Below, one piece after another: positions 1 to 64,000 of a stretch of DNA of 64,000 bases (within the stretch, counting starts at the first letter, position 1; every line of letters begins with the position of its first letter). The notes under the pieces are model-generated. The model was not told the DNA's origin. It worked only from the letters and a program-made list of their open reading frames with translations, and did not search any database. The translations under genes and the position numbers were made by a program. Origin of the DNA: Lyophyllum atratum (lineage: Eukaryota; Basidiomycota; Agaricomycetes; Agaricales; Lyophyllaceae); assembly GCA_014905825.1 (NCBI GenBank), contig JACGCN010000018.1:682001-746000 (forward strand), in the 5' to 3' direction.

Positions 1-736
1 GTGTGCATGGGTTCAGCGTTGCAGCATCGTGCTATCAAGACATAGGAACTGATGAAGTGGTTCTTCACTAGACCGAGGAACACGTCCATTGCGTGAGGTG
101 TAGGCGGCCCTAGAGACGAGGTTAAAACTGCTGAGAAGAGGCGTGGCTGCTGCGTGGGGAAGTTGATAGTACATAGGCAACATGGGACGCCAACGATGGA
201 CGTCATTTTAATTTTGGATTCCAGCAGGGTGGGTTGTCAGGGTAACAAGGTCCAAAAAAAGAACAATGCTTGGCAAGGAAAAGCGAAAAGATACTCTACT
301 GGTGAAGTACAGAGCAAAATATACGGGTAATAGACACGCTCGGAGGACTGTAATTTTCGCCAAGGAAGCTAGACGGAGCGGGGAACTGGTGCCAACAGGA
401 TCAGGACTCAAGAGGAGGAACGCGTCGCGGTGCATGCACGTGACCTACAGAAAAGTGCTTGGCGCGGCTGCAGTGTGCACGGAGGCATCTTCCAACTGCA
501 AACTTTGCGGCTTTTATTCTTCTCAGCTCATTCCACAACCTGCTTCCACTCTACCTGTCCTCGTTGGTCGCTGCTATCTCGACTGGAATGTCTTTGAGGC
601 TCTGAAGTACCCCACATCCTAGGCTATACTCACTCGTTCCTTACACTCGTTCACTTCTCTCACTCTTTATACTCTTGGGCCACGGTAGTACAGACGCAGT
701 GCAGTCTAATTCATCTAACACAATCTTTTCATTTCT
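1..736. other. Left edge, no gene supported
   Basis: No convincing gene is seen. A 118-codon ORF at 266-622 has no recognisable features and no splice context. The last 120 bases are pyrimidine-rich with a TTTATA stretch near 665, consistent with the promoter and 5' leader of the gene starting at 737. Confidence 0.4.
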
Positions 737-3700
737 ATGGACTCCAATTTCACATTTCCGCGCCCTCAGGCTCCGACACCGAGGTCTGCGCCCTCGTCAT
801 CGTCGCCAACCTCTTCTACAGGTGCTGCGGCCCCGGTTAAACGCGAATCCAACGCTCTCCGTGCGTCTGTGCTCGATGCGGCCCTCGAGCTGGGGATTGG
901 GACCAATAGCACAGTCGCAAACTGGATGTTCAATAATGCCCTGTCAGAGGAAGATGAAGAGGTATGGTTCACTCTTGCTTTCATATTTCGCTATCATTTT
1001 CTTTCAATACACCGGCAGTTTGGCTCAAAACATCTGTGCGTGCGCGTTACGCTCTTCAGGAGGTCTGCAGCATTCACTTGGTCATAGAGCTTTGGGCAAG
1101 AAGTATATCTGCCATCCGAACTGTATCCTGTTGAACGTCAGGTTAAACTCATCCCAGTTACTTTGGCGCAATATTACGTTCTGCTTTATGCTCGTGCATA
1201 CGTACTTCTCCCACATTTGTTTCTTCTGTCGGCCTCAGTTAAATCGACCTTGCTGACCAACTCCTTCCTAGGACCAGCCCTCCCCGGCACTCACATACGG
1301 ATCCACAGCAACTTCTGACGAATCTCCAATCTCGGGGCGATTTCCTTCAACCTCCTCCTCATCACACGTTTCCTCTAACCTTAAATCCGTCCAACCACCT
1401 GATACCAATTTCTTCCCAGTACCCGAAGGTCACATCCGTTTCGACACAGCCGTCGATATGCCGGCCCGACCACCAGCTGGGGCAACGCAGGGTTTCCCGG
1501 ACATACCCATACCACCCCGACCCGTCACGCCAATCGCGCCCGCCCGAGGGAAACTGCGAAAGAAAAGAGGGGATGGTTATGAAAGCGATGGAGGTTACGT
1601 GAGCGATGCTGGGAAGAAGAAGGACAAGGATAAGAAGAAGGGTGGAGTGAAGGAGACGGCTGGTGGTGGCATGGACGTCGAGGCGGACAAGAAGGAACGT
1701 GCGAAAGAAGCTAAAATTCGTGCCAAGGAGGAGAAGCTGCGAGAAAAGAAAGAAAAAGAGGAGGAGAAGAAGCGGAAGAAGAGTATGGGAAAATCTAGAA
1801 AGGGAGACATCGAGGACAAGGACGGGTACACCACAGGTTACGAGACAGACAGCACCCCCGCGAAAGGGTCAAAGTCCAAGTCCAAGTCGAAACCCTCTGG
1901 TGACGCTGGCTATGAGACGGACTCAGGCTACTTATCTTCAACGTCTGGGAAGTCGAAGTCGAGGTCCCGATTCTTTAGCCTCGGCTCCAAGCAGTCTAAG
2001 GCGAATCTACGCCAAGAGGAAATTCCAGCAATGCCAACTCTGGTCATCCCGAAAGAACCCGTATCCCTTCCCATTGCGTCGAGATTCGCTACTGCCGTAG
2101 CACCTCGCCCGCCTTCACTGCCAGTGAGCGTCAGCACACCCTTAGGCCACAGCAGCCCCACATCAACAGATCCTCCGCACATGCCTCCTCTAGTCACCTA
2201 TCCTTCTTTACCTGCTTTCGCGACAGCGCCACTCTACTCATCCACATCACCAACTGTTCTTAGGACTGCCAATCGCGAGTCCGGTGGCTCAGCAGAATCG
2301 GGAGGATCAGTCTCACGTTCTTCGAGTACCTCGCATTCCAAACGCCGAGGGGTTCAATTTTTTAGACCAGAAAGCTCACATGGTCATGGCGGCGAAAGCT
2401 ACTCGACTATCACCTCCGCATCCCAAGTTCCCCTCCCCCAATCTGCTGCGACCTCCCCAACATCACCTACCAGAGAATTCCCGGCCATATCGCTCCCTCT
2501 TACGCACACCACATCGTTGTCACCGACTCGCAAAGGCTACCCACTCCCAGACAGCTACGCTGTACCCTCTTCAAGACAGAAATCGCCCCCAAACTCACCT
2601 GATGCACTCTCACCCCCCGTAATCCCAACCTCCCGTAACCCATCCCCAGCTCCCGGACTGAAGGTCCCCGGAGCCAAATTCCTGCAAGCATCCTCCCCGT
2701 CCCCCACCAGCTCAGCCACACCCTCCCCCCGCCTCCGCCCCCGCTTCGCCCCCACCGACGGCTTCGGCCCCCGTACAACCCCCAGCCTCAGTCCCAATCC
2801 CAGCCCTAGCCCAGTCGCCCGCAGCCCCTCCCCCCTCCTCCGCTCACCGAGCCGTCAAGCCGCAGACCGCCCCGCCCTGACCATCATCCCCTCCTCCGCT
2901 TACATCGTCCCCTCCCCTCACGCCTCTCCAGGCCTCCCCGCCCCGAACGTCCTCGCTTACTACGACATACCCCCTCCCAGCCCCCCGCCCGCGGGACCCC
3001 TCCCAAGCGTCCCGCCCCTTCGAAGCGTCGCTCCCAGCGGTACACAGACGCGGACGCAGGACCGCCCCGGTGGAGGCAGTGTGGGGAGCATCGCGCCGAG
3101 TCGCACGCCGGAGCAGGGGCTCTACACACAGGCTATCCCGAGTATACAGCGTGGACGCGAGGCACCCTTTCCTGCTCGCCCCATTTTACCGAGTGCGATG
3201 CAAGCAGGTGTGGGGCCGGGGCTCGAGGCGAGAGTCAAGGTCCCCCGGTACAGGGAGTTGTATGGCTTGCCCCTTCCGCGGGATCAGGCTGACCACGGCA
3301 GGGCGGATCGCATGAATATGATGCGGGATGGGGACTCACACAGTGAGGCGGGTCCGCGGATTGACGTGGTTGAGCCCTCGGACGGGGGCTGGGAGGATTT
3401 GGGGTATGATGACCAGGACGAGGAGGACATGCGGGATGTCCTTGACCGATTTGAGGAGGCGCGGGTGGGGAGTCGGGCCCAGCAGCAGCAGGGTGGGAAG
3501 GCCTTGGGTCGAAGTCACTCGTTCGAGGCGATCAGGAACAGGCTTTCTGGAAATTCGGACTCGGAGGATCATTATGAGGATGAGGGAGAGGAAGCGACGG
3601 GGAGGAAATCGTCGACGGAGGAGGGAGGTGGGGATAGGAACAGTCGCTGGAGTGGAAGCATTTACAGCCGCGTGAGCGTGTTGGACCCTGAGAAGAGCGA

Positions 3701-3836
3701 AGAGGCGAGGCAGCGGTTCGTGCAGCGGGTGGAGGATATGTATGGGGATGGCGGAAGGGAGAAAGTCCCTCCTGTTCCTAAAATCCCAGATGGTTTCGTA
3801 GGTGCTGCTCCTGGACGGAGCTGGAACAGGTTTTGA
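737..3836 (+). CDS. Low-complexity protein with RESN/WMFN N-terminal signature
   Basis: The function is not recognised. The model is join(737..961,1272..3836), 929 aa. The first exon ends in phase 0 at a GTATGG donor, and the exon after the CTTCCTAG acceptor is in frame with the long ORF. Because the intron is 310 nt, a small extra exon cannot be excluded. Residues about 36-66 hold RESNALRASVLDAALELGIG followed by a WMFN motif, a signature repeated in the minus-strand gene at 28833-30339. Next comes a Lys/Glu-rich stretch (about residues 205-245), then tyrosine motifs of the type GYxTD, long Ser/Pro-rich disordered regions, an acidic patch, and a basic/aromatic C-terminus ending WNRF. Many Pro-Ser motifs suggest a phosphorylated, largely disordered scaffold, but this is inference only. 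Confidence 0.7.
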
Positions 3837-4459
3837 TATTCGTTTGATTCAACTTCTTTGTTTTCGTGGCTACGACTACACACTCTCTTTGGTCACTCCC
3901 TTGGTTGCTTGCTATCTATGCCTGTTTTTTTGGTTCATTCGCTTCACCCTTGTTTTCTTGCTAGATAGAAACGTGCACTGGCTTGCTGGGCATATTGCAC
4001 TTCATAGACTCACTCATACTGCATCCTTCATCATTCGCATCTTCCACATATCTACAGTCCCACGTGGCGCCGTCTCGGATATGCAGTATACTTGGTATAC
4101 GCTACTATGCGGTCGTAGATAATCATTTCTGTACATACTAGGATCGTCTTGCATAGGAGTGATGATAGGAATTTATATATCAACACTTGGCTCCTACTCT
4201 GCCAAGGTTTGGTTCGGTTTGAATATGTACCTAACCTGGAAGGCCACCCACGTCAACCAAGCAGTCGTTGCTGTTCGGGCTTGAGTAGTATCGTTGGTGT
4301 TTTAGTACAATCTGCAGCTTCTGATGAAGTCGAAGTCCTTGGGCCCCGTCTTGCTTAAGCTCTCACTATTTGATGCTTAAGACCACGATTGAACAGGGGG
4401 ATCCAGTCCCGCAAGGTGTATATTCCATAGTATCTACACCCCAACCCACCAAAAGCCCT
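3837..4459. other. Convergent intergenic region
   Basis: T-rich sequence between the 3' ends of the flanking convergent genes. It presumably holds both 3' UTRs and polyadenylation sites. No coding region, repeat or RNA gene is seen. Confidence 0.5.
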
Positions 4460-5382
4460 CTAAAGATTCTGCGGCGCACGCGACACGCTACACCTCCGGT
4501 CCCGGGTGACCTCAGGCTGGCCATTAACAGGTCGCCGCTGCTGCAACAGACGCTCCGTCTCCTCCCTTCCCAAAACCGGTGAGTCCTCCTCGTCCTCTTC
4601 GTCAAGTCTCTGCGCGTAGATGTTTTCCAACGCGAGAGGCGGAGGAATCGACGAGAAGCGCTTGGAGACAGGCCGCAATGCCTTCAGCTCCACGCGGCTC
4701 GGAGACTCAGACGTGGGCCGGTGCAGGACGCGGTGAGGAAGGGGAAACGGGGGCACGCGCAGGAGGGTGCTGTTTCTCGACATACGCCTGGAGAAACGAG
4801 GATCGATCTCCTCGACGGCCTCTGGGGACAGTGTACGCGAGTCGCTTCGGGAAAGAGTGGGCCGCGTGGCTCGCGTGCGCTGGAGGGTACGACCTCTACT
4901 CCGAGCGTCGTCGTTAGTAACCTCGGTGTTCGCAGAAGGCGCAGGAACGGTCGGGAGAACGGCTGAGGAGTATCGTTGCTGAAGCAAGACGTTGTTACTT
5001 GGGTTCGATGGAAGTCCTTGCAATGTGCGACGTCGCTGGAGGGGTACAGTAGGGAAAGGAAGGTCTCGGCCGCGTACGATGCTCGGTGCGCGCTTTGGAG
5101 GGGCTAGTGAAGGTGTGGACGGGGACTCCGTGGTCTCTATAGCTTGTGTAGGAGAGAACGGTTGAATCGACAGACTGGAGAGCATCATTGGGGACCACAG
5201 GCATGCCGACAGGATGAGCTGTATGGATGTCAACAGATGTTGAAGGACAAAATCATGGTGAAAGAACGAACCTGGAGAACATTGTTGTTTTTCCATGATC
5301 CACCTACGGCCCACGCAGAATCCTCGACCAGCGTCAGATTGAAGGTGACCTCGATGAGGAATTGCAAGGATGATGAATGCAT
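4460..5382 (-). CDS. Hypothetical Ser/Pro/Arg-rich protein
   Basis: The function is not recognised. Proposed model: complement(join(4460..5218,5272..5382)), 288 aa. A 53-nt intron with donor GTTCGT and acceptor CATACAG joins the exons in phase 0. The start is the first ATG in the upstream exon. The N-terminal 60 residues are moderately hydrophobic and could form a signal or membrane segment. The rest is rich in Ser, Pro and Arg with many SxP and RS motifs, ending in an acidic patch (EDEEDSP) and a basic tail. The truncated Helitron copy begins only 186 bp upstream of this ATG, so the insertion has probably replaced or displaced promoter sequence, or even an upstream exon. That makes the 5' end of the model uncertain. 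Confidence 0.5.
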
Positions 5383-5568
5383 AACGTTCAACGTTGCAAC
5401 TTGTGTCGAGACCGGTCTCGATAACTTGGATAACCAGTTCACGGGGGATCGCACAGCGTCCTGAAAGGCATCATGTCGTTGATCATGCCTTTATGTCTCG
5501 TCTAGGTGGAGTTGCGTCCCCGTTCCTCCGTGTTCCCGTGGTGACAACAAAAAGATGTTGATGGTGTT

Positions 5569-8155
5569 TCCCCGACTCTCTTACGTAAGTAAGAGGGAGG
5601 GTTTTGTCGGACTCGAACGACATTTGTCCCGCCAACTCTGGAAGCAGTCACGTGTCGCGTCCCACGGTTCACCATTCCAACAATTTTCTTTCACTTTCAG
5701 TCCCTTGCTCATTCACCAGCGTCTTCGAGTGCTCTCACTTCTTATATACTCCCTCGGCGTCATCCAAAAAAACTACATACTGGACCGTAAACTTCTATTG
5801 TGCTCCAACTCATTACCACATACATCGACTACCACATACCGCGTGAACTACCACATACGACGTGAACTACCACATCTATCTTGTGTACTACCACACGCCC
5901 CACACACCGATGTTCCCTCTCATAAAGTTCCCCTGTGTGCTTTCCCGTGTCATTGACAATGACCTGTGCCCCCCTCATGACACTGAGTGCTGCATTGACG
6001 ACTTTCCTCAGTACTTCGACGCACTGTATCATCCAGATCTTCATCCTGAAACTTCTTGAATGCAGAATCCGTCTGTGACTGGCTCAGTTCTATCTTTACC
6101 GAATATTCCCCACTGCCGTGCACGCCCTTTCTGACATACTTTGCAAAATCATCATTCCACGTCTGCAATCTTCTTACGAGGTCTGTCCTTTCCCTCCCTT
6201 ACTTCCAAATATCGTCTTCATCTTTTCATCCCTCTTCAGTACTCAGCCTTTTTGCTCCAACTCCATGTTCTTCGTCCCATCCTACTTGGTTTTATTTCCA
6301 GAAGTCTCATTACCTTCAATCCCTTCACGACCTCCCACACACTGTCCTTCTGCATGCTTTCAAGCATCTTCACTTAGTCTTACCTCACAAATACAACAAG
6401 CACTCATTAATTTTAGCTCTCTTCCACCATTTCATTCAGCATCGCATGCACTGCTTATCTATCTCAAACACACAGCTCCTTAACTCATTACCCTCTTCTC
6501 TCCTCCTCAACACTGAAACTCCTTATCATGTTCTTGTCTATCATAATACCATCCTCAAATTTGGAGAAGTTATCACACACTCTTTACTCAAGCCCCAATC
6601 TCTTTCGAAAAACTCAATCATCTACGCTCAGCATATCAATTTACTTCAACAATTACTGTCCCTCACAAATGAAGTAAGCTCTCCCTTATCTGCTAAGCAA
6701 TTTTCCAAAAAAAAAACTAGCTTCTGTCATGAATGGTCTTCATCCTTCCAGGCGCATTTCATTCAGCCACAGTCATGTCAGCCGCTGCACTGCAGTTATA
6801 ACGAGTTTCCGCGAGCGCTGCGAATCACTCATGTCTTGCACACTCTCGCAACTTCATGATTTTCTTTACTGCTATCTCCCGACCTCTGCCGAAAATTTCC
6901 CTAATTCATTTGACGCTTCAGTATGTCTTCTCCTCCAAGTGGAATATACCGAATCCGTGTTTTCCGCCCTTACTAAATCCCGCACTCTCCGCCAACAGCA
7001 ATTTAACAAATCCGCTCGTGCTACGCTCCGCTCAGAACAAGCAACACTAGAACATGCGCGCCAGCAACAAATCATTTCCGCCTGGCCAACTGTTCCTAAC
7101 GAAGATGTCGTCTTCGACTGTCTGCGCAACTATCGCGCAGGATCTATGTGGACTGCTCCTCCAACTTGTGCATCATGCTCACGTTCTCAGAAACACAGCC
7201 CTGTTAACACTTTCAATATATCAACTGCCAGTGCTGCCCGCGACTTAAATATCTATCTTCTGACATGTTTCGATGAAAGGTTCTCCCGCGACTTCTCTTC
7301 CCTTCCAGGCATATGTGAAGGTCTAATGCTTGATGCAGCTGGCATCGTAACCCATGCTGATACTGTGAGTGTAAACTTGTGCTCAGATTGCCATTCCGAG
7401 CTTCAAAAGGGCAAAATACCGCGCTTCGCACTCGCAAATCACTTGTACCGAGGGCAACTTCCACATAAATTCAAAGACTTGACATGGGTGGAAGAAATGA
7501 CTTGCGCAATTTACCGCAATACCGCATATGTCTCCCGCCTCTATGGTTCATCAGATCCCAGTCAAGCACGTGTCTTTCGGGGCAATACTTGCGCTCATGA
7601 TATGAATGTGGTCTCCACAGCGACTGCGCTGCCGCTTACTCCCACTCAAGTGAATGACATGCTCTCTGTCGTGTTCATTGGTCCAGGACAGTATAAGAAA
7701 AAATGCTTGGAGAACATGTTTCGCGTGCGGAAGTCCAAAATCTGGGACTTTCTTGTGTGGCTAAAAGATGAGGCACAGAACCCTCTTTATCAAAATATCA
7801 CTTTGGAAAAGCGGCATTGCGATATGTATCCTGATGATGACATACTTCCTGGTGTGGAGGAGCGCACAGTTCATGATGCATACCTCAACCCTGAGCAGAC
7901 TTTTGAAAATGAAACTGCAGGATTTCAAGATCATCCGGCCCTGCAAGTCACTGATGAAGATCCTTCTGCAGATGACCCCATAATCTTCCTTGAGCATATG
8001 GGTGTCTCTGATCCTGAAAATGTCAAGCTTCATGGGCGCACATTTACTGCATCTGCACTCCACACTCTTATTAAGAAACCATCAGAGCAGCCTGATCTTA
8101 TCATTCATCGAGGATCGCGCGCTGTACCTGAGTACGAAAACCCAAAACTCTTTCC
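5569..8155 (+). mobile_element. Truncated 5' copy of the Helitron
   Basis: This 2,587-bp segment repeats the first 2,587 bp of the complete element that follows at 8156. It starts with the same TCCCCGACTCTC terminus and hairpin, and ends where the full copy would continue at 10743. By eye the two copies differ at only two places. One T is missing in a TTT run near 6054, and there is one extra A in the A-run near 6711-6717 (10 versus 9). Both shift the reading frame, so the ORF here is broken into pieces (about 5862-6059, 6056-6859 and 6729-8543). The copy lacks the Rep, helicase and 3' end and cannot be autonomous. Confidence 0.85.
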
Positions 8156-8182
8156 TCCCCGACTCTCTTACGTAAGTAAGAG
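8156..8182 (+). repeat. Helitron 5' terminus and subterminal hairpin
   Basis: TCCCCGACTCTC (8156-8167) is the 5' arm of the asymmetric terminal inverted repeat. It overlaps a perfect hairpin: CTCTTAC (8165-8171), loop GTAA, GTAAGAG (8176-8182). The same structure occurs in the truncated copy at 5569-5595. Confidence 0.75.
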
Positions 8183-8496
8183 GGAGGGTTTTGTCGGACT
8201 CGAACGACATTTGTCCCGCCAACTCTGGAAGCAGTCACGTGTCGCGTCCCACGGTTCACCATTCCAACAATTTTCTTTCACTTTCAGTCCCTTGCTCATT
8301 CACCAGCGTCTTCGAGTGCTCTCACTTCTTATATACTCCCTCGGCGTCATCCAAAAAAACTACATACTGGACCGTAAACTTCTATTGTGCTCCAACTCAT
8401 TACCACATACATCGACTACCACATACCGCGTGAACTACCACATACGACGTGAACTACCACATCTATCTTGTGTACTACCACACGCCCCACACACCG

Positions 8497-11400
8497 ATGT
8501 TCCCTCTCATAAAGTTCCCCTGTGTGCTTTCCCGTGTCATTGACAATGACCTGTGCCCCCCTCATGACACTGAGTGCTGCATTGACGACTTTCCTCAGTA
8601 CTTCGACGCACTGTATCATCCAGATCTTCATCCTGAAACTTTCTTGAATGCAGAATCCGTCTGTGACTGGCTCAGTTCTATCTTTACCGAATATTCCCCA
8701 CTGCCGTGCACGCCCTTTCTGACATACTTTGCAAAATCATCATTCCACGTCTGCAATCTTCTTACGAGGTCTGTCCTTTCCCTCCCTTACTTCCAAATAT
8801 CGTCTTCATCTTTTCATCCCTCTTCAGTACTCAGCCTTTTTGCTCCAACTCCATGTTCTTCGTCCCATCCTACTTGGTTTTATTTCCAGAAGTCTCATTA
8901 CCTTCAATCCCTTCACGACCTCCCACACACTGTCCTTCTGCATGCTTTCAAGCATCTTCACTTAGTCTTACCTCACAAATACAACAAGCACTCATTAATT
9001 TTAGCTCTCTTCCACCATTTCATTCAGCATCGCATGCACTGCTTATCTATCTCAAACACACAGCTCCTTAACTCATTACCCTCTTCTCTCCTCCTCAACA
9101 CTGAAACTCCTTATCATGTTCTTGTCTATCATAATACCATCCTCAAATTTGGAGAAGTTATCACACACTCTTTACTCAAGCCCCAATCTCTTTCGAAAAA
9201 CTCAATCATCTACGCTCAGCATATCAATTTACTTCAACAATTACTGTCCCTCACAAATGAAGTAAGCTCTCCCTTATCTGCTAAGCAATTTTCCAAAAAA
9301 AAACTAGCTTCTGTCATGAATGGTCTTCATCCTTCCAGGCGCATTTCATTCAGCCACAGTCATGTCAGCCGCTGCACTGCAGTTATAACGAGTTTCCGCG
9401 AGCGCTGCGAATCACTCATGTCTTGCACACTCTCGCAACTTCATGATTTTCTTTACTGCTATCTCCCGACCTCTGCCGAAAATTTCCCTAATTCATTTGA
9501 CGCTTCAGTATGTCTTCTCCTCCAAGTGGAATATACCGAATCCGTGTTTTCCGCCCTTACTAAATCCCGCACTCTCCGCCAACAGCAATTTAACAAATCC
9601 GCTCGTGCTACGCTCCGCTCAGAACAAGCAACACTAGAACATGCGCGCCAGCAACAAATCATTTCCGCCTGGCCAACTGTTCCTAACGAAGATGTCGTCT
9701 TCGACTGTCTGCGCAACTATCGCGCAGGATCTATGTGGACTGCTCCTCCAACTTGTGCATCATGCTCACGTTCTCAGAAACACAGCCCTGTTAACACTTT
9801 CAATATATCAACTGCCAGTGCTGCCCGCGACTTAAATATCTATCTTCTGACATGTTTCGATGAAAGGTTCTCCCGCGACTTCTCTTCCCTTCCAGGCATA
9901 TGTGAAGGTCTAATGCTTGATGCAGCTGGCATCGTAACCCATGCTGATACTGTGAGTGTAAACTTGTGCTCAGATTGCCATTCCGAGCTTCAAAAGGGCA
10001 AAATACCGCGCTTCGCACTCGCAAATCACTTGTACCGAGGGCAACTTCCACATAAATTCAAAGACTTGACATGGGTGGAAGAAATGACTTGCGCAATTTA
10101 CCGCAATACCGCATATGTCTCCCGCCTCTATGGTTCATCAGATCCCAGTCAAGCACGTGTCTTTCGGGGCAATACTTGCGCTCATGATATGAATGTGGTC
10201 TCCACAGCGACTGCGCTGCCGCTTACTCCCACTCAAGTGAATGACATGCTCTCTGTCGTGTTCATTGGTCCAGGACAGTATAAGAAAAAATGCTTGGAGA
10301 ACATGTTTCGCGTGCGGAAGTCCAAAATCTGGGACTTTCTTGTGTGGCTAAAAGATGAGGCACAGAACCCTCTTTATCAAAATATCACTTTGGAAAAGCG
10401 GCATTGCGATATGTATCCTGATGATGACATACTTCCTGGTGTGGAGGAGCGCACAGTTCATGATGCATACCTCAACCCTGAGCAGACTTTTGAAAATGAA
10501 ACTGCAGGATTTCAAGATCATCCGGCCCTGCAAGTCACTGATGAAGATCCTTCTGCAGATGACCCCATAATCTTCCTTGAGCATATGGGTGTCTCTGATC
10601 CTGAAAATGTCAAGCTTCATGGGCGCACATTTACTGCATCTGCACTCCACACTCTTATTAAGAAACCATCAGAGCAGCCTGATCTTATCATTCATCGAGG
10701 ATCGCGCGCTGTACCTGAGTACGAAAACCCAAAACTCTTTCCTGGTATGTATCCTACTCTATATCCTTATGGAATAGGTGGATTTGAAGACCGCACTCGA
10801 CCTACTCCATTGGCCCTTGAAGCGCAAGCAAACTATTGCCTGGATCTTGCTGACCGCTCTTTCAGATACCATCACTCATTTATGTTTGTTCTTCTAAACA
10901 TTATCCAGCGCCGGACGGGACACCTCCACACTTCACTCAGTGTAAAGAATTCTCGATTCAAGCCTGTCGCAGAAAAACTTCTGTCAATATCCCCAGAAAC
11001 TCTAAATGCTGTTGCAGTTCATCTTGAAAAAGAAGGTACGGTGGCGCAACTATCACCTGACGAAAAGCAAGTGCTTGATCTTCTAAATGAAGTTAACACT
11101 GTCTCTGCAAAAATTCCAGGTTCTCATGGTGCGAAAATAAGAGCTCGCAATGAGATTCGCAACTATGTAGCGTACTTTGGTGTACCCATGCTATACTTCA
11201 CAGCAAATCCAAATGCTGCCCATAGTCCTCTTTTTCAGGTGATATATGGTGATACATCAGTGAACCTTGATGATCGTTTTCCAAAACTGGCGTCCAGTAC
11301 GCAGAGAGCTCTGCGCCTGGCCAAGGATCCGGTTGCAGCTGTTGATTTTTTTGAATTTTCCATCAAGTGTATATTTCAATATCTCTTTGGCTGGGACTAT

Positions 11401-14400
11401 GAAACTGGTCAAAGCTCACCAAACGGTGGTATTTTGGGCCATCTCGCAGCATTCTATGGATCACCGGAGCTCACTGACAGAGGTGTTTTTCATGCGCACT
11501 ATGTCATGTGGCCTCTTGGCGCACTGAACCCTAATGAGTTACATGCGCGATTGAAGTCGGACCCTGCGTTTGATGCTAAGCTTTTTGCATACTTAGAAAC
11601 CATAATTCATCACCATTTTCCTGACATTGAAATTGCAATCGAAAAAGACTATGAACCGCGAGCAGCGCGCCCTCCTCATGCACCCACTAAATTGAGGACA
11701 GAAGCAGACTCCAACCAATGGAAGGCTTTATTTGACACGGAGATCAAGAAATGCGGAGAAGTGCTCCAGCGGCATACTTGCCAAAACGTATGTCACAAAT
11801 ATGGCAGCATAGAGTGCCGCTTTCAGTTCCCGCATGAGTTAGTTCCTAAATCTTATTTTGATCCCAACACCAACTCTCTGTATCTCCGCTGCCAAGATGC
11901 AACAGTCAATTACTTCAACCCTCATATTCTTGTTTACTGTCGCCATAATCATGATCTGAAATGCATTGTTTCCGGCAAGGCAGCTAAAGCTGCGATGTTC
12001 TACATCACTGACTATATTACAAAAACAAGTATGAAGACCTATGAAATGCTGTCTTTGCTATCTAAGGCTGTTTTGCGCACTTCCTCTCAAAGCAATCCAT
12101 CTGACAGTCCCGCAGCAAAGGCGAAGTCTCTTCTATACAAATGCTTGGCTCAGTTTACGAAGCAACAGCAAATTCATGCTCAGCAAGCCGCATGGTATCT
12201 CCGAGGACATAGAGACAGCATACCCTCTCACAACACAGTGCCCATGTTATCAAGCCTTTTGCTACTCCATGTGAAAAAAAGTCTCCACACTTCCGCCCAC
12301 AACACTAGCACTGGTGATCAAGATGCAACTGCAGAGGAACCTGTCAATGACATTGAGGATGTCTCTCTTAGAATTTCAACAGACAGTGAAGGTAATCTCA
12401 GAACCATGACTCAAGTTGATGACTATATTTACCGCGACTCAGCCCTGGCACATATTTGCTTCTACGACTTTGTCCAGCGCTTCAGAATTGAATCTAAAGG
12501 AAGGCAGACACCCCACAACTTTGACAAAGCAAGGTTAGGTACATACAGGCGCTACGAACTATTGCATCCCCATAAACTGTGCAACACACATCAGCTTGTA
12601 GAACACACAAACTTCGAAAGAGGTGATGGCACTCAGCTGCTCATACCTCGAGTTATTGGTCTCTCAATACCCCGGACAACAGCGCCATCGTATCCACTAT
12701 TTGCCTTAAGTCACTTCAAACCCTTTGCATTTAACAACGCTCTTCTCAATCCAAATGAATCTGCTACTGATATATTAAGCACCTTTGAATTTTCTGACTT
12801 AGGGAAAACAGTTCTAAAAAATTGGGAAGCAATTCATGAGTGTGAAGATGAGCGAGATGCTGAGCGCCTTAGCAAAAAAGAAGCAGCAACCCGCGAATCA
12901 AAAGCCATGACTCGCGCAATGGCTGGTGTAGACGACGAATTGTTCCTAGAGCCCAGTGCAGACTTTGCCCACAAAGACTTCTTGCTCAGCGCTGAACTGC
13001 TCAGATTGCATGCAAGTAACTGGCTTACCACTCCGCCCCAGAACCCTGAACTCAATCGTGACGCTGCACCTCCACCGCAATCCCTTCCAGAGATCACTGC
13101 CCAGAATTTGAAAATCTGGAAAGCTGCAATTGCTGAACAGGAGAAAGCTATGATTACCACCCGCCGGAACACTCTGGATCCAAATAACCAACTTGATGTT
13201 CCTGCACGCGATAATCCAGCAGAAACAGAACTTGGAACAGAAACCATAATTGACTCAGTCGCGCAGTCCGCACACATCCCAGCCACAGAAGCTACGGCCA
13301 CAGGTTTAGCGCCAAGTTTAGAAACAAGAGATCACATGCTCGACCGCATTATTACAGAGGACACTCTAAATTACAAGCAGTCCATAGCATTCAAAATTAT
13401 TTCCAAGGCATATTTCAAGTACATCGATGATGAACGCGAGGGTAAAAATCGCATTGACTCTCATGATTATAAGCCTTATCTGCGCCTTCTTTTATCAGGC
13501 CCTGGAGGAACAGGTAAAACACATGTTGTCAAATCTGTCCGCAAAGTTATGAACGCCACTGGTGATGGCCATAAAATCCGCTTTCTGGCACCAAGTGGTT
13601 CTGCTGCTGCTTTAATTGATGGTATGACAATTCACAAGGGCCTATCGATCAAAGTTGCCAAAACAGGTAAAGGTAACGGCAACCGCGCTGCTGGTGATAT
13701 TGATGAAGACTATTCAGTTCTCTTAAGTGTAAGAAATCGGACAAACTTGCGCGACGAATATAAAGATGTCATTGTACTTTTGATTGATGAAGTCTCACTC
13801 TTAAGTGCACAACTATTGTCAGAGGTTGACCATGCTCTAAGATTTGCCAAGGGAAATAATGAATTTTTTGGTGGGATCCTTGTCATTTTCTCAGGGGACT
13901 TTTATCAATACCCTCCAGTAGGTGGGTCTCCACTGTATAGTCCCATTGGGAATGCTCAATGTGATAGTGAGAAGGAGCTGATGAAGCGCCTTGGTCGAAT
14001 GGCATGGAAATCTGTTACTGAAGTGGTGAATTTAGAGGAGCAGCAGCGCATGAAAGGAGACCCTGAATATGCAGAGTCTGTACTTCGCCTTCGCAAGCGG
14101 GAGTGTACGCAAACAGATGCAGACTTGTTCAACAGCAGAGTCATGAAATCGTTTGATAACCCACATGGTATAGATATGAGCTCTCAGCAGTATTTGTCTG
14201 CGACCGCAATTGTGTCCACGAATTTCTTGAGACAAGGAATCAACATGCAAAAGGCACTTGCCAACAATTCTGACAAAGGCAAAGACTCACACACAAATAA
14301 TTTTGTAATAGCTGCAGCCCATGACACAGCACATGGGAACACCATACCCGAACCCTCGAGAGAGCATCTGCTGAAATTGGACACCTCAAAATTGGCCCAT

Positions 14401-14868
14401 GAAGGGGCCCTACCTGGTTATGTTTCTCTTTACGAAGGAATGCCCATTATCTTGCGCAACAAAAACATATCCACAGAACTGGGTATCACCAATGGCTCGG
14501 CAGGCTTTCTTCGGAAATTCACAACTCAAGTATGCTCTGCAGGTTATACATATTGCACTGGTGCCATTGTAGAGATTCCCACAAGTAAAGTTTTGCTTCC
14601 TGGCTTGCCTCCCAAGCACTTTCCTATTGAACCGCTGAATTGGACATTTTCCGCTAACATTCATTTGCCCTCTGCAGAGCATCTAGAAAAAACAAAACAG
14701 CGTGTGACAAGAAGCCAGTGTTCCTTTCAGCCGGGGTTTGCAAGCACTGGTCATTCCGCTCAAGGTAAAACACTGCCTTCTATCCTCTGCTGGCTTCATG
14801 ACGGTGGTTTCGCAGCCTATGTTGCAGCGTCGAGACCTAATACCCCGCTTTGGCTTAGTAACAGTTGA
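8497..14868 (+). CDS. Helitron Rep/helicase protein
   Basis: Replication initiator and helicase of the rolling-circle transposon; it nicks and unwinds the element. The first ATG in the ORF is at 8497, giving 2,123 aa. A region typical of fungal Helitron proteins (DUF6570-like) lies at about residues 510-640. The HUH nuclease motif is FHAHYVMW with His999 and His1001, and the two catalytic tyrosines sit in YITDYITK (Tyr1169, Tyr1173). The PIF1-family helicase follows, with Walker A GPGGTGKT (1668-1675) and Walker B LLIDEVSLL (Asp1764, Glu1765). Near the end the conserved YVAASRP motif is followed by a premature stop. The expected continuation lies in another frame from 14846, because a C-run at 14843-14846 has one base too many. 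HUH, Tyr pair and Walker motifs are all intact, so the enzyme may be active if the frameshift is an assembly error. Confidence 0.9.
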   Translation: MFPLIKFPCVLSRVIDNDLCPPHDTECCIDDFPQYFDALYHPDLHPETFLNAESVCDWLSSIFTEYSPLPCTPFLTYFAKSSFHVCNLLTRSVLSLPYFQISSSSFHPSSVLSLFAPTPCSSSHPTWFYFQKSHYLQSLHDLPHTVLLHAFKHLHLVLPHKYNKHSLILALFHHFIQHRMHCLSISNTQLLNSLPSSLLLNTETPYHVLVYHNTILKFGEVITHSLLKPQSLSKNSIIYAQHINLLQQLLSLTNEVSSPLSAKQFSKKKLASVMNGLHPSRRISFSHSHVSRCTAVITSFRERCESLMSCTLSQLHDFLYCYLPTSAENFPNSFDASVCLLLQVEYTESVFSALTKSRTLRQQQFNKSARATLRSEQATLEHARQQQIISAWPTVPNEDVVFDCLRNYRAGSMWTAPPTCASCSRSQKHSPVNTFNISTASAARDLNIYLLTCFDERFSRDFSSLPGICEGLMLDAAGIVTHADTVSVNLCSDCHSELQKGKIPRFALANHLYRGQLPHKFKDLTWVEEMTCAIYRNTAYVSRLYGSSDPSQARVFRGNTCAHDMNVVSTATALPLTPTQVNDMLSVVFIGPGQYKKKCLENMFRVRKSKIWDFLVWLKDEAQNPLYQNITLEKRHCDMYPDDDILPGVEERTVHDAYLNPEQTFENETAGFQDHPALQVTDEDPSADDPIIFLEHMGVSDPENVKLHGRTFTASALHTLIKKPSEQPDLIIHRGSRAVPEYENPKLFPGMYPTLYPYGIGGFEDRTRPTPLALEAQANYCLDLADRSFRYHHSFMFVLLNIIQRRTGHLHTSLSVKNSRFKPVAEKLLSISPETLNAVAVHLEKEGTVAQLSPDEKQVLDLLNEVNTVSAKIPGSHGAKIRARNEIRNYVAYFGVPMLYFTANPNAAHSPLFQVIYGDTSVNLDDRFPKLASSTQRALRLAKDPVAAVDFFEFSIKCIFQYLFGWDYETGQSSPNGGILGHLAAFYGSPELTDRGVFHAHYVMWPLGALNPNELHARLKSDPAFDAKLFAYLETIIHHHFPDIEIAIEKDYEPRAARPPHAPTKLRTEADSNQWKALFDTEIKKCGEVLQRHTCQNVCHKYGSIECRFQFPHELVPKSYFDPNTNSLYLRCQDATVNYFNPHILVYCRHNHDLKCIVSGKAAKAAMFYITDYITKTSMKTYEMLSLLSKAVLRTSSQSNPSDSPAAKAKSLLYKCLAQFTKQQQIHAQQAAWYLRGHRDSIPSHNTVPMLSSLLLLHVKKSLHTSAHNTSTGDQDATAEEPVNDIEDVSLRISTDSEGNLRTMTQVDDYIYRDSALAHICFYDFVQRFRIESKGRQTPHNFDKARLGTYRRYELLHPHKLCNTHQLVEHTNFERGDGTQLLIPRVIGLSIPRTTAPSYPLFALSHFKPFAFNNALLNPNESATDILSTFEFSDLGKTVLKNWEAIHECEDERDAERLSKKEAATRESKAMTRAMAGVDDELFLEPSADFAHKDFLLSAELLRLHASNWLTTPPQNPELNRDAAPPPQSLPEITAQNLKIWKAAIAEQEKAMITTRRNTLDPNNQLDVPARDNPAETELGTETIIDSVAQSAHIPATEATATGLAPSLETRDHMLDRIITEDTLNYKQSIAFKIISKAYFKYIDDEREGKNRIDSHDYKPYLRLLLSGPGGTGKTHVVKSVRKVMNATGDGHKIRFLAPSGSAAALIDGMTIHKGLSIKVAKTGKGNGNRAAGDIDEDYSVLLSVRNRTNLRDEYKDVIVLLIDEVSLLSAQLLSEVDHALRFAKGNNEFFGGILVIFSGDFYQYPPVGGSPLYSPIGNAQCDSEKELMKRLGRMAWKSVTEVVNLEEQQRMKGDPEYAESVLRLRKRECTQTDADLFNSRVMKSFDNPHGIDMSSQQYLSATAIVSTNFLRQGINMQKALANNSDKGKDSHTNNFVIAAAHDTAHGNTIPEPSREHLLKLDTSKLAHEGALPGYVSLYEGMPIILRNKNISTELGITNGSAGFLRKFTTQVCSAGYTYCTGAIVEIPTSKVLLPGLPPKHFPIEPLNWTFSANIHLPSAEHLEKTKQRVTRSQCSFQPGFASTGHSAQGKTLPSILCWLHDGGFAAYVAASRPNTPLWLSNS

Positions 14869-16234
14869 AAAGGTGACACTGACTAATTTGAATAAACCCC
14901 TTCCTTATGATTTAGTGTTTGAAGCCAAGAGACATGAAATTATGGAGCACAACACCTTCGTTGCTCATAACTTTAAGGTTGGAAATTTCATTCCTGTTCC
15001 CGATGCAGAAGGCGAGTATAGAAAGTCCCAAAAAATCGGAAGACCCACTTTTCCAGAACCTGACCCACCAAAAAGGAAGAATCAGAACACTAATGCGGCC
15101 GCACGCAAAAAATTAAAAGGAAGTCACACTCACGTGCGCGGCGCCCAGTTAGAGCCTGCAAATGCGCTAAACAAGCGAAAATCACTTTCACCGCCTCTGC
15201 AGCTGCGGCCTACTAAAAAGCAAAAATCAATGGAAGAATGCAGTGCTACACCTGTTCTGCACAGGTACTGCTCTCCTGATGTTAGGAATACAAGCGCATG
15301 GCCTCTCATGCCGCAAGGCTTCCAATGGGACTCGCAAAACTGGTCCTGCGCGTACGACTCAGTCCTCGCTTGCTTTCTATCAATGTATCTTCAGCTTGAT
15401 AACATTGAGCGGCAAAAGTGGGTATCTCTCAACGTGTGGAGATCATTTCTTGGTGAGCAGTTTGATATACTATTGCACCCGGATTCTGCTATAAATGCAC
15501 CTCACATAATGAACGCACTGCGAAATGCATTCAGGAATGAACTGTTTGCCTGCAACCCTGACTTATTTCCTCGAACAGGTCTCATAGCTATCAGTGCAAC
15601 TGACATCACCGCCATGATTGATGACCACCCAAAGTGGCGCAACATGATACACACTACTCACTGTGATACCTGTGGCACAAGTACAAAAACAGCTGTTGAA
15701 GTCCTTGACTTTGGCTTTTGCCCATCACCGGGCTCGGAAGCGGGAATTGAACCTACTCCCTACACAACCCCGCAGATGTGGATAGACTTATATATTGCTA
15801 AGGCTATGCGCCGCGCATCCCCCACTTCCAAGCTGGCTATCCAAAATTGCACTAGAGAACATCAGCAGCACTGTACTAGTGCGCTACAACAGTTCCTTGT
15901 GTACGAAGATATTCCTACATCCATCACATTTGAAACAAGCTTCTCTCTCTCTGTGCCTCTGTATCCCACAACTGAAATCACTCTATATTCAGCTACCCGA
16001 TCTCATAAACTTGCTCTTAGAGGCATAGTCTACGTTGGGAGCAATCATTTCACAGCCCGCACTCTCGACAATACTTCAATATGGAACTACGATGGGGCGC
16101 AGCACAATGGCTGCCCTCAGTTCTACAGCACCCATGACAATGCTGCATGCATTCGACGGGATCTGACCGAAAGTGAAGATGGTGCTATTGTGCGAAACAT
16201 GCATCTATTAATATACGGAAAAGTCGTGCAGTAA
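14846..16234 (+). CDS. Frameshifted helicase C-terminus plus cysteine-protease-like domain
   Basis: This frame continues the helicase protein past the frameshift at 14843-14846. It starts with the usual end of PIF1-type Helitron helicases (GLVTVEKVTLTNLNKPLPYD), then a basic linker rich in Lys and Arg that may be a nuclear localisation signal. From about codon 150 there is a papain-fold, USP-like arrangement. A Cys box NWSCAYDSVLACF has the candidate nucleophile Cys168 of this fragment. A CxxC-type cluster HCDTCG follows, and a His box SNHFTART has candidate His401, followed by WNYDG. Deubiquitinase or OTU-type proteases fused to Helitron helicases are known from other lineages. Assignment here is by motif only. 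The fragment is 462 aa and ends at a normal stop. Confidence 0.65.
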   Translation, partial: RFGLVTVEKVTLTNLNKPLPYDLVFEAKRHEIMEHNTFVAHNFKVGNFIPVPDAEGEYRKSQKIGRPTFPEPDPPKRKNQNTNAAARKKLKGSHTHVRGAQLEPANALNKRKSLSPPLQLRPTKKQKSMEECSATPVLHRYCSPDVRNTSAWPLMPQGFQWDSQNWSCAYDSVLACFLSMYLQLDNIERQKWVSLNVWRSFLGEQFDILLHPDSAINAPHIMNALRNAFRNELFACNPDLFPRTGLIAISATDITAMIDDHPKWRNMIHTTHCDTCGTSTKTAVEVLDFGFCPSPGSEAGIEPTPYTTPQMWIDLYIAKAMRRASPTSKLAIQNCTREHQQHCTSALQQFLVYEDIPTSITFETSFSLSVPLYPTTEITLYSATRSHKLALRGIVYVGSNHFTARTLDNTSIWNYDGAQHNGCPQFYSTHDNAACIRRDLTESEDGAIVRNMHLLIYGKVVQ

Positions 16235-16410
16235 ATCACAAGTGATTGGCTTGCTGGAATGCGCAAAAGCTAACCCGAATACTCCAAAATCGCGAGTAAT
16301 AACGCGCCAAACACTCTCAAGTCCTTTCCTGAGACATCTTGTCATATGGCAAATTTGCTACATAGCTTCATACCACTGCGTCCTCGCACCAATTATTAAC
16401 ATATAACGTG

Positions 16411-17911
16411 TCAGGCGTAGAGTTCGTCATCACTCTCATCTAATGCAGCTTCAGCACCTGCACGGTTGAATAGTCCAGCGACATATTTCTTCCAAACACC
16501 AGGGAGTCGGTTGGATGCAACAAAAGACAGTCCTCGCTGGCAAAACGTCGGCTTCACATCGCAAGGATGGACATCGGGAAGGCTCGTGCCGTGTTCCTCC
16601 TCGGGGATCCAAATAATGAGTGTGTTAGCTGCTGCCTGTATGCGTATACTATATCGGGCAAGGTAAAAATGGCACCCAGCCTCGACGCCTTGGTTGCGAG
16701 ACAGCGTCCATGACGCTGCATATGTATGTGGTTGTTTCTCCTTGTGAGTAGCACTGGAAATGCAACGGGAAGATATTAGTGTGCTATTATGCAAAGCATA
16801 TGACGAGCAGCGTACCGGGAGTAATTCTGGCCAAAGACGCCCGTCGGAGGTGCAAGTTCAACGTTGTGAAAGTCGAACGAATGCTCTCCAACATCTACTG
16901 AATAGGTGCCCCTCTGCTGACCCGGTGCCCCACACATCTCGCCGTTACCATCCATCCGCTCAGCTGAGTAGTGTTGAGATATTTATCGAAATCGCCAATG
17001 ATTTCTTCCGGAAGCCTTGCGCGCATCAGCTGCCACGCCAAAGCAAACACGGAACTGCACTTCACGTCCGACTCTATGACTGATGCAGCATCTGCGGGCT
17101 TGCGCAGCAAGTTTCGGACCCAATCAAAATGCGGCTTGCTCCGCGCTCCAGCAGAGTATCCGATCTGGATGAGTTTCCCTGGATCTTCCATCTGCATATG
17201 TTCATCACTAACATGTATGTGGACAGCTGATGTCAAACGCACCCGTATATTCTTCCGCTGAGGGATCGCTTCTGCAACAATAGCTTCAGCCCACGCAACC
17301 ACATCTTCGTCTGGGCAGAAGTTGCGGATGACCATCCCCACGATTCGCCCCGTCGCATCAACGAAAATGACGCTCTCTTCGGGTCCGACATCGTACATGA
17401 GCTTTGACAAGTCCACGCGGTGGATTGGCAGCCTCCGCTTCCGGCGATCTGGCTGAGTGCCCAATCGAAAGAATTTGTCCCATTTCCCAAAGCTCGAGCT
17501 CGTCTCTGAGATGATTTCACCCAGCGGCGGATATGCCTCTGAGAGCGGAGCGACAACCTTCGTAGGAATTTTGCTGAGATACTCTGCGCGATTGAAGTTG
17601 TTGGAATTAAGTCCCATGTTCCTAATGAAGCAAACTCTTGCTCGGCGCTCCTTCTTCTGCGAAGTTTGGCACTCTTGCAGCAGATCTGATAGCACGCTAG
17701 GAACAGTTGCATGGCCCTTGCACCAAGACCAGAATGTCTGGATGCCTCCCTGGCTGTCCAAGTGGCAAGAAATGTCGTGGGCGGCTGCAAGCTCCCGGAC
17801 GCGGTTGGTGAAGGCTAGACTGTTTCCATTCCGCAAGAATTCCATCGCTAAAGCATCGCCAGCCACCAGTTGAATCGTAGCATCCCGGCGGAGAGTGTCC
17901 TTTTTCGCCAT
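16411..17911 (-). pseudogene. Dioxygenase-fold-like gene inside the Helitron (one frameshift)
   Basis: A minus-strand gene, complement(join(16411..16753,16816..17911)). The start is the ATG at 17911 (MAKKDTLRR). The intron has donor GTACGC and acceptor TTTCCAG. A missing base in an A-run near 16984-16987 shifts the frame between DFDKY and the continuation SAERMDGNGEMCGAPG. Allowing for it, the protein is about 479 aa. The C-terminal third looks like a double-stranded beta-helix oxygenase. It has a HKE triad (in the place of HxD/E) just after the splice site, then AGCHFYLARYSIRIQ and NTLIIWIPEEEHGTSL, the last with a plausible distal His, and a later Arg. This layout resembles fungal 2OG-Fe(II) oxygenases, including TET/JBP-like proteins tied to transposons, but the exact family is inferred. 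The 161-bp satellite begins about 250 bp upstream of its start. Confidence 0.5.
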
Positions 17912-18159
17912 GCGTCCAGGAGGTTGAGGTCTGGGACTGCACTGTTCGAAGTCAGCCAGCAAACAACTTCGATGCTGCGACCGCCTCCACCTCCTGCCAC
18001 GGTGCTTCGCATCTGCTCCCTGCAGCCCAAGCTCTGCACACTTAGGTGCTTCTTCACTACATCTTGGCCCACGCCAGATTCTTGGTGCTGATCACTCTCC
18101 GTGTGCGGCAGTGACTGGGTTGCAGCGCAGGCCGCTCTGCAGCCGATGTGTTCCCCGCC

Positions 18160-20216
18160 GCGGCCTTGGTAGGTCAGTTCTCATCCAATATCTTTGGTCT
18201 TGGGCTTTTTCTGAACCTATTCCTGCAGTAGAATTTGGGTATGCCCTCCCTGGAACGACCCACCCGCTCAGTTCATTGCAGGAGGCCGAAAATTTCGATT
18301 TTGGGGTATATCATGCCACCAGGGCCTTGCCAGGTCAGTTCTCACTCAATAGTTTCGGTCTTGGGCTTTTTCTGAACCTATTTCTACTGCAGAACTCGGG
18401 TATGCTCCCCCTGGAACGACCCAGCCTCTCAGTTTGGTGCAGGAGGCCGAAAAAAGCGAATTTGGGGCACACCAGGCCACCAGGGCCTTGCCAGGTCAGT
18501 TCTTCTTCAATAACTTCGGTCTTGGGCTTTTTCTGAACCTATTCCTGCAGTAGAATTCGGGTATGCCCTCCCTGGAACGACCCACCCACCCAGTTCATTG
18601 CAGGAGGCCGAAAATTTCGATTTTGGGGTATATCATGCCACCAGGGCCTTGCCAGGTCAGTTCTCACTCAAAGACTTCGGTCTTGGGCTTCTTTTGACTT
18701 TATTTCTACTGTAGAACTCGGGTATACCCTTCCTAGAACGACCCAGCCTCTCAGTTTGGTGCAGGAGGCCAAAAAAAGCGAATTTGGGGCACACCAGGCC
18801 ACCAGGGGCTTGCCAGGTCAGTTCTTCTTCAATAACTTCGGTCTTGAGCATCTTTTGAACCTATTTCTACTGTAGAACTCGGGTATACCCTCCCTAGAAC
18901 GGCCCAGCCTCTCAGTCTGGTGCAGGAGGCCGAAAAAAGCGAATTTGGGGCCCACCAGGCCACCAGGGCCTTGCCAGGTCAGTTCTCACTCATTATCTTC
19001 GGTCTTTTGCTTTTTCTGATGCTGTTCCTACTGCAGAACTCGGGTGAGCACTCCCTGGAGCGACCCAGCGACTCAGTTCATTGCAGGAGGGCGAAAAAAA
19101 GCGATTTTGGGGTATATCAGGCCACCAGGGCCTTGCCAGGTCAGTTCTTCTTCAATAACTTCGGTCTTGGGCATCTTTTGAACCTATTTCTGCTGCAGAA
19201 CTCGGGTATGCCCTCCCTGGAACGACCCAGCGACTCAGTTCATTGCAGGAGGGCGAAAAAAGCGATTTTGGGGTATCTCAGGCCACCAGGGCCTTGCCAG
19301 GTCAGTTCTTCTTCAATAACTTCGGTCTTGGGCATCTTTTGAACCTATTTCTACTGCAGAACTCGGGTATGCCCTCCCTGGAACGACCCAGCGACTCAGT
19401 TTGGTGCAGGAGGGCGAAAAAAGCGATTTTGGGGTATATCAGGCCACCAGGGCCTTGCCAGGTCAGTTCTTCTTCAATAAGTTCGGTCTTGGGCATCTTT
19501 TGAACCTATTTCTACTGCAGAACTCGGATATGCCCTCCCTGGAACGACCCAGCCTCTCAGTTTGGTGCAGGAGCCCAAAAACTCGGTTTTGGGGTATATC
19601 AGGCCACCAGGGCCTTGCCAGGTCAGTTCTTCTTCAATAAGTTCGGTCTTGGGCATCTTTTGAACCTATTTCTACTGCAGAACTCGGATATGCTCTCCCT
19701 GGAACGACCCAGCCTCTCAGTTTGGTGCAGGAGGGCGAAAAAAGCGATTTTGGGGTATATCAGGCCACCAGGGCCTAGGTAGGTCAGTTCCCCTTCAAAA
19801 ACTTGGGTCTTCAGCTTCTTTTGACTCTATTTCTACTGTAGAACTGGGGTATACCCTCCCTGGAACGACCCAGCCTCTCAGTTTGGTGCAGGACGTCGAA
19901 AAAATCGAATTTGAGGCATATGACGTCGCCAGGGCCTTGCCAGGTCAGATCTCCTTCAATATTTTTGGTCTTCGGCGTTTTCTGAAGCAATTCCTGCTGT
20001 AGAACTCTGGTATGCCCTCCCTGGAACGACCAAGCCTCTCAGTTTGGTGCAGGACGTCGAAAAAATCGAATTTGAGGCATATGTGTCGCCAGGGCTGCCA
20101 GGTCAGATCTCCTTCAATATTTTTGGTCTTCGGCGTTTTCTGAAGCAATTCCTGCTGTAGAACTCTGGTATGCCCTCCCTGGAACGACCAAGCCTTTCAC
20201 TCCATTGCAGGAGGTC
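18160..20216 (+). repeat. 161-bp tandem satellite, about 12.7 units
   Basis: The anchor CAGGTCAG recurs at 18170, 18331, 18492, 18653, 18814, 18975, 19137, 19298, 19459, 19619, 19780, 19941 and 20099, giving periods of 158-162, mostly 161. The first units alternate two types (TCTCACTC after the anchor versus TTCTTCTTC), a dimeric higher-order pattern of about 322 bp. Units from 19137 to 19619 are nearly uniform, and the last three diverge. As 161 is not a multiple of three and frames change from unit to unit, the ORFs here are not genes. The array lies between the two minus-strand cargo genes. Confidence 0.9.
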
Positions 20217-20403
20217 GATGAACTGTGATGCCGTCAGGGCGTACCTATGCCAGTTTCAAGTTATTGCCCTCTGTTTCGGGCTTTTTCGAATCCTGCGTCT
20301 CTTTCGAACTCATTTCCTTCTGCCACCGGCTTTCCGCAATCAACTTCAGATGTCGCGCTTTCATTGTGCTCCAAATCGTGTATTACCAGATACAAGCCGA
20401 AAG

Positions 20404-21674
20404 TCAACCTAGCTGCGTGTCCATATCTGACGGCAGAGCTGAGTGCAAGGTCGTCATGGATAAATTACATTCTGCAACTGTGACTTCCTTGTTTCTCTCA
20501 TGAGTTATCTCATCTCCTTCGCCACTCTCTCGAGTGCGCTTGGCAACGATAGGCACAACTTCATCAAGGCCACGGCGTCGCTTAGGAGCTATGATAGTTG
20601 TAGCCACGCGCGACTGGCTGCGCAGAGCGTCTTGATGGGCTCGGATAAGCTGCAAAAGCAGTTCAAGCTTATTGTAGTATGACTCCATTGACAGGGAAAT
20701 GATCGCACCTCGCTTCCAATGCGACTCAACCTTAGAACTGAGTCCAAGCGAGACAGAGGCACATACGACCGACCGACTTTGACTGCACGGAAACACATGG
20801 ATATTTCAGCAATATGCCCCTTCCTAAAAGACGCTGGAGGTGTGGAAGCCTTCTTGCCTCCGCTGCAAGAACATGTTAGTGGGAAAGTCATGCGTGAGAG
20901 GTAAAAACACACCCATGAGTATCGGGAACGACTTCCAGAAATTCCACAATGTTATCATCTGTAAACACATATTCCCCTGCACCCAAAATGTCGTGGAGTA
21001 CTCGATCAGGATCATATCCATCAGGTATGTCTGCAGTGGAGAACACATTTTGCTCCAACGGCGTGATGAACCGTGTGCCTGCGTAAAGTGCATCTACGCC
21101 CCCAACCGTATGAGCATTCAGTGGACGCAACTGGCCCTCCTGCAGATGCTCATCAAAATACTGATGAATCATCGCCAGAGCCTTCAAAGCTCTCTGGAAC
21201 TGAGGATTCTCGAAAGCGACAAGTGAAACAGACATCATGATATCGCGACGATTGGCTGGATTGAACCTGTAAAGTCGGATGTTGAGACACAATAAATCTC
21301 TGCAGACGGGCAAAGCACGCACTTTGCATATTTAGTGATTGGAGGCAACACAGTAGCACCGATAATGCCAGACACATCCAGCACCACTTCCTCTCCTGTG
21401 CCACGCCATTCCAAGAACATGTAGCCACCTGGCTTCGACTGAACTTGAAACTCCTGTCGCACTTTATCCAGCGTATCGTATTTGCAGAGCTGAAATGCAC
21501 CATGCTCTGGTGATGTCTCTCGTATATTGCACCAACGGTCAACCCACGCTCCTACAATCAGCTGGTATTAACAGCAGTCCATGGATGGAGGTGAGGAATT
21601 CATTACGCACGACATTGCTTATCATTGAGCACATTCACTAATATGCCTGGAGGAAGTTCGACGGTGCGTGGCAT
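20404..21674 (-). pseudogene. Unknown basidiomycete-type gene in the Helitron (one frameshift)
   Basis: The function is not recognised. Model: complement(join(20404..20862,20913..21266,21323..21551,21611..21674)). The start is MPRTVELPPG. All three introns have GT...AG ends (donors GTGCGT, GTGCGT and GTGTGT) and consistent phases. In the last exon one base is missing in the A-run near 20729 (frame change between LRLSRIG and KRGAIISLSM). Visible blocks are WCNIRETSPEHGAFQL, EWRGTGEEVVLDVSGIIGA, PPITKYAK and a region DIPDGYDPDRVLHDILGAGE. A basic C-terminal patch PKRRRG could be a nuclear signal. I recall similar sequences as high-copy unannotated proteins in Agaricomycetes. Carriage between Helitron ends suggests it is long-term cargo. 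If the missing base is an assembly error, the gene is intact. Confidence 0.5.
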
Positions 21675-22114
21675 GTTCAAACAGAGTAAGAACTGGGAGA
21701 GTGTGCAAGCACCTGTATATTTGCAAATGGTGCATGGACCTGGGCGTCGATGCACCCTTAAAAAATTCCTGTATGACGAATACAGGTACATGTTTATTCC
21801 TCCGATCCGAGTCCTATGCAATACTGCAACCTGTTTCCCCAGTCAGCGTCCACTATCACTGGATATTACTATTCTACACATACCCTGCTTCTCCTCTCAG
21901 CAGCCATTTGTTATGGATATCGCGAGCATCGTTGAGTGGGCCATGAATGAAGGCCCGTGCTTGCTCCAATGGCTGACACCAAAAAGCACGGCTATGATCG
22001 AGATAGGTAAGAAATTTTGAGAAAAAACAAGACCCCTGAAAACTGACCGATCAGATCCTCTTTTTACGCTATAAAGACCTGTGCGTCGCACGCCAAGAGT
22101 GTTCTGAGCATTCG

Positions 22115-23407
22115 ATGTCGACTAGAAGCAACAGGTACGCCAACATTGAATGAACAAAAATGTTCCTAGTGCTGATGCACTTTCCTCCATGTCAGAGGCC
22201 CCAAGCCTAGTGAAGGCCCTTTAGTGGCAGATGCAGGAGCAGCTGCGAGCAGGTATGTGCGACGGCTTCGACTTGTGAAACTGAAGATGGTCAGATCTTA
22301 TCTAATCACTTCCATAGCCGCGACAATCCACCAGCAAAGACGCCTGCAACGCCTCCAAAGCGTGCTGCCGAAGACTCAGCAACTTCTGGCATGGCAGGTG
22401 GTAGCCCTTTGAAGAAAGCAAAGGTGGTGTGAGTGATTTCTTGCGAGCCGCTTCAGACGCTGCAAACTCACAATGTCAGCAGCTCTCCTCCCACGCCCAT
22501 AGTTTTGAAGCGCATCGCCGTCGAAACCACTTCAAATGTTGGGCCACCAAGCATGGTCAACCTAGAGTCTGCCTTTCACCTCTCTGCCAAGCCACGGCTC
22601 CATGGTCTCGACACACTCCAGCCAGCGTCGACATGTCTCATAAACCTTGCAGTTGCAAACTCCTCTTCTCTCCGTGTCAAAAATGGATTCATCTCCCACG
22701 CAGATGACCCTGGCGTCAGCCGCATCTTTCTAATCGGAATGATCACGAACAGTTCCCTGACTGAAGGTGCCAAGGCTCGAAGCGTGTCTGTCGCATTTTC
22801 CGATCGCACTTTTGAGCGTGCTATGGCAGTCGCAGGTGCAGTGTTGGGCAAGACGAGACTGGTCGTGCCGACGTACAACAACGGTATATCTATATCGACT
22901 TTCAAGAAAACAGGTGAGCTGCACAGACACTTAACCTATATTGATGCTCACGGTATGCTCAACCAACAGCGACTTCCCCTGCATCATCATCCACTCCAGC
23001 ATCGCCGTCTAAGAACAAATTGGCCCCTTCAAAGGGTATGGTCTGGGGACGACCCGTGAAGGCATGGGATGAAACGAGTGTGTACATGACTCTGTCTTGC
23101 CTGTCTCTGCCCACTGACATTCTTAAAAGTTGTGCCTTACGATGGGAGGAAGCCATTCGACCTCCTGAAGTATCGTCAATTGCCCTTAATCAATGGGGAA
23201 GTCGATGAAAGTACTGCTGTCCTCGCTATCTTCACGCTAAGCTCATGGGCGAATGCCAATGAAGAAACGGTGTTGTCATTCAACATTCAAGATGTCATCC
23301 TTCTGCGAGACGCTGACGACACGGACGGAGTACCTCAGGCCACCTCAAAAGCTCTTTGGATGGAAGATGAGGCTGAAGCCGAGGAGCCTTCTGGTGTCGT
23401 ATTATAG
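22115..23407 (+). CDS. Intact six-exon Helitron cargo gene, unknown (possible ssDNA-binding)
   Basis: Model: join(22115..22134,22196..22252,22318..22428,22480..22913,22970..23077,23130..23407), 335 aa. Every junction keeps the phase and every intron is 51-65 nt with GT...AG. The N-terminus is short and Ala/Ser/Pro-rich with a basic PPKRAAED...PLKKAKV stretch. The middle half (from VLKRIAVETT to VVPTYNNG) and the C-terminal block (VPYDGRKPFDLLKYRQLPL, then a hydrophobic VLAIFTLSSW and VLSFNIQDVILL) look like compact beta-rich domains. The tail is acidic. The stop codon lies 130 bp from the Helitron 3' end. Plant and animal Helitrons carry RPA-like single-strand-binding proteins, so an OB-fold role is a reasonable guess, but no diagnostic motif is seen. 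Confidence 0.7.
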
Positions 23408-23499
23408 ATTATGTATGCGACTCCGACATGTACTGCGTTCCCTGACTGCGGTAACATAGAAAATCAAAAAATCAGGATGCACCTGTTATGAATCCGTGG

Positions 23500-23537
23500 G
23501 AGAGTCGGGGATTGGCGCTTGCGCCGTGAGGATCTAA
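23500..23537 (+). other. Helitron 3' terminus
   Basis: GAGAGTCGGGGA (23500-23511) is the exact reverse complement of the element's first 12 bases. It is followed by the short palindrome GGCGCTTGCGCC (23514-23525) and, 8 nt further, CTAA (23534-23537). The hairpin-spacer-CTRR layout is the classical Helitron 3' end. Confidence 0.75.
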
Positions 23538-23714
23538 TTTTATGCCTACTGTATCACGCGCTTATCATTACGAGCTTGAGTTGCATGTCAGTGTCACTGG
23601 ACCCAATGAGCGTATCGTTTGAGGCACAGGTGGCTGCGCATTTCAAGGAAAAAATCAAGACTGGAACCCTGGCGGAGCAAACCCATTTAAATGCCATCCA
23701 AAGGATATCTAAAA

Positions 23715-24954
23715 TCAAGAACTCGTAGGGCTAATGATCCCCCCATCGTGTACAGCATAACCCGAACTCTTCATCGCCCGTGCCCTCAACCGCAGCCGAA
23801 TATCGTCCCACCGCGACGAGTCCTGTCCAGGGGACATCACGTCCGCCGCACTATTCAAAGGCGTCGAGAAACTCGCGAACGCCCCTGCCTTGGCCAGGGG
23901 TAATTCCCCAAGGGCTGGGCGGACACGAGGCGGGAGCGGGGGCGGGGGCGACGCAACGACAAGGTGCGAGAGCGAAGTCGCGTTGCGTTTATGTTTATTC
24001 TGCTTGCGCAGTGCCTTCGGAAGCGGAGAGGGCGGACGGCGAGGCTTCCATGTCGAAGGGAGCGTCGACCGGTTCCGGGGTACAGCCTCATGTTTCTCTA
24101 GAGAGAGAGCATGCAGGTCGTCTTTGGTGCTAGGGGCGTCTTGGGAGCTTTCCATAAATCTAAGGCTAGGGGAGGGGAGGTTCATGAGGATTTGGGGAGG
24201 CAGCGCAGGGAGGAGAGGTCGGTCTTCCTTATCGATGGGGCGGGAGGAGGACTGGTGGACCGAGAGTCGAGAGATCATTTTGTCTATCACCCTTGAGGAC
24301 ATGCGAAATTTCTTCATTCTCGCGTTGTTAGCTTCCTTTGACGAAGGTTTCTCCTCAACGGTCCTAGGTGGCCCAACCTCCATAGGCTTTCCAATCATGG
24401 GTAACACCGTCTCCTCCAGCACTATCTTCTCTTCCACCTTGACTTCTCGAACCTCTCTCGCTTCTTCCAAGTCCGATTGAGCATCCTCTCCCTCCTCATC
24501 CGAGCCCAAGAAAGGATTCACATCCACAGTAGCACTCTTCAAATCCAACACAAAAACATTCACCGCCGCACTCCGAGGCTGCACAGCGCGCCTCCAAGGA
24601 CCCTCCTCCACAGGCGTCATCGCAAGCCCAAACCGCCTTCGATTGACCCTGGTTTCAGAGAACATAGGCGGAGAGATATGATAAGACTCCTGGCTGTACA
24701 TGCTTGCACTCGTTTTCGGCGCAGCCGAAATCGTGTACCGCAAGCTGGCAAGGGTGATCAGGTTTTCCTGCACATAAAAAGTACATCAGTCATGGAAAGA
24801 GTAAAAGAACATCGCGACAACACACCTCGGAGTCACAGGAATAAGCATAGGAATGTCGCTCGACAAGGGGCAGCGTCAAGTGCAAGGCACCTGGCCTGCT
24901 GATTCCTTTCGTCTGTCTCGCCGGATCAAGTTGAGCGTAACCTGAAGGGGCCAT
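23715..24954 (-). CDS. Hypothetical Ser/Pro-rich protein
   Basis: The function is not recognised. Model: complement(join(23715..24767,24826..24954)), 393 aa. The 58-nt intron has donor GTGTGT and acceptor ATGTGCAG, joined in phase 0. The start MAPSGYAQLD is the first ATG upstream in frame. The N-terminal 130 residues (PGALHLTLPLVERHSYAYS, then NLITLASLRYTI and a segment ending in NVFVLDL) look folded and may be a beta-rich domain. An acidic stretch with DEEGED follows. The remainder is Pro/Ser/Arg-rich and probably disordered, except for a short motif SRWDDIRLRLRARAM near the C-terminus. The Helitron 3' end lies about 177 bp beyond the stop, so the insertion is in this gene's 3' flank. Confidence 0.6.
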
Positions 24955-26206
24955 CGAATCTCCAAAGACCAGAGGGCGCGCAGCGTCCGAGGTGAAGATG
25001 GGGCAAGGCTGATCCAGCAGCCTATAGTAGTGGGACGACGGAGAACAGACGCGGGGTTGGGGGTTCAAGCCTTTTTCAAGGATCAAATGTGATCATGGCC
25101 ATGCCGGATGACCGTGACCAGCACACGTTTGATGGTCGCGGTCAAGGACACACGTCGGGCTGTGCCTTCCCATCTTCTTCGCTCTACCGAGTTCAGATTA
25201 TGAAGCCGCTTTAACTTGAATGCATATGTATCGTTGCCAGATCGTTGCTAGCCTCATGACTACGAGCTGGTACCATGGACATTGGAGAGTGAAGACCGCA
25301 AGGATCTGGGTTTGAATATTATTCTCGAAAGTGATCATTTCGTAGATAACAGAGGCAACAGAAAGGAAAAGATGTCGATAGGAACACTAAGCTTGACTTG
25401 TAGAGTAGGTCTAACAGATTATTAGGAATGTTTATCATGACTAGAAGAGACCATGAGCGTATCAGATATAAAAGCACTCGGGAGGGATCATCCTCGTTAT
25501 CTCTCGCCATGGATTTGGCTCTGTTGACTTTCAAGAATCCATGATAGGGATTCGTTGGGATCGCTGTTATACACCAGAAGTCCGAGGTGTAATGGACCAG
25601 TCTCAATCGCATCATAGATCTTGACCAACTTACTTTTCATGTCTTTTCCTCACATTTTCATCTTGTTTTCATCGTTTTCTTATCTCCCTGCCTCCATCAG
25701 TAGCGAGCACTTGGACAATTAGCTACTGGGAGCCTCCTTCCTTCTGATGCTATCCGTTTGATACTTTCCGCAAGGTCTTCTTTCTAGGAATTAAGTAGCG
25801 GGTTCTTAGATATGATCTCTGGTGCTACTGTAGTGATTTAACGGTCGTGGAAAACCACTTCGATTCTGGCTGTGGGCAGAGCGATAGTGTGGCTTGTTCA
25901 GCATACCACATTGACCTTCTGTAACCTCAGCTGGCCCATAGCTTATGAAGTTATGCGCAAATGGAACGGTTTGTGCCACCCTTCGATGAACCCGAAAAGT
26001 CCGATCATGTCTTCGATGGCTGTGTCACTTACCATCAACTTTACCCCATACTCCAACCTGCATCTCTCCATGCATATGTATATAAAGCCCTTACCGACCG
26101 CCCGTCTGTCAAGTTCTCTTGTCTCTCTCCACCGCCTTGGGACATCTACGCAGGCATAACAGGCTAACAGCGCAGCATATCACAGTGATTCGTGCCAGAC
26201 ACACCG
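24955..26206. other. Intergenic region with one dispersed repeat
   Basis: Divergent spacer of about 1.25 kb between the gene starting at 24954 (-) and the one starting at 26207 (+). The only structured element seen is the ~180-bp repeat copy at 25318-25497. A TATATAAAG stretch at 26078-26086 lies about 120 bp before the downstream ATG and may be its TATA box. Confidence 0.5.
25318..25497 (+). repeat. Dispersed ~180-bp repeat, copy 1
   Basis: By eye about 80% identical to 28511-28690, in the same orientation. Shared blocks include CGTAGATAACA, GATGTCGATAG, TTATCATGACTAGAAGAGACC and CGTATCAGATATA. It may be an LTR fragment or MITE; it contains a TATA-like motif (AGATATAAAAG). Confidence 0.7.
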
Positions 26207-28249
26207 ATGGAAACCACAGACGCCGAACACCCACCACCCTTCCAGCCCACCAACGAGATTGAGCTCGTGTCCAAAGAACATAGCAAAATAACTGGCGTAA
26301 GCGTCTACTCTGGCCGTGCAGAGGTCACCCGCATCTTCAAGTTCGATGTCCAGACCGGGCAGAACCAAGTAACCGTCACTGGTCTGCCTAACGTGCTGGA
26401 CCAGGATTCCCTCCGGTATGTCCTAACGTCTGCAGTCTTCTTATATACGAATAATTTTACCCATTGATTACTACAGGGTTGAAGGACATGGTGCCGCTAC
26501 CATCCACAATGTCACCATCTCCAGTACTCCGCGCCCGACGCCGCCCACCACGTCGCCTGGCCTCACGGTACTTCAATCCAGGAAGGCCAAGACCCTCAAA
26601 GCGCTCGAACGGTGCAAGAAGTCCATTACTGCGCTCGAGTCGTACTTCGCCACTATGCATAGCCAACACATCAATGTGATGCAGGTGGGAAAGGTCATGA
26701 AGGAGTACGAGGCGACGGCGGGAGAGCTCGACGGCCGTGTGTTGGACCTCGAGAAGGAACTTTCTGATGTTGAAGCAGAGATAGCGGAGGAGCGGACGAA
26801 GCTTGGGGGCAAGGCGCTTGAAGACCATCTTGGTATCCAGGTGGCTATTGGAGTCTTTGCGGAGGTGGAGGGTGAGGTGGAAATTGCTTTGATCTATGGT
26901 ACGTCTGCTATCTTAAATCTTGTGCTGTTCTTAACATCAGGACTACAGCGGTATACGGTGCATCGTGGAACGCGGGATACGATATACGTGTTGATATGAA
27001 GGCGAAGGAGGAGCAGGTGATGTTGATCTACAAAGCCGCCATTACACAAAGCACTGGCGAGGTAGGTGACTCAAATTGCACGATGTCACGGAATTGAACT
27101 CGAGCCACACAGGACTGGAATGATGTTTCACTGACGCTCGAGACAGCGACGCCCACATTCGGTGTTAGCGTGCCTACTCTGGATCCCTGGAATCTTTCAA
27201 TCTCCAAGCCCGCCCCTCCTATTCGCGCCCCGCCTCCAGCTCCAGTTCCAATCTCCCCTCCTGGCATGGTATACTTGAGTGCATCTGCTAATTTTGTCGA
27301 AAGTGAACAATCAGCACCTCCCCTCCCACGGGTAATACCTCACTCTACCCTTGCGATCTCATCCAAAGGCAACGTCAGCGCCACATTCGAAGTCCCAGGG
27401 CTTATCACCATCCCGAGCGACGGCGTCGCACACAACGTCACAATCGTGCAGCTCAAACTCAATGCGACGATGTCATGGGTCTGTGTGCCGAAGAAGGACA
27501 CTAAGACGCATTTGAGCGTATGGCCGTTTTTTTCCTCGACGCGCGATGTCCGCTAAATGGTGTATTGACTGTAGGCAAAGATCAAGAATGCATCGCAGTA
27601 CACTCTGCTGAGCGGGACGGGAAGCGTCTATGTTGACGGTAGCTTCATCTCCCGGTCCAAAGTGCCCGCCGTGAGCCCCGACGAAAGCTTCAACTGTGCT
27701 TTGGGGTAAAAATCTCACTCAGGCTACATATACACAATGCTAATCCCACACCCCAGGCTCGACCCCTCCATCCGCATCACCTACCATCCCCAAACCAAGA
27801 AACAGTCCAAGAGCGGATTCTACACCAAGACCACGACGCACGTGTTATCGCAGCACATCACCGTGTTCAACACCAAGACCTCTCCCATTGATGGCGTCAG
27901 GATCCTCGACCATATCCCGGTGTCGGAGGACGCGCGAATCCAGGTGAACCTCATCAACCCGCCGCTCACGCGCCCGAGTGTCTCCTCTGGCAGTAGCAGC
28001 GTGGGGCCCTCGTCTTCTGCCTTGGAGGGGGCGAGGAAGCCGGTGGCAGTGGGGAAGGGGGTTACTGCGGCTTGGGAGGGGGCGGAGGATGTGGATGTGG
28101 ATGGGGAGCGGGTGGGGCGGGATGGGAAGGTTGGGTGGGTGTGTGCGGTGCCGCCGCAGGGGAAGGTCAATTTGTTGTTGCAATGGGAGGTGGTTGTGCC
28201 TGCGAGGACGGACGTGGTGGGGATGATGTTAGCGGTGTGCTATTCGTAG
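26207..28249 (+). CDS. DUF4139 (MuiA-like) family protein
   Basis: A member of the conserved DUF4139/DUF4140 family (bacterial mucoidy-inhibitor A and fungal/animal relatives), wh ose biochemical role is unknown. Model: join(26207..26415,26477..26898,26949..27061,27113..27517,27575..27705,27757..28249), 590 aa, with all junction phases consistent. The family pattern is clear. An N-terminal beta domain has VSVYSGRAEVTRIFKF and VTVTGLPNVLDQDSLR, and is followed by VEGHGAATIHNVTIS. A coiled-coil lies at about residues 120-195. The central domain holds VYGASWNAGYDIRVDM, YKAAITQSTGEDWNDVSLTL and a Pro-rich loop. The C-terminal beta domain includes LLSGTGSVYVDGSFI and HITVFNTKTSPIDGVRILD. The length is normal for fungal members. 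Confidence 0.88.
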
Positions 28250-28510
28250 TGTCTCGCGGGTAGATGAAGCCTATGGCACTAAGCAAGGGATTGCAATCGT
28301 AAGATCGATATTTGTACTTGGGTTGTTGTGAAGAGGCGTTGTGCCCTGACACACTTTCCCGCTCCAGGTACATGGAAGACTACTCTTACCCTTTCTCTTT
28401 ATCCCTACATCCATCACGGTTGGCACCATTGTACATATCGCCTATTAGTATCCTGGAAGATCTCTTATTGCACACAAGAAACATGAGTGCGCGGGCACAG
28501 CGGGGCCATA

Positions 28511-28690
28511 TTCTCAAGAGTTATCATTGCGTAGATAACACAGGCAACGGAAAGGATCCGAAAGATGTCGATAGAAAGACTAAGGTTGACTTGTATAGTA
28601 GGTCTAAGAGATTATGGGAAGTGGTTATCATGACTAGAAGAGACCACGAGCGTATCAGATATATAAGCACTCGGGAAGGATCGCAATCGT
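28511..28690 (+). repeat. Dispersed ~180-bp repeat, copy 2
   Basis: Second copy of the repeat at 25318-25497, direct orientation, with small indels. It lies between the 3' end of the DUF4139 gene and the 3' end of the minus-strand gene at 28833. It contains AGATATATAAGCACTCGGG, a TATA-like block shared with copy 1. The stretch 28250-28510 shows nothing else. Confidence 0.7.
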
Positions 28691-28832
28691 ACAAGTAATA
28701 GCGTAGAGTGAACCAGCTGATCATATAATTGTCTAAAAGGCACATAGAAATAAAGATAGAGGAGTGAGGAGCGCGGCGGGTTAGAGTCGAAATATCGAAT
28801 TGAAATAATCCCTAGACTTTGTCGTGAGGCCG

Positions 28833-30339
28833 CTATTCTTCTATAGCAACTTCGTCCTGTCACGTCTGATATCAATAAGCATCCAGGACTCCAAACGTCA
28901 AAGCGCCATACCTTAATCGCGGGGAACGGCACTGGAGCCACCAGCTTCGGCTCCACAATCTCACCCTTCCCCTTCCCCGCTCTCTTCTTGGGTGCTGTCG
29001 GCATCGACACCGACTTCGGCCTTCTAGCAGGCTTCTTCTGCCCCTGCTCCTTTACATCTGCCTCATCCTCTCCCTCCCCCTTCCCCTTATTCACAAAGAA
29101 CTGATTATGATACCCCATACTCCTCCTCTCCGCCTCCGAAAGCAAAGACGTGGGCCGCACAGGTACATCCTCCGAAAACACGATCCTCGACGTCGGCTGG
29201 GGCATCGTCGAGTTGCTGTTCGAAGTCAGCAGGACGAACGGCGAAGGCGGGAGGGAGCTCGAGAGGCCGCGGTGGTGTTTCAGCTTCGCCTTACTTGTGA
29301 GTATGCTGAGGGGCTTACGCCGTGGCGATGGTGTGGGTGTAGGTGCAGGCGAGGGCGTATGGGATTTCGGTGGGGAGGCCCTTCCGGTGCGCTTTTTCTG
29401 CGGGGAGGGGGAGGGCGTGGTGCGGGCTGAGGAGCGGCGGAACATGAGGCGGGGGAAGGCAAAGGTGAGGTTGTGGTGCGTGGCGCCGCGGATGTCGATA
29501 TCCGCGTCGGGGTCAGGGTCGGTTGTATCGGTTGTGGCGGCGGCGGAGTGGCGGTTCTTGTCGAGGGGGGTGAAGGGAGGGGGGTTGATGCCTTTGTTGT
29601 GGAGAGGGTAGAGAGGGGACATGGGCAGAGCTTCGATTTCTTCCCATTCGTCATCTCCATCGTCTTCCGGGACGTCATCAAGGCTCGCGGGAGGGACGAT
29701 GGGTTCGGTGTGTGGAGGAGGTGCTGAAGTGGCCGGTGCAACGCTGTCGCTTTGGGAATTGGGGGGTGCAAAGTCTTCCTGACGACTTCGGGGCGCCGTT
29801 TCGCAAGGGATTTTGCGCTGGAAGAAGGATCTACGGTTTGTCGAGACCCGCCCACTTTCGCGACAAGTAGGTTTCGTCTCTTTGCTCGGTGTGGGTCGGG
29901 GCGCATCGTGCTTGTGGATACTGCGCCTGAAGAAGGATCGACGGCTGAGTGATATATGACCAGGCCCAACTTCACATCCCAATGGTTTCTCAAGGGAAGT
30001 ATCTGGATTTTCGATGACACTGGCCTGATGCCTATGCCTTGCGCGGAGTCGAGCCGTAAACCCGGAGAATGGATGAAAATGGTGACGCCTTCGCTGCGTA
30101 GGCACCTTCTCTTCGGTGGCCTCCCACCCCGCAGACATCACCTCCTGAAATCTGGTAGTCCGGTTTTGTCTTCGGAACGAGCTGTCCCCGTCTTTCGAGG
30201 AATCATTGAACATCCACTCTCCGACCAAGCTGTTGTCGTCAAGGACGCCCAATTGCATGCAGACATCGAAAACGGAGGCCCGAACGCCGTTGGATTCCCG
30301 GTTGCTATTCCTCATTGTAGAGCGCGATGGCGTCGACAT
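28833..30339 (-). CDS. Paralogue-like protein with RESN/WMFN signature
   Basis: The function is not recognised. Model: complement(join(28833..28856,28912..30339)), 483 aa. The last intron (55 nt, donor GTATGG, acceptor GTGACAG) adds a seven-residue acidic tail DEVAIEE in phase 0; read through, the ORF would run on into the repeat. Residues about 13-46 (NRESNGVRASVFDVCMQLG, then WMFN) match the start of the plus-strand gene at 737-3836. The rest is Ser/Pro/Arg-rich with LSRRSFFRR-type basic repeats (three similar RRSFF blocks), an acidic DDGDDEWEEIEALPMSPLYP block, and a C-terminal conserved-looking motif SEAERRSMGYHNQFFVNKGK. Probably a disordered regulatory or scaffold protein, by inference only. 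Confidence 0.7.
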
Positions 30340-30809
30340 TGTGAGGACTTTACGACGCGCACGAAAGCGTGTTATAGGTGTCGCAGTCGAGGACAGGGGT
30401 AGGAAAGAAGCGCCGAGAGTCGATAAGATAACGACTTATATATGTTCTCCAAAGAAGACTTGGTGGGAAGTCCCCTTGACGACTTATGGAGTTTTGCAGC
30501 CGGGTATGGGCGCCATGTGACGAGAAAAGCCACTTGGCCTCCTGCTTAGGATACAGAACATGTCAGTGTCGACGTCAAAGCCCGAGTGTGGATAGATTCT
30601 CTCATCCTCGTGTCGTTCCGACGGACACAATCACTGCAGCTGGAGAACGGAGTGGGACGAATGATCATTTTCGGAGCGATCGGCAGTCCGGCAGCAGCAT
30701 CGGATTTTCCCGTTTCGACACGCTCCAAGTCCGACAACTCGCGCGCCAGCTTCAAGTTGAGGCACCTTCGATATAGACTTGAGCAGCAAAATAGGACTGA
30801 TACGAATTC
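30340..30809. other. Spacer, no gene seen
   Basis: Upstream region of the gene starting at 30339 (-) and downstream flank of the F-box fragment. It includes a TTATATATG stretch near 30434, about 95 bp upstream of that gene's ATG and well placed as a TATA box. No coding feature is supported. Confidence 0.4.
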
Positions 30810-31250
30810 CTACCCATCCCAGAGATGTACATCAACCGCCATGCCTTGGTCTATTAAATCCCTGATCCTTTCGTTCGTCAAGATCATCCCAGGTGTCATG
30901 GTGCATGACTCTCCCAGTGCTTTTGAAATCTCCAGCTTGAAAAATTCCAGGCATCCCCGCTCCCCCTCTCCAGTACCCCATCGTAACCAAAGCATATCTG
31001 CCAACGCGTCAACGCAGAAGTTGCGCGAACAGCTGAGCACCTCTAATTGTACCAGCTGTGGTATAGCCGTGGCACACTTCGCTTGAGGAGTGAGGCGTCG
31101 CACAACCCCGTCCATGAATCCGAAGATCATGTCGATACCCTCGTTGGCATGCTCCAATCTGAGCTCCACTAGCTGTGGCGTCGCTCGAAGACATTCCGTC
31201 GGCGCTCTGAGCGTCAACGATCTCCAGAGCCCTTTCCCGCTCTCCCACGA
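30810..31250 (-). pseudogene. C-terminal fragment of an F-box/LRR-type gene
   Basis: About 145 codons of a leucine-rich, F-box-type protein end at a stop at 30810. Visible repeats are SLTLRAPTECLRATPQLVEL and ATAIPQLVQLEVLSCSRNF, the typical back half of the large Agaricomycete F-box family. The reading frame can be followed back to about 31245 (HSWESGKGLW) and then stops making sense exactly where the gag-like ORF begins on the other strand. The gene therefore appears cut by a retroelement insertion or rearrangement, and no F-box is left. Confidence 0.55.
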
Positions 31251-33092
31251 ATGTCGTCGGGATCGCGGAGTACGGGGAGTTCGTTTGGCGAGGCATTCCG
31301 GCGCTTTGAGCGCACGGATGACTCGGACTCCTATATCAGTAGCGACCCGGTGGGCCGTGATATCGAGCGACGGGATGATCGGTATCCCTCGCCCTTCGAG
31401 GTTCGCATCAACCGGCCATGGATCGAGTCCATGCGGCCGGAGGAGTACCGGAGGCCAGTGGCCCCCACTCGCCCTTTACCGTCTTCATCGAAGTCGGTCA
31501 AACCTGTGGCTTCTTCAAAGTCACAAAAAGTCACCCCCGCTAACCGCGACGGTGGACGTCGTGAAGTCACGACGTACAAAGTACCCGAGGCTGCGCCAGG
31601 ACCCCCTCAGTGGGTCCTGACTCCGCGTCCTGCCCCACCGCCGACAACATCAGTTGCCGGCCCGTCCAAGGCTCGGATCATCCGTGATCCTCTTGAGGCC
31701 TCGGTTCACGGCGAATCCGACGATGGCGCCAGCTCTGGCGCCTCGGAGAAGGTCGTGTCTGCGAAGAAGAAGAAGGGTCAAGAGACCCACCGAGCTAATG
31801 AAGCTCGGCATCGGGAGAATGAAGAACCTGGGCCCATTGCCCAGGAAATGGAAGTAGTGGTGGGTAATAACCGCCACGAACGGAGCAATCGCTTGTGGGA
31901 CATGTTGGGCCCACAATTCTATTGGTCCCCCTACGACAACAGGGTATACGCCCTCATGGAAGCTTTCAGAGCTTCCTCTCGTGAGGTTGGGGACCGCCAA
32001 CGGTACCAATTGCCGGCCTCTTCTGGTCGGCTTTATGCCGCATTCCCGAGAGGATTCCCGATGAATCCTTTCGAAGTTCAGAAGTTGTATGACTTCGTCT
32101 TTAAAAAGACGACGAATGGCAAATGGCGGCTCTCAGACGAAGAGCGATGCCAAGCCTATGAGCTCCTCGCTGAGTTCATTAGGATCTCGCAGCAGATCCA
32201 CCCCCGCCTTCGTGACCGCGCCATGCAAGCGGCCACAGAACTTTCCCACTTCGAGGAGCGTGAGCCTCCCCGAGTAGCTTCAGGCTACCAACCGTGGCAG
32301 CACCCACCTGTTGTGCGTCCTGCCGGCGCACTGTCTGCCAAGGTTACTGGCAGAACACGCGGGGCTGGGCTAACGCCGCCTTCGGGCAGTAGCAGCTTCA
32401 ACCAGGAGCTCATGGCGCAGTATATGCTGCACCATGGACGTCCTGGTACCCGGAACTGGCACCATGGCTTAGCCATGGATTATGCCCGCCGAATCTCCCG
32501 TGAGACCGTCTTCGGCCACACGCTGACCTCCATACTGGCACCTGTCAGTAGCAATCACCGTTCCGCATTCGTGAGAGTGCTGGCGAGCATTATGGTTCGC
32601 CCATACTTCTACCATGAGATGGTAGAAGCTCACAATGCAGCCAACCCTGATCGACCATTAGTGCCGATCTCAGGTCGCGAGTTCACCGTAACTCGCTTTA
32701 ACCCACCAGAGGACCGTAACCTCATTTCTGAGGATATGGTCGTCCGGCACTTGATCGAGAATGGTATCCCCGTAGAGTGGATACATCACTCGTATGCCTA
32801 CGCGCTCCATTGGTGGAATCACACCTGGCCAATGGACGCCGAACTTCAGGCGACTTATCGCCAGGTCGACGATCAGCGTCGGGCACGGCTGGATGAGCAT
32901 GGCACTCCGCCAATCATCCTTCAGTGGAGTGGGTGGCGTTACGCTACCCCCGACGACTGTACTCGCCTCAATATCCTTGAGGGAATTGAGGCTGCAGAAC
33001 ATGGCGGTATCCGTCAAACTGGAACCGTGGCTCTCCGTTGGAGAACCACTTCTCTTCGTCGATCTCCCCAATCGGAGAGATATGCCATCTGA
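31251..33092 (+). CDS. Gag-like retroelement ORF (accessory ORF of an LTR element)
   Basis: 613 aa without introns. The N-terminal 200 residues are Ser/Pro/Arg-rich and disordered. A helical domain follows, with NRLWDMLGPQFYWSPYDNRV, PRGFPMNPFEVQKLYDFV and RCQAYELLAEFIRIS. Later blocks include GLAMDYARRISRETVFGHTL and SYAYALHWWNHTWPM. No zinc knuckle, protease or reverse transcriptase is seen. Near 33010 the frame changes: a second frame continues with EPWLSVGEPLLFVDLPNRRD and a Pro/Ala/Thr-rich tail to a stop at 33328-33330, so the native protein is probably longer and one base is off. The downstream polypurine tract and LTR place it as an ORF of an LTR element. Similar proteins are, to my recollection, repeated in mushroom genomes. 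Confidence 0.55.
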   Translation: MSSGSRSTGSSFGEAFRRFERTDDSDSYISSDPVGRDIERRDDRYPSPFEVRINRPWIESMRPEEYRRPVAPTRPLPSSSKSVKPVASSKSQKVTPANRDGGRREVTTYKVPEAAPGPPQWVLTPRPAPPPTTSVAGPSKARIIRDPLEASVHGESDDGASSGASEKVVSAKKKKGQETHRANEARHRENEEPGPIAQEMEVVVGNNRHERSNRLWDMLGPQFYWSPYDNRVYALMEAFRASSREVGDRQRYQLPASSGRLYAAFPRGFPMNPFEVQKLYDFVFKKTTNGKWRLSDEERCQAYELLAEFIRISQQIHPRLRDRAMQAATELSHFEEREPPRVASGYQPWQHPPVVRPAGALSAKVTGRTRGAGLTPPSGSSSFNQELMAQYMLHHGRPGTRNWHHGLAMDYARRISRETVFGHTLTSILAPVSSNHRSAFVRVLASIMVRPYFYHEMVEAHNAANPDRPLVPISGREFTVTRFNPPEDRNLISEDMVVRHLIENGIPVEWIHHSYAYALHWWNHTWPMDAELQATYRQVDDQRRARLDEHGTPPIILQWSGWRYATPDDCTRLNILEGIEAAEHGGIRQTGTVALRWRTTSLRRSPQSERYAI

Positions 33093-33425
33093 CGACCCTA
33101 TGGAAGGGCCATCACACTCGTCGGCACCAATCGGTGTCGTCCCCCAACCTCCTGTGGCTTCGGCCACTGCAACTTCGACCACAGTCGCAGCGCCATCGAG
33201 CGCTGAAACCCCTGTGGATACCATGGCGGCCCCATCTGGGCCACCTCCATCGGCAGCGGCTCCCGCTAGCACTCTCCCTCCGTTACCAGAGGACAGGGAC
33301 GAAACGATGGGGGATGTCGAACATGGGTGAGGCACTTTACTCATCCGCCTTTGACCCCATGGACGCATGACGTCAGGAGGACCAGTTCGACGATCAGACA
33401 CTACTTGATCGCGAACTTGGGTATC

Positions 33426-33930
33426 GTCGATGGCATCGACACCTAGGCGTTTTAAACGTCTAGTTCTTCATTGATATCCCGAGGACAGCAGTATGCTGCC
33501 CTCCCAGCTGCTTTCTCCAGCGTGAGTTTTTCAACTCACGCTTAACCATCGTCGAGGTAATATACCTCGACTCGGGTTCGGAACTATGTGATACTCTTGC
33601 AGCGGGACGACGGGTCCCGCGCGTTATCTCTTATACCATATGTTATAAGTTCCACGAACTTATTATAATTTATTTACCATACTATCTACTTCTATGAAGA
33701 CTGTCTACGCAGTCTTAAGAGGGGGTATGTAACGGGCACGGTCAACGCCTATAGCGCTGACCGTAATGTTTGGCAATACCATGTTTGGCAACGCCTTCGG
33801 CGCTGCCTATATAAACGGTTGTGTACAATAGATGTAAACAAGCCCTTGTAAACTCGTGTATAGCAATAGTACCCATTGGTCAAGCTTACCACGCAACGCA
33901 AGGCATCCCTCTGTAGCGCCCGCGCTACAG
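33426..33930 (+). repeat. Run of about eleven hairpins
   Basis: Perfect or near-perfect stem-loops follow each other: 33426-33440 (6-bp stem), 33443-33463 (about 9), 33486-33498 (5), 33519-33542 (10), 33551-33571 (9), 33602-33620 (7), 33630-33649 (6), 33697-33716 (7), 33738-33764 (10 of 11), 33787-33807 (8 of 9) and 33911-33930 (8). Examples are AGCGTGAGTT/AACTCACGCT and GTCGAGGTA/TACCTCGAC. Seven or eight lie before the polypurine tract and three inside the LTR. Confidence 0.85.
33728..33929 (+). mobile_element. LTR (3' LTR of a Ty3/Gypsy-like element)
   Basis: A 202-bp block begins TGTAACGGG and ends GCTACA (TG...CA). It is directly preceded by a polypurine tract AAGAGGGGG (33717-33725) plus TA. 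A TATA box (CTATATAAAC) lies at about 33807-33816. No second copy is in the window, so it is either the 3' LTR of a 5'-truncated element or a solo LTR next to unrelated gag-like sequence. The upstream ORF and polypurine tract favour the first. Confidence 0.65.
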
Positions 33931-34825
33931 TAACTCAATCGCTTTAATGTGACTATGAAGTGGAGTGAGGTGCATAACGAGGTCGGTGTCCATCAGCTGC
34001 AAGCTTAGCTACAACAACCTCATTTCGCAAACGGATCATCTCATTGAGAAAGAAGTTGTACTTGACTGGTGACATCTCGCGACAGATTGCATGGTAGCCA
34101 CCCAGCCAGACATTGATCTGCTCAGCAACCGATGTGTTGAAGAACCATTTGCCGTCTTCACCTTGCAGTACAGGGTAGTCGCTAGGGTTGCAGTTCTCCT
34201 GGCAGTACGTGTGCGTAGCCTTGTGCTTGTTGAGGAAGTGCCACACGTCTACACACATCCCAACATCCTTGAACCAAGGGTCTCCTCGCGACTCTGCCTG
34301 CTGTCTTGCATCACAGTTTGTGTCATAGATAAAGTGTTCGGGCTTTTGAGTTCCTGGGACTGAGAACGCATTCTTGAGGAAAATTAATACGTTTGAGACT
34401 GCCTCTGCACCAAAGAATGTTGCACGAGCATGGATGACACCGCAGGGACGAACAAGAGTTTGTTCGTTGTGAGTTCTGCGACGGCCAAACTGAGCCTTAA
34501 ATTTCTTGTTCCCTGTCGGTGATTTCACGGCTTCGCAAGGGACATCTTCTTCAGCTTCTCCTCCATCGTCAACCACTCCTACTGAGCCTGGGTTTCTCTC
34601 ATTGTGTACGCGAACCCTGCCATCCTGCATTTCAAACCACTCTACATTCTCTTCTACATCATCACCCTCGCTCTCAGCCACTGGTCCCGTATCAGCCATA
34701 GAATTATTAGGATGATTGACACGTTGGCGCTGTAGGCGCTCCTTCAAGATGAACGCCGCCGTGCCCTTCTCATAGTGAAGCCGTTCCATCTCCGCATGCT
34801 CCGGTACACCGCCATTCGTCATACA

Positions 34826-35960
34826 GCCGATTTTCAGAAAGCGAAAATAGCTCCGACCAGATTTTTGATCCAGCGTGCGATAGCCTGCATTCCAGCTGAG
34901 CTCAATGTGATCTTAATCCAGCTATGGTCCACCTCAATCAACAGCCGTCTACAGCTCGAGTCAAATACCTGAAACTCACTCAACGCTGTCATCAGGGATG
35001 TCCTCGACGGGTCCGTGCACCTTACAGTGTTTTGTTTATTTGAGTTAAGTTCATACTCCGCATTCAACTTCACCCACTTCTCCTCTTCGTCGTCGTTACG
35101 CTCACGTCAAGACGATGGACCTCAAACGCTCGAGTATTTGCGAGCTCTTTACTTTCTATCATTCTAAGTCACTATTCGGACCTGTCGAACCTCTGAACCT
35201 AGGCCCTTGCGTACTCTACCACCTTCCCTGGCAGGATCGAAGTCAACACACAAATAGAATTCGGCGGACGGACACTCGGCGGACGGACACTCGGCGGATG
35301 GAGGCCTTTTCGCATCCCACCACCTTCCCTGGCAGGATTGAAGTCAAAACATCGATGGAATTCGGCGGACGCATACTTGGCGGATGGACACTCGGCGCGC
35401 CTTCTCCAAATGGAACCGACCTGTCAACTTCAAGGCTCGAGTTTGTATGCCTCGTCAGCCCCACCCTTCCCCACCCTTCACCCTCCCGGATCACGGTTAC
35501 CGCCAAGTCTACCTCATTTCACTTTCGTTCATAATTTACACTGGTTGTCGGTCATGCTCAGAGATGCCTGCGTGCATTCATGCAACTCACCCATTATGGA
35601 TATCCTCGTTTACTCATATATACTATGTTTTATATACCCTTTGTGCCTTGCGACACGCTAGTGTATAAGATATGCAAACGATACAATTTTTTCGCTCTCT
35701 CGCACGTTGACAGTTGAGGTGGCATAAAAAAGAACAGTATTGTACGTGAATAGACCCTGATTCAAAATGGCAGGAGGAACCTGAGGTCACACCTGCCTGC
35801 AACGTCGTCGGACCACCTGAAACCAAGTTGACCTGGTGCCAGCATGTTATTAGAGCGACTGGACTGTGGACGTCAGCTCAAATCGGGCTGGTATACAGGT
35901 GACAAATATCCCTGGTGATGTGGTTCATCCCACATGTGTCAAATGTGGATGACAAAGGCG
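34826..35960. other. Sequence interrupting the CxC gene
   Basis: About 1.1 kb with no relation to the CxC coding sequence on either side. It contains an imperfect direct repeat (35217-35400) and otherwise no recognised gene. Borders are judged from where CxC similarity stops and resumes, to within about 20 bp. No target-site duplication could be fixed. Confidence 0.5.
35217..35400 (+). repeat. 101-bp imperfect direct repeat
   Basis: ACCTTCCCTGGCAGGAT starts at 35221 and again at 35322, each followed by GAAGTCAA, GAATTCGGCGGACG and short GGCGGAC/GGACACTC sub-repeats. The period is 101 bp with several substitutions. Confidence 0.75.
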
Positions 35961-37350
35961 CGTGTATCGCACAAGCTTTCGATCCCAGGTGGACAGGCTG
36001 GTCACACCCGGTGACAGCACATATTTGATGGTGTGAGTCGTGTGTCGGGCAGAAGCGGTGTCGGTTGTTGGCAAGGGGAGTCGTACATCGAAAGACCCCG
36101 CAGCAGCAATGTCCAAGGGTAAGGCCATCACATACAATAAGCTGACATTTACCTTGTCAAATGCCGGGTTATGAGTCGAAGGAATGGTCAAAGATGAGCG
36201 GTAAAGAACTCACGAGACTTCCCATCGGGCCCCACAAACACTCGCATGCACTTGTCACAGTAATGCCCAGCTTCGTCCTGGCCATATTGGATGATGTGCT
36301 CGTTCCGTGCTTCCATCAGTGCCGTAAACCGATCCTTCTGTAGCCCAGTATGGGGTACCTGGAGTCGCAGGTTGCATTTCGTGTGATCTTGAAGGAGAGT
36401 CTGCACGACAAACGCATCCCAGACATGCTCAGCAGTCAGGGTCATTCCAAACTGCCACCCTGCATCTGCGAGGCTATTTTCTTCCTTTCGCGAAAGAGCC
36501 ATGTCGTACATTCGAGCGCAATTCGAGGCCGAGAACCTGCCGATATCCCTTAGTAGATCAATAGGACCGATAATTGTGGACCTTACCATCCTACAAGCAT
36601 CATGGCTATCCAAGAGTTGATCACTCTATCTTCAACAAATTGATGCTCGCCTACTTGAATATACTTATGATCCTGAGCGTAGTAGGTCCTCGTGCCGTTG
36701 TTGATGCTAAAGTTGTGGTGGTAATTGGTACGGCAGTCTAGAGGATATGTGAGGAACAATGTGGCGAGGACAGTACATAAGGAGCAGTTGCTGACCTGGG
36801 CAATAGAGATGGATTGACCATGCCGGCGTTACTCCTTTGTTGAGCGTGTAAACGACGACCTGTCGGCTTTCTTCTTTCTTCAGTGGTTTCTGGCGAGAGC
36901 AGTCAGGGCTGCTGCAGCATTGCATGGGTGGGTAAAGTGTCAATGATGCTAATATAAGGTCATTATAATCCATAGACACCGACACCGGTGAACAGTGAGT
37001 CACGTACTGATACCAGACTTCCAGCCATATTTATGGAAGATCTGCTCGTCATTCTCTGACAGCTCCCCCTTCTCCATAGCCCATACTTCGTCCTTAAGCT
37101 CATTCCAAAGCGTGACAACAGTAGCACCATCCAACACTAGTGCTTCCTCAAGAAAGCCGATGATTGGTGATGGAAGAACTTGCGGAGCTGACGTCGTGGT
37201 GACTCGGATTGGTTGGGTAAGGAGTATATCATTCTTCAGGTTAGACAAGAGCCGGGAAAACAATATTATTTGCCGTAAGCCTGGTTGTACAGGTGGATGG
37301 GGACCTGCCATGCACTGTTGAGTGTCGTCGGCGGTCATGGCGGAAAACAT

Positions 37351-39129
37351 GAGTTGTTGTCATATGTTAGGTGTACATGCTGCTGACCTTTCTGCCCCGT
37401 TGATGACCCCAGCGTTTGTAGGTAGGTGGGCGACGCTTGACAAAGCGCACTACCCCCCACGAGCACGCGCTTGACAAAGCGCACAAGACTCGTTTTGTCC
37501 CGCAGACATGCAGTGGTATATCAACACTGGGAAAGCCCGGATGTTTTAGAAGGGAGAGGGATGGATAAAATGAAGAAAAAAAGGAATATATCTAACTCTA
37601 CACTGCATTTGGGATGGCATACGAGCATCAATGATTAAGCCGCAACTTATACGGAGAACTCTATGCCTTGGTGCCACCCCGCAGTGAGTCGTCTGGAAAG
37701 ACGAACATGAAGCCCAGTGAAAAGTCGGTCGGGCCGAATCGAGCGCAAACGAGCGCAAACGACCACGATAAGAAGTGTCCGAAACTGCTCGGTTGGACTC
37801 CCTCTGGCTCGAGATTCCGGCCATCTATCCAGCCATATTGAGCATGATCAAGCTATATAGGTCTCCAAATCGCTTCATTCTTGCTCGATATCTTTCAATT
37901 TTATTCGATTACAATTTCGTTCAATTTTGTTCAATCGAAATATATTGACTCCATTAAATAAATACATGGGCAGCTGGAGTATACAACTACAATACGCATA
38001 CATACGGACGGACCCTCAGCGCATCCGAAGTCCGCCACCCAATAAGTCCGCCACCCGCCGCCACCTACCGTAGCCTGCCTGAATATGTACCCTTATCAAT
38101 GAAACAAGATTAGATGGCACGAAAGCAAAGCAAAACATCGACGTACGACGAATAGGGCGGCTTGAAGACGCTAGATGCTTGGCTTGAGGCCCTACTGTTG
38201 CTTCTCAATCAGAGTGTGATCGATGGGATCGGCGATACGCACACACCAAAACGCCGTCACGGTTCGCGAATGCTACCGAATTTTGATGGGCGGGCGGTTG
38301 CTGCTGGATCGCGTCAGGCGGGAGGAGCGACGTAAGGTAAGAGCGATCTGATGGCAACTACATGCGGGGGACGGTGGGAGTGGAACGGGATCCCGAGAAC
38401 ATGGTGGTCCGGGGGAAAGAAATGAAGAAGTCGGTTTGCGGCCTCCGTCAGTCTTATGTATTTCGCGCCAAGTTCGCTCTGAAACAAAAGCAAACAATGG
38501 CTTTGAGGAAATATTCCCTTGAGACGGCCACGACGATAAAACGTTTGAGTCGGATGGATTTCACATGTCCATTTGGTGAAGTCAATTCATGAAGTCATCT
38601 CGAGTTCACGACATTGGCTGAACTTGATCACAAACCATTGGATGAGTTACAACAAATGATTATTTTGGGCAGATTTGGCTCGATTGACTACCGTTTGGCT
38701 TGAATAGGCTCAATTCCGCCCGACCGACTTTTCACTGGGCATGAAGTGCTGTCAATCAAGACGCGACACCAAGTGGCTTTGTTTGGCTGTGTTTGATAGC
38801 CGGCACGGAACTCACCGAAAAAAACATGCGGCCATCGTGCTGACTTGAAGGTCGGCGGCTAACCGGCAACACGATCCCGCCGGTCATTTACGCCGGTTTT
38901 TCTAACTCCCAGATGTCCTCCGTGCGAGGTGAGTGTTAAAATTTTCCAACGACGGTGTAACAAGGTTGAAGGCAAGGAAGTTGGTCGTCGCTCGACGCTG
39001 GGCCGATCGGCGATTTGTTGTTCAAGTCGGGATCGCGTGACTATATTACATAATACGACTGCTGTCAGTGTCCAGTCCGCGCGAAAAATTTGGGACACAT
39101 CGGACTTGTTGCTCCTTGGGAGGCATTCG
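37351..39129. other. Intergenic region with inverted-repeat element
   Basis: 1.8 kb without a supported gene. It contains a pair of 31-bp inverted arms (37713-37743 and 38709-38739), AT-rich sequence with TTCAATTTT-type repeats near 37890-37935, and CCGCCACC repeats near 38030-38065. The last 200 bp precede MEF1. Confidence 0.5.
37713..38739. repeat. Candidate terminal-inverted-repeat element (about 1.03 kb)
   Basis: The left arm starts CCCAGTGAAAAGTCGGTCGG (37713-37743). The right arm (38709-38739) is its reverse complement with 29 of 31 bases matching. The interior has no ORF of note, which suggests a non-autonomous MITE or fold-back element. A target duplication was not identified. Confidence 0.5.
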
Positions 39130-42231
<3,102 letters not shown>

Positions 42232-42506
42232 AAAAGTGGTATACCCTACTGACTAGATTACCTTATTAATATGTTTGAGCTCGACTTGAGCCTACTAAAC
42301 GTCTCCATCTTTATTGGCCTTCGGCCATGGACAAATATACATCTGATACCGGGTCTTACCTCAGCCTCGAGAGAATGTATCTGGCGGTCCCTGAAGAAAG
42401 AGACATATTTCCGTGAATCATAAACACCATACAGGTGTACGTTCCCTCGACAAAATGCACACTGTAGGAGTCAAACCTTGGCCAAGATACCAAAGCCTAG
42501 CTAGCT

Positions 42507-43090
42507 TTACAAACCAGTCAAGAGCCTCGCATGTACATCTTTCGCAAATGGTCTCTTAGCAGGATCCTCACTCCAGCATTGTTGGATTAGGCCGGCAAAG
42601 GCGGGCACCTCCTCAACAGCCGCAGGATCTCAGGGCGCTTGCTCTCTAATATCGCAAATATGACGGATCAGCAAAGGGCGGATCCTCAGCGAAAATCTGC
42701 ACAGCTGCGTTTCAGATACCGGGCCCTTTGTTCCTAACCAGGCGAGAAACATAACATACTTACCTCAATGACAGTCATGGCGTATGCGAATATGTCGCTG
42801 GAAAGGGTGAATCCTAAAGCAGGATCGGCCGAGTCTTCGTCTTCAAAGGGTTGATCATCTCAGGGGCGGTCCAGCGAAAGGCACCTGTCGTCTGTATGGA
42901 GAAATTGGATGATTCCAGGATGAAGACGAGGCCATAATCAGCAAGGGCGACATGTCCTGTACTGTTTATGAATATGTTTGCCTGCTGGAACAGGCGTCGA
43001 AGTTTCAAGCATTGCTGTGCAGGGCCTCGGCGCCTAGAGACGCCTGCTATACAGTATACAGTATACTTACCCATTTCGAGGCCACCAGCA
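42507..43090 (-). pseudogene. Protein kinase C-lobe fragment
   Basis: Degenerate minus-strand kinase-like sequence. NIFINSTGHVALADYGLVF (catalytic-loop end plus a DYG in place of DFG) is followed by TTGAFRWTAPEM (activation-segment APE). After a frameshift come DEDSADPALGFTLSSDIFAY and, after an apparent intron, QQCWSEDPAKRPFAKDVHAR ending at a stop at 42507. No N-lobe, glycine loop or HRD motif is present. It resembles the expanded tyrosine-kinase-like families of mushrooms. It lies tail-to-head against SEC13, between it and MEF1. Confidence 0.65.
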
Positions 43091-43392
43091 AGTAACAGAG
43101 TTTCTCGGGTAGCAAAAAAGCTGCAACTTTCGACGGTCTTTGTTTCGTCTACTCGCGCGCAGTGTACGCAATCGAAGACCGCGCAAACTACGCGCTCATG
43201 AGCAGATCAGGCGCCCAGTGCACGGTGGTCTTCATTGAAGCATTTAAATTAAGAATCGCAGGGCGTGACCGTGAGGTGGGGTGCTTACGTAACGGGGAAC
43301 TCGAGCCACGTTGCATACCACCACGATCCACTGAAGTTCATCCCGACATTTTCATTCTTTTAATATAACCTGTACGCAGGCTACGAACGACA

Positions 43393-44700
43393 ATGGTGCG
43401 CGAGAGTTCTGATTTAAACGCCCTGGGACTAATAAACCCTGTTGTGCCAGGCAACCGCAACGGTCACGGAGTCGGTCCCAATTGAGACCGCGCATGAGGA
43501 TATGATCGTGCGTAGGCACTAACCCACGACCGCTTGTCCGTATCATAACTTAGAGATATCCTAGCATGATGCGCAACTGGACTACTACGGCAAGCGGCTC
43601 GCCACATGTTCTTCCGACCGCACCGTGAAGGTCTTCGATGTTATTGAGGGAGAGGCCCAACGCTCCGCAGGCGGGCACACTCTGAAGGGGTATGTGACGT
43701 GTTTGCAACCCTTTTGCGTCAGCAAACTAACGCTTTCCGAAGGCACACAGGTCCTGTATGGCAGGTCGCCTGGGCGCATCCAAAATACGGCCACATTCTT
43801 GCATCCTGCTCATATGATGGGAAGGTGTTGATCTGGAAAGAGCAGCAAGGACAGGGACCTGCTGGTGGTGGCTGGAACAAAGTGAAGGAACACACACTGC
43901 ACACGGCTTCAGGTGCGTATGTCGCAACTGATTTGAAGTACCAAGGATGACATTTGGTGTAGTAAACTCCGTGTCATGGGCACCCCACGAACTAGGCGCG
44001 ATTTTGGCCTGTGCGTCTTCCGATGGAAAACTCTCTGTTTTGACCTTCAAAAGTACGTCGCACCCTCACGCTATCCCTGCACACGTTGGAATTTACCCTC
44101 CCTCTCTCAGATGACGGCCAATGGGGCGCCGATATCTTCAATGGCCATGCAATCGGATGCAACGCTGTGTCCTGGGCACCCGCTACTCAGCCCGGGTCCC
44201 TCATCACCCCCCAGCAAGCCCAACCTCTCTCCAACCAGTCAGCCCAACAAAGCTCTGCGCCCTCCGTCAAGCGCTTCGCCAGCGCCGGCTGCGACAATCT
44301 GGTCAGGATCTGGGGATACAGAGACGATTCGCAGTCGTGGGTCGAGGAAGAGACACTAGAGGGCCACACCGACTGGGTCAGAGATGTTGCATGGGCCCCA
44401 AACATCGGACTCCCCCGGAGTTACATCGCCACCGCTTCGCAAGATAAGACGGTCCTCATCTGGACGAAGGATGCTCCAACATCACCATGGGTCAAGACTG
44501 CACTGGACCCCTCATCGACATTGACCTCTCCAACATCAACTGCGCCCCTCCCTGCTGGTAAGTTCCCTGATGTGGTCTGGCGCGTGTCCTGGAGTCTGGC
44601 CGGGAACTTGTTGGCGGTTAGCTGTGGGGATGGCAAGGTGACGCTGTGGAAGGAGAATTTGAAGGGCGTTTGGGAGTGTGTCAGTGACATGAACAGCTAG
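43393..44700 (+). CDS. SEC13: COPII coat / nuclear pore WD-repeat protein Sec13
   Basis: Six-bladed WD40 protein of the COPII outer coat and the Nup84/Nup107 complex. Model: join(43393..43395,43451..43507,43565..43689,43743..43912,43963..44052,44111..44700), 344 aa. Exon 1 is only the ATG, followed by a 55-nt intron with a CTAAT branch site. The second exon gives [19 protein letters not shown], and the third [20 protein letters not shown], the family's hallmark start. Later blades are [63 protein letters not shown] and [20 protein letters not shown]. All phases agree and the length fits. A Gln/Ser/Pro-rich loop is inserted before the FASAGCDN blade. Confidence 0.95.
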
Positions 44701-46074
44701 AAGGGTAGATTCCGAATACTGTATGATTCCTTTTGCCTTCGTTAATGAATACCTTGTAAGCCCACCGAGTTCTCGTACTGGGTGATACGAAAAGCTGACT
44801 GATATATACGACTACGTGAGTCGCATTGCAAGGTTGATAATTGGCATATTCCCATGCAGGACGCGATTTCAGTGGGCCTCAAGACTACTTAGACAGTGAG
44901 TCCCGCAAACCGGGCTGTTAGGTATCAATGTTCAGCCTATTTTGTCATTTTCGGAAAATCACCAACGATAGACAGCTTCCCAGTGATAAGACGACCCTTC
45001 CCGCGTGATTTTGGCATTGTTGCATTGAAGAATGTCTGAAACCGGTCGAGGGAAGTTTGTTCCTCATATCCTTGGAATCTCTGCTAGCAGGCATTCAAAT
45101 CCAGTGATACGTATCTCCCCAGATTGCAAGCGCGAGGCGTGGCCGTCCCTTGCCAGCAGCTCATAGACATGTCTTCATGCCGGGCTGCTATTGGTGATGC
45201 ATAGTTCGCGTGCGATGAGAACTATAGCCTCAGTAAGGCTATTGGTTTCGGAGGCTAACTCAAAGATACAAGTTATATAGAGAAGCTAGTCCAAGTCCAT
45301 TTGGCAGGATATCAGGTATTACAAATTGCCAACATTCTAGAGACTGAGCACCGCTGTCATGCTGAGTTCTTTGAGATGCGGGAAGGGCAACAATAATGAT
45401 GGAAGGGAGGAAAGAGGTCGCACTTACCGTAGCCCTCCATTAGCAGAAAGAGGTGCGGCCTCTTTATGTGGCCCTCGTGACGCTAAGTTACATCATACGG
45501 CACCTCTTCCGTCTCTTGATTGGCTGTATGCCTAGGCCAGTGGTAGTCACAGTCAGGTTATACGAGTGGACTGGGGCGAGTGTGGTTGCGCGTCTGTACA
45601 GCTGGGGAAGCGGGGTAGTGAAACTTGCAGAAGTGCAGAGACCGTGGAAGTGGAAGTGGAAGCTGAAGCTTTGAAGAGCCATTTATTACGTTGGCCACCC
45701 CGCGGCGAGTGGAACGTCCCTTGCAGAGGGACATGGCGCCGTGAACGATCGTTGTCGACACATTGATCAGATCCATGGTGCCGGATAAGTCGCATTCACT
45801 TGGTAGTCACATTGGGTATCCGGTGGGTGTATCCCTTGCGTAACGCAGACAGTTGAGCTGGAACCCTTTCAATTGAGAGCGCTGTCCATGGCGATGAAGA
45901 AAGTCAGGTCGTGCCAGTGAAATTTAAATGCGGAATGTGAGCCGTGGGAACCAACCTCCAAATTTGGATCTTCCACCAGATTTGATTCCCCGAAACTCCC
46001 GAGATGATGGACTTCGGATGCACCATGTCGTCCGACGACCGTTTTTGCGTCACATCCTCCATCGATCTTATTCG
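44701..46074. other. Intergenic, no gene seen
   Basis: 1.37 kb between SEC13 and MET22. Small ORFs on both strands have no recognisable content or splice context. No repeat or RNA gene was recognised. Confidence 0.45.
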
Positions 46075-47353
46075 ATGTCTATCTCCTACGCCACAGAGAA
46101 ACAAGTAGCTGTAGCTGCTGTACGACGAGCATGCCATCTCACCTCTTCCGTCTTCAACAAACTCGTTAAGAACGAGACTCTCACCAAGGGGGACAAATCG
46201 CCGGTGACTGGTACGCCGTTTTATCTTATGTATGTTTGATTATTGTATTTACGCATGGTACATCGCCTAGTTGGAGATTACGCGGCGCAAGCTGTGATTA
46301 GCACGATCCTATACCATGCGTTTCCTACGGACCCTATTGTTGGCGAGGAGGATGCAGCTGAGCTACGTCAGGAATCCGGTGCCGAGATGAGGGATCGGAT
46401 AATTGCGCTGGCAAACGAGGCCCTAACGGGCGAGCTGGGTCTCGGAGACAATGTCGAGTGGGGCGTCGGGCCTGGGCAAGAGAAGACATCCGATCAGCTC
46501 TTGAATGCTATCGACCGAGGGAACTACCCAGGCGGAAGCTCAGGACGTATGTCATTTCTTCGTAAATACGGTCTCGAATCTTACGCTCGTGCGTCAGGAA
46601 TGTGGACAATTGATCCCATTGACGGAACAAAAGGATTCCTGCGTGGTGAACAGTATGCCGTGTGCCTGTCCCTCATCGTCGATGCGCAAGTCCAGCTCGG
46701 CGTCATCGGGTGCCCTAACTTGCTCATCGACCCCGCTGAGCCAGATCTTGGACGCGGCGTCATCTTCGTCGCCGTTAAAGGCCACGGTGCAGAACAGGTG
46801 AGTTGTAAACATCTCCTCTCAGGATTCCTTCTCCTAAATGAACTACGATAAAGATCAGGTTGAGTGGAGCCAACCCTAGCCCACTGAGAATTCCAGCTAT
46901 ATCGCCCGCAGACATTAACTTCCTGGAATCGGTGGAGGCTGCACATTCATCACATTCCTTCAACGACCGTGTATCGTCGTTGCTTGGTATCACGCGCAGC
47001 CCGATCCGCATGGACAGCCAGGCAAAATATGGCTGCCTTGCACGCGGCGAGGGTGCTGCATACCTCAGAATGCCTACAGGTGTGGGTTATCGCGAAAAAA
47101 TCTGGGTGCGCCTTCTCCCGCTCTTATCTTTTCGTTGGCTCATGTCTTGGTGTGATAGGATCATGCCCCTGGTACCGTCCTTGTTGAAGAGGCTGGCGGC
47201 GTTGTCACTGATTCACGGGGTCAGCCCCTTAACTTTGGTTTGGGTCGGGATTTGGGCGAGAACTTCGGGGTGGTGGCTGCTGGGAAGGATGTGCACGCAC
47301 GTGTTCTTGAGGCTGTTCAGAAAGCTGGTCAGGAGGCAAAAGCTAAGGCTTGA
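46075..47353 (+). CDS. MET22: 3'(2'),5'-bisphosphate nucleotidase
   Basis: Mg-dependent, lithium/sodium-sensitive phosphatase that clears 3'-phosphoadenosine 5'-phosphate in sulfate assimilation (yeast Met22/Hal2). Exons are 46075..46210, 46271..46546, 46598..46797, 46859..47105 and 47159..47353, about 351 aa, close to yeast. Motifs: an N-terminal KGDKSPVTVGDYAAQ, the metal ligands IVGEEDA and WTIDPIDGTKGFLRGEQYA, ESVEAAHSSH, RMDSQAKYG, and the C-terminal DHAPGTVLVEEAGG. Exons 1-3 and 4-5 are each in phase, but between exon 3 and exon 4 the phases differ by one base whichever nearby splice site is used. That points to a one-base error or indel close to 46797-46860. The rest is well conserved, so the gene is probably functional. 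Confidence 0.9.
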
Positions 47354-47931
47354 AATTGTTGGTCGCCTTTCTCATTGAGAAATCGTGTCCTTGGGGGCCC
47401 AGATGCCTCGTTTATGCGATGCAAGCACACTTCATCGTAGTGCTATCGAGAGCGCGCCTCTTTCATTGTGGAGTTCTCAAGCAGACGGTATGTATATCAT
47501 GGCGAAGTAGAGTACACCTATGACATTGCTTTAAGATCCTTTGAACCTCGAAGATATCGTAAATCGGGTGTAGCTGTCTGCTAGACTTGTAAATTTTTGC
47601 ACGTCCTTTTTACTCAACCGGTCGACATCCTAGTTGAATATGACCGTGAAACACGATCTATGTACGAGAAACGATACAGGATCCTTGCAAGATGGGATCT
47701 ATGGCTGTGCTGTGCTGGAAAGGGACCGATCACGCTCTGTCATCAATGATCATACTTGCACTCACGAACCCTTCAGGACGTCTTGTCAACAAAACTGTCC
47801 AGCTCACATTCATTCCCTTTTCCTCCCATCTCCCAATTCTTCCCTGCGCCATCTGCTCTTTCCATCCGTTCATTTCCCTGATACCAGCGTCTTTTCCCAT
47901 TTATCACACCTTGTAGTAACCGATAACTCAC
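47354..47931. other. Intergenic, no gene seen
   Basis: Spacer between MET22 and the small membrane-protein gene. The second half is pyrimidine-rich (CTCCCATCTCCC and similar), as expected for a fungal promoter and leader. Confidence 0.45.
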
Positions 47932-48561
47932 ATGGCCAGTTGGTAAGTACGCGTTTGTTTCTCATTGGCGTACTGATATGCACATGGGGTTACCAGGATT
48001 GACATTTTCGCCCTCATCGCAGTACGTTGGACTGATTCTGGACCTATGTATCGCAACTTAGGCGTGAATTTGCATTCTAGACTTTGTCTGTCGTTGGAGG
48101 TGTCATCTATGGGGTTATCTACGTCTCGAACCAGATCTCCAAGGGTGTAGCGAGTACTAAGGAGAAGTGCGTGAACATAATCTTGCATGCGCGTATCCTA
48201 CTGACTTGTATCTACAAATAGCCTGAAGAGCAAGGGCCTCACGATATCGCAGAAGGGCGTGTCCGTAAAAACATCAAAACGCTTCGACAGAGCAGACTAT
48301 GTAGACGCTACGCAACGGTGTGCATTCCTTCTCTGCTCCCGCCGCCCGGACTCTGACCCTCCCTTAAGTGGCTTTGTAAAGGCCTTGGGCGCCTCCACGT
48401 ACGGCAGTTCAGACAACGTCTCGACCGTTCAGTCACCTGGCAAGATGAATCGACAGGAATCGTCGACGAGCGTCAAAAGTAGCACGAGCGGCGAAGAAAA
48501 GAAGAAAATGAGCAGTATGTTTCGGCGAAACAACAATTCCGGCTCCAAGGAGAAGATCTAG
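47932..48561 (+). CDS. Small single-pass membrane protein
   Basis: The specific function is not recognised. Model: join(47932..47942,47997..48021,48081..48166,48222..48317,48369..48561), 136 aa, all phases consistent. The protein begins MASWIDIFALIATLSVVGGV and continues IYGVIYVSN, one hydrophobic segment of about 25 residues right at the N-terminus. It then has a basic, Lys/Ser/Thr-rich tail (ISKGVASTKENLKSKG...), and a conserved-looking RFDRADYVDATQRGFVKALG. The C-terminus is Ser/Lys-rich and probably disordered, ending GSKEKI. The topology suggests a tail facing the cytosol. I believe relatives exist across mushrooms without a name. Confidence 0.75.
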
Positions 48562-49457
48562 TTGCCCGCCGATTGTATATTACCGACCTCCAACGGTCAA
48601 CCTGCCTGTGGACGTTGTGGCTGGGACACAGCGTGACCTTTCGATGAAAAGGGCTTCCACCGGTCCGTTATACGTTTTCCATGGACTACTCGCTATACTA
48701 TGAGGCACAAACACGCTTGCCCCACCCTGCGTCTGGCTGTATTTATTCAATATACGATGTATGTAGGATTTTATTGGAGAGAGTAGCAAGGGCCGAGGAT
48801 GCGTTTTGCATGATCGATAGGACTGTATGAACAGTTACAGTTCCCAGTGGTGCCATTGATGTTTGAATGAACTTGACTTGATGTTTTTGACTATCGCGAG
48901 CACTGTTCCCGTTCTTCTCACACGCGAGTATGTGTTAAACAAAAAAGAAGTGCTACACGCGATATGAGCGACGATTGTAGTAGGAACAGCTTCATTCTCT
49001 CCGATAGGTAGAAAGAGAAAGTGGCTTGACTGTAAAATAGTTTCGTAGGCATTTCATAACAATACACAGATGAGAAGGAAGACTACACTATAATACGGCT
49101 TGTCTGTCTTTCTTCAATCTCCTTCACTTTCATCCAAGTCCCAAGCGCGGAGGTTGTCGACGTCAAACACATCCCTCACACCTTCTCCCGTCAGGGCGCT
49201 GCACTCGACATATGAGCAAGCATATGAGACAGCACCGATCTTGAAGCTTGCAGTCCGACGTGAACAGCCATGAACTTTATCACAATATGCTGAATGCTCA
49301 TGAAAGCAGTCAAGAATATCTATATACAGTGGGTATGTAAATCAAAGCAGATGCTACAGAACGGGTTTCTCGTGGGCGTCATGTCAGTATCATAAATCGT
49401 GCTATATGGGTGGTGGGGAAAATACAGAATAAATAACCAGAGAGGGGTCGTCGTCAG
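48562..49457. other. Intergenic, no gene seen
   Basis: Convergent 3' flanks of the small membrane protein gene and the LCHN-like gene. AT-rich with several TATA-like stretches, but no coding region, RNA gene or repeat recognised. Confidence 0.45.
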
Positions 49458-51694
49458 CTAGTATCCAAACAGTGCCCCCAGTAGATCTTTCCAGCCGCGC
49501 CTCACCACCATCTTCGTACCTCCCGCATATTCCTGCGCCAGCCATTCCAGGTACCTAGCATCGAATCCACTCAGCGGACCCAGCTCAAATGCCAGGATGT
49601 CCTTGGGGGCGAGGTACACCGTCATCGTGCAGGCGTCACACACGTTCTGCTTAGGTATGAACGACTCGAGAACCGAGAGCTGGAAGGAGGTGTGCGCGTG
49701 AAAAGTTTGTAGGAGAGACAGTGTCGTAAGCAGTTGTGCATCCCGCCGCTCTGCGGTGTTGTCCTCTTCTTCCTCCGGCCCAGGCTCGCCCCCATCAACG
49801 GCAGTAGAAGTCGACACCTTACGCGCCTTGCCAAGGCCCAATGAGGAGGCGGTGCCAACAACAGTCACGCGCCCACTCGACCACGACATCCCACTCGACC
49901 GGCGCATCGCACGCGTCGTAGGCGTCGGCGGGGCCGCATTCAAAGACTGCTGTCTCTGATGACCAAACACTGTAGGGCTGCCACTCCCACTCCCGCTCCC
50001 GCTCGCCACTGGCCGCCCCTCAATCCCATTACCCAGGCTGCGCATGTACGAACTCCCGCCCATGCTTAGGTCATCATCACCCTCCAGCCGCACCTTGCCC
50101 CAATTCTCCGCGCCGCCCGCAGTAGAGTACGACGCCGCAGAGTTCCCACGCCACGAGCCCATCCAGAGGCCTGCGCAGACGACACACACGTCCTCGTAAA
50201 CGCGCCACGCATCCGTCCAGGTTGTGACGAACTTTGACTTGAGGCCAGAGTCCCCTGCGGAAGCGGGACCGCAACAGCCGTGGTGTGTGGCATGGTCGGA
50301 GTCGAGTTGCAGGATGCGCTCGAGCTCATTCCACTGAATTCAACAAGTATTAGAAGGAGGAAGAGAGGAATCTAGGTACGACTTACCAGTTTGACGTCGC
50401 TCCAGGCGAAGCGGATTGAGGATAGGCGGTGTGTAGGGCCCCTCGAGTTCCCTGGCTGGGGTGCGATGGGTTTCGAGGAGTAGAATGTAGGCCGAGTGGC
50501 TTTATTGGGCGTCGACGTCGTCAAGTCAATTAGTAGGTCATAACATGACGGTTTTTCGAGGAATATCGCATCCGTCGTACCTAACAGCGCAGGAATCATT
50601 AGCTATTGCCATAAATAGACGGTACAAACGTACAAGCGATCCACCCTCGGCCGGAAAGCCCTTCAGAACGCATCCGGTCCATATCACTCAGTGTGACCAT
50701 TCCAAGCACGGTGATAGGCTCCCTACACCTGCCCTTGAGTCTTCCGATGCTTGTTAACGACGACCGCTCTCCTTCTTCCGATGGGATATGTTGTGCCTCA
50801 TAGCACATATCGGCAGCTACCTGACAGAGTATACATGCAGCCTCGACAGGTGGGAGTGTATATATGAGTATCCGTTGACGTCCCAAAACATGTTTGTACA
50901 GTGTTAATGAAGAAGGGCCAAGGATTCGAAGGAGATGCGGGAGGTGTAATGTTGGGTTAGCGGTTGGGGGCTCTGTCTCGATCTGCGTCGGGTTGGTCGA
51001 TATCCAATCGTAACGAGGGTGTATATAGAGACTTACCTCGCTTAGCTCGTGGCTCCACCCACTCCAATCACCCAGCCCACCAAGATTTACTCTCTTCACC
51101 TTGCGCTCCTCGAAGAACTCCCGTGCCGGTTCCCACTGGCTCTCGGTTGGCTGTAATAGACCCGAGTTTTCACACTGAGCATAAATTCTTGTTATTAGGT
51201 TCTTCAAGTCGGACGTATGTCGCCACGGACGCGGTCTCCGAGATTTAGCCAGTAGTATACCGAGGGAGGAGAGACGGAAGCCCCGATGACCTTGTTCCAC
51301 GGTCTTGCGCCGCCGGTAAACGCACACACCGTGCTGCCCGTCCTTTGTAAAGTATCTGAAGATGTGGATTGGAAAAAATGTGGGTCTGAGCATGAAGCGA
51401 CCTACACAACGTCTCGCTCCACGAGATGTAGACCGCTGGGAAGTGCGCTGAACTCGAGATTGTCGAGGTTTAGGTCTGTCTTGGAGAATGAGCAGCTACA
51501 AATCTCAACATTCAAGTTACACACCATCACTGGCTTTCAACGACCAGTCTACGAGGTTCCCTTGGGTTGGGTGAAATGAGGCATGGAATATTGCAACTGC
51601 GGAGCCTCGTGTTAGCTGGACCCGAGTCGATCGTCTTCAAGAGCCACGCACCTATGTCTTGAGGATATTTCCCCTTCGATTCTGCAGCAGACAT
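49458..51694 (-). CDS. LCHN/DENND11-like protein (DENN-related)
   Basis: Relative of human LCHN (DENND11) and fungal DUF2347/DUF4484 proteins, which have a DENN-like fold and are thought to act in Rab GTPase regulation or membrane traffic. The seven-exon minus-strand model is 51652..51694, 51525..51596, 51406..51475, 51037..51355, 50634..50982, 50387..50580 and 49458..50333, giving 640 aa with every phase consistent. Blocks: the N-terminal VAIFHASFHPTQGNLVDWSL and LEFSALPSGLHLVERDVVYF, then HRGFRLSSLGILLA, and the DENN-like core LTLYKHVLGRQRILIYTLPP with VEAACILCQVAADMC. The C-terminal exon has a Ser/Gly-rich loop (GSGSGSGSP), an acidic stretch and a folded end FIPKQNVCDACTMTVYLAPK. The start is 155 bp from the divergent prefoldin gene. 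Confidence 0.8.
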
Positions 51695-51849
51695 GCAGCT
51701 GCCTGCCAGTGCAGTTGCAGGAAATTTATACAAGAAGTGATCGGGACTCGGTGTCGCTCGGTGAATCTGGTGGTGTAATCGAAACTACGGTGGTCACACA
51801 GTCTTGAAGTGATCGTCACGTCACAAATTCCCATATCTCATCCACATCC

Positions 51850-52464
51850 ATGTCCCAAGGCCAAACGATCAGCGTAAACGACTTGGATGTCTCCCAGCTC
51901 GCCGATGTGCGCAAGCAGCTGGAGGAGGTAAGCAACGACCCCGCTGCTATCTCAGTGCCGGGATTGACTGAGTGAATATCAGGAATTGAATCACCTCACA
52001 AACTCCTTTGCGCAACTGAAGCAGGCCCAGGCCAAGTTCAAGGCCTGCATAGAGAATGTCGGAGAAGTGAAACCACAAAATGCTGGTATGTAGTAGTCAG
52101 CCCTCGGCCTCTCGAATGATCTCAACTTCCTCTCAGGTAAAACTATCCTTGTGCCCTTGACGAACTCATTATACGTCCCTGGAAAACTCTCCGATCCCGA
52201 GCATGTTATAGTCGATATCGGAACTGGCTACTTCGTCGAGAAGGTGCGCCTCGCCCAGCGAATGATTTTATGCATGTAGAGATCTAATAGCGAGTTGCTC
52301 AGACGCGTGCCCAAGCCTCGAAGCACTACGCAGACAAGGTGGAGTACATCCGAACGAACCTCGAAACGCTGGAGGATACGATACAGAAGAAGAGAGACAA
52401 TATGAATTACCTGACGAACATGTTACAAGCGAAGTTACAGGCACAGACACAAACGAAGAGCTAA
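51850..52464 (+). CDS. GIM5: Prefoldin subunit 5
   Basis: Alpha-class subunit of the hexameric prefoldin (GimC) chaperone that hands actin and tubulin to the TRiC/CCT chaperonin. Model: join(51850..51927,51983..52085,52137..52243,52303..52464), 149 aa, all phases consistent and the length typical. The N-terminal coiled-coil helix is [20 protein letters not shown] with [11 protein letters not shown]. The central beta hairpins hold [16 protein letters not shown] and [13 protein letters not shown], a family hallmark. The C-terminal helix is [20 protein letters not shown]. Confidence 0.93.
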
Positions 52465-52683
52465 ATTTTGACGCGTTGATTGATATTCATGCCCTGCCTG
52501 TCTCGAAGTTCCCCCAGTCGTGAGAGCGACCCACCATGGTGAAGGCGCTTTCTCGGTCAATGAGCGGTAGGATGACCCCGACGGAGCGCAATTCAAGACA
52601 TTGATGCAAATCGCGACTTCATATACTATTACAACAAGCTATTGGTACATATTTTAGGTCTCAACAACAAGAAGCCACTATTC

Positions 52684-54382
52684 TTACGAGGCCCACTCAT
52701 CGACACGGCTAGTTTTGGGGCAGCCGGGGCTTGGAGGCGACGAGAATTGGGTCTCTACAAATACCTTCTCCACGCCGCCCTTGCGCTTGTCAAAAGCCTG
52801 GTAAAGCTTCGCCATATCTTCCAAGGGCACGCGGTGCGTGATGATACTGAAAGAACAATCAGGAGCAGTAACATACGATGTTGAGAAATGACGAACAATG
52901 TAGGATCAAACTTTCCAGGAATGATATATTCGTTCAGGAGTTCTTTCCAATACATATGGACGGGGGCTTGACCGTTTCCAATGAGGCTGTATATCATGGT
53001 GAGCTATCGTATCCATAAAACAAGACTTGCGTCGACTTACCGAATACCCTTCTCCATCAGCGCGCCAATGTTGACACCGTTGGCATATCCAGCATACGCG
53101 GCAATGATTCCAGCCCTGCCCATTTTCCTGGTCGCGATAAGCATCTCGTTGATCGTCTCCGGAACGTCAGTCTCCATCATTAGGGCCTTCTGAACCTTGT
53201 GAGTGACAGACTTGGGCTCATGGAAACTTCCTACAAAGACGTTAATCAATGATCCGTCTACCTGAGCAAATGTAACAACAACTCGGATGGACTCACCAGC
53301 ATCGATAGCAACATCCAGGCCTCTTGGGACGAGCTCGTAGATCCGCTTGGTGACGTCCGAGTACTCCTTGAAGTCGATGACCTCGACCCCGGACTTTTCC
53401 CTGGCGAAGGCAAGCCTCTCCGGGATCGTGTCGATTCCGATCACCCTGGATGCGCCCTTCAACTTGGCCCAGCGTGCAACGCATTGTCCAATCGGACCAA
53501 GACCCTAAGCACCACACATCGTGAGTCGACTATGCGTTTTGAGTCCTGACTGGACATACCCAAACGCCGACAACGTCACCTTTCTGGACGCCCGTGTCGA
53601 CAACGGCATGGTAGCTCGTTGGCAAGATATCAGAAAGGTAGACGACCTTCTCATCCGGGACGCCGTCGGGAATGGGTAGGAGGTTGACCTGGCCTTTGGG
53701 CACGCGCACGTACTCCGCCTGGCCGCCAGGGAAGCCGCCAGTGAAGTGAGAGTACCCGAAAAACCCTCCGTCGGACTGGCCATACATGTATTGCTGGAGA
53801 CTGAGTACGAGGAGAGGAGGGTCAACCAATGAGCAGGCAAGGTGAAAAGGGAAGCTAACGATGAGTTGTTGGTCCTGTCGCAGAAGGATGAGAGTTTTTG
53901 CTTGCAGTAATCGCATTCACCGCAGGCGATCTGGAAGGAGGCGACGACGCGTTGGCCGACCTTAAGGTTCGTCACGTTCTTCCCGACCTTGTCGACTATA
54001 CCCATGAACTAGAACGTTACTTCCGTCGGTCTAGATTCGAACGAAGGCCGGGCAAAAGATACTTTACCTCGTGACCCAGGATATCGCCCTTCTGCATTGT
54101 CATGATCTCACCGTGATACCTAGAACGACGTAAGTATGATGTCACGCACCCCGGTGCAACGCAGGTGAATGCTCACAGGTGGAGATCCGAGCCGCAGATG
54201 GTTGTACCCGTCACTTTGACGATGACATCTTCGTCCTCAGTGATGTCGGGGGCGGGAACGTCAACGACGCGTACGTCGCGAGAGCCGAACCACACCAAGG
54301 CCTTCATGGTCTTGCCGTCTGGGGCGTGCTTGTATTCAGGCTGAGTCACCGTCGGCACGGTGCCCATGTACTGCGTGGACAT
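52684..54382 (-). CDS. Zinc-dependent alcohol/formaldehyde dehydrogenase
   Basis: Medium-chain NAD(P)-dependent dehydrogenase, closest in motif to glutathione-independent formaldehyde dehydrogenase or threonine-dehydrogenase-like enzymes. The eight-exon minus-strand model is 54177..54382, 54068..54119, 53860..54008, 53560..53800, 53297..53504, 53041..53230, 52897..52986 and 52684..52846, giving 432 aa, phases consistent. Catalytic-zinc residues are in [13 protein letters not shown] and GDILGHEFMG. Structural-zinc cysteines are in [20 protein letters not shown], with the longer spacing of the formaldehyde-dehydrogenase group. [20 protein letters not shown] and [20 protein letters not shown] form the start of the Rossmann fold, then [14 protein letters not shown]. 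The N-terminus of about 25 residues is not a clear targeting signal. Confidence 0.88.
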
Positions 54383-55550
54383 TAGCGCACACGTTAAGAA
54401 CTGCTATACTGGAAAGTGGCGTACATTTTGGGCGGCATTAGCTACTGCTTGCATTGTAGTAGGAGTGGTGATTTATGGTACTGTTATGGCGTTGTACGGG
54501 TTGGTGGAGGGAAAAATACGGCGGGTGAGACACTCCGAAGTGCATTTATATTGCCCGGAATGGAGTTTGACGGACTAGAAGATTCTTCTTGGGTGAGTGA
54601 TGATACCATGACGCACATATTATGTTTCACCGTGGCGCACTTTGATTTTATTCTTGTTCTCCATTTAGTCGCTGCTGTAGGGAGTCCTATGTGTGCCATT
54701 AATAGAGCTCTCGAAGTCTTCGCTGTAAATAACCAGGACAGAATCAGAATCTGTCAATGACCGCGTGGGCCTTGCGTTCCATCCCTGTCGACTTAGACGC
54801 TTGCAATGACGGTTTGGGCAACGCTACCACGACAGTCACTCGGAATCTCGGATGCTATTGGTTCACATCATCGAGGCAAGGCCATCCATGGTGTTCCAAG
54901 ATGGTGTCAAATATGCCCAATCCCACCGCCTTCAGTGCCTTACTCGACATTGGTATGTATATCGGTCACTGGTAGATTCACAGGCTTGACGGTGTTGTTC
55001 GCCAGAGTCGCAGGGCGACGGATGACATCGTGGGCCAGAGACATCGGGGTTGTCTGCCGTGTACATAGGACAATTGTACACATCGATCGTGATCGTGACG
55101 GTTCAAGTCGATGCTGTTCTCATCTTGTCTTTTGACGCAAGGAGGACTGTAAAATCTTTCTGGCGCCCCGATGAACACTTGGAATAAGTAGATAGGACGC
55201 AATTCGGCAAGAACATATTTTTGCTGGATTCAGAGCTGGAATTCAGCTCTCCTCGTAATGTGGGCCCCTTTGTCATGGGAATACCAACCAAAATTATCAT
55301 TTGCTCTGATCGCAGAACCTGGTTTTCATCGCAAAGATTAACAGACGATACGGTGGAGTTCAATGCGACTCACTGGAAAGAAGACTAAAAGAATGGTCCT
55401 TAGGTCATCAGCGTTACAGATCGATGTGATGTGTATATCGATGGAAAGTATTGACCAAAGGATCTGCTTCAAGCCACCATCTAAAGATGCGACCTTGCAA
55501 AAGCTCCCTTCCGTAGACGAGCAGACGCAGACCAAGCTCTGCTTTGTCGG
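54383..55550. other. Intergenic, no gene seen
   Basis: 1.17 kb between the start of the dehydrogenase gene and the 3' end of TRM112. Short ORFs on both strands have no recognisable features. Confidence 0.4.
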
Positions 55551-56089
55551 TCAGCCAATCTCGTGTTCAGCCAGTAGCTAGATAAAGAGGGTCAGCACAT
55601 GCGATTAAAATGCGGTTCAGAATTTGATTGACCATGTTGGGAATGCCATTCAGGACAGGGTAATCGTGTTTACAATTTGGGCAGGTCATTATCCCTTCCT
55701 CTACATGAATCTAGCAGTGGAATTCTTAAGTCGCAGCGCATCCCAGGTTTCCAGAATGAGAGTCCAACCTCGAGTAGAACGTGATGCAAATTCTTCAAAA
55801 AGTCGTCATCGAGCATCTCAGGTAGCTCTAGTGGTAGTGAAGTATCGCCAAGCTACACGATCCATTCAGCTTCACGTCTCACTAGTGGGATTATAATGGT
55901 ACGGACCTGCCTGGCAGCGTCAACCAGGGCTTTCCATTCAATTTTTGGCATAAAACCCCTCAAAAAATCAGGGTTAAATTCAGCCTCGCGTAATTCGATC
56001 TGCACGTCTCGGAATTCCAGAGGAAAATTATTGGAGTTGCATCCTTTTACATGGCAGGCCAATAGATTGTGCGTAATCAGGCGGACCAT
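55551..56089 (-). CDS. TRM112: Multifunctional methyltransferase activator Trm112
   Basis: Small zinc-binding partner that activates several methyltransferases acting on tRNA (Trm9, Trm11), on release factor eRF1 (Mtq2) and on 18S rRNA (Bud23). Model: complement(join(55551..55577,55633..55710,55769..55852,55907..56089)), 123 aa, phases consistent. The hallmark start is MVRLITHNLLACHVKGCN, then NFPLEFRDVQIELREAEFNP and FLRGFMPKIEWKALVDAARQ. The central part is LPLELPEMLDDDFLKNLHHV. The zinc-finger and C-terminal segment is MTCPNCKHDYPVLNGIPNML, ending LLAEHEIG. The upstream ORF in the same frame has no better ATG. Confidence 0.95.
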
Positions 56090-56205
56090 GGCGGTGACGG
56101 AGGGAAGGAGATGAATAGAGATGAGGTCGTTATCAAAAAGTTGGCGACAAGGCTGTTGCCAAATAAATCCCTCGCATATTTTTCTGTTTCGAACGTCGAG
56201 CAACG
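56090..56205. promoter_or_regulatory. Bidirectional promoter, TRM112/RRP45
   Basis: Only 116 bp separate the divergent start codons of TRM112 (-) and RRP45 (+), both of RNA and ribosome metabolism. The interval must hold both core promoters and leaders. No clear TATA box is seen, as is common for such genes. Confidence 0.6.
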
Positions 56206-57270
56206 ATGAGGCCACCTTCTCCCTCGATCCCCGAGAAGGAGTTTCTTTTCACCAGTTTGAAGGAGTCTTTGCGACTCGATGGACGTCTGCCGCTGGAAAT
56301 CCGTACGCCGATACTGACCTTCGGTGCTGAACTAGGATGGGTCGAGTGTTCACTGGGTAAAACGCGGTGAGTTCTTCCAACCATCTTTACATTCTTCTCA
56401 TATGACTGCCCCCTCGCAGCGTAATTGCTCAAGTTGAAGGGAGAATGGTCAAGCCCCAGCCAGAGCGGCCCTTTGAGGGAATTATCACGATACACTCTGA
56501 GATATCACCCATGGCCTCGAGCGAGTACGAACCTGGTCGGTAGGTATGTGGTAGAGATCATAGGGTTCCTTGCCATATTGACCTAATCTCAGACCGTCGG
56601 ACGAAGAAGTGACGATCACACGAATGCTTGACAAGGTGCTGAAGCGAAGCGATGCGGTGGATAAAGAATCGTTGTGCATTTTGGCCGGCCAACGCGTAAG
56701 TGCACGCGTCGTGACCAGGCTTCCAGCTGCTGATATGTACGATTAGGTGTGGCATCTCCGTCTTACATTACATTTCTTGTCGGATGCTGGAAATATGCTC
56801 GATTGCGCCTGTCTCGCGGGAATGGTTGCCCTAAAACACTTTCGACGGCCTGACGTTGAAGTTGTCGGTGACGAGGTCACAGTTGTGCGTCCTCCTCTCG
56901 GTTCTAGTCGGTTTCCCATTTGCTAATGCCTTAACCATTCCAGCACGAACCCACCGAGAGAGCACCTATTCCTCTCGCGATACATCACACGCCGTTCTGT
57001 TTTACATTCGCCTTTTTCCCCGATCCCTCCATCCCTCCCGTCATTGATCCGACGCAACTCGAGCAGCGGTTGAGCGCGGGACTACTTTCGATCGCCCTGA
57101 ATGCACAGAGGGAACTTTGTGTCCTACAAAAACTGGGTGGGGTTCCGCTAGACACGGACGAAGTTCTCAAAATCGTCAACGTTGCGGTCCAAAAAGCGAA
57201 GGAGCTGAATGCCACTGTTGACGCGAGGTTGAGAGAAGACTGGGCGGGCAGGAAGGTAGAAGTTACGTAG
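56206..57270 (+). CDS. RRP45: Exosome complex subunit Rrp45
   Basis: RNase PH-fold subunit of the nine-subunit exosome ring, which works in 3'-5' RNA processing and decay. Model: join(56206..56366,56420..56539,56593..56695,56747..56884,56944..57270), 282 aa, phases consistent and the length close to yeast. The start MRPPSPSIPEKEFLFTSLKE leads into LRLDGRLPLEIRTPILTFGA, the family hallmark. VIAQVEGRMVKPQPERPFEG, ILAGQRVWHLRLTLHFLSDA and GNMLDCACLAGMVALKHFRR follow. The C-terminal block is QRELCVLQKLGGVPLDTDEV with VNVAVQKAKELNATVDARLR. The catalytic phosphorolytic residues are absent, as in all eukaryotic ring subunits. Confidence 0.93.
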
Positions 57271-57528
57271 CCGTAGCGGTGCTGTAGCCATACAGCAAGT
57301 TATAATATCATTAAATAATGTAATCAAGAGCACAAGATCAAGGAACGTGTGCTGAAACCCAGAATCTAGCTCTAAGTGACAGTGAGATTAAATACAATAG
57401 TCTTCGTTAGAAATTAGAGGATATATGGTAAGGATTGACGGGAAGTTCGTTGAAGGACTGTGGATCTCAAGTGGGGGAGATAGTCGGGAATCAGAGGAGC
57501 AGAGAGGGACGAGGCAGGAGCTGGCCAA

Positions 57529-58650
57529 CTACGTGTACCTCAACCGTTTGTGGCATCGCGGGGAATCCTCAGGCGCGTCGACAGTCTTAAGGATCTGACA
57601 AGTCCCCGAGGTGATATGCTGGACAACCGACTCTATCCTAGTAAAGCCCTTTCCGCAGAGGCCGCAGCGCGCGCGGTCATTCGCTTGGTGGTTCCTGATG
57701 TGCGAGCCCATCTGGCCAGACAGGACAATCTTATCGCAGCCAGGAAAGATGCATCTGGCGGGTGTCTTCTTTTGGACCGAGTGTACGTCGACGAGGTGCT
57801 GATGGATGGTGGTGAGATCGCCACCTACTGTCTTGCGGCATCGGCTGCAGGGGAAAGGGTCAACCTTTTTGTCGGACGAATGGGCCGGAATGACGCGGAT
57901 AAAGTCAGCCAGGGCTGGGTAATCGTCGATCGTTTCCTCGAGGGAACTCGCTTTCCTTTTGGTCGGAGTGCTGAAGGAATCATATCCTAGGCAAGGCACA
58001 TGAACAACTGTAGAGTTTGGTGGGGCAAGTGACGGAGAAGACGACTTGTTCCTAGTCAAATATGACTGGGGAGACAAGGAAGGCGGTACGATGGTACTCC
58101 AAGTAGGGACGCCAGGGGGACCTTGTACACGGATCTTTGAAGGGGTACGAGTGCATGAAGTCGCTGTGTTTCGTTCGAACTTTGACCAAAACGCCTCGTA
58201 ACTTGGGGCAGACGACCACTGCTGAGAACTGGATATAAAGAACAGGTATATATAACTGCAACGATAAAGATTAAGGAGGACAAGGGGGGCTTACGGTATT
58301 TGCGTCAGGTGCCAATAAGGGTTTTCACGGTGATCAGATACTTGGAGGCCTCTGGCAGTGTCAAAAGACGGAATAGCAGAAGGCCCAGCCTCTGCATTTG
58401 ACAACACAACCTGAACACTATAAAGGGCGAATAAGCAAGGGCCGACGACTTATCAAGAGGGCAAGATAAATACATACACGGCCTCCAAAACCAGTGGATG
58501 GACGTCAGACCCGAGGCATCCATTATGGACAGTAGACCTACGACTCCCGTCAGACCAGGATGCTTAACGATAAACTTTTGTAACCACTCACAAAACATCC
58601 TGCAAGCTCAGAGGACTTGCTCCGGGCTGGGCGTTCATAAGATGGGACAT
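57529..58650 (-). CDS. C2H2 zinc-finger protein
   Basis: Probable DNA-binding regulator. The last exon (57529..58228) is secure. It carries PFPCSRCRKTVGGDLTTIHQ with HLVDVH, then CIFPGCDKIV with HIRNH (C-x4-C-x12-H-x3-H), then CGLCGKGFTRIESVVQHI (third finger, ending in Cys). Further upstream there is an in-phase exon 58295..58410 (PSFDTARGLQVSDHRENPYW) and a plausible first exon at 58592..58650 starting MSHLMNAQPGASPLSLQDVL. The exon between these two could not be placed without a phase conflict, so the N-terminal third is approximate. The middle is Ser/Pro-rich with FWSKFERNTATSCTRTPSKI. Confidence 0.65.
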
Positions 58651-60305
58651 AGATATTAACGTTACAGATGGGGATTAAACGAGAAGTTTTTAAGAAATAG
58701 GGATGGAGTAAAGATGTGGGGGAACAAAGCGTTGAATATCCCAGGCATTTATAGGTCGAAGTTTGCTCTGGCCAGGAAGCCAGGTGGCATACGGGCAACC
58801 TTTGGCCAGTCTAAAGATCTGTTATTTGACGAAAGACTTTAGCGGTCGGCAAGAAAATACTGACTCTAGCCACAAAGAACTATGTTAGCCATCCATGTCT
58901 AAGCGGACTGGGCCACTAGCGACATTATGTCCGGGGCAGACAATGACCGCTTTAGTGGGAGTCTATTCCCGTAATTTTACCATATAAGGGAAGGCCCCAA
59001 GGCGGTGGCCCATGCCTCGATCACCATGTGAAGAAACTCAGGGAGTGGCTAATGAGGTCAGTGTAGCGACAACATAGGTTGCGCTGAAAGCAGAATTGGG
59101 ACGTCGAAGATTGCATCAGGTGCAATAAGCCTCCCCTCATCACGGATGGCGTTCTGTAAAATCAGGTAACAGTCCAGCTCCCGCCTCGAGTCAACGTAGT
59201 GTATGGACCCTCAAGGTTGGATTTATGCAATCTGTAAGAACGGTGTCTCAAGCTAAAATATCCTGTAACAACTCGTGTATTCAGCATAAAAAGGACGACG
59301 GAAGAATATGCACTGAAAGTCACTCAAGGCTTGGTGTCGGAAACGCATGTCGCAGACCTCGTTCTTTAACCTCAGCTTTTCACGCATTCCTTAGCTCTTT
59401 CCTCCAAGCATGATTGCCTATGACTCCAAGAACGGTCGCGACTTAAATACCTACCATGGAGCGCTGGACCAGTCCGTCAGATTGAAGTCGGCCGTAGCAA
59501 AACATCCATTCAGGAAGAGGGCACCCGGCAGGCTTCTAGAGAGTGTCGAGCATAACGCCACTAAACGGAGCCGCATAGAAGCTCGAGGTGAGAGATGCGG
59601 CGCATGTTGCAGGGTGGGACGTCAGAAGCCCGTGTTCTTCAACGATTATTGGTAGATAGCACCTTTCTTTATGCCTCTATCTTCTCGTACAAGGCCTGTT
59701 GCGGATCGCTTCTGGGTCAGAGAAATGCCATGCACGTCCAAGAATCTATATAAGAAATGGAAGTGATTTTTCCCCACGGTAGATAAACGTCAAATTCACG
59801 TGACCTAAGTGAGCATTCTGATTGGCTGTGGGGAGGCGCACCGCCTCTGTGAGACATGGTTTATTTGCAGGTGTTTGTTTCACGCAAGCTCGTTGGGCAT
59901 TGTGGATAATCAATATTTTGGAATGGATAACTCCCCCTTACCTAGGATATACGCCCAGATCGAGTGAATTATCAAGTCTGCTCGGGGCCTTCGCCTTGTT
60001 TTTTGGATATTCGCGTGTAAACCCGCGAATTTAACATGAAAAACATGATCAAGATTTTTTTCAAAGAGAAAGAAAGCGAAGCCCCCCGAGAGGAAGGCAG
60101 GAAAGATGTACTGGTATGTTCAGTAGGCCTGACATATTTTTGAGGAAAGAGTAAGATTGTATTTAGTTTTGACGCGCGAAAATCTAATTAAGAGATTACG
60201 TAACACGCGTTTCGGACGCGTCGAGGTGAAAAAAAGTGCATCGTAGTCCACCTACCCCGCGCATACACTACCATATCACATTGATACCCTACCCTAATAC
60301 CTTTA
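58651..60305. other. Intergenic, one weak small ORF
   Basis: 1.65 kb with no strong gene. The only candidate is the short ORF listed at 59410-59655. The stretch 60000-60300 is AT- and purine-rich and precedes the transposase-like ORF. Confidence 0.4.
59410..59655 (+). CDS. Possible small basic protein
   Basis: 81 codons from an ATG preceded by a pyrimidine-rich leader and a CATAAAAAG box about 120 bp upstream. The product is basic with HPFRKRAPGRLLE and two Cys (CGACC). No known domain or hydrophobic segment is seen. It could equally be a chance ORF. Confidence 0.25.
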   Translation: MIAYDSKNGRDLNTYHGALDQSVRLKSAVAKHPFRKRAPGRLLESVEHNATKRSRIEARGERCGACCRVGRQKPVFFNDYW

Positions 60306-62276
60306 ATGGGCCGAGAGTATGCGAAACGGAAGAAACGGTCCCGGAAACAAGCCAAATCGAGCCATAACAGTCTGGAAAAGGCTCATGATCAGCAAAGAAA
60401 GGCCCTTGGAGAAAGGACAAACACGATCCCAATGCCGTCGCCTACCAGTGTCATCGAAAGACTGTCGAAGGAGAATGAGGGCCTCCGAAAGAAGGCCAAG
60501 GAGGCAACACAAAAGTATTGGAATGTGCGAAGGCGGGGTGCGCGAATGGAGAAGGCAGCAGCAGGGCGGAAGATAGACTTAAAGCAGGCCAAAATCGATG
60601 CCGTTCGCCTGCGTGGGGTGGTGAATATGTTGGGGAAAGACTTGAAGGATGTGAAGGATGCTGCCGACGAAACTACTTCCCTTCTACGGGCAAGGATTAA
60701 AGGGCTCATCGAGGTACAAAAAGATCTGACCCACCGACGTATTATTCTGGGCAAGAGGTGTCGCCGGCTGGAGGTCGAGAAACGAAGGCTCAAAGAACGG
60801 ATGAGGGAGCAGGCGAAGAAGCATCCGGCTACCTTCCGCATGATGCACAAAGGACGATATACCCCTGCCGCACGGTCCCTTGCTCGACTCATGGTTTCCA
60901 CTGGTACCGCCGAAGCCAAAGTTGGCAGTGCCTTGGTAGAAATCGGCAATACTCTGGGAATTACTGTCGACAAGCATTTGGACAAGCGGTCAGTTCAGCG
61001 GTTTATGCTCGAGCAGGGGGTGGCAGCCGACATACAGCTTGTCTACGAAATTATCAAGGCAGCCAGTAAGTACTTGAATTATATCTGTGAGTTAGAACAC
61101 GTTCTAACAATCATGGAAGAGATCACTTACAGTTCGGACTCGACCTCTCATAGACATATCGAGTATGAATGCCGTACCATTGCCCTACAGGTCGTTGACT
61201 ATTCAAATCCCTCCGCGAAGCCCGAATGGAAGTCACGTACCCTTGGGATTGGTACCTCCATCAACCACGCCAGTCAAACGCAGGTCGACGGACTGAAACA
61301 ACGGCTACAAGAACTTGCAGAAGTATTTAATAATAGTGCATTGGCGAAACGAGAAGGCTTGCGGTTTATTCCTGATGACTTTGCCTTCCGTTTAATTGGT
61401 ACAAGCGGGGACCACGCTGCCGACCAGAAGAAAAGCCACGAGATACTTCGGACATGGCGGCTTGAAGTTATCCTTATGCGGCTCGGGGAGGAGGCTTTGC
61501 TTCAAATGGACGTCGGACGCTGTCTCGCGACCTTGATCTCATTAAAAGCGAAGCAAATCGAATCTTACGGAGGACAGGCGGCTTGGGATGCACTGTCGGC
61601 TGACGAAAAGGCTGGCGCAGATTCTCAGATCACGCGCGATGTCGGAAAGCAGGTCTTCGATGCTCTTCCTCAAGCAGAGCAAGAGCAAATGACCCGTTTC
61701 ATCCGGACAGGATGCTGTATGCATAAGGACTTGAACTGTGTCAAGGGAGGTGCTAAAGCGATGGCCGAAATGTGGGGTCGTTTGGAGAAGACTCCACCAA
61801 TACTTCTCGCGAATAAAGACAACGCGGCGGTACTTGCCAACCGGACATCTGGTGCCGAGGTGACTGCAGCTGAAAAACGAGCGGAAGAGGTGTCGAAACG
61901 CGGCGGAGTTCACGCTACGACGCTGGGCGGAATGATTTTTAAGAACAAGGACACGAAAAAGGGACAACAGGACACATACCTCTGGTATATGGAACAGCAC
62001 ATCGGCCATCGCGTCCCGTTCCCCGACGTGAGCAACACGCGGTATGGATCACATGGCGATGCAGCTGCTACCATTCTCGTATATCGCAAGCACTTCCTCT
62101 CGTTCATGGCAGCGATCCGTGATGCGAAAGATAAACCTGGGGAAACAAATATCGAAAAGAACTTCTCAGCGGCCATTAAAGACGTACCTACTCTCACGGA
62201 ACTCTGCGCTCTTGCACTATACAATGTTGCCGTGTCTCGACCCTTCATGGTGCATGTCCGGAGAAACGATAACATC
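60306..62276 (+). pseudogene. Transposase-like coiled-coil protein, C-terminus lost
   Basis: The ORF starts at the ATG at 60306. A 54-nt intron (61066..61119, GTAAGT...GAAG with a TTCTAAC branch site) is in frame, so it does not interrupt the ORF. The N-terminal 180 residues are a long basic coiled-coil. The conserved part holds TYSSDSTSHRHIEYE, GDHAADQKKSHEILR, GCCMHKDLNCVKGG and a block with SNTRYGSHGDAA, then a segment with NIEKNF and LTELCALALYNVAVSRPFMV. To my recollection this set of motifs marks a high-copy family of mushroom genomes usually left unnamed. Conserved Asp and Glu residues make an RNase-H-like (DDE) transposase conceivable but unproven. The sequence breaks off at about 62276, where an LTR begins, so the C-terminus is missing. 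Confidence 0.6.
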
Positions 62277-62693
62277 TGTTGCGATCCGCGGGTAATCTTA
62301 TCTAAGATTAGATTAGCAACGTCACGGTTCAATACTAAGATCTTTCACACTGTAGGTTTCTAAGTTTATTGATGAGTGAGCTATCTCCAAACCGTCTTAT
62401 CAGACGTTGACAGAGCAATAGAAATCTATTGGTCCTTAAGATAGTAAGTTCACGAGTCAATACTTTGCAATCTTGCAAAGGTACTTAGATCACTCAGATG
62501 TAAGTCGAAAATCGATGTATTTGGAAGTCGGGAGTCTGTACAAGTAAACTACGTGTCTTATATACTGGCGGGTCTTCGGCGATGAGTCAATCGTCGAAGT
62601 AGGTGCCGAGGGAGCGTCGAATACTAGAAGATTCTACTATTATCTGTAAGAGGCGCGCAGCTCGGCGAATCGTCGGGTTTGATCGTGTTTGAT

Positions 62694-62817
62694 GCCGGAA
62701 CCGGATATGTGCCGGATCCGAGTGAGGCACAACAAACCATGACGTCGCGTTTGCTGCCGGAACCGGATATGTGCCAGATCCGAGTGAGGCACAACAAACC
62801 ATGACGTCGCGTTCGCG
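62694..62817 (+). repeat. 62-bp tandem duplication in the LTR
   Basis: Two units, 62694-62755 and 62756-62817. Each starts GCCGGAACCGGATATGTGCC and holds GAGTGAGGCACAACAAACC, then ATGACGTCGCGTT, with only a few differences. They lie in U3, upstream of the TATA box with respect to the element. Each unit includes a CRE-like TGACGTC core. Confidence 0.85.
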
Positions 62818-63133
62818 TGTGCTCGCATTTGTCCGGCTTTGCTAACATTTGTGTATCGAGACTTTGGGAGAGGTATCATAAGAAGTAGTAGCTACTTGGT
62901 AAGGTACTATATCCATAACATAGCCCCCCCAGTCTCGATGCACTAATGAATTTGAAAACTAGAAAGGTAAATCGTAAGAGGCCGTCAGATAGAGTGAAAA
63001 TGAAATGTGCGGGAAATCGTAACAAGTCGTTAGCTAGGGTCAGAGATAAGAACATAGGGAAATTGAAACGAGACAAGATAGTAAAGGGTAAAGAGATTGT
63101 AGGTTAGTAGAACGAAGCGTGGCTACTAAATTA

Positions 63134-63934
63134 TCAAATGAACAAGTCGGTGAAGCGTGTGTAGAACGGGGTATCAGCCAACCCGATAGGAAGAGCGACT
63201 CTGCCGCGCGATTCGGTAGGAATATGACCTGCAAGTATGTTGGTAGCGCGACGGGCCGCGTGGGAATGAGTAGGGTGTAGGATGAGCGCGAGGGAGTGAT
63301 TGATGGCGGCACTATCGTAGGTAGGAAGGGGAACCTTTCGTACCGGCGTGTGCGCTTCCACATGTTCCAAGAACTCTTCCCAGGAGAGACCCCAATATGC
63401 CCCCCAGTTCCATCCCTTAGCATTCTCTCCTAGAGCAACGGCGCGCTCGATCCCAGAACCAATCCAACGAATGTAGTAGTGCCCGAAGTGTTGTACGCGC
63501 GCGACGCGCTCTTGAACTTCTTCGATGGTGAGGAATTCGTCGAGCAGAGGGTTGCGGTGGGGCGCTTGGAGGGCGAGGGAAATTACTGGTGCGTGAAGTG
63601 TGAGGGCGCGGAATCGGTCGTAGGGAATGGCGACGGGCAGTGGTTCGCTCGTGGTGTACGGGTTAAAATCGAGCGCCGAGCAGTGAATGACCTGCGCAAT
63701 CTTAAGGATGTTGGTCCAGAGCGTCGTAGCGATACGGGGCTCGAGGGAGTAGGTAGTGAGGCCGATGTTGAGGTGGGGAACGATGTCGAGTGGGTTGAAC
63801 GCGTAGTCCAGGAGCAAGGAACTGATAGCCCCGCGAAAAAGGGTCTTGAGGAACGGGTTCTTGATAACGCGTTCAAGTTCGCGCATGGTGGGGTGTGCGA
63901 CGAACGTGACAGCGGTGGAGTGTACGGCAGGCAT
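63134..63934 (-). CDS. 3' accessory ORF of the LTR element
   Basis: 266 aa from the ATG at 63934, with no intron. No reverse transcriptase, integrase or protease motif is seen. Blocks are MRELERVIKNPFLKTLFRGA, SLLLDYAFNPLDIVPHLNIG, VQHFGHYYIRWIGSGIERAV and WNWGAYWGLSWEEFLEHVEA followed by HTPVRKVPLP. It is the last ORF before the polypurine tract, so it is either an accessory or gag-like protein or belongs to a non-autonomous element. It could also be the C-terminal exon of something longer, but the ATG and its promoter-distal place argue for a separate ORF. Confidence 0.5.
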   Translation of the reverse strand: MPAVHSTAVTFVAHPTMRELERVIKNPFLKTLFRGAISSLLLDYAFNPLDIVPHLNIGLTTYSLEPRIATTLWTNILKIAQVIHCSALDFNPYTTSEPLPVAIPYDRFRALTLHAPVISLALQAPHRNPLLDEFLTIEEVQERVARVQHFGHYYIRWIGSGIERAVALGENAKGWNWGAYWGLSWEEFLEHVEAHTPVRKVPLPTYDSAAINHSLALILHPTHSHAARRATNILAGHIPTESRGRVALPIGLADTPFYTRFTDLFI

Positions 63935-64000
63935 GATTTAGAGATGATGAGGGCGAAAAGACGCTGAGAATAGAGGTGCTGAGTGTGAGAGATGCAGGTG

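Follow-up and report, generated by a model that had tools for sequence, protein, structure and literature searches.

The window, by which we mean the whole 64,000-nt stretch of Lyophyllum atratum DNA analysed here, contains a full-length element (copy B) with a Rep/helicase frame that runs on into a protease-like end, a putative dioxygenase gene, a satellite array and two other spliced genes. A partial copy of the 5' part of the same element (copy A) stands directly in front of it. The features are as follows:

5569..8156, + strand: partial copy A, the element's first 2587 bp (T + CCCCGACTC...), which breaks off within Rep and abuts the first base of B
8157..23533, + strand: full-length element B, 15,377 bp, CCCCGACTCTC...GTGAGGAT, with the same ends in copies C76, C71 and C24
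8157..8189, + strand: 5' terminus, 12-nt inverted repeat (including the preceding T) and hairpin CTCTTAC-GTAA-GTAAGAG
8497..14868, + strand: Rep/helicase frame with DUF6570, Helitron_like_N and PIF1 (Pfam)
14869..16234, + strand: C-terminal continuation with cysteine-protease-like motifs (by eye: Cys 15335-15361, His 16037-16057, Asp 16079-16096)
16411..17911, - strand: gene 1, predicted TET/JBP-type 2OG-Fe(II) dioxygenase, exons 17911-17243, 17191-16816 and 16753-16411, HxE at 16726-16749
18162..20218, + strand: satellite array, 161-bp unit, 12.7 copies
20404..21674, - strand: gene 2, 348-aa orphan, 5 exons
21913..23407, + strand: gene 3, 379-aa protein, 7 exons, the last gene before the 3' end
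23500..23533, + strand: 3' terminus, inverted repeat GAGAGTCGGGGA, hairpin and end GTGAGGAT

Genes and satellite of the element

The Rep/helicase frame matches PF14214 (E 1.2e-21) and PF05970 (E 3.9e-17) in Pfam, and HAH and YITDY motifs are recognized by eye, as are the positions of HUH (11488-11511), the two tyrosines (11998-12024) and Walker A (13498-13521). In copy C71, Rep and the protease-like part form one frame of 2599 codons from stop to stop. No Pfam or PDB family was recognized for this tail, and the PDB sequence search gave weak rows only (E ≥ 0.019). The first-pass annotation had placed all these features between the ends of one element, and this is confirmed. It had also counted at least four extra genes; there are three separate ones, the protease-like domain being in frame with Rep in copy C71.

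Gene 1 carries the HxE and the downstream H expected of a PE-type TET/JBP dioxygenase, judged from its sequence. In the numbering of the reconstructed gene 1 sequence, H369, E371 and H420 are invariant in 16 of 16 alignment rows (gene 1 and 15 of its 32 homologs). Over all 32 homologs, counting those in which the residue is present, the proportions are 26/28, 26/28 and 25/25; the iron-binding H and E are missing in 2 of 28. A first structure model of P0004 alone was discarded (pLDDT 33.5). A predicted TET-like fold was found for gene 1, with modest Foldseek TM-scores to TET structures (0.33-0.39 by query), while sequence searches gave no Pfam match and nothing in PDB. Strong relatives of gene 1 occur elsewhere in the genome (C97, C130, C103, C80, C69, C35, C116 and C73), together with weak or fragmentary matches (C75, C72 and C64:615 kb).

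Pfam placed neither of the other two genes in a family. Gene 2, the same protein as FPV67DRAFT_1453586, has a sub-cut-off row only in Pfam. Gene 3 is 95% identical to FPV67DRAFT_1699290 over 88% of its length and has no match in Pfam. Every genome match of the satellite falls in copies of the element.

Termini, copies and insertion sites

Where does the element begin and end? The 12 bases at 8156, TCCCCGACTCTC, have a single inverted match in the window (23500-23511), after which comes the hairpin GGCGCTTGCGCC, just as first reported. Only 5570 and 8157 match a 26-base pattern drawn from the 5' end (chance expectation 0.00). All 19 distinct 5' junctions have a T before CCCCGAC; this set includes one locus twice (on two contigs) and the inner junction of A and B. 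The start is therefore put at 8157, after the T. The 3' end needs correction. It had been placed at 23537 with CTAA as the last bases, yet a BLAST search with a query that itself contained the GAGGAT end gave eight matches, seven of them distinct, and all seven read G(T/C)GAGGAT followed by differing bases. CTAA is therefore flank and is ruled out as the end, which moves to 23533, 22 nt after the inverted repeat. The claim of a T at both outer flanks also fails, since position 8155 is C; the left host junction is at 5569. Among diverged relatives, the one on C64 ends in CTACGAT, and no recognizable 3' end was found for the one on C35 within the 4.7 kb examined.

The whole gene block is present at three separate places in the genome, which represent three independent insertions; whole-genome counts are lower bounds, and relatives were located by DNA search with 5' ends and by tblastn on 22 loci. 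The first-pass annotation had named two observations that would speak against a single large element, namely copies ending elsewhere and cargo genes present at empty sites. Both were looked for: the independent copies share both ends and the genes, and two paralogous empty sites hold no part of the element. The predicted TT target is not supported, for both empty sites are one T short. One reads CTTCC-T-AATAG, with a single T where T|T requires two. The other, GTGTTT-CTAAT, is also one T short; it lies in a T run that is one T longer on C76, so the conclusion rests mainly on the first. The targets at the two sites are T|A and T|C, and the target duplication is at most 1 nt: the single T either belongs to the end of the element or is itself duplicated. 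For C24 no empty site was found, as 684 bp of its left flank matched C24 itself only.

None of the copies examined can be shown to have every gene intact. The window copy has two frame breaks, near 14843 (in a C run within Rep) and at 16959 (one base, in gene 1). Neither is taken as real decay: both are single-base indels in or next to short runs, and C76, C71 and C24 lack them. The in-frame stop in Rep of C24, just before the two-tyrosine motif, remains, and gene 3 of C71 contains an insert. The element is depleted in CpG, which shows that it suffers methylation-type decay despite its TET-type gene.

Relation to known Helitrons

A Helitron is defined by a Rep (HUH, tyrosines) and a PIF1-type helicase in one protein. 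The element has both, with no target duplication longer than 1 nt, as expected of the Helitron superfamily. Canonical Helitron1 ends in CTRR and inserts between A and T; this does not fit the GAGGAT of seven distinct ends and the targets T|A and T|C. Helentrons have an AP endonuclease domain and a TT target; the empty sites speak against the latter, and no AP endonuclease turned up when P0001 and P0002 were scanned with Pfam at E up to 0.001 (for P0002 also at E up to 1). In Helitron2 the 5' terminal repeat recurs inverted slightly inside the 3' end and is accompanied by hairpins, and the element has such an asymmetric repeat of 12 nt with folds at both ends. Taken together, the evidence is best explained, with high probability, by a rolling-circle transposon of Helitron2-like type whose genes are those of an autonomous element.

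Similar systems have been described. A TET-carrying Helitron2 is known from other Agaricomycetes (PMC12730594); it comes from an Agaricales mushroom, and its dioxygenase has HxE in place of HxD and a TET-like structure. Lyophyllum is absent from the main text of that paper, and the likeness is judged from the published description. The element enlarges this recently described group. Helitrons with several extra genes are known as well: HELPO1 of Pleurotus ostreatus (PMC4289320, 2014) has one to four downstream of RepHel, some of which are orphans and expressed; HELPO1.3 is drawn with a satellite, and copies reach 13.7 kb. However, an LTR/Gypsy insert is present in the 13.7-kb copy, whose sister measures 7.1 kb, the four-gene copy of 12.2 kb is non-autonomous, RepHel has about 1400 aa, that description gives no TET-type gene, and its authors report that a cysteine protease domain was not found. 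FoHeli1 and FoHeli2, Helitron2 elements of Fusarium oxysporum (PMC5148889, 2016), share 12-nt asymmetric inverted repeats, hairpins at both ends, and insertion beside T with the same terminal-T ambiguity, but they are 5-6 kb long with different terminal sequences and are described with no extra gene. A cysteine-protease-type domain in the Rep protein is found in animal Helentrons with OTU or VTD deubiquitinase domains (PMC9741609, 2022). Unlike the element here, judged by Pfam, those have AP endonuclease, and the domain here matches no known family. The suggestion of a distinct gene-rich branch is only partly supported: gene 3 is common to diverged relatives with a similar 5' end, but similar Helitrons had already been published from other Agaricomycetes.

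Possible roles of the genes and origin of copy A

Transposition itself was not observed. From what is known of the family, Rep, with its HUH motif and two tyrosines, would nick the 5' end after the T, one strand would be peeled off by the PIF1-type helicase, the 3' inverted repeat and hairpin would act as the stop, and the product would join the target after a T. The putative TET-type enzyme may oxidise the element's methylated DNA and so counter silencing, the protease-like tail may shield Rep from ubiquitin-dependent loss, and gene 3 might be a core accessory factor of the lineage, not captured cargo. RPA-like genes have a role in plant Helitrons. We tentatively propose, at less than even probability, a mushroom Helitron lineage that brings its own tools: Rep fused to a protease to resist protein turnover, a TET-type enzyme to oppose DNA methylation, a conserved last gene, gene 3, that acts in transposition (perhaps in an RPA-like role), and an element-specific satellite that lets copies swap gene halves.

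Do the extra genes belong to the element at all? Most Helitrons are smaller, as the first-pass annotation remarked, and the gene 1 relatives elsewhere in the genome might suggest a small Rep-only Helitron beside a host locus that includes the dioxygenase and the other genes. This is extremely improbable and is already refuted by the two empty sites, both without the block, and by the independent copies: at C71 and C24 the same block recurs between the same ends with different flanks. Another possibility is that genes 1-3 are passive cargo with no role in transposition, retained only through the youth of the copies. Helitrons do capture genes, and near the ends of the diverged relatives the TET-type gene is not seen: none of the 11 other gene 1 places (8 strong, 3 weak or fragmentary) is within 20 kb of a listed 5' end. 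For exon 1 of gene 1 the changes are too few for a selection test (1 synonymous and 3 nonsynonymous against C24, 0.92; 2 and 3 against C71, 0.46). Gene 2 against C71 has 1 and 2 (0.61). Against C24, however, dN/dS is 0.20 for gene 2 and 0.28 for gene 3, at dS 0.06-0.09. Homologs of gene 3, 32-51% identical in protein, also occur in diverged relatives whose 5' end is similar, although on C67 the gene lies on the strand opposite to that end. A decayed older copy at C64:640-652 kb still has gene 1 (78-87% protein identity), pieces of gene 3 (88%) and the satellite (77% DNA identity). We thus regard passive cargo as doubtful, though it deserves consideration. With its copies and empty sites, the element is a well-bounded example of a Helitron that moves a TET-type gene together with unknown genes. 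Two questions thereby become testable: whether TET enzymes borne by a transposon shield the element that carries them, and whether rolling-circle transposition requires the unknown conserved gene.

Copy A, which was absent from the first-pass annotation, is 99.9% identical to 8156-10743, with two differences, both one-base homopolymer indels. Such a close match could come from an assembly artefact, all the more as one-base indels are numerous in the assembly. The A-B arrangement is repeated on contig C76 with an identical spacing of 2587 bp, which argues against an artefact. C76 may not count as independent support: within the element it differs from C62 by 1 substitution and 16 indels, and over about 12 kb of flank by 2 substitutions and 33 indel events, so that the two contigs appear to represent a single locus. 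The duplicate also begins exactly at the element's first base, and the outer flanks agree with one empty site, so that an artefact is rather unlikely. As a real duplication, copy A would have arisen recently at a T within the element. The element would either have inserted into itself, with the two copies recombining afterwards, or have started rolling-circle replication a second time. A comparable case is the FoHeli4 that inserted beside the partial 5' end of another (described in PMC5148889). Such an exact partial 5' duplication may be a footprint of how these elements start or re-start transfer.

Copies, termini and target site

The genome that is the source of the window (64.76 Mb) was searched for the ends of the Helitron2-like element, with at least 20 matches to its first 244 bases and at least 8 to its last 158 bases. 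Four copies are full length.

Full-length copies by contig
C62, window 8157-23533: 15,377 bp
C76: 15,379 bp
C71: 17,889 bp
C24: 14,905 bp

The C76 copy is not independent of that on C62, the contig whose positions 682001-746000 make up the window, because 30 kb including both flanks are 99.8% identical. They differ by 1 substitution and 16 one-base indels within the element; some 12 kb of flank adds 2 substitutions and 33 indel events. As nearly all differences are short indels, the assembly seems to contain redundant contigs and homopolymer errors. The C71 and C24 copies share no flank with the C62 copy, and therefore there are three independent insertions. The element is genuine and well bounded.

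Where exactly does it begin and end? A T stands immediately before CCCCGACTC at 19/19 distinct 5' junctions, which include one locus on two contigs and an inner junction between a partial and the full copy, and thus represent 17 host sites. The 8 matches at the 3' end give 7 distinct junctions, as C76 duplicates C62. All 7 carry G(T/C)GAGGAT, though they were collected by similarity to the element's own end and other endings could be missed; a relative on C64 ends differently, in CTACGAT. The next base is A in 4 junctions, and each of the other three has a different one (T, C or G), so the CTAA that the first-pass annotation had placed at the 3' end belongs to the host.

Two unoccupied sites define the target, both being paralogous places of the same genome and no alleles. 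The one for the C71 copy lies on C108, is 78% identical to the C71 flanks (another repeat was cut out of the left flank before matching) and reads CAAGCCCTTCC-T-AATAGTAATAC. The one for the C62 copy, on C35, reads GATGGTGTTT-CTAATTTTA and matches the left flank at 93% over 1,353 bp and the right at 91% over 1,876 bp; it is the weaker of the two, since its T lies in a run read at different lengths by C62 and C76. The filled site has one T more than the empty site in both cases. Thus the element is CCCC...GGAT inserted after T, or equivalently it duplicates a single T, and the TT target predicted earlier is not supported. For the C24 copy, a genome search with the left flank matched C24 alone.

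Host DNA at window 4219-5568 and 23572-25486 has a second copy, 91-93% identical, at C35:978.9-982.6 kb. The right flank also holds a 174-bp direct repeat of 87% identity (25320-25489 and 28509-28682).

Partial copy and exchange between lineages

Window 5569-8156 is identical to 8156-10743 save two one-base homopolymer indels. The left junction with the C35 empty site is at 5569 and the right junction after 23533, which indicates a single insertion of about 18 kb, made of the first 2587 bp followed by the full copy. The inner junction lies inside Rep, directly after T; it agrees with the target rule, as about 1 in 4 places would by chance. How might this structure arise? An insertion of the element into an older copy of itself, and then recombination across the two direct repeats (about 12.8 kb), would give exactly what is observed, and a second start of rolling-circle transfer would be expected to give the same. 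The data fit both equally. One copy inserted beside a partial one is likewise described in a study of fungal Helitron2 (PMC5148889), as is the same T ambiguity of the ends.

The C62 and C24 copies are 99.64% identical in the 5' part and 96.26% in the half with genes 2 and 3. In 500-bp bins the divergence climbs from 19000 on, inside the satellite array, where the alignment is least certain. This step in the aligned sequences fits a recombination between element lineages within the array.

Genes between the ends

The gene order within the full copy is:
Rep/helicase with protease-like tail (frame break near 14843)
gene 1, TET-type dioxygenase
satellite, 18162-20218
gene 2, orphan
gene 3

Is this set fixed? 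Diverged relatives carry Rep-start-like frames after similar 5' ends.

Rep-start-like frames, identity to the element's Rep
C67: 51% over residues 13-414
C64:1711976: 66% over 22-100
C35:435232: 62% over 22-103

The C64 relative is a 7,975-bp element with a gene 3 homolog downstream on the same strand and the end ...GAGTCGGGGACTGGCGCGTGCGCCGCTACGAT. The C35 relative has its homolog at C35:446.2 kb, also downstream on the same strand, with no 3' end found within the 4.7 kb examined; on C67, gene 3 is on the strand opposite to the 5' end, 15-16 kb away. Short non-autonomous copies on C35 (475 bp) and C130 (2,174 bp) still carry a stretch from the end of gene 3, 49% identical over 55 residues in the first and 39% over 75 in the second. 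At C64:640-652 kb lies a decayed locus with gene 1 at 78-87% protein identity, the satellite at 77% DNA identity and two stop-containing fragments of gene 3 (88%), oriented relative to each other as in the window. Gene 3 seems to be a fixed partner of the family's ends. The TET-type gene, unlike gene 3, is no fixed partner, since none of its 11 other places (3 weak or fragmentary) lies within 20 kb of any 5' end found with the 244-base query. Relatives on C97, C130, C103, C80, C69, C35, C116 and C73 (35-64% identity, several with stops) are a dispersed dioxygenase family away from these ends. All 28 satellite matches found are at five places, the copies on C62, C76 (a duplicate of C62), C71 and C24 and the decayed locus on C64.

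Several other structures were observed. In the C71 copy, an insert of 2,928 bp breaks gene 3 at window-equivalent 22254; it has inverted ends and contains a frame of 742 residues, transposase-looking by eye. A 10,685-bp unit at C141:290221-300904 has ends as in the element and no Rep match; one frame presumably resembles a Plavaka-type transposase, and another transposon may have enlarged what was once a short copy. Two family 5' ends stand face to face, 1.9 kb apart, at C108:191976-193843. Some 2 kb separate a non-autonomous copy of 634 bp from a distant Rep-like frame (C119:1552.7-1555.0 kb), which is 25% identical across 800 alignment columns.

PMC12730594 reports a TET-positive Helitron2 in Agaricus bisporus; the same study finds transposon-borne PE-type enzymes in A. 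bisporus, Laccaria and Gymnopus. Helitrons with one to four additional genes are described in Pleurotus (PMC4289320), and the largest of them, 13.7 kb, contains an LTR/Gypsy insert; deubiquitinase domains are described for animal Helentrons in PMC9741609. The present element, itself real and well bounded, is therefore a variant within a known kind. Among the papers listed by literature searches, judged by title and abstract opening and with few subscription journals covered, none was on a Lyophyllum Helitron.

Selection and methylation signature

dN/dS was calculated with our own Nei-Gojobori script.

dN/dS between C62 and the copy named (synonymous, nonsynonymous changes)
Rep before frame break, C24: 0.43 (9, 13)
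Rep before frame break, C71: 0.14 (17, 8)
Part behind break, C24: (0, 2)
Part behind break, C71: 0.19 (9, 6)
Gene 1 exon 1, C24: 0.92 (1, 3), too few changes to judge
Gene 1 exon 1, C71: 0.46 (2, 3), too few changes to judge
Gene 2, C24, 348 codons: 0.20 (15, 10)
Gene 2, C71: 0.61 (1, 2)
Gene 3, C24, 378 codons: 0.28 (24, 22)
Gene 3, C71: 0.16 (2, 1)

The two unique parts of the element have CpG observed/expected ratios of 0.75 and 0.82, lower than the 0.88-1.02 of the flanks, and their TpG/CpA ratios of 1.29-1.30 exceed the 1.01-1.10 found there. This base composition suggests past methylation-driven decay of the element, which would give a TET-type enzyme a substrate, yet would show that protection is incomplete. 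In the satellite the CpG ratio is 0.50, with TpG/CpA not raised (1.03); for the C71 insert the CpG ratio is 0.97.
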